A model generated the notes under the pieces. That model had not been told where the DNA came from, did not search any database, and saw only the letters and a program-made list of their open reading frames with translations. The position numbers and the translations under genes are program-made. Positions 1 to 41,169 of a stretch of DNA of 41,169 bases are shown here, one piece after another (the stretch's first letter is position 1; each line of letters starts with the position of its first letter). Source of the stretch: Terriglobia bacterium (GTDB lineage Bacteria; Acidobacteriota; Terriglobia; 20CM-2-55-15); contig DASXLG010000298.1 of assembly GCA_036496425.1 (NCBI GenBank), positions 1 to 41,169 on the forward strand, written 5' to 3'.

Positions 1-15
1 CGAATTGCTGAATTC

Positions 16-36
16 AGGGGTGCGCCCCCCTTTTTT
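16..36 (+). terminator. Possible Rho-independent terminator of an upstream gene
   Basis: A short G-rich/C-rich hairpin (AGGGG pairing with CCCCT around a six-base loop) runs straight into six T residues at 31-36. It lies at the very start of the window, so the gene it would serve is outside. The stem is only about 5 bp, so this is a weak call. Confidence 0.35.
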
Positions 37-68
37 CCCGCAGGCCTGCCTGTTACATTGGATTACTG

Positions 69-788
69 ATGGCGTTTCCTCTTGCACATCCGGCCGCTGT
101 ATTGCCGCTTCGCCGGGTCCGGTGGCTCAAGTTCCCGGCTCTGATCATCGGCAGTATTGTGCCGGATATCGCGTACGTTTACGGTCCAGCCAGCGATTTC
201 TCCCATCAACTGCTTGGCAGTCTTGTGTTTGGCTTGCCGGCAGGCGGATTGATTCTGGCTCTGTTCTACGGCTTCAGGACGAAAGTGATTCAGAGAATGC
301 CCGCAGCTTTGAAGCGATCGCTTCTTCCGCTCTGCCAACGCCCGCCTGGTCCTGTCTGGATCGTCATCCTATCGTTAGTCATTGGGATCTGGAGTCACGT
401 TCTCTGGGATGGCTTCACCCATAAGGATGGCTGGTTCGTCGAGCAGATCCCGATTCTTTCCAAAGTTCTCTTCCAGTATGACGGCCGAACCGCAAGACTT
501 TGCACTGTTCTCTGGTATGCATCATCGTTGCTTGGAGCAATCTGGCTCTTTCTCTCCTTCGAGAAATGGAAAGGGATTGCAGCGCAAGAGACTATGTCCG
601 CTAGGGAAATAGGACGAACCAGGTGGCGGGACGCGATTTTGCTTGCCAGTGCAGTCGTGCCGATTTCACTGCTCCATCATCTGGTACGCAGCCCAATCGG
701 GTTTGTAATGACCGGCGCTTTTTCTCTATCTCTCGGCGTAGTGCTCGTTCTTAGAATGGCTTCAACGGGCGAAGATACTCTAGGCTGA
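69..788 (+). CDS. DUF4184-type integral membrane protein
   Basis: Predicted 239-residue inner-membrane protein. It starts with the pattern LAHPAAVLPLRR (residues 5-16), which I recognise from the DUF4184 family. Hydrophobic segments sit near residues 24-38, 48-68, 96-113, 153-164, 190-206 and 212-228. Polar residues within or next to membrane segments include H7, D33, H46, H110, D114 and H118. The HxxxDxxxH spacing at 110-118 resembles the YdjM / metal-dependent membrane hydrolase superfamily, so a metal site is possible but unproven. The upstream Shine-Dalgarno sequence is weak and the ATG at 69 is chosen because the conserved N-terminus begins there. The gene stands alone and no specific role can be assigned. 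Confidence 0.8.
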   Translation: MAFPLAHPAAVLPLRRVRWLKFPALIIGSIVPDIAYVYGPASDFSHQLLGSLVFGLPAGGLILALFYGFRTKVIQRMPAALKRSLLPLCQRPPGPVWIVILSLVIGIWSHVLWDGFTHKDGWFVEQIPILSKVLFQYDGRTARLCTVLWYASSLLGAIWLFLSFEKWKGIAAQETMSAREIGRTRWRDAILLASAVVPISLLHHLVRSPIGFVMTGAFSLSLGVVLVLRMASTGEDTLG

Positions 789-824
789 AGGAAAGCAAGG
801 CTTTTCCGCCCCTCCTGAATTACA

Positions 825-853
825 TTGACTCCACCTGTTCCCAGGGTTTACAA
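825..853 (+). promoter_or_regulatory. Candidate sigma-70 promoter for the phosphorylase gene
   Basis: TTGACT at 825-830 (5 of 6 to the -35 consensus) is followed 16-17 bases later by a poor -10 (TTTACA/TTACAA at 847-853). The start codon it would serve is at 950. A T-run (920-928) and a strong GAGGAGG ribosome binding site (939-945) lie between. The -10 is weak, so confidence is low. Confidence 0.3.
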
Positions 854-949
854 AAGTTACTGGTACAGCGCCGTACCTCGCGACAATGACGTCCCGGAAC
901 TCTAGGAGTCCCGCGGGCGTTTTTTTTTGGCCGCCATTGAGGAGGATTC

Positions 950-3604
950 ATGAGCACCACTGCCGATGATCGCGATGCCGGCGATGTACTGACTCTCGAA
1001 GAGCTTGGAAATCTCACCAGGGAAGCCGGCAAGCCCGCCGAAACGCTGATGAACGTCGTGGCATTGATTGCGAGCCATTTCCATTCCGACGTCTGTTCGG
1101 CTTATCTGCTGGAGCCCGACCGCGCGACGCTGGTTCTGGCGGCCACGCTCGGTTTGAATCCGGAATGCATCGGCACCCTGCGTATGGCCCTGCACGAAGG
1201 GCTTGCCGGGCTGGTGGCCGAAGAGGTCCGACCGGTGGCCGTCGAGCAGGTCAGCAAGCATCCCCGTTTCAAATATTTCAGCGAAGCCGGCGAGGATGAT
1301 TATCAATCGTTCCTCGGGGTGCCGCTGGTCGAGCGTGGAGTGCTTCAGGGGGTTCTGGTTGTTCAGACCATCGAGCCGCGTCAGTTCCGCGATGTCGAAG
1401 TGCAGATGCTGGTTCAGGCTGCAGCTCAGGTCGCTCCGGTCGTCAGCGAAGCGCGCACGCTCGATCGTTTCGTCGCGCCGACACTGGACCGGTTGTGGTC
1501 TCTGGCCCGGAATCTCTGGTGGGCGTGGGATCACGATTCGACCAGCCTTTTCCGCGACCTCGACCCGGCGCGTTTCCGGCAGCTCAATCACAACCCCGTT
1601 TCTCTGCTGGCCGAGATTCCCCTCGATGGAGTCGAGCGGCGCGCGCAGCAACTGGTCCTTCACAGCCGGATCAATTACGCGTATCGCCGGCAGCGCGAGT
1701 ACCTCGAAGCCGATCGGACATGGGGCGCAAAGCATGCCGGCATTCTGCGTCCCCGGCCGGTGGCATATTTCTCGGCAGAGTTTGGTCTGCACGAATCGAT
1801 ACCGATCTACTCCGGCGGCCTCGGCGTTCTCGCCGGCGACCATATCAAGAGCGCTTCGGATCTGAATATCCCGCTTGTCGGCATCGGGCTGTTCTATGGC
1901 CAGGGTTATTTCCGCCAGCGGCTCGATCGTAACGGCTGGCAGCAGGAAGAGTACCTGGAGACGGATGTGAATTCGCTGCCGATGGAAATTGCCATCGCGG
2001 CCAACGGCCAGCCGGTTATGGTGCAGATCGAAACCTGGAGCGGCGCCATCCGGGCGAGGGTCTGGCGCGTGAAAGTGGGCCGCTGCGATCTGCTTCTCCT
2101 GGATTCGAATGTCAGCGGAAATGCGCCTGAGGACCGCGACCTGACTTCGCGCCTCTACGGCGGTGATGGCCGCGTGCGCATCCGGCAGGAGTTGCTTCTT
2201 GGCGTCGGTGGATTTCGCGCGTTGAAGGCCTTAGGCATCACGCCGGGCGTGCTTCACCTCAACGAAGGGCACAGCGCTTTCGCGGTGCTGGAGGCCATTC
2301 GGAGCCGCAGAGAGGAAGAAGGGATCGGTTTCGAAGAGGCCGCTCGCCGCGTTTCCCGTGAGGTCGTTTTTACAACGCACACGCCGGTCCCCGCCGGCCA
2401 CGACCGTTTCCACCGCGAGCTCGTCGAAGAACATCTCGGACCGTTGCGTCAGGCCCTCGGCCTTTCACACGACAGGCTGATGGAATTCGGCCGCGAAAAT
2501 CCCTTCAATCCCGACGAGGGATTCTGCATGACCGTTCTTGGCCTGAAACTCTCGCGCCGCGCAAACGCCGTTTCGGCACTGCATGGAGAGGTATCGCGTG
2601 CGATGTGGACGGTATTGTATCCGGGCAAGTCTGAAGATGCCGTGCCGATCGGACACATCACCAACGGCGTGCATGTTCCGACCTGGCTCGCGCCACAAAT
2701 GTTCCGCCTCTACGACCGCCACTTCGGTCCGGGCTGGCACGAACACAGCAGCGATCCGGGAATCTGGGAGGGAATCGATCGGGTCGACGACGGCGAGTTG
2801 TGGGAAACGCATCTCAGCCTGAAATCCCAGCTGCTGGAATTCGTCCGCTTGCGCGCGATCGAACAGAACAAACTCCGCGGCGAACCTTCAATAGCCGTCA
2901 GGCGGGTCCTCAGTCCGGATGCTCTGACCATCGGTTTCGCACGCCGGTTTGCGACGTATAAGAGAGCGAATCTGATTCTGGCCGATATCGAGAAGCTTGC
3001 CTCGATGGTGAACGACGCCAAACGGCCAGTTCAATTTATTTTTGCCGGTAAAGCGCATCCGCACGATGAGCCCGGCAAGCGGGTGCTTCAGCAGATTGCT
3101 GAATTGATGAAGCATCGGGAGTTTGGCGACAAGTTTGTCTTTGTCGAGGATTATGACATCAATGTGGGGCGCTACCTCGTTCAGGGCGTCGATGTCTGGT
3201 TGAACAATCCTCGGCGCCCACTCGAGGCATCCGGGACCAGCGGCCAAAAGGTCGTCTTGAACGGCGGCCTCAATCTGTCGATTCTCGATGGCTGGTGGGC
3301 TGAAGCCTACGACGGACTGAACGGCTTCGCGATCGGAACCGGCAGAACGCATACGCGAATGGACATCCACGACACCCGTGACGGCGAAGACCTCTATCGC
3401 GTTTTGCACGACGAGGTCATCCCGCTGTACTACCACCGCGATCACGATGGGCTCCCCCGCGGCTGGATCAAACGGATGAAACGCACGATCCGCACGCTCG
3501 GCTGGCGCTTCAACGCCGACCGCATGGTTATGGATTACACGACCAATTGTTATATTCCGGCTGCGGGCGGCAGGTCGAGCTCATCGGCTGGTGGGCTGAG
3601 TTAA
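950..3604 (+). CDS. glgP: GAF domain-containing alpha-glucan phosphorylase
   Basis: Cytoplasmic GT35 phosphorylase that releases glucose-1-phosphate from the ends of glycogen-like alpha-1,4-glucans, using pyridoxal phosphate. Residues about 33-165 are a GAF domain of the kind found in PtsP and NifA (motifs HEGLAGLVAE and FLGVPLVERG). Residues from about 176 (LWSLARNLWWAWD) match the DUF3417 N-terminal domain of bacterial alpha-glucan phosphorylases, and the catalytic domain fills the rest. The PLP-binding lysine is K767 in EASGTSGQK. SAEFGLHESIPIYSGGLGVLAGDH is split across residues near 275-300 and GEVSRAMW near 545 as expected. At 884 residues it is longer than single-domain members because of the GAF fusion. 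The ATG at 950 has a GAGGAGG site 4 bases upstream. It is convergent with the transglutaminase cluster. Function is confident; the role of the GAF domain is inference. Confidence 0.95.
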   Translation: MSTTADDRDAGDVLTLEELGNLTREAGKPAETLMNVVALIASHFHSDVCSAYLLEPDRATLVLAATLGLNPECIGTLRMALHEGLAGLVAEEVRPVAVEQVSKHPRFKYFSEAGEDDYQSFLGVPLVERGVLQGVLVVQTIEPRQFRDVEVQMLVQAAAQVAPVVSEARTLDRFVAPTLDRLWSLARNLWWAWDHDSTSLFRDLDPARFRQLNHNPVSLLAEIPLDGVERRAQQLVLHSRINYAYRRQREYLEADRTWGAKHAGILRPRPVAYFSAEFGLHESIPIYSGGLGVLAGDHIKSASDLNIPLVGIGLFYGQGYFRQRLDRNGWQQEEYLETDVNSLPMEIAIAANGQPVMVQIETWSGAIRARVWRVKVGRCDLLLLDSNVSGNAPEDRDLTSRLYGGDGRVRIRQELLLGVGGFRALKALGITPGVLHLNEGHSAFAVLEAIRSRREEEGIGFEEAARRVSREVVFTTHTPVPAGHDRFHRELVEEHLGPLRQALGLSHDRLMEFGRENPFNPDEGFCMTVLGLKLSRRANAVSALHGEVSRAMWTVLYPGKSEDAVPIGHITNGVHVPTWLAPQMFRLYDRHFGPGWHEHSSDPGIWEGIDRVDDGELWETHLSLKSQLLEFVRLRAIEQNKLRGEPSIAVRRVLSPDALTIGFARRFATYKRANLILADIEKLASMVNDAKRPVQFIFAGKAHPHDEPGKRVLQQIAELMKHREFGDKFVFVEDYDINVGRYLVQGVDVWLNNPRRPLEASGTSGQKVVLNGGLNLSILDGWWAEAYDGLNGFAIGTGRTHTRMDIHDTRDGEDLYRVLHDEVIPLYYHRDHDGLPRGWIKRMKRTIRTLGWRFNADRMVMDYTTNCYIPAAGGRSSSSAGGLS

Positions 3605-3647
3605 GGGCGTGGTGTAGTTCAATTTGAAGTCCGCTGCAGGCGAGCAA

Positions 3648-3672
3648 CTCCCCTCCTGGAACAGGACGGGAG
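3648..3672. terminator. Hairpin between convergent genes, possible bidirectional terminator
   Basis: Arms CTCCCCTCCTG (3648-3658) and CAGGACGGGAG (3662-3672) pair over 10 of 11 positions with one C/C mismatch and a GAA loop. It sits midway between the ends of the phosphorylase gene (3604) and the transglutaminase gene (3702, opposite strand). There is no T-tract, so it may block transcription or protect mRNA ends rather than act as a classical terminator. Confidence 0.4.
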
Positions 3673-3701
3673 GCTGCCGCCACTGCACTCTTACCCGAAG
3701 T

Positions 3702-4580
3702 CTAACGGCCCTCCGGGCCTATCGCAGCCGCCGGCTGAACGTAAACCTCTACCTCGACCGTCTGGCTGCCGCCGCCCAGGCTGATGCCTTTCACCGGAGT
3801 GACATCCGCATAGTCGCGCCCCCATGCGAGCGTGATGTGGCTGTCGGAAACCATCAGATCGTTTGTAGGATCGAAACCGAGCCAGCCGGCTCCCGGAAAG
3901 AAAACGGAAACCCACGCGTGCGAGGCCTGCGCGCCCTGGACTTTGGGGCCGGGCCGCACGTAACCGCTGACATAGCGCGCCGCCAGCCGCTGTGAGCGCA
4001 CGGCTCCGATCATGACGTGGGCAAAGTCCTGACACACACCGCGGCGGTTTTTCATCACTTCAGCGAGAGGTGTGCTGATGGACGTCGATTGCGGGCGATA
4101 TTTGAAGTCGGCGTGAATCCGATGCGTCAGGTCTTGAATGGTCTCGAGAATCGTCCGGCCGGTAACGAAGCTGGCACGGGCATATTCATCGAGCTGCGGC
4201 GTTACCGAAACGTGCGGCGAACTATAGATGAATTCCGACGCTTCGATGGTTGCCTCATCGGATTGCCCGGCGATCGCCGCTCGAGCGTCATTCCATGACA
4301 TCAGCGGAGGGGGTCCTCCCTTGCCCGGGTTCACTTCCACCACGCTCTCGGAACGAATCTCCAGACGCTCGTGTTTTTCGAAAAGCTCGAATGATGTGAC
4401 GTCGTTCTCGTAATAATCCTTGCGGCCATGCATGAACGCCGGCTCGGGTTGAACATGGATCCCGGTCTTCCGGACGTTCTGATCCGCAAACGTGCGCGGG
4501 GTCAGCCGAACCTCGTTGAGCGAGTGCGAGACCGGAGTCTCATAGATATACCGGGTCGTGTGCGTCACCTGAAACAGCAT
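3702..4580 (-). CDS. Transglutaminase-like family protein
   Basis: A 292-residue protein with the bacterial transglutaminase-like N-terminal domain (residues about 1-95, opening FQVTHTTRYIYETPV) and a transglutaminase/protease core (about 150-245). The triad is visible: C183 in NRRGVCQDFAH, H221 in QASHAWVSV, D237 in GWLGFDPTND. It has no signal peptide, so it is likely cytoplasmic. It is the last gene of the minus-strand cluster, 21 bases after the ATP-grasp/alpha-E gene, whose 3' end carries a GAGGAG stretch. Such proteins next to circularly permuted ATP-grasp and alpha-E genes are predicted to cleave or transfer amide bonds in a peptide pathway. The actual substrate is unknown. Confidence 0.9.
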   Translation of the reverse strand: MLFQVTHTTRYIYETPVSHSLNEVRLTPRTFADQNVRKTGIHVQPEPAFMHGRKDYYENDVTSFELFEKHERLEIRSESVVEVNPGKGGPPPLMSWNDARAAIAGQSDEATIEASEFIYSSPHVSVTPQLDEYARASFVTGRTILETIQDLTHRIHADFKYRPQSTSISTPLAEVMKNRRGVCQDFAHVMIGAVRSQRLAARYVSGYVRPGPKVQGAQASHAWVSVFFPGAGWLGFDPTNDLMVSDSHITLAWGRDYADVTPVKGISLGGGSQTVEVEVYVQPAAAIGPEGR

Positions 4581-4601
4581 CGGCTTATCGAATCGCTCTC
4601 C

Positions 4602-7133
4602 TCACCATGACGCCGTGAAACGGCAGGCTGTCAGGTTGCTGAAGTACCGCTCGGTCAATGCATCCGAAAGATCCCAGAGATCCGTCTTCAGGCTGCCGAC
4701 AAGCTGGTCCAGGGCGCCAAAGCTGCCGCCGGCTTCCCGCCGCGCGATATCCGTCATTGCCGTCGAATGGATCGCATCCAGGGCTTTCGTTACGAGTTCC
4801 TGTTCCGGCGAGTTTCCCGCTCCCTCCTCGCGCGCCTGCAGGCGCACGAACTGGTGGTGCAGGGTGGCCAGTTGAAAGGCCACGGATCGTGGATTCGATT
4901 CATCCGCAACCAGCAGTTCCAGGACTAGATCGGTCTGGACCACGGTCGGATACCGCCGGCGATACGTGATCGAACTGTCCGCAATCTGCAGCAGAACGTG
5001 CAGAGACGGCTCTACATCGGCGGTGGCGGAATCCAGACTCGAATGCAGCAGTTCGGAAGTCTGGAGCGCGCGCTCCATGCGGCGGCCGATTTCCAGAAAC
5101 CGCCAGCCGGCGCCGCGTGTCGTGTTTTCCATGAGGAGGCCTGAAAAGGCCGAAAGGGTGAGAACGGCGTTGTCGAGCAGGTCCAGGCCCCCGGCATACC
5201 GCTGCTCCGCACTTGCGGGCGCAAAACTCGAGAAGTGCGACTCGAGCTGTTGAAGCGTTCTCCAGGTGTCCGATGAAAGCTGTTCTTTCAGGTGCCACGC
5301 CACCCGCCGCAGCTCTTTCAGATTCCAACGAAGACTCGAAGTCTGCGATGGGTCGTAGACCATCTCCGTCAGCGACCGTTGAACGGACCAGCGCTGTTCC
5401 CCGATAGATGCGGTCGACGCTTCCTCCGGCAGATATGCCATGCCCGCCAGCAGCCGGACTGCGGTTTCAAGCGAGACGGCGCGGCCGAAATCTTCTTCGC
5501 TGGAGACCGCCGGCCACAGCGTTCGCAGGAACCGCACGCGGGCTTCGACTCGTTCGGCATAGCGGCCGAGCCAGAAAAGGTTGTCGGCGACGCGGCTCGG
5601 CAGATCATCCCGGGTCGAGCGCACTGAAATCTGAAGCGATGACTGGTGGCGCGCCGGCACTGCTTCGTCGGGCCGTCCCAGAACCCAGGTATCTTTGCTG
5701 CGTCCTCCCAGGTGCATCGAAACCACAAGCGAGGAGTCCTGAGTCGAGACTCGCGTCAAGCCGCCCGGCAGCGCGGCGTACGAGTTGCCTTTGCGCGCCG
5801 CGTAAACGCGCAGCACGGCGTGCCGTGGAACAATACCGTTGTCCGCGTAGACGGGAATGGTGGAGAGCGCCACCCTTTCCTGCGCCACGAAGTCTTGCGG
5901 CCGCGATTCGATTCTTTTTACCAGCGCCTCGTATGCCGGGCGACGCATCGTTCCCGGGAAATCCGGATGCTGGCCGACCCGGGAGAAGGCGGGCTTGATC
6001 ACCAGTTCTTTGAAGTGCTCTTCAACGTACCGGCGCGGAACGTCCTGTCCGCACCACCACGTTGCGACCGAAGGCATTTTCAACTCCTCGGCGAGCAGGT
6101 GCCGGCAGAGGCCGGGCAGGAATGCCATCAATGCGGGCGTTTCAACCAGGCCGCTGCCGAGTGCGTTGTCGATCACGACAGAACCGTTTCGCACAGCCTC
6201 GACCAGGCCGGGCACACCCAGAAGCGAATCGCCACGCAGTTCCAGCGGATCGGCGAAACTGTCGTCGACCCGCCGGAGAATGACATCGACGGGCTTCAAA
6301 CCGGCCAGCGTCCTGAGATAAACCCGGCGGTCCAATACGGTCAGGTCCGCGCCCTCCGCCAGTGTGAAGCCCCATTGTCCCGCGAGAAACGAATGCTCAA
6401 AATAGGTTTCGCTGTTCGGCCCGGGTGTCAGCAGCACGATCGTCGGGTGCGATCCCCCGTTTGGCGCAAGCGAGAGCAGCGCGTCGCGCTTCATGTCATA
6501 GAAGCGCGCGAGCTGGCGCACCTGGGCGCGGTCGAACACATCCGGAAGCGTTCTGGCGCTGACCAGCCTGTTCTGCAGCGTATAGCCCATGCCGGACGGC
6601 GCTTGAGTCCGGTCGGCAATCACCCACCAACTCCCCGATGGCGAGCGGGCGATGTCCATCGCATAGCTGTGAAGATGGCCTCCGCCCTTCGGCGTAATTC
6701 CAAAACATGCGCGCAGGAAATGAGGATTCGCCAGCACCAGCGCTGCCGGAAGGAGGCGCTGGTGAATCAGGCGCTGCTCGCCGTAGAGATCGGAAAGGAT
6801 CGCATTCAAAAGCGCGGCGCGCTGGATCACGGCCTGTTCGATCGCTGCCCATTCGGAGGCGCTGATGACCAGCGGAATGGGATCCATCGGCCATGAATAC
6901 TCGCTGCCGTCGGCAAGATTCCCGACATTGTAGGTGATGCCCTGAGATTGGATGAGTTGCTGGCTGGTGCGCCAGCGCCGGCTCAGCTGGTCAAAACCCA
7001 TCCGGCCAAGTTCTACGAACAGTTTTCGCCAGTGACGCCGTGGGAATACGGAAGGGAGAAGAGCTTCGTCCCAGTAGTCCGGCAGCGGCCTGTATTGGAG
7101 GCGGTTCGTTTCTGTATTGGTCCGTACGGGCAC
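4602..7133 (-). CDS. Circularly permuted ATP-grasp / alpha-E domain fusion protein
   Basis: An 843-residue fusion. Residues about 20-490 form a circularly permuted type-2 ATP-grasp domain (family blocks ITYNV near 66, DRTQAPSGMGYTLQNR near 174-189, VIDNALGSGLVE near 320-331, LVIKPAFSRVG near 377-387, PVYADNGIVPRHAVLRVYAA near 427-446). Residues from about 510 (PSRVADNLFWLGRYAERVE) to the end form an all-helical alpha-E (DUF403) domain. In many genomes these are two adjacent genes; here they are joined. ATP-grasp enzymes ligate a carboxylate to an amine via an acyl-phosphate, so peptide or amide bond formation is the likely chemistry, but no substrate is known. The start is GTG at 7133, two bases after the stop of the transglutaminase/DUF2126 gene, with AAGG just upstream, suggesting translational coupling. 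Confidence 0.93.
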   Translation of the reverse strand: MPVRTNTETNRLQYRPLPDYWDEALLPSVFPRRHWRKLFVELGRMGFDQLSRRWRTSQQLIQSQGITYNVGNLADGSEYSWPMDPIPLVISASEWAAIEQAVIQRAALLNAILSDLYGEQRLIHQRLLPAALVLANPHFLRACFGITPKGGGHLHSYAMDIARSPSGSWWVIADRTQAPSGMGYTLQNRLVSARTLPDVFDRAQVRQLARFYDMKRDALLSLAPNGGSHPTIVLLTPGPNSETYFEHSFLAGQWGFTLAEGADLTVLDRRVYLRTLAGLKPVDVILRRVDDSFADPLELRGDSLLGVPGLVEAVRNGSVVIDNALGSGLVETPALMAFLPGLCRHLLAEELKMPSVATWWCGQDVPRRYVEEHFKELVIKPAFSRVGQHPDFPGTMRRPAYEALVKRIESRPQDFVAQERVALSTIPVYADNGIVPRHAVLRVYAARKGNSYAALPGGLTRVSTQDSSLVVSMHLGGRSKDTWVLGRPDEAVPARHQSSLQISVRSTRDDLPSRVADNLFWLGRYAERVEARVRFLRTLWPAVSSEEDFGRAVSLETAVRLLAGMAYLPEEASTASIGEQRWSVQRSLTEMVYDPSQTSSLRWNLKELRRVAWHLKEQLSSDTWRTLQQLESHFSSFAPASAEQRYAGGLDLLDNAVLTLSAFSGLLMENTTRGAGWRFLEIGRRMERALQTSELLHSSLDSATADVEPSLHVLLQIADSSITYRRRYPTVVQTDLVLELLVADESNPRSVAFQLATLHHQFVRLQAREEGAGNSPEQELVTKALDAIHSTAMTDIARREAGGSFGALDQLVGSLKTDLWDLSDALTERYFSNLTACRFTASW

Positions 7134-7135
7134 AG

Positions 7136-10100
7136 CTACCTTGAAGTTCCTCGTCTACGGAGATCTAAGGTTGACGGAAACTCGGGATTCACATCCAGCC
7201 GCGGAACATCGACGCGGCCGGGTGTATGTCCCAGCGCAAAGAATCGCGTGAGGCGGCGCGCTTCCGCTTCGTTCGAGTTCACCGGAAACGTGTCATAGCT
7301 AAGGCCGCCGGGGTGTGCAACATGATATGTGCAGCCGCCGATCGATTGCTTTGCCGCAAGATCCACGACATCGAACACCAGCGGCGGGTGTACGGGAATT
7401 GTGGGGTGAAGGCAGCGCGGGGGCTGCCAGGCGCGGTAACGTACGGCGCAGACGAAATCCCCGTTTGTCCCGGTTGGCTGCAACGGCAGCCTTTGCCCGT
7501 TGCAGGTGACGGCGAACTTTTCTGCGGCCAGGCCCTTCACGCGCACCTGCATGCGCTCGACGGACGAATCCACGTAACGGGCCGTTCCACCCGCGCCCGG
7601 CTCTTCCCCAAGAACGTACCAGGGTTCGATTGCCTGCCGCAGTTCCACTTCAACACCGTCGTAACACACCCGGCCGTAAACCGGAAAACGAAATTCGAAG
7701 TGCGGAGCAAACCAGCCTTCATCGATGTCGTAGCCCGCTTCCTGCAGATCACGGACAATGGACCGAAAGTCCTTTTCGACAAAATACGGCAGCAGAAACA
7801 GGTCGTGAAGCCGGGTTCCCCAGCGGATCGGCTTTTCCTGATAAGGCGCGCGCCAGAACCAGGCGACGAGCGCGCGCACCAACAGTTGCTGGGCGAGGCT
7901 CATTCGCGCGTGCGGCGGCATCTCGAAAGCGCGCATCTCGACGAGGCCGAGCCGTCCTGTCGGGCTGTCGGGGGAATACAGCTTATCGATGCAGAATTCG
8001 GCCCGATGGGTGTTGCCCGTCACATCAACCAGCAGATTTCGAAATATGCGATCCACCAGCCAGGGCGGACAGTCTCCGTTCCGCGACTGACCGAGGACGT
8101 CGAAAGCGAGTTCCAGTTCATATACCGCATCGCTGCGGCCCTCATCGGCGCGTGGAGCCTGGCTCGTTGGGCCGATGAAGACTCCGGAAAACAGATAGGA
8201 GAGCGCGGGGTGGTTCAACCAATATCCGACGAAGCTTCTTAAGAGGTCGGGACGCCTCAGGAATGGACTGTCCGCCGGTGAAATTCCGCCAAGCGTGACA
8301 TGATTGCCGCCGCCTGTTCCGGTGTGCCGTCCGTCCAGCATGAATTTTTCCGTTGCCAGACGGGTCAGCCGCGCCTGCTCATACAAGGCAACCGTGTTGT
8401 CCACGAGTTCGCGCCAGCTTGTTGCCGGGTGAACATTCACTTCGATGACTCCCGGATCGGGCGTGACCTTGATCACCCGCAGTCTTGGATCGTTCGGAGG
8501 GGGATAGCCTTCGATGAGCACCGGCATGCGCAGCCGCGCGGCCGTCCGCTCAACCGCGGCGATCAGCTCCAGATAGTCTTCTATTGAGCCGGTGGGTGGA
8601 AGGAATACCCAGAGGCGGCCGTCTCGAGCCTCGACCGTAACCGCCGTGCGAACGACGGCCCCGGCGTGAGCTTCGACAGGAGCGGCCGTCGCTTCGAGTC
8701 TCGGCTGCCGAAGGGGCGGCAGCGGCAACGGCTTCGCCGGCGCCATCGGATCGACGACCCATAGTTGCCGGATTTTGTCCTCGGGTTCCCAGGGCAGGCT
8801 GTGCAAGGGAAGACGAAATCCCACGGGGGAGTCACCGGGCACCAGAAATAAATGGTGCGCCCGCAGCATCCATAACCCCGTCTGCCATTCCGGTCCGCAC
8901 TTCCCGATTCCGCGCTGAAGCGGCAGCACAAAACCTACGGGACTCCCGATACCGCGCTCGAAAACACGCCTCATCCGCTCGCGCTCTTCGGGATTGTCGA
9001 GCTTGTTGTCTTCGGGAGCGACATTAACGGGGAGTTCCCGCTCTTTGAGCAGATACTCGAGCGGGTCTTCATACGCCGTGATGACGTAATCCGGATGTAC
9101 CGACAAGGTATGCGCAAACTCTTCGGCAAAGCGCTGCGCTTCGCCCGCACCGAAACAGTAATTGCGATCCGGATCTGCCACCCATTGCGGATCGTTCCAC
9201 AGCGCCAGACCGTCCGTTCGCCAATAGCAGCTGAACGCCCACCGGGGAAGGGATTCGCCGGGATACCATTTGCCTTGTCCGAAGTGCAGGAAGCCGGCCG
9301 GCGCAAAATGTTGCCGCAGACGCTTCAGAAGGACGCCGCCCAGCCGTAATTTCTCAGGACCGAGTGCGGCTGTATTCCATTCCTCGCCGTCCATGTCATC
9401 GATTGAAATAAACGTCGGTTCGCCGCCCATGGTGAGGCGCACGTCCCCCGCCTTCAGTTCGGCATCGATCTGATCGCCGGCTGCACACATCCGCGACCAT
9501 TGCTCTTCGGTGTAGGGTTTGGTAACGCGGGGATCTTCATGAATGCGCGTCACGCGCATTTCATGGAAGAACTCCACCTCGCACGGGCTCACAAGACCGG
9601 TCACCGGCGCTGCGGACGGAGGCTCCGGAGTTGCGGCCAGTGGAATGTGGCCTTCGCCGGTCAGCAGTCCCGACGTCGGATCGAGCCCGACCCAGCCCGC
9701 TCCGGGGAGATAGACTTCGGCCCACGCATGCAGGTCTGTGAAATCTTCGCCAGGTCCCACCGGACCTTCGAGAGGCTTCACGTCCGGCTTCAACTGGATC
9801 AGATAGCCGGAAACAAATCGCGCGGCGAGTCCGAGCCGGCGCAGCGTCTGGACCAGGAGCCATGCGGAGTCACGGCACGAACCGCTGGCGCGTTCGAGCG
9901 TCTCCTCGGGGCTCTGGATGCCCGGCTCCATTCGAATGACGTACCGGACCTCGCCTTGCACCCGCCGATTGAGCTCAACGAAGAAATCGATAGTGCGAAC
10001 TTCACTGCGGTCGATCGACGACAGAAACTTCTCGAGCTGCGGGCCGAGCGGCGCCGCCGGTTCGAGGAAAGACCGGAGTTCCCGCTCTTCCTGCAGTTCA

Positions 10101-10417
10101 TATTCGAACGGGTATTTCTCCGCGTAAGGCTCGAGAAAAAAATCGAACGGGTTGATCACCGTGATGTCCGCCACGAGACTGACTTCCAGGGAGAATACCG
10201 GGGTCTCTTTCAGAAAAACCAGCCGCGCCAGGAAATTACCGAACGGGTCCTGCTGCCAGTTGATGAAGTGATCCTTGGGTTCGATGTTCAGAGCGTAACT
10301 CATTACCTGCGTGCGGCTGTGCGGAGCCGGACGCAAACGGACGATCTGCGGCGAAAGCGTGACCAGCCGGTCATACTTGTAAACAGTCTTGTGATGCAGT
10401 GCGACTCGAATGCCCAT
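7136..10417 (-). CDS. Transglutaminase-DUF2126 fusion protein
   Basis: A 1093-residue protein. It has a transglutaminase-like N-terminal domain (residues about 1-115, opening RVALHHKTVYKYDR), a transglutaminase core (about 150-260) with C181 in SGSCRDSAW, H230 in TDLHAWAE and D246 in WVGLDPTSG, and then a large DUF2126 region (about 300-1093), where DVRLTMGGEPTFISIDD near 325-342 and GTGGGNHVTLGG are recognisable. The fusion is the usual architecture of this family. No signal peptide is seen. It lies 16 bases downstream of the SEC-C gene and 2 bases upstream of the ATP-grasp gene on the same strand, so the cluster is probably one transcript. DUF2126 has no assigned activity. The start codon ATG at 10415-10417 lacks a strong ribosome binding site. 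Confidence 0.93.
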   Translation of the reverse strand: MGIRVALHHKTVYKYDRLVTLSPQIVRLRPAPHSRTQVMSYALNIEPKDHFINWQQDPFGNFLARLVFLKETPVFSLEVSLVADITVINPFDFFLEPYAEKYPFEYELQEERELRSFLEPAAPLGPQLEKFLSSIDRSEVRTIDFFVELNRRVQGEVRYVIRMEPGIQSPEETLERASGSCRDSAWLLVQTLRRLGLAARFVSGYLIQLKPDVKPLEGPVGPGEDFTDLHAWAEVYLPGAGWVGLDPTSGLLTGEGHIPLAATPEPPSAAPVTGLVSPCEVEFFHEMRVTRIHEDPRVTKPYTEEQWSRMCAAGDQIDAELKAGDVRLTMGGEPTFISIDDMDGEEWNTAALGPEKLRLGGVLLKRLRQHFAPAGFLHFGQGKWYPGESLPRWAFSCYWRTDGLALWNDPQWVADPDRNYCFGAGEAQRFAEEFAHTLSVHPDYVITAYEDPLEYLLKERELPVNVAPEDNKLDNPEERERMRRVFERGIGSPVGFVLPLQRGIGKCGPEWQTGLWMLRAHHLFLVPGDSPVGFRLPLHSLPWEPEDKIRQLWVVDPMAPAKPLPLPPLRQPRLEATAAPVEAHAGAVVRTAVTVEARDGRLWVFLPPTGSIEDYLELIAAVERTAARLRMPVLIEGYPPPNDPRLRVIKVTPDPGVIEVNVHPATSWRELVDNTVALYEQARLTRLATEKFMLDGRHTGTGGGNHVTLGGISPADSPFLRRPDLLRSFVGYWLNHPALSYLFSGVFIGPTSQAPRADEGRSDAVYELELAFDVLGQSRNGDCPPWLVDRIFRNLLVDVTGNTHRAEFCIDKLYSPDSPTGRLGLVEMRAFEMPPHARMSLAQQLLVRALVAWFWRAPYQEKPIRWGTRLHDLFLLPYFVEKDFRSIVRDLQEAGYDIDEGWFAPHFEFRFPVYGRVCYDGVEVELRQAIEPWYVLGEEPGAGGTARYVDSSVERMQVRVKGLAAEKFAVTCNGQRLPLQPTGTNGDFVCAVRYRAWQPPRCLHPTIPVHPPLVFDVVDLAAKQSIGGCTYHVAHPGGLSYDTFPVNSNEAEARRLTRFFALGHTPGRVDVPRLDVNPEFPSTLDLRRRGTSR

Positions 10418-10433
10418 AAGTGAATATCCAGAT

Positions 10434-12518
10434 TTACGTCAAGGTTTTGATCTTACGCTCGAAATCCTGTCGCGGGATCAAATCGATGACTTGGATCCGG
10501 TCGGGCAACAGTCGAAACAGTAAACGGAAGTCGATGCCGATGCGCTGCCGCACCACGTTGGGCCGGCTCTTGAGGCGTTTCGCACCGCTGAAGGCCGCGG
10601 CATCGCCCCCGGCGAGGCGCCCCAGCATGACCATGGCGCCGCGCGCAACATGATGGGGAAACTCATTCAGCCTGTCGTGGAAGCCTTTCGGAAAGTCGAT
10701 GAGGCGGACAGGATGGCTTCCTTCGGCATCCTGAGGCAGCAGGAGCTCGTCTTCATGGTCCGGCTCTGCCTCGTTGGAACCTGCGGCGGCAAGCTGCGAG
10801 CGTTCGCGCAGCGTTTCAACTTTTTCCTGAGCTTCTTCGAGCTGGCGCTGCAGCGCATTTCGTTCGCCGTGTCTCTCTTTGAGGCTGGCTTCCAGGTTTT
10901 TGACCTTCTGGCGCATCTCGCGTAGCCGCTCGTCGTCTTCGTTGTTTGCACTCATGGCGGCGGCAGCTTCGGCGGCAGCCGCTCTCTCGCGGCGGGTGAC
11001 GTCTTTTTCCAGCTGATCCAGGGATTCCTTCAAGGCGCGCACTTCACGGCGCTTGGCTTCGAGGGTTTCTTCAGCCTGGCGCAGAGCCGCCTCGGTTTCC
11101 TCGCGGTCTTTATCCCGCCGGGCTTCGAGCAGTTCGTGTACCGGATCTTCTGCCGCAAGACCCATCCGCTCGCGGATAGTCGTGATCTGTTCGTATCCTT
11201 GATCGATGTCTTTAGGCGGCGTGAGCAGCAGAGTACTCCGGAAAATCATGATGGCAATGCCGCCGAATTTCGAAAACCCCACCGCATAGGCGAGGTCGTT
11301 GTAATCGCCCGGACTCTCACTTTTCAGCGCTTTTGCCGCCGCTTCTTCGATCAGCGTAAGGGATTTGCCGGGATCGTCCTGAGCGAGCAGAAGCCGCTGG
11401 CTCAGGCGCAGCTCTTCTTCCTTCTGGTCCGGCCGGAGCCGCATCATCCACTCACCGATATCTTTCCGCTGCCCGCGGGCCGCATGGAACATGACGAAAA
11501 ACCATGAATCCTCCATGTCGTCCTCGAAGCCGGACTTTTCGATCAGCCTTTCCAGGAGCTCCGCCGCCCGATCGAGATTGAACAGGGTGACGCGCACAAA
11601 GTATTCCGTCAGCAGATGCCGCGGAACCTCGGAGGGATCCATCCGGCCCAATTCCGCAGGCGAGTAATGCTGAATCCGTTCCAGCGTCAGATGCCGCGCC
11701 CCGCTTTGGCGCATTTCCCTCAGGGTCTGGCCGGCGACGCCCGACGACTGCTGGAGCCGTGCACGGTCCTGATCCTGATGGCAGTTCTTGTATTTTTTGC
11801 CGCTCCCGCAATGGCAGGGATCATTTCGCCCGATGCGTTCCACGGACCGGCGCACGGTCTGCGTCGGGTCCAGCGGAAAGTTCGGTTCAACCGGCAGCAG
11901 CTTAAGAATCGGAGTCCGATAGGCCCGCACCGCATCACTGGCGCCGGGAATGGCCCGGGCCACCAGTTTCTTCCACTCCTGCTCGACAATGATCGAGTAA
12001 TTCTTGCGCATGATGTCGTACAGGACCGAATCTTTCAGATATTCGGCGATCGCGATCAGGAAGATGTCCACCGCCGGCATGAGTTTCACCCGCCGGGCGA
12101 CAACGCGGGCCTCTCTGAGCAAACCGTCGGGATAGGCGCTGCCGCGATTCTCGTCGCACCAGATCGCCAGCGCAAACAACGCGGTGGCCGCGGTTTCGTT
12201 ATGGATAGCGGTGTTCTTCATTCCTTCGAGCAGGCATTCGGCAACCTCGCCCTGCATCCCGAACATCATCGCCACGAGATAGGCCGCCGCTCCGGCGAGT
12301 CGGGCGCCTCCGATCAGGTGCTTGGCATCGACCGGGCGGTCTTTGGCGAATGCAGCGAAGACGATGACCATGAATGCCAGGGAGTTGCTTTCATGGATGG
12401 CCTCGTCGATCCAGTTGGCGAGTTCGTCGTCGTCCGGCGGCAACACTTCTGCGGTGCGTTCGACGGATTCCCGGCATAACCCTGCCTGATTGATATATTC
12501 CAATACTTCTGAATTCAT
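10434..12518 (-). CDS. SEC-C motif / coiled-coil / RelE-ParE-like fusion protein
   Basis: A 694-residue protein I recognise only in parts. Residues 1-220 are helical and unassigned. Residues 228-247 are a SEC-C zinc motif (IGRNDPCHCGSGKKYKNCH; ligands C235, C237, C246, H247), as at the C-terminus of SecA. Residues about 280-455 look like helical repeats. Residues about 464-575 are a charged E/R/K-rich coiled coil. Residues about 602-692 resemble a RelE/ParE-type fold: conserved-looking stretches are KRLKSRPNVVRQRIGIDFRL and the end ...RQDFERKI. No antitoxin gene is adjacent. It starts the four-gene minus-strand cluster with a 16-base gap to the next gene. The SEC-C call is strong, the RelE-like call moderate (could be tested by structure prediction), and the overall function unknown. 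Confidence 0.88.
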   Translation of the reverse strand: MNSEVLEYINQAGLCRESVERTAEVLPPDDDELANWIDEAIHESNSLAFMVIVFAAFAKDRPVDAKHLIGGARLAGAAAYLVAMMFGMQGEVAECLLEGMKNTAIHNETAATALFALAIWCDENRGSAYPDGLLREARVVARRVKLMPAVDIFLIAIAEYLKDSVLYDIMRKNYSIIVEQEWKKLVARAIPGASDAVRAYRTPILKLLPVEPNFPLDPTQTVRRSVERIGRNDPCHCGSGKKYKNCHQDQDRARLQQSSGVAGQTLREMRQSGARHLTLERIQHYSPAELGRMDPSEVPRHLLTEYFVRVTLFNLDRAAELLERLIEKSGFEDDMEDSWFFVMFHAARGQRKDIGEWMMRLRPDQKEEELRLSQRLLLAQDDPGKSLTLIEEAAAKALKSESPGDYNDLAYAVGFSKFGGIAIMIFRSTLLLTPPKDIDQGYEQITTIRERMGLAAEDPVHELLEARRDKDREETEAALRQAEETLEAKRREVRALKESLDQLEKDVTRRERAAAAEAAAAMSANNEDDERLREMRQKVKNLEASLKERHGERNALQRQLEEAQEKVETLRERSQLAAAGSNEAEPDHEDELLLPQDAEGSHPVRLIDFPKGFHDRLNEFPHHVARGAMVMLGRLAGGDAAAFSGAKRLKSRPNVVRQRIGIDFRLLFRLLPDRIQVIDLIPRQDFERKIKTLT

Positions 12519-12583
12519 ATCCCGCGACTAGATATAGTGCAGAATATGCATGAATGGAAGATTTTCCAGAGGGAGGGCCCACT
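12519..12583. promoter_or_regulatory. Short divergent promoter region
   Basis: Only 35-65 bases separate the divergent SEC-C and VOC genes. TATAGT at 12533-12538 (plus strand) is 5 of 6 to a -10 consensus and sits inside the near-palindrome CTAGATATAG, so overlapping divergent -10 elements are possible. No good -35 is visible. If the VOC protein starts at the TTG at 12584, the gap is large enough for two promoters. Confidence 0.3.
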
Positions 12584-13456
12584 TTGGAGCCGGAACGCGC
12601 CTACGACCGGACAAAAGAAGACGCCGGAAACATCGTTCATTGCGAGCATGTCAACCTGCGCCAGCCGGACCAGCGTCTGGCGACAATCTTTTACGTTTCA
12701 GGCCTGGGGCTCACCAGAGATCCGTATATGTTCACCGGGATCGAAAACATGTGGATCAATGCCGGGCGCCATCAACTGCATCTTCCGGCGGGCGATCCTC
12801 AGCGGCTTCGCGGAACCGTTGCGCTCATCCTTCCCGACCTGGATGCCCTCCGCAGCCGGTTGAGTATTGTCGCGCCGCTCTTGCAGCATACACGGTTCGG
12901 ATTTACCGATCGTGACAATACGGTTGAAGTGACCTGTCCGTGGGGAAATCGCTTTCGCTGTCATGCGCCATCGCCGGAATTCGGTTCGGTGGAGCTGGGA
13001 ATCGCATACGTCGAGTTTGATGTCGGTCCCGGCACGGCCGGGGGCATCGCCGGCTTTTATGACGAAATCATGGGTGCGCAGGCGTCGGCGGGAATGCGGA
13101 ATGGAGCGATGACGGCATCGGTCCGGACCGGAAGAGATCAGTTTCTTTTCTTTCGCGAGACGAATGAGCCGCCGCCGCTCTACGATGGGCATCACATTCA
13201 GATCTATATTGCGGACTTTTCAGGGCCGTACCGGAAGTTGATTGAACGGAATCGCATCTCGCGCGAAACCGATAGTCATGAATGGAGGTTCCGGGACATC
13301 GTCGATGGGCGCACGAACGAGGTTCTTTTCACGATCGAACATGAAGTCCGCAGTCTTAAACATCCACTTTTTGCGCGTCCTTTGATTAATCGCAATCCGG
13401 CGCAGAACAATCGCAACTACATCCGCGGCAAGGACGCCTTTCCGGGGACGTTTTAG
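12554..13456 (+). CDS. VOC (glyoxalase/dioxygenase fold) family protein
   Basis: A 300-residue protein with two VOC-type beta-alpha-beta-beta-beta halves. The first begins at about residue 29 (HCEHVNLRQPDQRLATIFYV; VSGLGLTRDP, WINAGRHQLHLP). The second begins at about 146 (ELGIAYVEFDV; GFYDEIMGA) and runs to about 260. The superfamily includes glyoxalases, extradiol dioxygenases and resistance proteins; this one has no recognisable metal triad that I would trust, so the reaction is open. No signal peptide. The ATG at 12554 lacks a Shine-Dalgarno sequence, whereas an in-frame TTG at 12584 has GGGAGG (12571-12576) 7 bases upstream and may be the true start. The conserved fold begins after both. 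It diverges from the SEC-C gene. Confidence 0.82.
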   Translation: MEDFPEGGPTLEPERAYDRTKEDAGNIVHCEHVNLRQPDQRLATIFYVSGLGLTRDPYMFTGIENMWINAGRHQLHLPAGDPQRLRGTVALILPDLDALRSRLSIVAPLLQHTRFGFTDRDNTVEVTCPWGNRFRCHAPSPEFGSVELGIAYVEFDVGPGTAGGIAGFYDEIMGAQASAGMRNGAMTASVRTGRDQFLFFRETNEPPPLYDGHHIQIYIADFSGPYRKLIERNRISRETDSHEWRFRDIVDGRTNEVLFTIEHEVRSLKHPLFARPLINRNPAQNNRNYIRGKDAFPGTF

Positions 13457-13457
13457 A

Positions 13458-13500
13458 ACAAAAAAGCCTCCTCTTTTGTGCCTTTTGTGGCTAATCTCCT
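13458..13500. repeat. PAL-B repeat, copy 1 (partial)
   Basis: The right part contains TTTTGTGCCTTTTGTGGCTA, matching the right arm of the long hairpin at 23973-24073 at 16 of 17 bases over TGTGCCTTTTGYGGCTA. ACAAAAAAG (13458-13466) and CTCTTTTGT (13471-13479) form a small hairpin just after the VOC stop codon, which might terminate transcription. It fills almost the whole gap before the SMP-30-like gene. Confidence 0.6.
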
Positions 13501-13503
13501 TCT

Positions 13504-14610
13504 ATGAAACCCAGCGTCTTCACTGTCACTGTTATTTCGCTTTGTCTCTCCGCAGTCACTTATGGACAGACCACGGCGCCGCAGGATCAATGCAGGCCTG
13601 CTGCACCTCCGGAATTTCAGGCCGCGGCGCGCGGCGGCGGAGCGGCCAGGGGCCAGGGTTCCCAGGCGCGCGGCGGCGGCGGTCAGGCGCAGCAGCCCGT
13701 CCCTCGCGACGCGAATGTGACCGGGATCCCGGGAGTTGTCGCGGCTGGAGCAAAGTGGACGAAGATCTGGCAGCAGGCCGGCAACAGCGCGGACGGAATT
13801 CTTCCGGATAAGGACGGCAATGTCCTCGTCGCCCAGGAAGACTACGATGCCGTCCTGAAGATCGATCAGAACGGCAAGTCGTCCGTATTTGTCGCGAATG
13901 CGAAGGGCGTGGGATCGATTGCGATGGATCGCCAGGGCCGTCTTTACGGCGCACACCGGACGGAGCGGCCGGGTTCGACGAAGCCGGACCGCGATTCGAT
14001 TATTAATGCGATCACTGTCCTTGCCCCGGAACGCTCAACCGTAGCGGACAACTGGGCGGACGGCACGCCGTTGACCGTGCGTCCGAATGATCTCCTCCCC
14101 GACAGTCACGGCGGCGCGTACTTCACATCGGGTTGCCTCTACTATGCGAGCCCGAAAGGCGGCGTCACGGTGGTTGCCGATAACCTCCGGACCAACGGGA
14201 TCGTCTTCAGTCCCGACGACAAGGTTCTCTATGTCACCAACGGTGGCACCATCGTCGCTTTCGATGTCCAGGCACCGGGTATGCTCACGAATCGCCGCGA
14301 TTTCGCAAAGCTCGAAGCCGGCGGCTCCGGCGACGGCAGCGCGGTGGATTCGCAGGGACGTTTGTATGTGACCTCGAATCCCGGCGTTCAGGTCTTCGAC
14401 AAAACCGGGAAATACCTTGGCATCATTCCCACTCCCCGCAGCCTGATCAGCGTGGCCTTCGCAGGTCCCGGCAAGAAAACGCTTTTCATCGTCGGTTCCG
14501 GCGCGGACGATGCCAACGGCCAACCCATTCGCGAAGGCCCGCAGCAGACCGCCGCGACGGTTTACAAACTGCCGATGATCGCGCAGGGCGTCAAGGGCCG
14601 CGCGAAATAG
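13504..14610 (+). CDS. Secreted SMP-30/gluconolactonase-like beta-propeller protein
   Basis: A 368-residue exported protein. Residues 1-21 are a Sec signal peptide (KPSVFTVTVISLCLSAVTYG). Residues about 41-67 are a G/A/R/Q-rich low-complexity linker. Residues about 80-350 form a six-bladed-type propeller of the SMP-30/gluconolactonase/LRE group, with repeated blocks such as ADGILPDKDGNVLVAQ, GSIAMDRQGRLYGAH, NGIVFSPDDKVLYVTNG and GSAVDSQGRLYVTSNPGVQVF. In this group E and N/D residues bind a divalent metal and hydrolyse lactones, but the substrate here cannot be told from sequence. The gene follows the VOC gene by 47 bases that hold a PAL-B half repeat. The ribosome binding site is poor; the start is chosen because the signal peptide begins there. 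Confidence 0.9.
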   Translation: MKPSVFTVTVISLCLSAVTYGQTTAPQDQCRPAAPPEFQAAARGGGAARGQGSQARGGGGQAQQPVPRDANVTGIPGVVAAGAKWTKIWQQAGNSADGILPDKDGNVLVAQEDYDAVLKIDQNGKSSVFVANAKGVGSIAMDRQGRLYGAHRTERPGSTKPDRDSIINAITVLAPERSTVADNWADGTPLTVRPNDLLPDSHGGAYFTSGCLYYASPKGGVTVVADNLRTNGIVFSPDDKVLYVTNGGTIVAFDVQAPGMLTNRRDFAKLEAGGSGDGSAVDSQGRLYVTSNPGVQVFDKTGKYLGIIPTPRSLISVAFAGPGKKTLFIVGSGADDANGQPIREGPQQTAATVYKLPMIAQGVKGRAK

Positions 14611-14710
14611 CCAATAAGGAGCGCTTCGCGAGCATCCATGCTGACGCATCTTTGAATGGTGAAGCGCAAGTCTCCTCCTGAAACAGGGCATTAAAATATT
14701 GACGCATCCT

Positions 14711-14804
14711 CCGAGCCGCGGAGCGGCGCCAGAGCTTAGCCACGGCCGTTAGGCCGTGGTTTTAGATACCACAGGTCTCAGTCCCGTTAGGGGCGAAAGA
14801 ATCA
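14711..14804. repeat. Three-hairpin intergenic repeat (REP-like)
   Basis: Three small stem-loops in a row: GCCGC-GGA-GCGGC (14715-14727), CCACGGCC-GTTA-GGCCGTGG (14740-14759) and GTCCC-GTTA-GGGGC (14781-14794). The last two share the loop GTTA. The layout (GAGCCGCG..CGGC, then TAGCCACGG..CCGTGG, then GTCCCGTTAGGGGCGAAA) resembles the REP-like intergenic elements common in Acidobacteriota and Planctomycetota genomes. That resemblance is from memory, not a search. No partner copy is present in this window. Confidence 0.6.
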
Positions 14805-15388
14805 CTTCCACATGTATACGAACAGGACAATGACGCAAATCGGCTTACAAAAATGGCGGCATGAACGTCATTATTCGACAAATCTGTAGCTCCCTGGCTC
14901 CTCTGCCGTACGCGAGGCTATCTGTTTTCAGCGACATGCGCATCGGCAATCATCTTGCTCAGATCTTCCCTTGGAACAATTTTCAATGAACTCAAAAATC
15001 GAAAGTCTGCTACGTCACACTCTGCAACTTACTACCGACATAAAACCAACCAATAATAACTATCCCACCATTGCGGCCGGTACGCCTCCCGATCGACCGG
15101 CCGGTGCTGATACCGCGGACGCCGGAATAATGGCCGGTGTCCCGGTTTCAGCGGGCTCGGAAAATTTACGCTTGACTTCATTGCCGGGCGTGCGTTAAAC
15201 CGCTTAACATTGCTTTTCTAGGAAGTACAGAAAAGCCACGGTTCCCCGGCTCCCTGTTAGAGTCCCCAACTCACGTCCGGGCAAAGACTCTCAATTACCC
15301 CGTCCTGTAATCAATCGACACATTTTGGCGAATTCAGCAGTACGCCCGTGCGCGCGTGGTGCAGTTTGCATTGAGGTACGAAATTCTA
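14805..15388. other. Non-coding stretch upstream of the first exported-protein operon
   Basis: About 580 bases with lower GC than the flanks and no convincing gene. A 75-codon open frame (14971-15198) has no ribosome binding site or recognisable composition and is not called. The only regulatory hint is the weak promoter at 15172-15200. The 190 bases between it and the start at 15389 would be a long untranslated leader; I could not match it to a known riboswitch. Confidence 0.5.
15172..15200 (+). promoter_or_regulatory. Candidate promoter of the propeller-cytochrome-DUF1501-MBL operon
   Basis: TTGACT (15172-15177) and TTAAAC (15195-15200) are 17 bases apart. The -35 is 5 of 6, the -10 only about 3 of 6. 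It lies just upstream of the operon starting at 15389, leaving a leader of roughly 180 bases. Confidence 0.3.
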
Positions 15389-16555
15389 ATGCGCAATTTC
15401 TTATACCGTTCACTATGCACGGTGGCCATCTTCCCTTTGGCAGCCACCCTGGCTGCGGCCCAATCGGAGACACGTTCAAAACCGGAATCCGCGCCGGCGA
15501 AGATGGCGGCCGCAAAACCGGCAGACAAGACGGAGAAGGATGCCACGGTTCCAGCGGCGCCTCCGAAGCCCGCGCCGGTGAAATATACCGAACTCAAGAA
15601 AACAGTATGGCCTCCCAAAACGGGAGTCAAAACGCCGGGCGTGCAGATTCCGATGATCTACTTGAAGCCGGAAGCGGAGATTGCTCTGCCCGGTCCCGCG
15701 GGTGCGTTCCTGTTCACGACCGACCAGGTGCTGATTTCTATTCCCGGCTCAGACCAGGTTGCGCGCGTGGAAGGGCGCTCAAACAAAGTCCTGGAGCCGT
15801 TTTCCGGAATAACGAAACCCTGTGGCGGCTTCGCCAATGCATTCCGCAATCTGTGGGTTATGAGCTGCGGCTCCAAAAACCTGGCTCGCCTCGAAACGGG
15901 GACCGGGAAATCAGTCGCGGCGATCGGCACGGGCTCGGGCTCCGCGCCTTATGCGATCGCATCGAGTGCGGATAGCGTCTGGGCGTTGACGGACGATAAG
16001 ACGACGCTCACGCGCATCGATCCGGATACCAACGCGATTGTTTCCGAGACGCGGCTTCCTGCCGGCTGCCGGTCGCTTTCTTTTGCAGCGAATGCGCTAT
16101 GGATCGCGTGTCCAGCTGAAAAACGCATCATCCGCCTCGATCCCCAGACCAACCTCGTGACGTCGCGCATCGAAGTAACGCCGGAGCCGGTTTCGATCGC
16201 GTTTGGCGGCGCCACCGCCGCTGAAAATTCGATCTGGGTGCTCTCGCGCAAAGAAGGCAAGGTTGCTCGAATCGATCCCAAGACCAATAAGGTCATAGCG
16301 ACGATCGATCTCGGTTTCACGAACGCCGACGGGAATATTGCATTCGGTGACGGGTTCCTCTGGGTTACCGCGCCGGGCTTCCCGATAACCAAAATCAGTA
16401 CTCCATTGGAAAAAGAAAAAGTGGTGCAGCAGTTCGCCGGCGACGGCGGAGGCATGATTCAGTTCGGTCTGAACTCCGTCTGGCTGACGAACACCTCCTA
16501 CAACAACGTGTGGCGTATCGACCCCAAACGCATAGCCGCCACTCTGGCAGAGTAA
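15389..16555 (+). CDS. Exported YVTN/streptogramin lyase-like beta-propeller protein
   Basis: A 388-residue secreted propeller. The chosen ATG at 15389 has GAGGT 10 bases upstream and begins a clean signal peptide (MRNFLYRSLCTVAIFPLAAT, cleavage after about residue 25); an earlier in-frame ATG at 15356 would add a poor extension. After an A/K/P-rich linker comes PPKTGVKTPGVQ, a motif shared with the other two propeller proteins in this window. The rest is built of 40-45 residue blades with the signature (V/I)W(V/A)L..., RIDP(D/K)TN(A/K)V: for example RIDPDTNAIV, RLDPQTNLVT and RIDPKTNKVIATI. It has no MBL domain. It is the first gene of a plus-strand operon, 16 bases before the cytochrome-DUF1549 gene. 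Such propellers usually bind partners or ligands; no enzymatic role is evident. Confidence 0.88.
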   Translation: MRNFLYRSLCTVAIFPLAATLAAAQSETRSKPESAPAKMAAAKPADKTEKDATVPAAPPKPAPVKYTELKKTVWPPKTGVKTPGVQIPMIYLKPEAEIALPGPAGAFLFTTDQVLISIPGSDQVARVEGRSNKVLEPFSGITKPCGGFANAFRNLWVMSCGSKNLARLETGTGKSVAAIGTGSGSAPYAIASSADSVWALTDDKTTLTRIDPDTNAIVSETRLPAGCRSLSFAANALWIACPAEKRIIRLDPQTNLVTSRIEVTPEPVSIAFGGATAAENSIWVLSRKEGKVARIDPKTNKVIATIDLGFTNADGNIAFGDGFLWVTAPGFPITKISTPLEKEKVVQQFAGDGGGMIQFGLNSVWLTNTSYNNVWRIDPKRIAATLAE

Positions 16556-16571
16556 CGGAGCAATCGGACAT

Positions 16572-19500
16572 ATGAGCATGAAGACAAAATTGCAGTTGGC
16601 TGTTTTTCTCTCCCTGGCCGCAGTTTCCAGCCTTGCCGCGCAAACCACTCCGGCGAGCTCTCCGGACTTCTTCGAGGCGAAGATCCGGCCCGTTCTGATC
16701 AAGAACTGTTACACCTGCCATACCGGATCGCAGATGGGCGGATTGCGTCTGGATAGCCAGGAAGCGGTGATGAAGGGAGGCAATCGCGGTCCCGTCGTCG
16801 TGCCGGGCAAGGCGGCCGGAAGCCTGCTCGTTACGGCGATCCAGCAGACGGATCCTTCCCTGAAAATGCCCCTGGGCGGCAAACTCACCGATGCGGAAAT
16901 AAGCGATTTCACGGCATGGATCGACGCTGGAGCCGTCTGGCCGAAAAATGCGGCAACAGCCGCTGCCAACGATGGCAAATATATCGTTTATCCGGAACAG
17001 AAGGAATTCTGGTCGCTGGTTTCGCTGAAGACGACCAAAGTCCCTGCTGTGAAAGATGTCAAGTGGCCGAAGACCGATCTCGATCACTTTGTTCTTGCGC
17101 GGCTCGAGAAAGATGGACTGAAGCCGGTCGCGCCGGCTTCGAAGCGTGATTTGATCCGGCGCGCATCGCTCGATCTCACAGGGCTCCCGCCGACCTACGA
17201 AGAGATTCAGGCCTTCGAGAAGGACACCTCGGCGAACGCGTTCGCCAAAGTCGTCGACCGGCTTCTGGCCTCACCGCAGTACGGCGAGCGATGGGGTCGT
17301 GTATGGCTGGACGTCGCGCGTTACGGCGAAGATGACTATCGCAGTCTGAATCCGAATCCGAAGGGCTATCGCCCGTACCCCAATGCGTACGCCTATCGCG
17401 ACTGGGTCATTCAGGCCTTCAATGACGACATGCCTTTCGACAAGTTCGTGAAGGCGCAGATCGCAGGTGATCTGGTCGATCCGCAAGACCGGCCCAAAAT
17501 GCTCGCCGGCACCGGATTCCTTGGACTGGGTCCCTGGTACTACGACAACGGCGCGTTTGAAATCACCCGGGCCGATGAGCGTCATGACCGGGTTGACGCT
17601 GTCACACGCGGTTTTCTCGGCCTGACCGTGGGGTGCGCCCGCTGCCACAACCACAAGTACGATCCCATTCCTCAGACCGACTACTACTCCCTGGCCGGTG
17701 TTTTCTACAACACGATTTATGAAGAATATCCCGGCGCTCCCAAGAAAATCGTCGATGAATACGCGAAGCTCGAAGACGAACTCGACAAAGAGCAGAAAAT
17801 TCTGCAGGAAGCCACAACGGCTTCTACCGACACACTTTCCCGCTCGCTGGTTTACCAGACATCCAACTATCTGATGGGCGTCTGGGATGTTACCCAGACC
17901 GGTACGGCGAAGAAAGAGATCGCCCAGGTCGTCGAGCAGCGAAAGCTCGATTACGAACTCCTCGACCGCTGGATCAAGTACATGGCCAAGCCGACCACGA
18001 AGTACAAAAACAAGGATGCCTGGCAGGCCATGATCAAGAAAGGCGGCACGCAGCAGGATGCGAAACGGCTGGCCGACAAATTCCAGGAAGAAGTCGTCGC
18101 CGCCATGCTCGAAAAGAACGACATCGACGGCGAGAACAAAGTCATCCAGGCGAAAGACCTCGACGGCACCAAGCCGAAGAAGCGCACCGACAAGCCGAGC
18201 AATTTCATGTCATTCAAGGATTTCAATCCCGGATCATGGCTCCGCTTGAAGAGCCTGCCGGATGAGCAGAACAACTTCTGGACCGAAATCTTCCAGCGCG
18301 AGCTGAAGGATGAAGAAGATCCCAACGCGATGCCGATGAACGGACGGCAGGGAAATCCCGGCGTCCTTTTGTTCCGCGGCTGGGGACTGGAAAGCCGGAT
18401 CGGCGAGGAAGCCCAGGCACGAATCAAGAACATCCAGAGCGACGTTGATGCCGTCAAGAAAAAGATGGAAGTTCATTACCCCTTCATTCACGGCGTCAGG
18501 GATTCCGAAAAGCCGGAAGACATCCCGGTGGCGTTCCGCGGAGATCCGAACAATCCGACCGGAAAGCCGGTCCCGCGGCACTTCCTGAGTCTGCTTTCCG
18601 AAGGCGACCCGAAGCCCTTTACGCAGGGAAGCGGACGCCTGGAGCTGGCGGAAGCGATCTCGAAGCAGCCGCTCGCCCTGCGGGTTTTCGTCAATCGAAT
18701 CTGGAAAGGACATTTCGGAACAGGCATCGTCGACACGCCGAGCAATTTCGGAACTGCCGGCGAGCGTCCGACCAATCCGGAGCTGCTCGAGTACATGGCA
18801 AATTACTTCGTTTCACACGGAACATCCGTGAAAGCCCTTCAGCGGGAAATCATGCTGAGTTCCGTGTATCAGCTCAGCACGGCCGACAACGCGGAAGACT
18901 TCGCCAAGGATTCCGGCAACCGGCTCTATTGGCGCGCCGAGAAGAAGCGTCTCGATGCGGAAGAGCTTCGCGATGGCGTTCTTTTCACGGCCGGCAATCT
19001 CGACAATGCGATGGGCGGCCCTTCCGCCGATCTGACTCCGGCCAACCTGCGCCGCACGGTGTACGGCAAGGTCAGCCGCTACAAACTCGACGAATATCTG
19101 CAACTCTTCGATTTTCCGAGCCCGAGTATCAGCGCCGAAAAACGCTTCGTGACCACGGTCCCATTACAGCGCCTCTTCCTGATGAACAGCGATTTTATGC
19201 AGATCGAGGCCGAAGAGCTGGCAAAGCGCGTGGCGAACGAAACCGACAATCGCGCCCGCATCAAGAGAGCCTACGAATACGTCTACGGCCGTGACGCGAC
19301 AGAAGAAGAAATCGGGCTGGGCTTGAACTACCTCAGGAGTGAGCCGTTGACCGAATACGACGAAGGCAAGACTCGAGCGCCGGCGCCCGGAGCCGGCGGC
19401 CGTCGCGGAGGACGCGGCGGCGCTCAGGGACAAGCGAAAGGACCGGCAGGGTCGGCTGGAAAGGCTGCCGCGCAGGCAAAGAGCGCTGACGGTGACGATA

Positions 19501-19838
19501 AGCCGGCCGAAACGGCTGCACTGGCTGCAGCAGACAAACCGGAAGGGGCAAAGCCCGCAACAGAGGCGGCCAAACCCGCACCGGCGGCCGAAGCAGCCGC
19601 CGAGCCAACCGCCGAGCCAACCGCCGAACCGGCCGACGGCGCGGTGGCCGATACAGCCACAGCGGATGCCGGCGGCGACGGCGCCGCTCCAGCTCAACCG
19701 ATGGGCATGGGAATGATGGGCGGCATGGGCCGGCGAGGCGGCGTTGCCGCAACTCCCGAAGTTAAATATGACGTCAGCGTCTGGGGCCGCTACACCAAGG
19801 TCCTGTTCAGCTCCAGCGAGTTCCTGTTTATTAACTAA
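16572..19838 (+). CDS. Cytochrome c / DUF1549-DUF1553 protein (PSCyt1 type)
   Basis: A 1088-residue exported protein. Signal peptide at residues 1-23 (second possible start at 16578). Residues about 33-120 are a Planctomycete-type cytochrome c module with the haem motif C46-Y-T-C49-H50, then GGLRLDSQEAVMKGG and LKMPLGGKLTDAEI. DUF1549 follows (about 165-370; TDLDHFVLARLEKDGL, LTGLPPTYEEI, RWGRVWLDVARYGEDD) with a second CxxCH, C355-A-R-C358-H359, typical of the family. DUF1553 occupies about 680-930 (FVNRIWKGHFGTGIVDTPSNFG). A G/A/P/E-rich low-complexity insert of about 120 residues (about 935-1060) separates it from the conserved end (SSSEFLFIN). It probably carries electrons in the periplasm, paired with the next gene (DUF1501). 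No substrate is known for this family. Confidence 0.93.
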   Translation: MSMKTKLQLAVFLSLAAVSSLAAQTTPASSPDFFEAKIRPVLIKNCYTCHTGSQMGGLRLDSQEAVMKGGNRGPVVVPGKAAGSLLVTAIQQTDPSLKMPLGGKLTDAEISDFTAWIDAGAVWPKNAATAAANDGKYIVYPEQKEFWSLVSLKTTKVPAVKDVKWPKTDLDHFVLARLEKDGLKPVAPASKRDLIRRASLDLTGLPPTYEEIQAFEKDTSANAFAKVVDRLLASPQYGERWGRVWLDVARYGEDDYRSLNPNPKGYRPYPNAYAYRDWVIQAFNDDMPFDKFVKAQIAGDLVDPQDRPKMLAGTGFLGLGPWYYDNGAFEITRADERHDRVDAVTRGFLGLTVGCARCHNHKYDPIPQTDYYSLAGVFYNTIYEEYPGAPKKIVDEYAKLEDELDKEQKILQEATTASTDTLSRSLVYQTSNYLMGVWDVTQTGTAKKEIAQVVEQRKLDYELLDRWIKYMAKPTTKYKNKDAWQAMIKKGGTQQDAKRLADKFQEEVVAAMLEKNDIDGENKVIQAKDLDGTKPKKRTDKPSNFMSFKDFNPGSWLRLKSLPDEQNNFWTEIFQRELKDEEDPNAMPMNGRQGNPGVLLFRGWGLESRIGEEAQARIKNIQSDVDAVKKKMEVHYPFIHGVRDSEKPEDIPVAFRGDPNNPTGKPVPRHFLSLLSEGDPKPFTQGSGRLELAEAISKQPLALRVFVNRIWKGHFGTGIVDTPSNFGTAGERPTNPELLEYMANYFVSHGTSVKALQREIMLSSVYQLSTADNAEDFAKDSGNRLYWRAEKKRLDAEELRDGVLFTAGNLDNAMGGPSADLTPANLRRTVYGKVSRYKLDEYLQLFDFPSPSISAEKRFVTTVPLQRLFLMNSDFMQIEAEELAKRVANETDNRARIKRAYEYVYGRDATEEEIGLGLNYLRSEPLTEYDEGKTRAPAPGAGGRRGGRGGAQGQAKGPAGSAGKAAAQAKSADGDDKPAETAALAAADKPEGAKPATEAAKPAPAAEAAAEPTAEPTAEPADGAVADTATADAGGDGAAPAQPMGMGMMGGMGRRGGVAATPEVKYDVSVWGRYTKVLFSSSEFLFIN
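19599..19634 (+). repeat. 12-bp tandem repeat inside a coding region
   Basis: GCCGAGCCAACC occurs twice exactly (19599-19622), followed by a third decayed copy, encoding AEPTAEPTAEPA in the low-complexity insert of the DUF1549 protein. It is a small in-frame minisatellite, the kind of sequence that expands by replication slippage. Confidence 0.7.
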
Positions 19839-19856
19839 TTCTTAGAGGACTTTTAT

Positions 19857-21410
19857 ATGTCACAACACAAAGCAAGTAATCCGATGACTCGCCGCGAGGC
19901 CTTGTGCCGGATGGGTGGTGGTTTCGGCATGATGGCCTTCGCCAGCCTCGTGGGTCAGTCCGTCAATTACGCCCAGGGAATTGTTGCGCCGGACGGAACA
20001 GGCGGCGTCGCGACCCTCGACTATCCGCAACGCGTGAAGCGCGTGATTTTTCTCTTCATGAATGGTGGATGCTCCACCATCGATTGCTTCGATCCAAAAC
20101 CCGCTCTCGAAAAATATGACGGCCAACCGATGCCCGGCGGCAGCGTCAAGACCGAGCGGCGTACCGGCGAGCTGATGAAGTCGCCGTTTAAATTCAAGAA
20201 GTACGGCGAGTGCGGCATGGACGTCAGCGAACTCTGGCCGCATCTCGGCGAATTCGCCGACGAGATCGCCTGGGTGCGTTCGGTCTATACCGATATTCCG
20301 AATCATGAACCGGCCTGTCTGATGGTGAACACCGGAGCCAATCAGGCGGGCCGCCCCTCGATGGGCGCATGGATGACCTATGGCCTGGGCACGGACAACA
20401 AGAGTCTACCCGGATTCGTGGTTTTGAGTCCCAATCTGCCGACCACAGTAGGTTCGCCGCTATGGAGCAATGGCTTCCTGCCTGCCGTCAATCAGGGGAC
20501 CTTCATCTCTTCACGAATCCAGACCCGGCCGAACTCCGATGGTGACGACGACATGGCAGATATGCCGGATCCCGCCGCGGCCGCCGGCGATAAGGGCAAA
20601 GACGGCAAAGAGAAACAGAAAAAAATTGTCGTCGAACAGGCCTTTGATCCGAAAAAACTCATCAGCTTCGTGAACAATCCGAAATTTCAGATGACCGAGC
20701 AACGCCGCGAAATGGACCTTTTGGAAAAAATGGAAGCCATCGACCGTCAGCGCGTCGGATCGAGCGCCAATGTTGAAGCCGTACTGAAATCCATGGAAGT
20801 TGCTTACCGGATGCAGACGGAAGCCCCTGAAGTCTTCGACGTGCGGAAGGAATCACAGGCAACGCTCAATCTTTATGGCGAAGGCACAACCGCGCGCGGC
20901 TGCCTGCAGGCGGCCCGGCTCGTCGAAAAAGGCGTTCGTATCGTGCAGGTGTTCTATGCCAGCGGCGACCCATGGGATGCTCACGCCGATATCATGGCGC
21001 ACAAGGTCAACGCCAAGAACTCCGACCAGGCCTATGCTGCACTGCTCAAAGATCTCAAACAGCGCGGACTGTGGAAAGACACGCTGGTCGTCTGCGGCTC
21101 CGAGTTCGGCCGGACTCCAGTCCGCGAAGTCGGCGGCAACGGTACCGGAGTGAAACGCGGCCGCGACCACAATCCATTCGGGTTCACGATGTGGCTGGCC
21201 GGCGGCGCCGTCAAAGGCGGCACCATCTACGGCTCAACCGACGAGTTCGGTTTCAAGGCCGTCGAGAAGCCCGCGCACGTTCATGACATCCACGCCACCA
21301 TCCTTTATTTGATGGGCATCGATCACAAGAAACTGACCTACCGCTATAGCGGCCGCGATTTCCGCCTGACCGATGTGGCGGGCAACGTCATTCATGAGTT
21401 GATCGCATGA
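19857..21410 (+). CDS. Tat-exported DUF1501 family protein
   Basis: A 517-residue protein with an alkaline phosphatase/sulfatase-like DUF1501 fold. The N-terminus has a twin-arginine signal (TRREALCRMGGGFGMMAFAS, R12-R13), so it is folded before export, often with a cofactor or metal. Family blocks: RVIFLFMNGGCSTIDCFDPK near 62-81, SVYTDIPNHEPACLMVNTG near 142-160, GRPSMGAWMTYGLG, CGSEFGRTPV near 419-428, GRDHNPFGF and the C-terminal HATILYLMGIDHKKLTYRYSG. A D/K-rich insert (about 225-260, SDGDDDMADM... KDGKEKQKK) is missing from the paralogue at 37085. AGAGGA (19844-19849) is 7 bases before the ATG. It follows the DUF1549 gene by 18 bases, a pairing seen very widely, so the two products probably act together. 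Confidence 0.94.
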   Translation: MSQHKASNPMTRREALCRMGGGFGMMAFASLVGQSVNYAQGIVAPDGTGGVATLDYPQRVKRVIFLFMNGGCSTIDCFDPKPALEKYDGQPMPGGSVKTERRTGELMKSPFKFKKYGECGMDVSELWPHLGEFADEIAWVRSVYTDIPNHEPACLMVNTGANQAGRPSMGAWMTYGLGTDNKSLPGFVVLSPNLPTTVGSPLWSNGFLPAVNQGTFISSRIQTRPNSDGDDDMADMPDPAAAAGDKGKDGKEKQKKIVVEQAFDPKKLISFVNNPKFQMTEQRREMDLLEKMEAIDRQRVGSSANVEAVLKSMEVAYRMQTEAPEVFDVRKESQATLNLYGEGTTARGCLQAARLVEKGVRIVQVFYASGDPWDAHADIMAHKVNAKNSDQAYAALLKDLKQRGLWKDTLVVCGSEFGRTPVREVGGNGTGVKRGRDHNPFGFTMWLAGGAVKGGTIYGSTDEFGFKAVEKPAHVHDIHATILYLMGIDHKKLTYRYSGRDFRLTDVAGNVIHELIA

Positions 21411-23296
21411 GCTACACAAGGGAACGGAACACAAGAGGCACAAGAAGGAGGAGGACATTCATTTTCGTCTTGTGCCTCTTGTGCTTCTTGTGTTCCGCTC
21501 TGCTCTCGCAACGCGCTCCGCGTCCTCCCAAGCCGGGCGTGAAGGAGCCTGGCGTTCAACGCCAGATGACCACGGTCACTCCTATTGCCGTCTTCACGAC
21601 GGAAGGGACACCCGACTGGCAGGTCCTGACGGACGACGCGGTCTGGGTCACCAATGGACCGAAGAGCACAGTCCATCGCCTGGACATGAAAACCAACACA
21701 GTCGCTGCCACGGTTCAGGTCGGCAAACGGCCCTGTTCCGGGCTCGCCTGGGGCTTCGGCAGCGTATGGGTTCCGAACTGCGGCGACAACACGCTTTCGC
21801 GCATCGATACCAAAACCAATCAGGTGATCGCGACTCTGCCTTACGGCCCGGCCAATAGCGAAGGCGGTATTACCGCAAGTACGAATGCCGTCTGGATGCT
21901 GACGGACAAAGCGCGAAGCGCAAGCGCGATAGCGCGCAGCACCAATCAAAGCCTGCTCTCACGAATCGATCCGGCGACCAACATGGCCGTGGCTCAGATC
22001 GAAGTGCCGTCCGGGTCTTTTTCGTGCGTGGTTGGTGAGGACGGCGCCATCTGGATCAGCAGCACGGAAAACAATCTGGTATCTCGTGTCGATCCGAAGA
22101 CGAACATGGTCACCGACAAGATCGACGTCGGCCTTCAGCCTCGCTTTCTGACGGCCGGCGGCGGCTCGATCTGGACCTTGAATCAAGGCGACGGCACGGT
22201 TTCCCGCGTCGACATCAAGACGAAGAAACTCGTCACGAACATCCAGGTCGGGATCCCCGGGACCGGCGGCGAGATTGCATTCGGCGAAGGTTATGTCTGG
22301 GCGACGATCCCGGAGATTCCTATTTCCCAGATCGACCCGGCTACAAATAAGGTTGTTCACCAGTGGCTTGGCACAGGTGGAGATTCCATTCGAGCCGGGT
22401 TCGGTTCGGTGTTTCTCTCCAACCTGCGAGCCGGGAATGTCTGGAGGATTCATCCGAACCAGCTCGAGGCGGGCGTTGCGGTCGGCAGTCTGCCGAAAGT
22501 CTGGCAAACCGGCGGCCCGGATTGCGCGGCCTTGCCGAAATGGCAAGTACATGAATACAACCCGGACTTTTACATCCTGAGGGAATCCGGCTGCACGAAC
22601 TACGAAAAGCCTTTCCTGTACCTGATCTTTGGTTCCGAGCGAGCCATGCTCGAAGATACGGGTGCGGGCAAGGAGGTGGAGACCAGCTCCGTTGTAATGG
22701 ACGTTGTCGCACAATGGGCGAAGCGGAATAAGAAGGACTCGGTTCCGCTCATCGTCATGCACTCTCACGGACATGGCGACCACACGGCGGGCGACGCGCA
22801 GTTCAAGGACAAACCGAACGTCCAGTTCGTCGCGGCGGCGGTACCTGATGTTCAGAAAGCGTTTGGAATCGAACACTGGCCGAATGATATCGGTCATGTG
22901 GATCTCGGAGGCCGCATTCTGGATGTGATTCCCATTCCCGGACATCATGTGGCGTCCATCGCATTGTATGACTCGCGTACCGGCCTTCTGCTGACAGGCG
23001 ACAGCCTCTATCCCGGCCGGCTCTACGTTGCGGATTTACCGGCTTTCGTCGCCAGCAACCAGCGGCTTGTCGACTTCGTGCGCGACCGGCCGGTTTCGCA
23101 CATTCTCGGTACGCATATCGAGCAGGCGCGAACGCCGTATGTGGATTATCCGCGCGGAACCACCTGGCAGCCGGATGAACACGTGCTCGAATTGTCGCGC
23201 GGCGACCTGTTGGAGCTGAACGAGGCTCTGACAAAATTGAATGGAAAACCAGACAAGATTGTCTTGCGCGATGTAACAGTGGTTCCGCGGCGGTAA
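21407..23296 (+). CDS. Beta-propeller / metallo-beta-lactamase fusion protein
   Basis: A 629-residue exported fusion. Residues about 1-34 are a signal peptide whose coding sequence is a PAL-B hairpin (see 21425-21497). PPKPGVKEPGVQ (about 39-50) matches the other propellers here. Residues about 60-340 are a YVTN-like propeller (RLDMKTNTVAATVQV, RIDTKTNQVIATL, RVDPKTNMVTDKI). Residues about 375-629 are an MBL-fold domain with the metal motif H454-x-H456-x-D458-H459 (HSHGHGDHTAGD) and later PIPGHHVASI, LLTGDSLYPGR and HILGTHIE. The MBL fold usually hydrolyses esters, lactones or thioesters with two zinc ions; the substrate is unknown. The ATG overlaps the stop of the DUF1501 gene (ATGA). A 12-residue stretch near 169-180 is encoded by a PAL-A repeat and is absent from the paralogues. 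In the second cassette the same two parts are separate genes. Confidence 0.92.
   Translation: MSYTRERNTRGTRRRRTFIFVLCLLCFLCSALLSQRAPRPPKPGVKEPGVQRQMTTVTPIAVFTTEGTPDWQVLTDDAVWVTNGPKSTVHRLDMKTNTVAATVQVGKRPCSGLAWGFGSVWVPNCGDNTLSRIDTKTNQVIATLPYGPANSEGGITASTNAVWMLTDKARSASAIARSTNQSLLSRIDPATNMAVAQIEVPSGSFSCVVGEDGAIWISSTENNLVSRVDPKTNMVTDKIDVGLQPRFLTAGGGSIWTLNQGDGTVSRVDIKTKKLVTNIQVGIPGTGGEIAFGEGYVWATIPEIPISQIDPATNKVVHQWLGTGGDSIRAGFGSVFLSNLRAGNVWRIHPNQLEAGVAVGSLPKVWQTGGPDCAALPKWQVHEYNPDFYILRESGCTNYEKPFLYLIFGSERAMLEDTGAGKEVETSSVVMDVVAQWAKRNKKDSVPLIVMHSHGHGDHTAGDAQFKDKPNVQFVAAAVPDVQKAFGIEHWPNDIGHVDLGGRILDVIPIPGHHVASIALYDSRTGLLLTGDSLYPGRLYVADLPAFVASNQRLVDFVRDRPVSHILGTHIEQARTPYVDYPRGTTWQPDEHVLELSRGDLLELNEALTKLNGKPDKIVLRDVTVVPRR
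21425..21497. repeat. PAL-B repeat, copy 2, within a signal-peptide coding region
   Basis: Arms 21425-21445 and 21477-21497 pair over 21 consecutive bases (one G-T pair) around a loop of about 31 bases; the sequence is built from words such as CGGAACACAAGAGGCACAAG and its complement CTTGTGTTCCG. It lies in the first 90 bases of the propeller-MBL gene. Read in frame it gives an Arg-rich stretch (NTRGTRRRR) from the left arm and loop and the hydrophobic core (FVLCLLCFLCSALL) mainly from the right arm. Confidence 0.75.
21911..21940 (+). repeat. PAL-A repeat core, copy 1, in frame inside the propeller-MBL gene
   Basis: GCGAAGCGCAAGCGCGATAGCGCGCAGC matches the centre of the intergenic PAL-A copies at 33726 and 38531 almost base for base (20 bases at a time: GCGAAGCGCAAGCGCG, then ATAGCGCGCAGC). 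It encodes ARSASAIARST in the protein. Only the central part of the element is present; the outer arms are missing or decayed. Confidence 0.75.
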
Positions 23297-23303
23297 CAAT
23301 GCA

Positions 23304-23309
23304 TATAAT
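23304..23309 (+). promoter_or_regulatory. Perfect -10 box upstream of the HExxH protein gene
   Basis: TATAAT lies 17 bases before the ATG at 23327 and just after the stop of the propeller-MBL gene (23296). No good -35 is seen at 16-18 bases, although TG two bases upstream gives some resemblance to an extended -10. It suggests that the small gene can be transcribed separately from the operon. Confidence 0.4.
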
Positions 23310-23326
23310 CTCGCTCCAGGGTCACC

Positions 23327-23935
23327 ATGTCGTTGACACTGAGAGCGACGCTGCTCATATTTATCATTTCGGTTTCTGTCCATGCTGAGAATCGCACGCT
23401 AGCTTTGTATTCAGGGCCGGCACGCGGACTCGATGCGGAATCCTCGCTCGCGATGCGCGCGGAACTGCAGCGGCTGCTTGAACCGGCAGGACTCGATGTC
23501 GTGTGGCAAGCGGCGCCCGAACGGCGCTATGGCCAGGATTTCGATCTCGTCGCAGTGGCTTCGTTTGACGGATCGTGTTCTCCGGCCGAGGTCCTGCCTC
23601 CCATATCCACCGCAAGTCTCGCGGATACCGTAATCACCGACGGCCGCGTCCTTCCGTTCTTTCATATCGACTGTCCACGGCTGATTCAAATGCTTGGTTC
23701 CCAGGTCGCGCCTTCGGTTCTGGGCCGTGCGCTCGGGCGCGTGATCGCTCACGAGTTGTACCACATCGTCGCACACACCCCGGAGCACCAGGACAGCGGC
23801 GTCGCAAAGGCGGTTTTCTCGATTTCAGACCTTAAGAATTCCCGGTTCGCGTTTGATTCCTGGAGTATTGATCGGATGCGGCCGCCTGCGATCGCAAATT
23901 CATCGACCGTTTCGACCGAAGCCGGCGGCCGTTAG
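23327..23935 (+). CDS. Small secreted HExxH protein (putative metalloprotease-like)
   Basis: A 202-residue protein with a signal peptide (LRATLLIFIISVSVHA, cleavage after about A20). The only clear motif is IAHELYHIVAHTPEHQDSG: H142-E143-x-x-H146 with further histidines at H150 and H154. HExxH followed by a third ligand is the zinc site of many metallopeptidases, so zinc binding is likely and peptidase activity possible. The N-terminal half (about 25-100) is an alpha/beta-like region with no recognised family. The C-terminal 40 residues are Ser/Arg-rich and probably disordered. It is 30 bases downstream of the exported-protein operon but has its own TATAAT box. It may help mature or turn over periplasmic proteins; this is a guess from context. 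Confidence 0.8.
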   Translation: MSLTLRATLLIFIISVSVHAENRTLALYSGPARGLDAESSLAMRAELQRLLEPAGLDVVWQAAPERRYGQDFDLVAVASFDGSCSPAEVLPPISTASLADTVITDGRVLPFFHIDCPRLIQMLGSQVAPSVLGRALGRVIAHELYHIVAHTPEHQDSGVAKAVFSISDLKNSRFAFDSWSIDRMRPPAIANSSTVSTEAGGR

Positions 23936-23972
23936 TTCGGAATACCGGATTTGTTGTGCTGCCAACAAAGCG

Positions 23973-24073
23973 GGGAATAGCCACAAAAGGCACATAGCAG
24001 AACACAAAAAGCACAAAACGTGAGGTCTTGGTGATGTCTTGTGTTCTGCTATGTGCCTTTTGCGGCTATTCCC
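23973..24073. repeat. PAL-B repeat, copy 3: long hairpin between convergent genes
   Basis: Arms 23973-24007 and 24039-24073 pair over 34 of 35 positions (one A/C mismatch) around a 31-base loop. The arms read GGGAATAGCCACAAAAGGCA... and its complement ...TGCCTTTTGCGGCTATTCCC. It ends 3 bases from the stop of the DUF1552 gene (minus strand) and begins 37 bases after the stop of the HExxH gene (plus strand), so it would form in both transcripts and could act as a bidirectional terminator or 3'-end shield. Confidence 0.85.
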
Positions 24074-24076
24074 GTT

Positions 24077-25408
24077 CTACAGATCCAGCCGTCCGGTGCT
24101 GGCTCCAAACTTGTCGATCTGCGCGCCGTAGAGGTGGGCGATCGCGAGCAGGAGGTTCGCGGTCGGTTCCTTTTTGGCCACGATGTGGCGATCGCCTTTC
24201 AGTTTGCCGTACGCGCCGCCCAGCAGCAGGGCGGGCGGGTTGCTGCGGTCGTGGAGATTGCCGTTGCTCATGCCGCTCCCGAAGTAGATCAAGGAGTGGT
24301 CGAGCAGGCTGCCGTCGCCGTCCGGCGTCGCTTTCATCTTCTCGATGAACTCGGACAGCTTGGCCACATGATAGGTACCGATTTTGGCGTACTTCGCCAT
24401 CTTTTCGGGATCGTTTCCGTGGTGCGACATACTGTGGTGCGTTTCGGGAATTCCGAGCTGCGCGTAACTGCGATCGGTCGGCTCGTGCCCGATCATGAAG
24501 GTGAACACGCGACTGATGTCGCCTTGCAGCGCGAGATGCATCAGATCGTAGGTGATCGACATGTGGTCGTCAAACGCCTCGGGGAGTCCGACCGGCGCAT
24601 CGGGAATGCCCGTGATCGTGCCAAGCCGCTTTTCCATGCGTTCGAGCTGCAGCTCAACGTCCCGGATGTTGTTGAGGTACTCGTCGAAAATCACGCGGTC
24701 GGGCGCGCCGAGCGTGCCCTTCAGGCGGCGGGTTTCGCCGCTGACCGAGTCGAGCAGGCTCTGTCTTTCCTTGAGCCGGGCGGAACGCTCCTCGGGCGAC
24801 CCGGCCTCGCCGAACATCCGCTCGAAGGTGACGCGCGGGTTGATGGCCACCGGCAGCGGACTGCTGTCCGTACGCCACGCCAGAGTGTTGAAGAACGTAC
24901 ACGGAAAGCCGTCGCACGCACCGACGGAGGTTCCCATGTCCTCGGTGCCCACCTCAATCGACCGCAGCGGCGTGTCCTCCGCCACCATGTCGGCGATGTA
25001 CTGGTCAAGCGTCTTCTTGGACTGGATCTTGCCGAACATATCACCGGTGCCGTCGCGGTCACCTGCCGGACCCACGCCGTTCAGGAACGCCGTGCTGGCG
25101 CCGACGTGCACCGACTCGCCCCATGGAGCGGTCAGGTTGCTGATTGTGACCAGGTGCGAGCGGTGCTTTTCGACCGGCTGCATCACCTGCTTGAACGCGA
25201 AGCCGGAGCCCGCGGCCTCGGGATGCCAGGTGTCCGGATAGATTCCGCAGGGCAAGTACACCGTGCCGAACCGGAACGGAGCGGCAGCCGTTTTCGATTG
25301 CGCTGTCAGAGCCGGCGCCATCGCATCGAGCATCGGCAGCGCGACTGTTGTGCCCAGAGCGCCGCGCAGGAAGGTGCGGCGGGACAGATGCCTCTTCGTG
25401 ATGATCAT
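24077..25408 (-). CDS. Tat-exported DUF1552 family protein
   Basis: A 443-residue protein of the DUF1552 family. A twin-arginine signal opens it (LSRRTFLRGALGTTVALPML, about residues 8-27). Family blocks: RFGTVYLPCGIYPDTWHPE near 46-64, GASTAFLNG, PLRSIEVGTEDMG, the helical part around LLDSVSGETRRLKGTLG, and the C-terminal HHSMSHHGND, DHSLIYFGSGMSNGNLHDRS and LLLGGAYGKLKGDRH. DUF1552 proteins belong with DUF1501-like phosphatase/sulfatase-fold proteins in genome context and nearly always follow a DUF1592-type cytochrome gene, as here (3-base gap). It would act in the periplasm with that cytochrome protein. No reaction has been assigned. It is the last gene of the ankyrin operon; a PAL-B hairpin follows its stop. 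Confidence 0.92.
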   Translation of the reverse strand: MIITKRHLSRRTFLRGALGTTVALPMLDAMAPALTAQSKTAAAPFRFGTVYLPCGIYPDTWHPEAAGSGFAFKQVMQPVEKHRSHLVTISNLTAPWGESVHVGASTAFLNGVGPAGDRDGTGDMFGKIQSKKTLDQYIADMVAEDTPLRSIEVGTEDMGTSVGACDGFPCTFFNTLAWRTDSSPLPVAINPRVTFERMFGEAGSPEERSARLKERQSLLDSVSGETRRLKGTLGAPDRVIFDEYLNNIRDVELQLERMEKRLGTITGIPDAPVGLPEAFDDHMSITYDLMHLALQGDISRVFTFMIGHEPTDRSYAQLGIPETHHSMSHHGNDPEKMAKYAKIGTYHVAKLSEFIEKMKATPDGDGSLLDHSLIYFGSGMSNGNLHDRSNPPALLLGGAYGKLKGDRHIVAKKEPTANLLLAIAHLYGAQIDKFGASTGRLDL

Positions 25409-25411
25409 GGT

Positions 25412-27976
25412 CTACTCTCCTGTTGGTCCATCATTTTTGGTGCTGCGCGCTGTCGCGCTTGAATCCAGGCGCGTTCGCATTTGGAACGGCGCGCTTTCGA
25501 TAATGCCTTCAACGATGGTGCTCAGACGGTAGCCATTCGGCGCCGACTTCCGGACAATGCTTCGAACGACCGGCATGTCGGACGGCTCCAGGCCACGACC
25601 TAAAGCATAGACCATCATACGCTCAGTGATCAGGCCGGCGAAAGCTTCCGGCCGGCTGAGAATGGCCTGTCGAAGTTCGACAGGTCCGCCAATTCTGGTG
25701 CCATCGGCAAGGACGCCGTTGGCGTCGATCTGCGCTCCATTGGACATCGCGTCGCGCCACTGCCCGACCGAGTTGAAGTGTTCGAGAGCGAAGCCGGGAG
25801 GGTCGATCACCCGGTGGCAGCCCGAACAAGCCGGGTTGCTGCGGTGCAGCTCGAGTTGATCGCGCACCGACTTCGGCGCTGCCGACTCCTTCCCTTTGTT
25901 GCTCTCCTCCAGCGTCGGCACGTTCGGAGGAGGCGGCTGCGGCGGTGTGTTCAGGAACGTCGTCAATATATATGCGCCACGAAAGACCGGCGATGTCCGA
26001 GTGGCCACAGACGTGAGCGACAGGACACTGCCGTGCCCGAGCAGGCCGAAGCGGTTGGGGTCCGTCAGCTGGACCTGACGGAAGCGCTCACCGTAAACGC
26101 CCGGAATGCCGTAATGCTTCGCCAGGCGTTCGTTGATGAACGTGTAGTCGGCGCTCATCAGCTCGAGCAGGCTCCGATCGTTGCGCAGGATGTGGCCGAA
26201 AAGCATTTCCGTTTCGCGGCGGAAGCCCTTGCGGATGTTGTCGTCGAAATCGGGAAACAACAAAAGGTCCGGCCCGACCTTCGACTCAAGGTTGCGCAGT
26301 TGCAGCCACTGGCCGGTGAAGTTGCTCACGAGCGCATTCGACCGCTCGTCCGCGATCATCCGCTTCACCTGCGCCGCAAGCACGCCCGGCTGGCGGAGAC
26401 GGCCCGCCGCGGCCAGGTTCAGCAAGCTGTCGTCCGGGATGCTGCTCCACAGGAAGAACGACAGACGCGACGCCAACTCCACATCAGTTACCGGATGCGC
26501 GGCTCCTGGCCGGACATTGGGAGCATCGTTTTCCATCCGGTAGATGAACGAAGTGCTCGACAGCACACGAGCCAGGCCGGCCCGGATGCCCGCGTCGAAC
26601 GTTTCGTCGTTCTGGCGAGCCTGACGATAAAAGTCGAGCGGCGCCTGCACGTCGTCGGCTGTAACCGGCCGGCGATAGGCCCGCCGCGCCAGGTTGGTCA
26701 GGATGCGCTCGGCACAGGCTGCCTGGTCTTTAGCATCGGCCGAAACGGGTTTGCAGATGAAGATGCGATCGCGGCTGGGCGACGCGCTGACTCCCGTGAC
26801 ATTGTATGGACCTTCGATCAGGGCCGTGCGGATCTTCGGTATTCCGGCCACCATGTGGATTTCCTGGCTATCGCGCAGGGCCGGCTGCCAGACGTCCTGC
26901 TTCTCCGCCGGACGCTCGCGCCACGTGAAGCCGACATCGTGCGGGCCGGCAGTCACCTTGACGCGCGTCGTCATTCTGGCATCCACGACCGGTTTCATTT
27001 CGGTGAGCGACTTGCTCTGGGCTTCGTGATCCTTAGGGCCGCCGATCGTCGTCGAAAACACTTCTTCACCGTCGATGGTGATCACAAATGTGTGCGGCGT
27101 GTCGTTGCCTTCAACGCCGACGTATCCTTCTTCCACGCCACGGAACAGGCGCGCGGCCAGTTTGTACTCGCCATCCGCCGGAAAGATGTGATGCACGATG
27201 GTCCCGCCACGCGTGCCGAGCGGCAGGCCCTCGATATAGGCGTTCTGACTGAACTCGCGGCTGATCGGGTATTCGGCTGTGCCGGGAGCCGCTTTCGGGT
27301 TGCCCACGGCCAGCGTGCTGATGCGTTGAGCCGCGGTGACGTAGCGTTCAAGCAGTATCGGGGATGTCTTCAGCGCCGCCGCAATATTGTCGAAGCCGAA
27401 GTCGGCGTTGTCGCTCGGCAGCAGGGAAGTGACGTCCACATCGAGCGCCAGCAGGTCGCGCACGGCGTTACCGTACTCCGTGCGGTTCAAGCGGTGAACC
27501 ACATAGAGGCCAGGCACAGTACCGCGCGCTGCCCAGCCGCGATCCAGTGAGTTCGCAAGCCATGCGGTGAAGGCGGCGTAATCGCTTTCCTGCGGCCGCG
27601 GCATGTTTTGCGGCGGCATGGCGCGGACGCTCAGCTTGCGCAGCACGCGTTCCCAGGTCGCCGCGTCGGCCAGAGGGTCGTCGAGGCTGGCCTTCTCCAG
27701 ATCGACAGGATGAGATGCCGGCTGCGCGCTCTTCGCGCTATGACAGCTGACGCAGTACTGGTTTACGAATGCGCGATACTTTTGCGCGTCTGTAGGCGCG
27801 GTCTGTTGTTCAGGCTGCGCGCTAGCGGGCTTGCGCTCCGCGGACCGCGCGGTTTTCGTTGATTCACCGAAAGACGCGCGGGAATAACTTGAGGCTGCGC
27901 CCTGCCGGGCTTGCGCTCCGCCGACCGCGCCTACAGCGACACAGGCAATGGCGATACCAACGACCAGCTTTGTCAT
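25412..27976 (-). CDS. Cytochrome c DUF1587/1595/1592/1588/1585 protein
   Basis: An 854-residue exported protein. Signal peptide at about residues 1-22. A cytochrome c motif, C75-V-S-C78-H79, follows an unusual N-terminal linker (about 14-62) largely encoded by two PAL-A repeats. Then DUF1587 (about 155-220, VVHRLNRTEYGNAVRDLLAL), a beta-rich CBM-like segment (about 255-365; GEYKLAARLFRG), DUF1595 (about 430-500, LARRAYRRPVTADDV), DUF1592 (about 515-640, LASRLSFFLWSSIPDDSLLNL), DUF1588 (about 660-770, GSVLSLTSVATRTSPVFRG with a second CxxCH in NPACSGCHRVIDPPGFALE) and DUF1585 (about 775-845). This domain order is the standard one. It overlaps the ankyrin gene by four bases and precedes the DUF1552 gene. 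A periplasmic redox enzyme or electron-transfer subunit is likely; the substrate is unknown. Confidence 0.93.
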   Translation of the reverse strand: MTKLVVGIAIACVAVGAVGGAQARQGAASSYSRASFGESTKTARSAERKPASAQPEQQTAPTDAQKYRAFVNQYCVSCHSAKSAQPASHPVDLEKASLDDPLADAATWERVLRKLSVRAMPPQNMPRPQESDYAAFTAWLANSLDRGWAARGTVPGLYVVHRLNRTEYGNAVRDLLALDVDVTSLLPSDNADFGFDNIAAALKTSPILLERYVTAAQRISTLAVGNPKAAPGTAEYPISREFSQNAYIEGLPLGTRGGTIVHHIFPADGEYKLAARLFRGVEEGYVGVEGNDTPHTFVITIDGEEVFSTTIGGPKDHEAQSKSLTEMKPVVDARMTTRVKVTAGPHDVGFTWRERPAEKQDVWQPALRDSQEIHMVAGIPKIRTALIEGPYNVTGVSASPSRDRIFICKPVSADAKDQAACAERILTNLARRAYRRPVTADDVQAPLDFYRQARQNDETFDAGIRAGLARVLSSTSFIYRMENDAPNVRPGAAHPVTDVELASRLSFFLWSSIPDDSLLNLAAAGRLRQPGVLAAQVKRMIADERSNALVSNFTGQWLQLRNLESKVGPDLLLFPDFDDNIRKGFRRETEMLFGHILRNDRSLLELMSADYTFINERLAKHYGIPGVYGERFRQVQLTDPNRFGLLGHGSVLSLTSVATRTSPVFRGAYILTTFLNTPPQPPPPNVPTLEESNKGKESAAPKSVRDQLELHRSNPACSGCHRVIDPPGFALEHFNSVGQWRDAMSNGAQIDANGVLADGTRIGGPVELRQAILSRPEAFAGLITERMMVYALGRGLEPSDMPVVRSIVRKSAPNGYRLSTIVEGIIESAPFQMRTRLDSSATARSTKNDGPTGE
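27791..27852 (-). repeat. PAL-A repeat, copy 2, inside the DUF1592 protein gene
   Basis: Read on the minus strand: an outer arm CGCGCGGTC, the core GGAGCGCAAGCCCGCTAGCGCGCAGCC and the other arm GACCGCGCCTACA, matching the intergenic copies in order. It is translated in frame as residues about 43-62 (ARSAERKPASAQPEQQTAPT) of the cytochrome protein, just before the haem motif. Confidence 0.8.
27889..27935 (-). repeat. PAL-A repeat, copy 3, inside the DUF1592 protein gene
   Basis: Minus-strand reading TGTAGGCGCGGTCGGCGGAG, then CGCAAGCCCGGCAGGGCGCAG, matching the copy at 33726 through the first arm and the core. The inner hairpin is GCCC-GGCA-GGGC here and GCGC-GGCA-GCGC at 33751-33762, a compensatory pair change. 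The second outer arm is missing. It encodes residues about 14-29, the end of the signal peptide and the start of the mature protein. Confidence 0.8.
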
Positions 27977-29652
27977 TTCGTCTCCGCGGCCTTCTTCGGT
28001 TGTTCCGGCAGTGGCGGCGGCACGGGCGCCGGATCATTCGGTCCGAGGTGCATCACTTCGCGCAACGTGGCGATGACGTCTTCGCGCGAATCGCGCCGGG
28101 GACGCCAGGCGCGCGCATCGGTATTGTTCCCCGGCGGTGGCGGCGGTTCGGGTTTTTCGGCCAGCAGCAGCGGGGTCAGGTTGTCCTTGTTCACGGCGTC
28201 GAGACTGGCGCCTGCGGTCACTAGGGCGCGAATCATGTCGGTCCGGCGCGCCGTAACGGCCTGATGAAGAAGCGACGCGCCATCGGTTGTCTTTGCATTC
28301 GGATTGGCCCCGGCGTCGAGCAGTACTTTTAGCGCTTCACCCGGGTCGCGGCTCGCCGCTTCGCGATATGGAGGCGCGATTAACCGTTCAAATCCGGGCC
28401 CGGCAGCGAATGCGGCGCCGCGGCCGCCGGCCAGCGCCATCATCGCCGGCGTTTTGCCGACATTGGCGTTCGCGCCGCGTCCACCACCGCCGCCGGCGGC
28501 GGCCTCACCATCCTTTTTCTTATTGACCTCCGCCGGGCTCCACTCGAGTTTCGCCCCATGCCGGATCATCAGCTTGAGCGCTTCGACATCGGCGGCGATC
28601 GCCGCCCGGAAGAACGGCGACGCGTTTTGCTCCGCATCGCAGCACAGCGAGGTATTGTGGATTGCGCCGACAAACGGTTTGTTGGGATCGGCGCCGCGCT
28701 CGAGCAGCAGACCGACAAGGTCGAGCGCCGTGAGCTGATTGGGATGATCGGCGCGAAGGCGCGAGCCGTCGTGGGCGCGCATGTCGGTCGTCGCGTCGTG
28801 CATGTCGACGGCGAAGAAAAGCGCGCCGTCGTTTGGATCGGCTCCGAGGTCGAGCAGGATCTTCGCCAGGTCGAAGCGGTCGTTGACGATCGCGATCGAT
28901 GTCGCGGTGACGCCATCGCCGTTCGTGGCTTTCAAATCGGCGCCGCCCTTGACGAGCGCCCGCACCACGTTCTCATGCCCGTTGCGTACCGCGAACATCA
29001 GCGCCGTGAAGCCGCCTGTAGGATGGTCTGCGTTCTTCCGCGTTGTGAGTGATGAAACGTGCGCCTTGGCGTTCGGATTGGCTTTCGCGGCGAGAAGCGC
29101 ATTAACGACGTCGACGTGCCCTTCTTCTGCAGCCCACATCAGCGCCGTTTCCTGTTGGTAGTTCTCGGAGGCGTTCGGATCGGAACCCGCCTCGAGCAAC
29201 AGTTCGACAGCGTCGAGCTTGCCGGTCCGCGCCGCAGCCATCAGAGGTGTCTCGCCCTCGGGGTGTACGGCTCGGGCGACATTCGCGCCCGCCTTCAGCA
29301 GTTCCGCAATCATCGGCGTATCACCCGTCCGGCTGGCCTGCAGCAGGGGAGTGACGCCGTAGTGGTTGGACGTCGTGAAGTTTGCGCCGGCCGCGATCAA
29401 CGCGCGCACCATCGGCAGATCCGAGTGGTATACGGCCCAAAGCAGCGCCGTGGAGCCGTCGCGCGCCGTCTCGTTGACATCGGCATGCCTGACGAGCAGC
29501 GTGTGCACCGCCTCGAAGTCACCATCTCTTGCAGCGGCGACGACCGCGGGATCACCGATCGCCTCCATCACCTGCGAAAGTACCGCGGCGAATATCATCA
29601 GGAACGTTAGCGAGATCAATAGCCAGCGAGTCAACTGTCCTCGTGTACTCAT
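27973..29652 (-). CDS. Exported or membrane-anchored ankyrin-repeat protein
   Basis: A 559-residue protein. One hydrophobic helix (about residues 9-30, RWLLISLTFLMIFAAVLS) serves as signal peptide or anchor. About ten ankyrin repeats follow, with the usual consensus: DGSTALLWAVYHSDLPMVRAL, GVTPLLQASRTGDTPMIAEL, GETPLMAAARTGKLDAVELL, ETALMWAAEEGHVDVVNAL, GFTALMFAVRNGHENVVRAL and more, ending near residue 500. A Gly/Ala/Lys-rich loop (about 385-405) and a Pro-rich tail (about 515-559) are low complexity. Ankyrin repeats bind proteins, so it may scaffold the cytochrome and DUF1552 proteins encoded by the two genes after it (its 3' end overlaps the cytochrome start by four bases). It is the first gene of that operon, and AGGGG lies shortly before the ATG. 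Confidence 0.92.
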   Translation of the reverse strand: MSTRGQLTRWLLISLTFLMIFAAVLSQVMEAIGDPAVVAAARDGDFEAVHTLLVRHADVNETARDGSTALLWAVYHSDLPMVRALIAAGANFTTSNHYGVTPLLQASRTGDTPMIAELLKAGANVARAVHPEGETPLMAAARTGKLDAVELLLEAGSDPNASENYQQETALMWAAEEGHVDVVNALLAAKANPNAKAHVSSLTTRKNADHPTGGFTALMFAVRNGHENVVRALVKGGADLKATNGDGVTATSIAIVNDRFDLAKILLDLGADPNDGALFFAVDMHDATTDMRAHDGSRLRADHPNQLTALDLVGLLLERGADPNKPFVGAIHNTSLCCDAEQNASPFFRAAIAADVEALKLMIRHGAKLEWSPAEVNKKKDGEAAAGGGGGRGANANVGKTPAMMALAGGRGAAFAAGPGFERLIAPPYREAASRDPGEALKVLLDAGANPNAKTTDGASLLHQAVTARRTDMIRALVTAGASLDAVNKDNLTPLLLAEKPEPPPPPGNNTDARAWRPRRDSREDVIATLREVMHLGPNDPAPVPPPLPEQPKKAAETK

Positions 29653-30004
29653 CTGCCCCTGCCTTTACATAAGTTGCGCTTGCGATGGATCTTAACTCCT
29701 CCGCTGGAAGGACAACAAGCCGAATCGCAGATGTCCGTTTACTCGCGTAGTTGCGGGCTATAGCCTGCGTTCACACATTTGAAAACAGCCGCTAACTAAA
29801 ATCCGCGACTACATAAAAATCGTTGACACTGCAGAACGATTTAGTGCAGACTGCGCCCAGTTGGTTTCTCCACCCTTGTAGGTAGCTTCGACTACGTTGT
29901 TCCACGTCATTGTTTTTCCGGTTTGAATTCAGCGGCCATCCCGTCGGCCCGTCACAAGTCTGACTGATCTCCTGTTGCCATCGAAAAAACTCAAGGAGGC
30001 TTGT
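29653..30004. other. Divergent regulatory region between the ankyrin operon and the TonB receptor operon
   Basis: About 350 bases without a gene between two divergent operons, so promoters for both must lie here. The middle is AT-richer than its surroundings. TTGACA at 29823-29828 is a perfect -35 hexamer but has no good -10 at the right distance. An 8-bp inverted repeat (29817-29842) surrounds it. AAGGAGG at 29993-29999 sets the start of the TonB receptor. No small RNA or riboswitch could be recognised. Confidence 0.5.
29817..29842. promoter_or_regulatory. Inverted repeat overlapping a -35 box, possible operator
   Basis: AAATCGTT (29817-29824) and AACGATTT (29835-29842) form a perfect 8-bp inverted repeat with a 10-base spacer. 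It overlaps TTGACA at 29823-29828. Its size and dyad symmetry fit a dimeric repressor site between the two operons, but no regulator gene is nearby and it could be chance. Confidence 0.3.
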
Positions 30005-33000
30005 GTGCATCACCGGCATCTCATCACCCTATTCATAATTATTTCTGCAATTTTTGTTATCGCGGTCTCGCCGTTGGCGGCCCAGACCAGTTCTCTTCAG
30101 GGTCTCATCACCGATCCAACGAGCGCCATCGTGCCCGGCGCTGCTGTGACCATTACAAATACGGAAACGTCTGCGACACGCCAGGAGTTGACCGACGAAC
30201 TGGGGGCCTACAAGTTTCTTCAAGTGCTGCCCGGGCCCTATAAGGTTGAAGTTCAGCTGCCTGGATTCACCACAAAAGTTTCGCAGGTTATCCTTCAAGT
30301 CGGACAGCCTGCAACGCTGAATCTGGAACTCGCGGTCGGCCAGGCCACCGACGTCGTCAATGTCATGGCCGAGACGACGACGGTCAATACGCAGGACGCG
30401 ACGGTCGGAAATCCGTTCACCGAGAAGCAGGTCATTGAGCTTCCCCTTCAGACTCGCAACGTGGTGGCGCTGCTGAGCGCCGAACCCGGCGTTGCGTCGT
30501 CGGGGCAGGTGCTGGGATCGCGGCCGGACCAGAACAATGTGGTCCTCGATGGCGCCAACGTCAACGACAACCGGGGGTCGGACGGATTCAATTCGGTGCT
30601 TCAAATTCCGCTCGATTCCGTTCAGGAATTTCGCACCACGATCGCCGGACAAGGCGCAGACCTTGGCCACACCGCAGGCGGACAGGTTTCCATTGTCACC
30701 AAGAGCGGCACCAACGCATTTCACGGATCGGCCTATGAATACAACCGCAACACCGACTTCGAAGCCAACGACTGGTTCAGTAACCGGGCTCATGTCGCGC
30801 GTCCTGCGCTGATACGCAATCAATATGGCGCTTCGCTGGGCGGCCCGATCAAAAAGAACAAGCTGTTTTTCTTCTATAACTGGGAAGGCCGCAAGGACCG
30901 CAGCCAGTCCTCCGCGACTGCCACCGTTCCGAGCGATTCGCTGAAGCAGGGCATCGTCAAGGTGCTTCTGAAGAGCGGACAGACGGTTAACCTGACGCCG
31001 GCCGATGTGAAGGCGTTGGATCCGCTCGGAATCGGAGAAAACCCGTACATCACCAATTTGATCCAACAGTACCCGTCCGGGAATAACCCTCTCGGCGCTT
31101 CCGACAAGGGCCTGAACTTCAATACTTTGCTATTCAACGCGGCGCAGCCTTTGAACAATCACGTACAGGTGGCCAAGCTCGATTACATCGTCGACAGCGC
31201 CAGCAAGCACACCGTCTCGCTACGCGGAACGCTGGTCGGCGATTCCACTGTTCCCTCTGCGGGTCTGGCGCTATTCCCGGGCGGGCAGTCGGTGCAGCAG
31301 ACTCTGGACAATTCGAGGGGGCTTTCCCTTCATTACACCTATGTGGTGACTCCCAGCCTTGTGAATGCGTTCACCTACGGTTACACGCGTCTGGGCAACA
31401 CAAGCACCGGCTCACTGAATGTCGTCCCCAGCTTCGGATTTACGACGCTGCTTCCGACCACGCGAGCGAGTATACGCATTGCGCCGACTCCCAACCTTAC
31501 CGACGACATCACGTGGACCAGAACCAAGCACACGATTCAGGCGGGCTTCAGTTACATTGAGTCCAAGAACCTGACCACAAGCGCCAATAACGAGCCCAGC
31601 TACAGCTTCAGTTCAGGTGTGCTCCTGGGCCTCGGCAACGACATCACCAACGATGTCACCGCCTACATCCAGAAGACGATTCCCGGAGCTGCGCTCTCCT
31701 CGAATGCGAACACGCTCGCTGCGTTCGGTGCGATCTTCGGCATGTTGAACGGCGGCAGCGCCACTTATAACTTCGGCATCAACGGCCAGCCGATTCCGTT
31801 TGGAGCGCCTGTAACCAGGGATTTCAACTCGCGTTCTCCGGAATGGTATTTTCAGGATACCTGGAAAGTGAAGTCCAACCTGACCCTGATTTCGGGTCTG
31901 CGCTACTCGTTGTATGGCGTTCCATACGAGGAGAACGGCGTTGAGGTTGTTCCGCAGACTCCGATCAGCGCATTTTTCTCACAGCGGGTTGCCGGGGCGT
32001 TGGCGGGTATTCCCAACTACGCGGTGCCCAACTCCATTATTACCTATCAGATCGGCGGCCCGGTCAATCACGGCCCCGGCTATTATCCGCAGGACAAGAA
32101 GGACTGGGCGCCGCGGCTCGCGCTCGCCTACTCACCAACCAGCGGCTCAATGCTCGAAAAGATCCTGGGCAGCGGAAGCGTCCTCCGGACCGGCGCCTCA
32201 CTGATATATGACAACTACGGGAACGCCATGGGCGCTCAATTCTCGAGCAGCGGCTCGCCGGGCCTGTCGACAGCCGTTCAACAGGTCGCGAACACCGATT
32301 ATTCCAGCAGCCCGCGTTACGATGGCACACCGGCGACGCTGACACACCTGGCCACTGCAACCGGAGGGGCGTTCCCGTTCACGCCCCCGCTCCTCATCGG
32401 CGGCTTTACCTCTTTCACCAACGTTCAAAGCAATCTGAAAGCGCCCTATCAGTACATTCTCAGCGCCAATTACGCCAGGCCGCTCCCCGGGCATATGAGC
32501 ATCGAGGTCGGATATGCGGGGCGTCTGGCTCACCGCGCGATCGTGAAACCGGATTACGGCCAGCCCCTTGAGAATTTCGTGGATCCGAAATCGAAGGAGC
32601 CCTTCACTCAGGCGGCGAAGGTTCTCGCGGATATCTATTACTCCGGCGTGACGACCGCACAGGTCAAGGCCAACCCGAGCCTCATTCCCCTGCAACCGTT
32701 CGTGGAGAACATCATGCCGGCCCTCGCGAACAACTACATTACCGGCAGCGCCTCTGCCAACCTGTACTATGACGTTTACTCCAAGTATGCGGGAAGTTGG
32801 ACGGACACGATCAACGACGTGGACCGGATCCGCCAGCCTAACGGCGGCTGTCTTGTCATCTATGGCTGCAACACGTTCTTTCCCGTGCAGTCCTCCGGTG
32901 TCTATGCCTACTCGAACTTCGGTCAGTCGGCATTTCACGCCATGACCGTTACCCTGCGCCGCAGGGTCTCCAACGGTTGGGGTTATGACTTCAACTACAC

Positions 33001-33724
33001 CTGGTCTCACGCCATCGATAACGGTTCTGCTTCAGAATCCAGCGGCGGCACCAACATACAGAACTCGTTTTGTCCCCGCTGCGGAATGGGGCCGGGCGAC
33101 TATGACGCCCGCCACGCGGTGAATGCAAACGCGGTGCTTGCGCTTCCCGTCGGTAAGGGCAAGTCCCTGTTCAATAACACTCCGAAGATTGTGGATGGAA
33201 TTATCGGCGGATGGCAGGTCAGCACGCTGTTCAGTTTCCACACCGGCAACCCCATTACTTGCTCGGCGACATCCCAGTTCAATACGAACTACCACTCCTC
33301 GTCGTATTGCATGCTTGCCCCCGGTATCACTTCGGTTCCGGCGAATCATTTGCAGTTCGATCAACTCGGAATTCCAAGCATCTTCGCCAACACCAATGTC
33401 AGCGCGGACTTCGTTCCGGGCTACGCGGGCCAGGTTGGTTATCGCGGCATCCTGCGCGGATTGCACTACTGGAATGACGATATGGCCATAAGCAAGTCGT
33501 TCAAGGTCAGTGAAGGAAAGCAGCTGAGCTTCCGCGTAGAGGCTTACAACCTGATGAATACCGAAACTTTCTCCAATCCGTCGCTGAGCGTCGGACAGCT
33601 GGCAGGCAGTACGACGGCCGGCGGAACGGCTGCATTCGGATCGGTGACATTCGGCGAAATCAAGAGCACGGCGTCCACCACGGCTCCGCGCGTCCTGCAG
33701 GCCGCTTTGCGGCTGACGTTCTAG
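30005..33724 (+). CDS. Oar-like TonB-dependent receptor with carboxypeptidase-regulatory domain
   Basis: A large outer-membrane receptor, 1239 residues from the GTG at 30005. That start has AAGGAGG (29993-29999) 5 bases upstream; an in-frame TTG at 29975 precedes the ribosome binding site and is unlikely. Signal peptide at about residues 1-26 (LITLFIIISAIFVIAVSPLA). Residues about 28-110 are a carboxypeptidase-regulatory-like fold (LQGLITDPTSAIVPGAAVTI, ELGAYKFLQVLPGPYKVEV). A plug-like part follows (about 115-235; QNNVVLDGANVNDNRG, GGQVSIVTKSGTNAFHGSAY), then a beta-barrel ending in ...LQAALRLTF, with the terminal aromatic residue of outer-membrane barrels. This architecture is expanded in Acidobacteriota and imports or binds bulky polymers or peptides; the substrate is not readable here. 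It heads the second cytochrome/DUF1501/propeller/MBL operon. Confidence 0.92.
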   Translation: MHHRHLITLFIIISAIFVIAVSPLAAQTSSLQGLITDPTSAIVPGAAVTITNTETSATRQELTDELGAYKFLQVLPGPYKVEVQLPGFTTKVSQVILQVGQPATLNLELAVGQATDVVNVMAETTTVNTQDATVGNPFTEKQVIELPLQTRNVVALLSAEPGVASSGQVLGSRPDQNNVVLDGANVNDNRGSDGFNSVLQIPLDSVQEFRTTIAGQGADLGHTAGGQVSIVTKSGTNAFHGSAYEYNRNTDFEANDWFSNRAHVARPALIRNQYGASLGGPIKKNKLFFFYNWEGRKDRSQSSATATVPSDSLKQGIVKVLLKSGQTVNLTPADVKALDPLGIGENPYITNLIQQYPSGNNPLGASDKGLNFNTLLFNAAQPLNNHVQVAKLDYIVDSASKHTVSLRGTLVGDSTVPSAGLALFPGGQSVQQTLDNSRGLSLHYTYVVTPSLVNAFTYGYTRLGNTSTGSLNVVPSFGFTTLLPTTRASIRIAPTPNLTDDITWTRTKHTIQAGFSYIESKNLTTSANNEPSYSFSSGVLLGLGNDITNDVTAYIQKTIPGAALSSNANTLAAFGAIFGMLNGGSATYNFGINGQPIPFGAPVTRDFNSRSPEWYFQDTWKVKSNLTLISGLRYSLYGVPYEENGVEVVPQTPISAFFSQRVAGALAGIPNYAVPNSIITYQIGGPVNHGPGYYPQDKKDWAPRLALAYSPTSGSMLEKILGSGSVLRTGASLIYDNYGNAMGAQFSSSGSPGLSTAVQQVANTDYSSSPRYDGTPATLTHLATATGGAFPFTPPLLIGGFTSFTNVQSNLKAPYQYILSANYARPLPGHMSIEVGYAGRLAHRAIVKPDYGQPLENFVDPKSKEPFTQAAKVLADIYYSGVTTAQVKANPSLIPLQPFVENIMPALANNYITGSASANLYYDVYSKYAGSWTDTINDVDRIRQPNGGCLVIYGCNTFFPVQSSGVYAYSNFGQSAFHAMTVTLRRRVSNGWGYDFNYTWSHAIDNGSASESSGGTNIQNSFCPRCGMGPGDYDARHAVNANAVLALPVGKGKSLFNNTPKIVDGIIGGWQVSTLFSFHTGNPITCSATSQFNTNYHSSSYCMLAPGITSVPANHLQFDQLGIPSIFANTNVSADFVPGYAGQVGYRGILRGLHYWNDDMAISKSFKVSEGKQLSFRVEAYNLMNTETFSNPSLSVGQLAGSTTAGGTAAFGSVTFGEIKSTASTTAPRVLQAALRLTF

Positions 33725-33725
33725 A

Positions 33726-33791
33726 TGTAGGCGCGGTCGGCGAAGCGCAAGCGCGGCAGCGCGCAAGCCCTGAGTCATGACCGTGCCTACA
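33726..33791 (+). repeat. PAL-A repeat, copy 4 (complete, intergenic)
   Basis: A 66-bp element. The outer arms TGTAGGCGCGGTC (33726-33738) and GACCGTGCCTACA (33779-33791) pair over 13 positions (one G-T). The core GCGAAGCGCAAGCGCGGCAG contains the inner hairpin GCGC-GGCA-GCGC (33751-33762). It begins 2 bases after the receptor stop codon and its end merges with the AGGAGG site of the next gene, so it fills the whole intergenic gap. Confidence 0.88.
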
Positions 33792-33803
33792 GGAGGCATC
33801 CAG

Positions 33804-36800
33804 ATGAAGCGCATTTTTCGCACGTTGACTGTGTTGGGTTCCGTGCTGTTCCTCCAGCCTGCTCTTTTACTTCAGGCGCAGGCGGCAAATCCGCTCGAGT
33901 TGTTTGAGAAGAACGTCCGGCCATTGCTGGCGGAGAACTGTTTCGGCTGCCATGGCGAATCGGCGCGCGGCGGCTTGCGATTGGACACGCCCGACGGCAT
34001 TCTCAAAGGCGGGAAGTCGGGCCCGGCCATTGTTCCGGGCGATCCGGACAAGAGTTTGCTGGTCACCGCCGTTAAGCAGACCGGCATGCTCAAGATGCCG
34101 CTTGGCGGATCGCGCCTGACGGATGCGCAAATCGCCGACATCAGCGCCTGGATCAAGGACGGAGCCCCGCAGCCTTCTCAAACTGCGATGGTTGCGGGAG
34201 GAGCGAAACCGGATTCAGTGCGTGAGGAGTTCTTCGAAAATCACATCCGTCCCCTGCTTGCCCAGCAGTGCTTTGCCTGCCACACCAATTCGAAGAGCGG
34301 CGGGCTGCGGCTGGACTCACGGGACGACGTCCTGAAGGGCGGCGGCTCCGGTCCGGCTGTTGTTCCCGGCGACCCCGATAAGAGTCTTCTGCTTGCCGCA
34401 ATCAAGCACAGCGGCACACTGAAGATGCCCAAAAGCGGCACCCGGTTGACCGATGCCCAGATCGACGATGTTGCGATGTGGATTAAAGACGGCGCCTATT
34501 GGCCGTCCGACAAGACTGCGAAGAAGGAATACACGGCGGAGCAGAAGCACCTCTGGTCGATTCAGCCGCTCCAGCATCCGGCACCGCCGAAGGTCAAGGA
34601 TACGGCCTGGCCGGTCAACGATATCGACCGCTTCGTTCTGGCAAAACTTGAAAAAGAAGGCCTGAAACCGGCGTCAACCGCGGATCGCCGAACTCTTCTG
34701 CGGCGGGTCACTTATGACCTGACGGGGTTGATGCCGGCATATGACGAGGTCAAAGCATTCGAAAACGATAAGTCGCCCAATGCGTGGGAGAAGGTCGTCG
34801 ACCGCCTGCTGGCCTCTCCTCAGTACGGCGAGAAATGGGCGCGGCATTGGATGGACGTCGTCCGCTATGGTGAAGATGACTACCGCGTGGGAAAACAGCC
34901 CGATCGCGCCGAAAAGTATACCTTCGCCTATCTCTACCGCGACTGGCTGATCCGCTCACTGAACGACGACATTCCTTACGACATGTTCGTCAAGGCTCAG
35001 GTCGCCGCGGATCTGCTCGATGAGAAAATCCGGGACAAATACATTCCAGCGCTTGGCATGAACGGAAACGGGATCTGGATTTTTCATGCCAGCCCTGCCC
35101 CGATCGAACGTGCTGATGAATGGCACGATAAAGTCGACGTCACCACGAAAGCCTTTCTCGGCTTGACCGTCGGATGCGCCCGATGCCACGACCACAAGTA
35201 CGACGCGATCTATTCCCGCGACTACTATCAGGTTGCCAGCATCTTTGCCAGCTCTCAGTTCAAAGCATATCCGCGCGTTCCCCAATCCGTGGTCGATGAA
35301 TACGAGAAACAAAACAAGGTTCTCGAGCGGAAGAACGCCGATCTCAAGAAGTTCCAGGACGACGCCTCCGCCCTTTACGCTCAAGTTCTCTTTGCCGAGA
35401 CCGAAGATTACATGATGGCCGCGTGGAAGCTGAGCACGCAGAAGCGATCTACCGTCGAGAGCATTGCCGAGGAATCGAAAGTGGATCCCGAGATTCTTGA
35501 TCGCTGGGTGAGATTCCTCAAGAAAAAGCCGGATAACTATTCGGCCCTCAAGGCGTGGCAGGAAATGGTTGCGCGCAACGGCAAAGAGGACGAGGCCAGG
35601 AGGCTCGCTCACGAGTTCTATCTGAAGGTATCGGACCTGAACCAGAAGTACCTCAAGCTCGATAAGGAAAATGAGATGACGCTGGCTCAGTCGAAGGACA
35701 AGGACGACCCGTACGATCCGTTGCCCAATGGTTTGAAGCGGCAATTGAACCGGTATCAGATCGATCTGAAAAGCATGGATCGCGAAGACACGCTTCTATG
35801 GAAGGATGTTTTCGATCAGGACGTGCCGGACGCCACAGCCGAGGTCGTTCAGGATGACGGCGGGCCCAGAAGAAAGCCCGGTTTGTTGAAGCTCACGGAT
35901 GGAGCCTTGGAGCGCCGATTGAGCGCCGAACTGAAGGCTCACATCGATCACGCGCGCGCCGATATCGATGCGTTCAAGAAATCCATGCCCGCGCAGTATC
36001 CCTTTGTGTACGGCATCGCGGACGCCCCGCAACCTTCGGACCTTAAAGTATTTTCGCGAGGGAATCCGTATACCTTTGGAGAAGATGCGCCCCGCGCATT
36101 CCCTTCGATCTTCAATAACGGGCAACCCATGCTTTTCGATAAGGGCAGCGGACGCCTGCAGTTCGCCGAAGAAGTCGTGCGGCAGCCGATCACCGCGCGC
36201 ACCATAGTGAATCGGATCTGGGGCTGGAATATGGGCCGCGGAATCATCGATACGCCAAGCAACCTTGGTATGGCGGGGGATCGCCCAAGCAACCCGGAAC
36301 TTCTCGAGTATCTGGCCTCGAAGTTCCAGGCGGATGGGATGTCGTGGAAGAAGCTTACCAAAGAGATTTTGATGTCCCGTACTTATCAGCTCAGCGCTCA
36401 AAGTGTCGAGTCGAATCTCGCCAAGGACGCGGACAATCGCTTCTTCTGGCGCGCGAATCGCCAGCGGTTGGACTCTGAGGGCGTGTGGGACGGCCTGCTT
36501 GAGGCTTCAGGAGCTCTGGACCTGAAAGGAATCGGAGGACCCTCCGAAGACTTGTCGGAAAAGATGACGCGCCGCGGCGTGTACGCCAAGGTCAGCCGGT
36601 TGTATCCCAGCGACTTCCAGGCCACTTTTGATCTTCCCACTGCGACAATTTCAGCCGAGAAACGATTCATCACGAATGTTCCTCAGCAGCGTTTGTTTTT
36701 CCTGAATAACTCTTTCGTCCAAAAGCAGGCCGAGATGCTTGTTGACCGCGTCAAGCCCGCCGGCGACCTGGACGCACAGGTAAAGCTGGCGTTCGAGATC

Positions 36801-37049
36801 GTTTATCAGCGAATGCCGACTCCGGATGAACTGACGGCGTCGATGGAATTTGTAAAGCTGCCGGTACAGGAGACGGCGCCCGCGAGCGACGTGGCGGCCC
36901 CGGATCCGGCTGCAGCGGATACCAAGGGAAAAGGCAGGAGGGGAGCAAAGGATGACGCGCAAGACGCACCGAAGAAACTGAAGGATTCGCCCTTCCGGTC
37001 GTTCTGTTGGGCGCTGCTGAGCTCCAACGAGTTTTTGTACATGGATTAG
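33804..37049 (+). CDS. DUF1549-DUF1553 protein with two tandem cytochrome c modules
   Basis: A 1081-residue exported protein. The ATG at 33804 has AGGAGG (33791-33796) 7 bases upstream and begins a proper signal peptide (KRIFRTLTVLGSVLFLQPAL); an in-frame ATG at 33777 lies inside a PAL-A repeat and is unlikely. Two Planctomycete-type cytochrome modules follow in tandem: C46-F-G-C49-H50 and C156-F-A-C159-H160, exactly 110 residues apart, each followed by GGLRLD, VVPGDPDKSLL-like and LTDAQI blocks. Then DUF1549 (about 270-475; LDVVRYGEDD-like, with C458-A-R-C461-H462) and DUF1553 (about 795-1040; IVNRIWGWNMGRGIIDTPSN). The end (LLSSNEFLYMD) matches the paralogue at 16572. It is paired with the DUF1501 gene 35 bases downstream. 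Periplasmic electron transfer with an unknown substrate is the likely role. Confidence 0.93.
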   Translation: MKRIFRTLTVLGSVLFLQPALLLQAQAANPLELFEKNVRPLLAENCFGCHGESARGGLRLDTPDGILKGGKSGPAIVPGDPDKSLLVTAVKQTGMLKMPLGGSRLTDAQIADISAWIKDGAPQPSQTAMVAGGAKPDSVREEFFENHIRPLLAQQCFACHTNSKSGGLRLDSRDDVLKGGGSGPAVVPGDPDKSLLLAAIKHSGTLKMPKSGTRLTDAQIDDVAMWIKDGAYWPSDKTAKKEYTAEQKHLWSIQPLQHPAPPKVKDTAWPVNDIDRFVLAKLEKEGLKPASTADRRTLLRRVTYDLTGLMPAYDEVKAFENDKSPNAWEKVVDRLLASPQYGEKWARHWMDVVRYGEDDYRVGKQPDRAEKYTFAYLYRDWLIRSLNDDIPYDMFVKAQVAADLLDEKIRDKYIPALGMNGNGIWIFHASPAPIERADEWHDKVDVTTKAFLGLTVGCARCHDHKYDAIYSRDYYQVASIFASSQFKAYPRVPQSVVDEYEKQNKVLERKNADLKKFQDDASALYAQVLFAETEDYMMAAWKLSTQKRSTVESIAEESKVDPEILDRWVRFLKKKPDNYSALKAWQEMVARNGKEDEARRLAHEFYLKVSDLNQKYLKLDKENEMTLAQSKDKDDPYDPLPNGLKRQLNRYQIDLKSMDREDTLLWKDVFDQDVPDATAEVVQDDGGPRRKPGLLKLTDGALERRLSAELKAHIDHARADIDAFKKSMPAQYPFVYGIADAPQPSDLKVFSRGNPYTFGEDAPRAFPSIFNNGQPMLFDKGSGRLQFAEEVVRQPITARTIVNRIWGWNMGRGIIDTPSNLGMAGDRPSNPELLEYLASKFQADGMSWKKLTKEILMSRTYQLSAQSVESNLAKDADNRFFWRANRQRLDSEGVWDGLLEASGALDLKGIGGPSEDLSEKMTRRGVYAKVSRLYPSDFQATFDLPTATISAEKRFITNVPQQRLFFLNNSFVQKQAEMLVDRVKPAGDLDAQVKLAFEIVYQRMPTPDELTASMEFVKLPVQETAPASDVAAPDPAAADTKGKGRRGAKDDAQDAPKKLKDSPFRSFCWALLSSNEFLYMD

Positions 37050-37063
37050 GCGGCATGACCGCC
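37049..37063 (+). other. Small hairpin between cytochrome and DUF1501 genes
   Basis: GGCGG-CATGA-CCGCC, overlapping the last base of the stop codon. It resembles the outermost part of a PAL-A arm (TAGGCGGTC..GACCGCC) but is too short to count as a copy. It might weakly attenuate or stabilise the transcript. Confidence 0.3.
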
Positions 37064-37084
37064 CTACAACAGGAGAAAAATTCT

Positions 37085-38527
37085 ATGGCTTGTGATCACA
37101 GAACTCCGATGCCGGTGACCCGGCGCCAGGCGCTATCGATGCTCGGTGGTGGTTTTGGCCTGCTGGCGTTGTCGAACATGCTCAACACGTCCCTTGCCAG
37201 CGCCGCGTCCGGTACCGGAGGCGTGCTCAAGGAATTGCATTTCAAACCGCGCGCCAAGCGCGTGATCTTTCTGTTCATGAACGGCGGTGTGTCTCACGTC
37301 GACACGTTTGATCCCAAGCCGATGTTGGACAAGTACGACGGCAAGCCGATGCCGGGCGGAGCGATTCTCACGCAGCGCAAGACCGGCAACCTGATGAAAT
37401 CCCCCTTCGCGTTCAAGAAGTATGGCCAGAGCGGATTGGAGTTGAGCGAACTCTGGCCGAACGTCGGCGCCGTGGCCGACAATATCTGCGTCGTCCGCTC
37501 CATGTGGGCGGACATTCCGAACCACGAACCTTCTATTACGCTGATGAACACCGGCGCAAATCTTCTTGGCCGTCCTTCGATGGGTGCGTGGATCACCTAC
37601 GGACTCGGGACCGAAAACGAAAATCTGCCGGGCTACATCGTGCTGACTCCGACCGAACCGCTGACGATCGGCAGCCCGCTCTGGAGTTCCGCGTTCCTGC
37701 CCGCGGTCTATCAAGGCACCGTCGTCCACAACTTGTACCAGGAAGACACGAAATTCAAAGCCGAAAGAGTTATTCCAAATGTCATCAATGCCGAAGATCG
37801 CGAGACGCAAATCCGCGATATCGGGTTCCTGCGCCATTTGAACGAAATGCATTTGCAGCGGATCCGCGAGAAGGATCAGAACCTCGAAGCATCGATAAAG
37901 ACGATGGAAACCGCGTTCCGCATGCAGATCGAGGCGCCCGATGTGTTCGACGTCACCAAGGAAAGCAAAGAGACGCTGGCGATGTATGGTCCGGGCAGCA
38001 CGGCCCTCGGATGCCTGATGGCTGCGCGTCTCGCCGAGAAGGGTGTGCGCATGGTGCAAACCTACTACGGTAAAGGCGACCCGTGGGATGCGCACGCCGA
38101 CATCCTGACCTACAAGAAGCTTGCCCGCGATTCCGATCAGGCATATGGCGCGCTGATCAAGGATTTGAAGCAACGCGGGATGCTGGAAGACACGCTGGTC
38201 GTGTGCGGCACCGAGTTCGGCCGGACGCCGGCGATTCAAATCTCAAATGAAAATGCAGGCGACGGCGTCGTCAATGGCCGCGACCACAACCATCTCGGCT
38301 TCTCGGTGTGGCTCGCCGGCGGCGGCATCAAAGGCGGCATGGCCTACGGCGCTACGGACGAGTTTGGCTTCAAGGCCGTCGAAAACAAAGTTCACGTGCA
38401 TGATCTGCACGCCACGATGCTGTACCTGCTCGGCATCGATCACACCAAGCTGACCTATCACTACAGCGGCCGCGATTTCCGGCTGACGGATACCGCGGGC
38501 GAAGTGATTCACAACATCATCGCTTGA
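37085..38527 (+). CDS. Tat-exported DUF1501 family protein (second copy)
   Basis: A 480-residue DUF1501 protein, paralogue of the one at 19857. The ATG at 37085 has AGGAG (37071-37075) 9 bases upstream; longer in-frame starts lie inside the previous gene. Twin-arginine signal: VTRRQALSMLGGGFGLLALS (R13-R14). Shared family blocks include RVIFLFMNGGVSHVDTFDPK, SMWADIPNHEPSITLMNTG, GRPSMGAWITYGLG, CGTEFGRTPA, GRDHNHLGF and HATMLYLLGIDHTKLTYHYSG. It lacks the acidic/lysine insert of the first copy. Fold relationship to alkaline phosphatases and sulfatases is established for the family, but substrate and metal are unknown. It lies between the two-haem-module DUF1549 gene and the propeller gene, with a PAL-A repeat 4 bases after its stop. 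Confidence 0.94.
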   Translation: MACDHRTPMPVTRRQALSMLGGGFGLLALSNMLNTSLASAASGTGGVLKELHFKPRAKRVIFLFMNGGVSHVDTFDPKPMLDKYDGKPMPGGAILTQRKTGNLMKSPFAFKKYGQSGLELSELWPNVGAVADNICVVRSMWADIPNHEPSITLMNTGANLLGRPSMGAWITYGLGTENENLPGYIVLTPTEPLTIGSPLWSSAFLPAVYQGTVVHNLYQEDTKFKAERVIPNVINAEDRETQIRDIGFLRHLNEMHLQRIREKDQNLEASIKTMETAFRMQIEAPDVFDVTKESKETLAMYGPGSTALGCLMAARLAEKGVRMVQTYYGKGDPWDAHADILTYKKLARDSDQAYGALIKDLKQRGMLEDTLVVCGTEFGRTPAIQISNENAGDGVVNGRDHNHLGFSVWLAGGGIKGGMAYGATDEFGFKAVENKVHVHDLHATMLYLLGIDHTKLTYHYSGRDFRLTDTAGEVIHNIIA

Positions 38528-38530
38528 GCT

Positions 38531-38594
38531 TGCAGGCGCGGTCTGCGAAACGCAAGCGCGATAGCTCGCAGCCTTGAGTTTGACCACGCCTGCA
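38531..38594 (+). repeat. PAL-A repeat, copy 5 (complete, intergenic)
   Basis: A 64-bp element with outer arms TGCAGGCGCGGTC (38531-38543) and GACCACGCCTGCA (38582-38594), pairing at 12 of 13 positions, and the core GCGAAACGCAAGCGCGATAG. Compared with copy 4 the third base pair has changed from T-A to C-G on both arms and the eighth from G-T to G-C, so the hairpin is kept while the sequence drifts. It starts 4 bases after the DUF1501 stop and ends 14 bases before the next ATG. Confidence 0.88.
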
Positions 38595-38608
38595 GTGAAG
38601 GACGGACT

Positions 38609-40411
38609 ATGAAACTTATTGCTTACGCTCTGTCGTTGCTTACTTTACTCGCGCCGGCTTACTCCCAGCAAGCGCCCCGGCCGCCGAAACCGGGCATTCC
38701 CGGCGTCCAGCACCCGATGTCCATGATCGTGCCCGACGCCGAGTACGCGATAACCGGTGGTCCGGACTGGCTCGCCATGGGCGAGGATCAGGTGTGGACA
38801 AACAGTCGCGGCCAGAATCTGGTGAGCCGGCTCGATCCGAACACCAATGAGACTGTCGCAACCGTCCCGGTGAAAACGCCGTGTTCGGGCCTGGTCGTCG
38901 CTGCCGGGACCCTCTGGGCGCCGAGTTGCACAGAGAATTCCATCTACCGAATCGATACGAAAACCAACATGGTTGTGGCGAAAATCCCTGTCGGTCCCGC
39001 CAACAGCGAAGGCGGAATTGCCTACGGGGCTGGCTCGATCTGGATGCCGACCGACCCGAAAGGACTGGTCGCCCGTATTGATCCGGCGACCAACGGCGCA
39101 TCCGCTTTCATCAAAGTTGCGCCGGGCTCATTCACCGCGGTGTTCGGTTATGGATTGGTCTGGGTCTCCAGCACCGAGAAGAGTCTGGTGTCGGTGATCC
39201 ACCCCGCCACCAATAAGGTCATCGCTGAAATTCCGGTCGATACGGCGCCGCGCTTCATGGCGGCCGGTGAAGGATTTGTCTGGACGCTGAACCAGGGCAA
39301 GGGGACGGTCAGCAAGATCGATCCGTTGACCAAAAAAGTAGTCGCTACGATTCAGGTTGGCGTCCCCGGAGGCGGTGGCGACATTGCCGCGGGTGAGGGC
39401 GCCGTCTGGGTATCGGCGCGAGATATCCCGGTATCCCGAATCGATCCGGTTGCTGAGAAAGTCACGCATCAGTTTGTTGGCCCGGGAGGCGACGCCCTTC
39501 GCGTGCTGCACGGTTCCGTCTTTCTATCGAATGGTGGACGGGCAGCTAACGTCTGGCGGTTCCAGGCCAGCAAGATCACATCCTCCGTTCCGGCTTCGTG
39601 GACAACGAATGCACAGAAAGTCGACATCGACTCGGATGGAAAGCCGGACATGCTGGTCGAGGATCTTGCGGTGTGGTTTCCAGGTCAGCCCACGAAATTC
39701 CGAATGAAGCCGGTGACCGCGATTGCCGGGAATAAGTTCGTCCTCAAGACGACACTGAATGGAAAGAAGGCGGAAGCTCCGTTCGTGAAGACAGGCGATG
39801 AGTACGAAGCCACTTTCACCGGAGACGCTCCGCGCTGGATTCATTACTCCGTGTGTACCGTAGCCGGGAAATGCTCCGAAGATCTTGTCGTGGCGTCGCC
39901 AACGACGTCTCTCGATATTGCGATGGGAAAGACTCCGTTTGTTCCGGCAACGTTCGCGGTTCCCGGCCCGCCTAAAGTCGGTACTTACGTCTGGAATATT
40001 CTCCAACCCGAAATCCTGGCGCCGGACTATCAATTCCTGGTCGATCAGGCGGGCCGGACTTCGCCGATTTCCAGCACGATTGCCGAAGACCATGGAGAGG
40101 TCAAGCGCCACGAATGGGAATTCCAACACCACACGGCATTCGCATACGGTGTTTTATCGCCCGACAAACAATCCGAGCTGGCTTGTGTGTATATCAATCC
40201 CAGCCCGAAGCAAGGATACGAAGCGACCGTCCGCATTTCATTCAGCAAACAGGGAATTGAGGCAGGCCTGGAGCCGGTACTCGAGAAAGCGGTACGGGAC
40301 TGGGTCAAAGCGAAATGGCCGTTCAAGGCCGTCGCGTTCCCGGGCCGCGATATGCCGATGACGGAATGGAACGCGCTGCCTGCGGCGGGTGTGACCGGAG
40401 GATCGCGATGA
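38609..40411 (+). CDS. Exported beta-propeller protein with unknown C-terminal domain
   Basis: A 600-residue secreted protein. Signal peptide at about 1-19 (KLIAYALSLLTLLAPAYS). RPPKPGIPGVQ (about 24-34) is the motif shared by the three propellers. Residues about 45-330 are a YVTN-like propeller (RLDPNTNETVATV, RIDTKTNMVVAKIPVGPANS, RIDPATNGASAFI), closely related to the first half of the fusion protein at 21407. Residues about 335-600 are a different, mostly beta-rich region, with VDIDSDGKPDMLVEDLAVWF near 345-364; I recognise no family for the rest. It replaces the MBL domain of the fusion protein. AAGGA (38598-38602) is 6 bases from the ATG. Its stop overlaps the start of the MBL gene (ATGA), so the two are probably translationally coupled. 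Confidence 0.9.
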   Translation: MKLIAYALSLLTLLAPAYSQQAPRPPKPGIPGVQHPMSMIVPDAEYAITGGPDWLAMGEDQVWTNSRGQNLVSRLDPNTNETVATVPVKTPCSGLVVAAGTLWAPSCTENSIYRIDTKTNMVVAKIPVGPANSEGGIAYGAGSIWMPTDPKGLVARIDPATNGASAFIKVAPGSFTAVFGYGLVWVSSTEKSLVSVIHPATNKVIAEIPVDTAPRFMAAGEGFVWTLNQGKGTVSKIDPLTKKVVATIQVGVPGGGGDIAAGEGAVWVSARDIPVSRIDPVAEKVTHQFVGPGGDALRVLHGSVFLSNGGRAANVWRFQASKITSSVPASWTTNAQKVDIDSDGKPDMLVEDLAVWFPGQPTKFRMKPVTAIAGNKFVLKTTLNGKKAEAPFVKTGDEYEATFTGDAPRWIHYSVCTVAGKCSEDLVVASPTTSLDIAMGKTPFVPATFAVPGPPKVGTYVWNILQPEILAPDYQFLVDQAGRTSPISSTIAEDHGEVKRHEWEFQHHTAFAYGVLSPDKQSELACVYINPSPKQGYEATVRISFSKQGIEAGLEPVLEKAVRDWVKAKWPFKAVAFPGRDMPMTEWNALPAAGVTGGSR

Positions 40412-41169
40412 TGAAATCCCTTGTTTCGAAGATTTTTCCCCTCGTCCTGTTCGTCGCTGCGGGTTTCGCACAAGCGCCGGCCCCGGCGATACCCGCGCTT
40501 CCGGCAAGCGCTTTTGTCGAGCCGGGCGTTCTGCCAAAGAGCTGGATGACAGGCGGCCCGAAGTGTATGGAGATGCCGGCCTGGCAGGTGCACGAGTACA
40601 ACCCGAATTTTTTCATCATCCGGGAGTCGGGCTGCATTCACTTCGAAAAGCCTTTCCTGTATCTGATTTTCGGCAAGGATAAAGCCTTGCTCGAAGACAC
40701 GGGTGCAGGAAAAGTGGACACCGCTCCGATGATCATGGACCTGATCGCGAAATGGAGTAAACGGAACAGCCGGACCCAGCCCGTTCCGCTCATCGTCGTT
40801 CATTCCCACTCTCACGGAGATCACACCGCGGGCGATCCCGGCTTCAAGAACCTGCCCGATGTCCAGTTCGTTGCCGCGAGTGTTCCGGAATTACAAAAGG
40901 CCTTCGGGCTGAAAAACTGGCCCGACGATTTTGCGCAGATCGACCTGGGTGGACGGATCGTGGATCTGATGCCGATTCCCGGTCACGATGTGGCGGGCAT
41001 CACTCTCTATGATCGGCAGACGGGCATCCTGTTGACCGGCGACAGTCTGTATCCAGGGCGCCTGGGCGTCAGCGCGGCGAACTTTCCCGCGTTTGTGGCC
41101 AGCAACCAGCGCATGGTCGACTTCACGAAAGACAAACCGGTTGCGCACATCCTGGGGACGCATATTGAA
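40408..41169 (+). CDS. Exported metallo-beta-lactamase-fold protein (partial, cut by window end)
   Basis: The first 254 residues of an MBL-fold protein; the frame is open to the end of the window. GGAGG (40397-40401) precedes two adjacent ATG codons (40408 and 40411). Signal peptide at about 1-22 (LVSKIFPLVLFVAAGFAQA). Metal motif H134-x-H136-x-D138-H139 (HSHSHGDHTAGD), then PIPGHDVAGITLYD, LLTGDSLYPGR and HILGTHIE. From residue about 41 it aligns without large gaps to the C-terminal half of the fusion protein at 21407 (shared TGGP, WQVHEYNP, RESGC, EKPFLYLIFG, LEDTGAGK). By comparison about 75-80 residues are missing downstream. Its separate signal peptide shows it is exported on its own. 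Zinc hydrolase chemistry is likely, substrate unknown. Confidence 0.92.
   Translation, partial: MMKSLVSKIFPLVLFVAAGFAQAPAPAIPALPASAFVEPGVLPKSWMTGGPKCMEMPAWQVHEYNPNFFIIRESGCIHFEKPFLYLIFGKDKALLEDTGAGKVDTAPMIMDLIAKWSKRNSRTQPVPLIVVHSHSHGDHTAGDPGFKNLPDVQFVAASVPELQKAFGLKNWPDDFAQIDLGGRIVDLMPIPGHDVAGITLYDRQTGILLTGDSLYPGRLGVSAANFPAFVASNQRMVDFTKDKPVAHILGTHIE

Follow-up and report, generated by a model that had tools for sequence, protein, structure and literature searches.

A glucan phosphorylase of Acidobacteria with a fused PtsP-type GAF domain, a putative small-molecule sensor

The DNA analysed here (hereafter the window) is a single stretch of 41,169 nucleotides, and near its beginning one open reading frame encodes a GAF domain, a DUF3417 domain and the catalytic region of an alpha-glucan phosphorylase (Table 1). 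A sequence-only reading had proposed this fusion, and it was confirmed by the domains found with Pfam and NCBIfam. The N-terminal part was recognized by Pfam as GAF_2 at residues 31-164 (53.6 bits, cut-off 28.6) and as GAF at residues 30-162, and the Phosphorylase family has its best stretch at residues 434-782 (94.2 bits, cut-off 27). With the NCBIfam models the protein exceeds the curated cut-off of TIGR02094 and gives 81.6 bits to TIGR02093 (the GlgP/MalP type), below the cut-off of 552.9. The conserved C-terminal motif contains K767, which, from what is known of GT35 enzymes, we take to be the pyridoxal-phosphate lysine; it is aligned with the lysine of structure 9l6i, and it is invariant in the 74 full-length fusions drawn from the window and the best 80 of 594 relatives (see below). 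Judged by its sequence, the product is a TIGR02094 phosphorylase with an intact phosphorylase signature, predicted to catalyze the phosphorolysis of alpha-1,4-glucan.

Table 1. Features of the fused gene and its product (positions in the window)
Feature	Position	Strand	Basis or remarks
Fused gene, PtsP-type GAF + DUF3417 + alpha-glucan family phosphorylase, 884 aa	950..3604	+	ATG start
Ribosome-binding site AGGAGG of the fused gene	940..945	+	Read directly; 4 bases to the ATG at 950
GAF domain, about residues 29-170, flanking helices as in PtsP GAF 3ci6	1034..1459	+	Pfam, PtsP model, fold match
Conserved GAF segment, residues 104-125 (HPRFKYF...GED.YQSFLGVP)	1259..1324	+	Alignments; putative role in a ligand pocket
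Helix 148-171, leading from GAF to DUF3417, proposed signal path	1391..1462	+	AF2 models; putative role in signalling
DUF3417, residues 178-284	1481..1801	+	Pfam, 93.1 bits (cut-off 25)
Alpha-glucan phosphorylase catalytic region, residues 271-869	1760..3556	+	TIGR02094 (NCBIfam), 821.9 bits (curated cut-off 191.7)
EASGTSGQKVVLN, residues 759-771, contains K767	3224..3262	+	Aligned with EASGTSGEKAEMN of 9l6i

The G+C content of the fused gene is ordinary for the window, and no match to a sigma-70-type promoter was found within positions 700-3800. The minus strand at 3702-10417 encodes a transglutaminase-like protein, a circularly permuted ATP-grasp protein with an alpha-E domain and a transglutaminase-DUF2126 amidoligase fusion (Pfam). 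Farther along lie PSCyt/PSD ("Planctomycete cytochrome") and DUF1501 genes (16572-19838, 19857-21410, 25412-27976 and 33777-37049), an ankyrin protein (27973-29652) and an outer-membrane barrel (29975-33724).

Scored by itself, the GAF part reaches 116.1 bits with the PtsP model NF008283, over residues 28-174, and 37.9 bits with NifA. The whole protein gives 111.9 bits to NF008283, below the cut-off of 583, and the match stops at residue 177 with no enzyme I part. An AF2 model of the GAF part (residues 1-194; pLDDT 76.4, pTM 0.73, with blocks within 51-160 at 87-96) matches the PtsP GAF 3ci6 over residues 6-174 with Z 24.1 and an rmsd of 2.1 over 158 residues, and the PtsP GAF 3trc with Z 22.7. 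The next fold has Z 19.8, the value found for 4mmn, the GAF of free methionine-R-sulfoxide reductase, which falls behind both PtsP GAFs. The domain, for which kinship with PtsP had been suggested from the letters, is indeed a PtsP-type GAF by sequence and fold, 3ci6 and 3trc being the best matches in both respects. The AF2 model of the whole protein has pLDDT 68.5 and pTM 0.57, the joint at 171-197 lying under pLDDT 50, and its catalytic part matches 9l6i with Z 31.8; because the rmsd is 7.2 despite this Z, the domain arrangement of the whole model is not trustworthy. In both models there is a long helix at 148-171, and the DUF3417 helix begins at 177 or 179. The modelled junction is short, the long helix being followed by the first DUF3417 helix (177-191), in keeping with the earlier statement that DUF3417 and the catalytic domain come directly after the GAF.

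The GAF of PtsP (enzyme I-Ntr; 3ci6, 3trc) resembles that of the window protein in its sequence signature, in its fold with both flanking helices and in its position N-terminal to a metabolic enzyme. It is fused to enzyme I in PtsP, whereas here the partner is a glucan phosphorylase and the GAF has an invariant R106/K108 pair. Two Segatella copri structures, 9l6i and 20yr (TIGR02094 with DUF3417), are the closest solved relatives of the enzyme part in sequence. They are 39 and 38% identical to the window protein (Foldseek) and share DUF3417, the catalytic core and the K767 motif, but the chain of 9l6i matches from residue 182 of the window protein, with no more than 28 residues preceding the match, which leaves no room for a GAF domain. 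The window's genome also has a GAF-less copy of its own (G000:C273:9516-11597) that comprises DUF3417 and the catalytic part, with 46% identity to the window protein. The E. coli enzymes GlgP and MalP (TIGR02093 type) have the GT35 fold in common with it, but their structures, in the available parts of the records, present bound AMP and HPr and not a fused sensor. Among the open-access papers listed, none points to the fusion by its title or abstract start, and the word GAF is absent from the accessible part of a review (PMC11046441). The fusion is a seemingly undescribed combination of two known domains, spread through the class and under selection.

Full-length fusions are present in 11 of 61 genomes, the window's included, the other ten having 65-81% identity. 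In the class, GAF plus DUF3417 (residues 1-292, E≤1e-50) was matched in 65 of 399 genomes distributed over many families (f1, f3, f4, f5, f6 and f9), which gives the combination the taxonomic spread that the sequence-only reading had left to a domain search. Since the query covered residues 1-292 only, the presence of the enzyme part follows from the open frame of at least 872 residues found in 60 of the 65 (G676, among these, is reported with an in-frame TAG); the five outside this set are G577, G645, G526, G651 and the frame-broken G042. The copy in G042 (C6:55967-58148) is split over several frames, and its residues 320-446 have no match, which points either to decay of the gene or to errors of assembly. 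An even sample of the phylum gave matches in 26 of 396 genomes at E≤1e-30, six of them including the GAF (G000, G224, G057, G021, G073 and G212, the stretch from the last ending inside the fusion protein), while the remaining 20 matches start at residue 161 or later. These 20, together with the GAF-less copy of the window's own genome, bear out the earlier remark that related phosphorylases often lack the sensor domain.

A scan of the genomes of 84,980 species gave 594 relatives, of which the best 80, all taken to be Acidobacteriota, have 69-82% identity over a range beginning at residue 1-13 and ending at 292. The window and these 80 make up 81 loci, of which 79 (all except L078 and L119) have an open fused frame, 74 of them full length; the conservation counts in this paper refer to those 74 proteins. 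Within the window's genus the intact fusion is present in two of six genomes, several of the assemblies being incomplete, and G002 has only a C-terminal fragment. There was no fusion among 72,556 plasmid records: 46 matched, none covering 80% of the query, and there was no DNA match. The fusion architecture is widespread in the class, and many Acidobacteria carry it.

The mean frequency of the major residue in the 74 fusions (from the window and the best 80 of 594 relatives) is 0.846 for the GAF, 0.826 for DUF3417 and 0.867 for the catalytic part, and 0.564 for residues 1-28. Among the 14 closest pairs, which have members in common, dN/dS ranges from 0.016 to 0.121 in the GAF and from 0.027 to 0.074 in the catalytic part, the GAF value being the higher in six pairs. 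The GAF is under strong purifying selection and is conserved nearly like the enzyme. In the same 74 proteins R78, E83, G84, L85, R106, K108, E115, G123, P125 and Q139 are found without exception, and H104, S120 and F121 in 73. Four fusions and three PtsP GAFs have 28 columns in common, among them V48, C49 (also present in PtsP), S50, Y52, T66, G68, L69, G84, G87, A90, H104, F107, G114, E115, S120, G123, P125 and Q139. The sequence-only reading had named a degenerate binding pocket as evidence against a sensor; as far as the alignments indicate, the putative pocket appears intact, with segment 104-125 near-invariant in these 74 of the best relatives and the 28 columns invariant with PtsP GAFs.

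The gene neighbourhood links the fusion to glycogen in four carriers. The cluster of G007 runs glgC, glgB (opposite strand), the fusion, malQ, glgA with phosphofructokinase (opposite strand) and PEP carboxykinase, the malQ frame following the fusion after 4 bases, and the six neighbours in G010 are identical in kind; G007 and G010 are deep-branching carriers. The fusion and glgC frames of G006 are on one strand, 15 bases apart, and in L107 glgA lies about 1.9 kb downstream of the fusion. When the six proteins of the G007 cluster were used as queries in 97 loci (five of them without the fusion, and some being doubles of one genome), none was found in any locus beyond G006, G007, G010 and L107. 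In 20 carriers tested, glgC is over the cut-off in all and glgA in 18 (not G009 and G224), so that glycogen synthesis should be possible there. No neighbourhood is common to the fusions at large: in the 81 loci (window and best 80 of 594 relatives; all frames of at least 150 residues, counting only the first 14 kb of the window, and at least 2 kb on both sides in 54 of 79 loci) the commonest non-overlapping neighbour family occurs in eight. Pfam domains of ten representative neighbours reveal no common theme, and flanking DNA matches in 45 of 2628 upstream and 16 of 2556 downstream pairs. A glutamate synthase family lies beside the fusion in three loci, which we read as chance.

A tree of 51 phosphorylases was built without the GAF; it is a quick build with long branches in some rows, and places 11 chosen fusions on one side of a branch with support 99, opposite the 40 GAF-less enzymes. 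The fusions placed in the tree share one origin and form one clade. Next to them are two groups from the phylum whose members have no GAF (3 and 17 rows), joined in a fork that the tree leaves unresolved, and the GAF-less relatives have 51-58% identity to the enzyme. G220, one of these GAF-less neighbours, carries a GH57 gene some 1.7 kb upstream. The window fusion is 81% identical to that of its genus mate G001, 67-79% to those of other family members and 75-83% to those of 24 carriers of other families; the corresponding values for rpoB are 97%, 89-95% and 73-81%, many in the last group being based on just the larger of two pieces. In a set of 27 genomes, the medians for the fusion are 0.81 within families and 0.79 between them, compared with 0.88 and 0.80 for rpoB. 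The two sets of identities still correlate (rho 0.45, 27 genomes), and rows of one family mostly cluster in the fusion tree. Starred branches of that tree force the window's family to appear twice, but this is a point where long branches join (G007/G010 with G073). The fusion and the GAF-less copy diverge at similar rates inside the window's family, with identities of 81 and 86%, respectively, for G001 and of 79 and 80% for G006. The close copies of the GAF-less enzyme are 86-90% identical in the genus and 80-82% in three further family members, other matches in 35 genomes reaching at most 51%. Saturation at a small number of free sites could flatten the identity curve of the fusion. Because similarity between families is about the same as within them, unlike that of rpoB, and because the gene contexts are unrelated, the fusion may have moved horizontally from family to family as a single gene, a proposal that is supported but not proven.

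The sequence-only reading saw in the fusion direct allosteric control of glycogen breakdown, perhaps by a nitrogen- or energy-status ligand, and as a whole this interpretation is partly supported. From the conserved features of the GAF we consider it probable that the activity of the glycogen/maltodextrin phosphorylase is set by a small molecule on the N-terminal domain. Binding of this ligand would shift helix 148-171, which enters DUF3417, and the shift would change the seating of the N-terminal part on the catalytic core and hence catalysis; the signal would most likely travel through this helix. By homology the likeliest ligands would be glutamine and/or 2-oxoglutarate. In E. coli PtsP, glutamine is inhibitory and 2-oxoglutarate stimulatory, and the GAF is needed for binding; according to the same review, glutamine control is kept in other species, though not validated everywhere (PMC13104625). 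In Caulobacter PtsP the GAF change L83Q abolishes the response to glutamine (PMC4848567). Glutamine as the ligand of the fusion is a guess by analogy, as is the direction of control, for which PtsP physiology would suggest that glutamine (nitrogen plenty, carbon need) promotes glycogen use and 2-oxoglutarate opposes it.

PTS enzyme I is over the family cut-off in four of 20 carriers (G000, G006, G007 and G009), all in the window's family; the matches in G001, G010 and G646 are strong but partial and stay below it. A blastp search of all frames in the four enzyme I stretches for a relative of the GAF gave nothing below E 0.1, and the enzyme I of G007 shows, in the part given, only three enzyme I domains (Pfam). 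With 16 of the 20 carriers having no enzyme I over the cut-off and the other four no trace of this GAF, the domain seems to work outside the nitrogen PTS, and the PtsP sensor appears to have been recruited to another circuit.

The claim of a sensor is shared by a second reading, a real if tentative possibility, in which R106 and K108 would hold another, anionic ligand such as a sugar phosphate, PEP or a nucleotide. Both residues, and R78 as well, occur in 74 of the 74 fusions from the window and the best 80 of 594 relatives, while the pair occurs in none of five PtsP GAFs compared: positions 106 and 108 are A/D/S and T/A/A in three PtsP GAF rows, R and A in 3ci6, and A and K in 3trc. Since the pair is invariant in the fusions and absent as a pair from PtsP, glutamine need not be the ligand, and the ligand may differ. 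The cAMP-bound GAF of Lcd1 (5w10) is among the fold matches of the GAF model, and E. coli glycogen phosphorylase structures with AMP, as far as the accessible records go, give a precedent for energy-status control of bacterial phosphorylases. The other conserved residues, however, are PtsP-like, and in both sequence and fold the PtsP GAFs come closest by a clear margin.

GAF domains can dimerise, and the domain might be a structural module that holds a dimer or aids the folding of DUF3417 with no ligand at all; purifying selection by itself does not show ligand binding, and the adjoining DUF3417 is equally conserved. We regard this as unlikely, for the strictly kept residues, many of them within segment 104-125 and the set shared with PtsP, would go beyond what a dimer surface needs, and the GAF-less relatives at 51-58% identity manage without the domain. 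Still less probable is that the GAF serves to dock another protein such as an HPr/NPr-like phosphocarrier, as suggested by the structure of E. coli glycogen phosphorylase with HPr (9s8k, from the accessible part of its record), given that just the four carriers of the window's family have enzyme I over the cut-off and three others only partial matches. Although the window comes from a fragmented assembly (407 contigs), an artefact of assembly or gene calling can be dismissed, practically with certainty, as the independent assemblies with full-length fusions include the single-contig genomes G718 and G722 among the 60 of 65 with long open frames as well as L110 (Paracidobacterium acidisoli 4G-K13), and an AGGAGG ribosome site precedes the start of the GAF.

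Returning to the preferred reading, a fused ligand sensor would, if true, add another mode of control beside the AMP and HPr binding of the solved E. coli glycogen phosphorylases and would couple carbon storage directly to one more metabolite. Acidobacteria are common in soil, and the carriers may adjust directly how they draw on stored carbon. A broader version, that many Acidobacteria possess a one-step nitrogen control of glycogen breakdown in which the GAF reads glutamine against 2-oxoglutarate without a phosphorelay, on an enzyme spread sideways as a single gene, is conceivable but doubtful.

Two carriers have a further short phosphorylase, located at 72799-74460 in G224:C41, next to 70464-72548, and at 1034507-1036174 in G718:C1, near 1030194-1032278. 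Each is on the strand opposite to the nearby fusion, and both match the GAF-less query only from residue 92-95.
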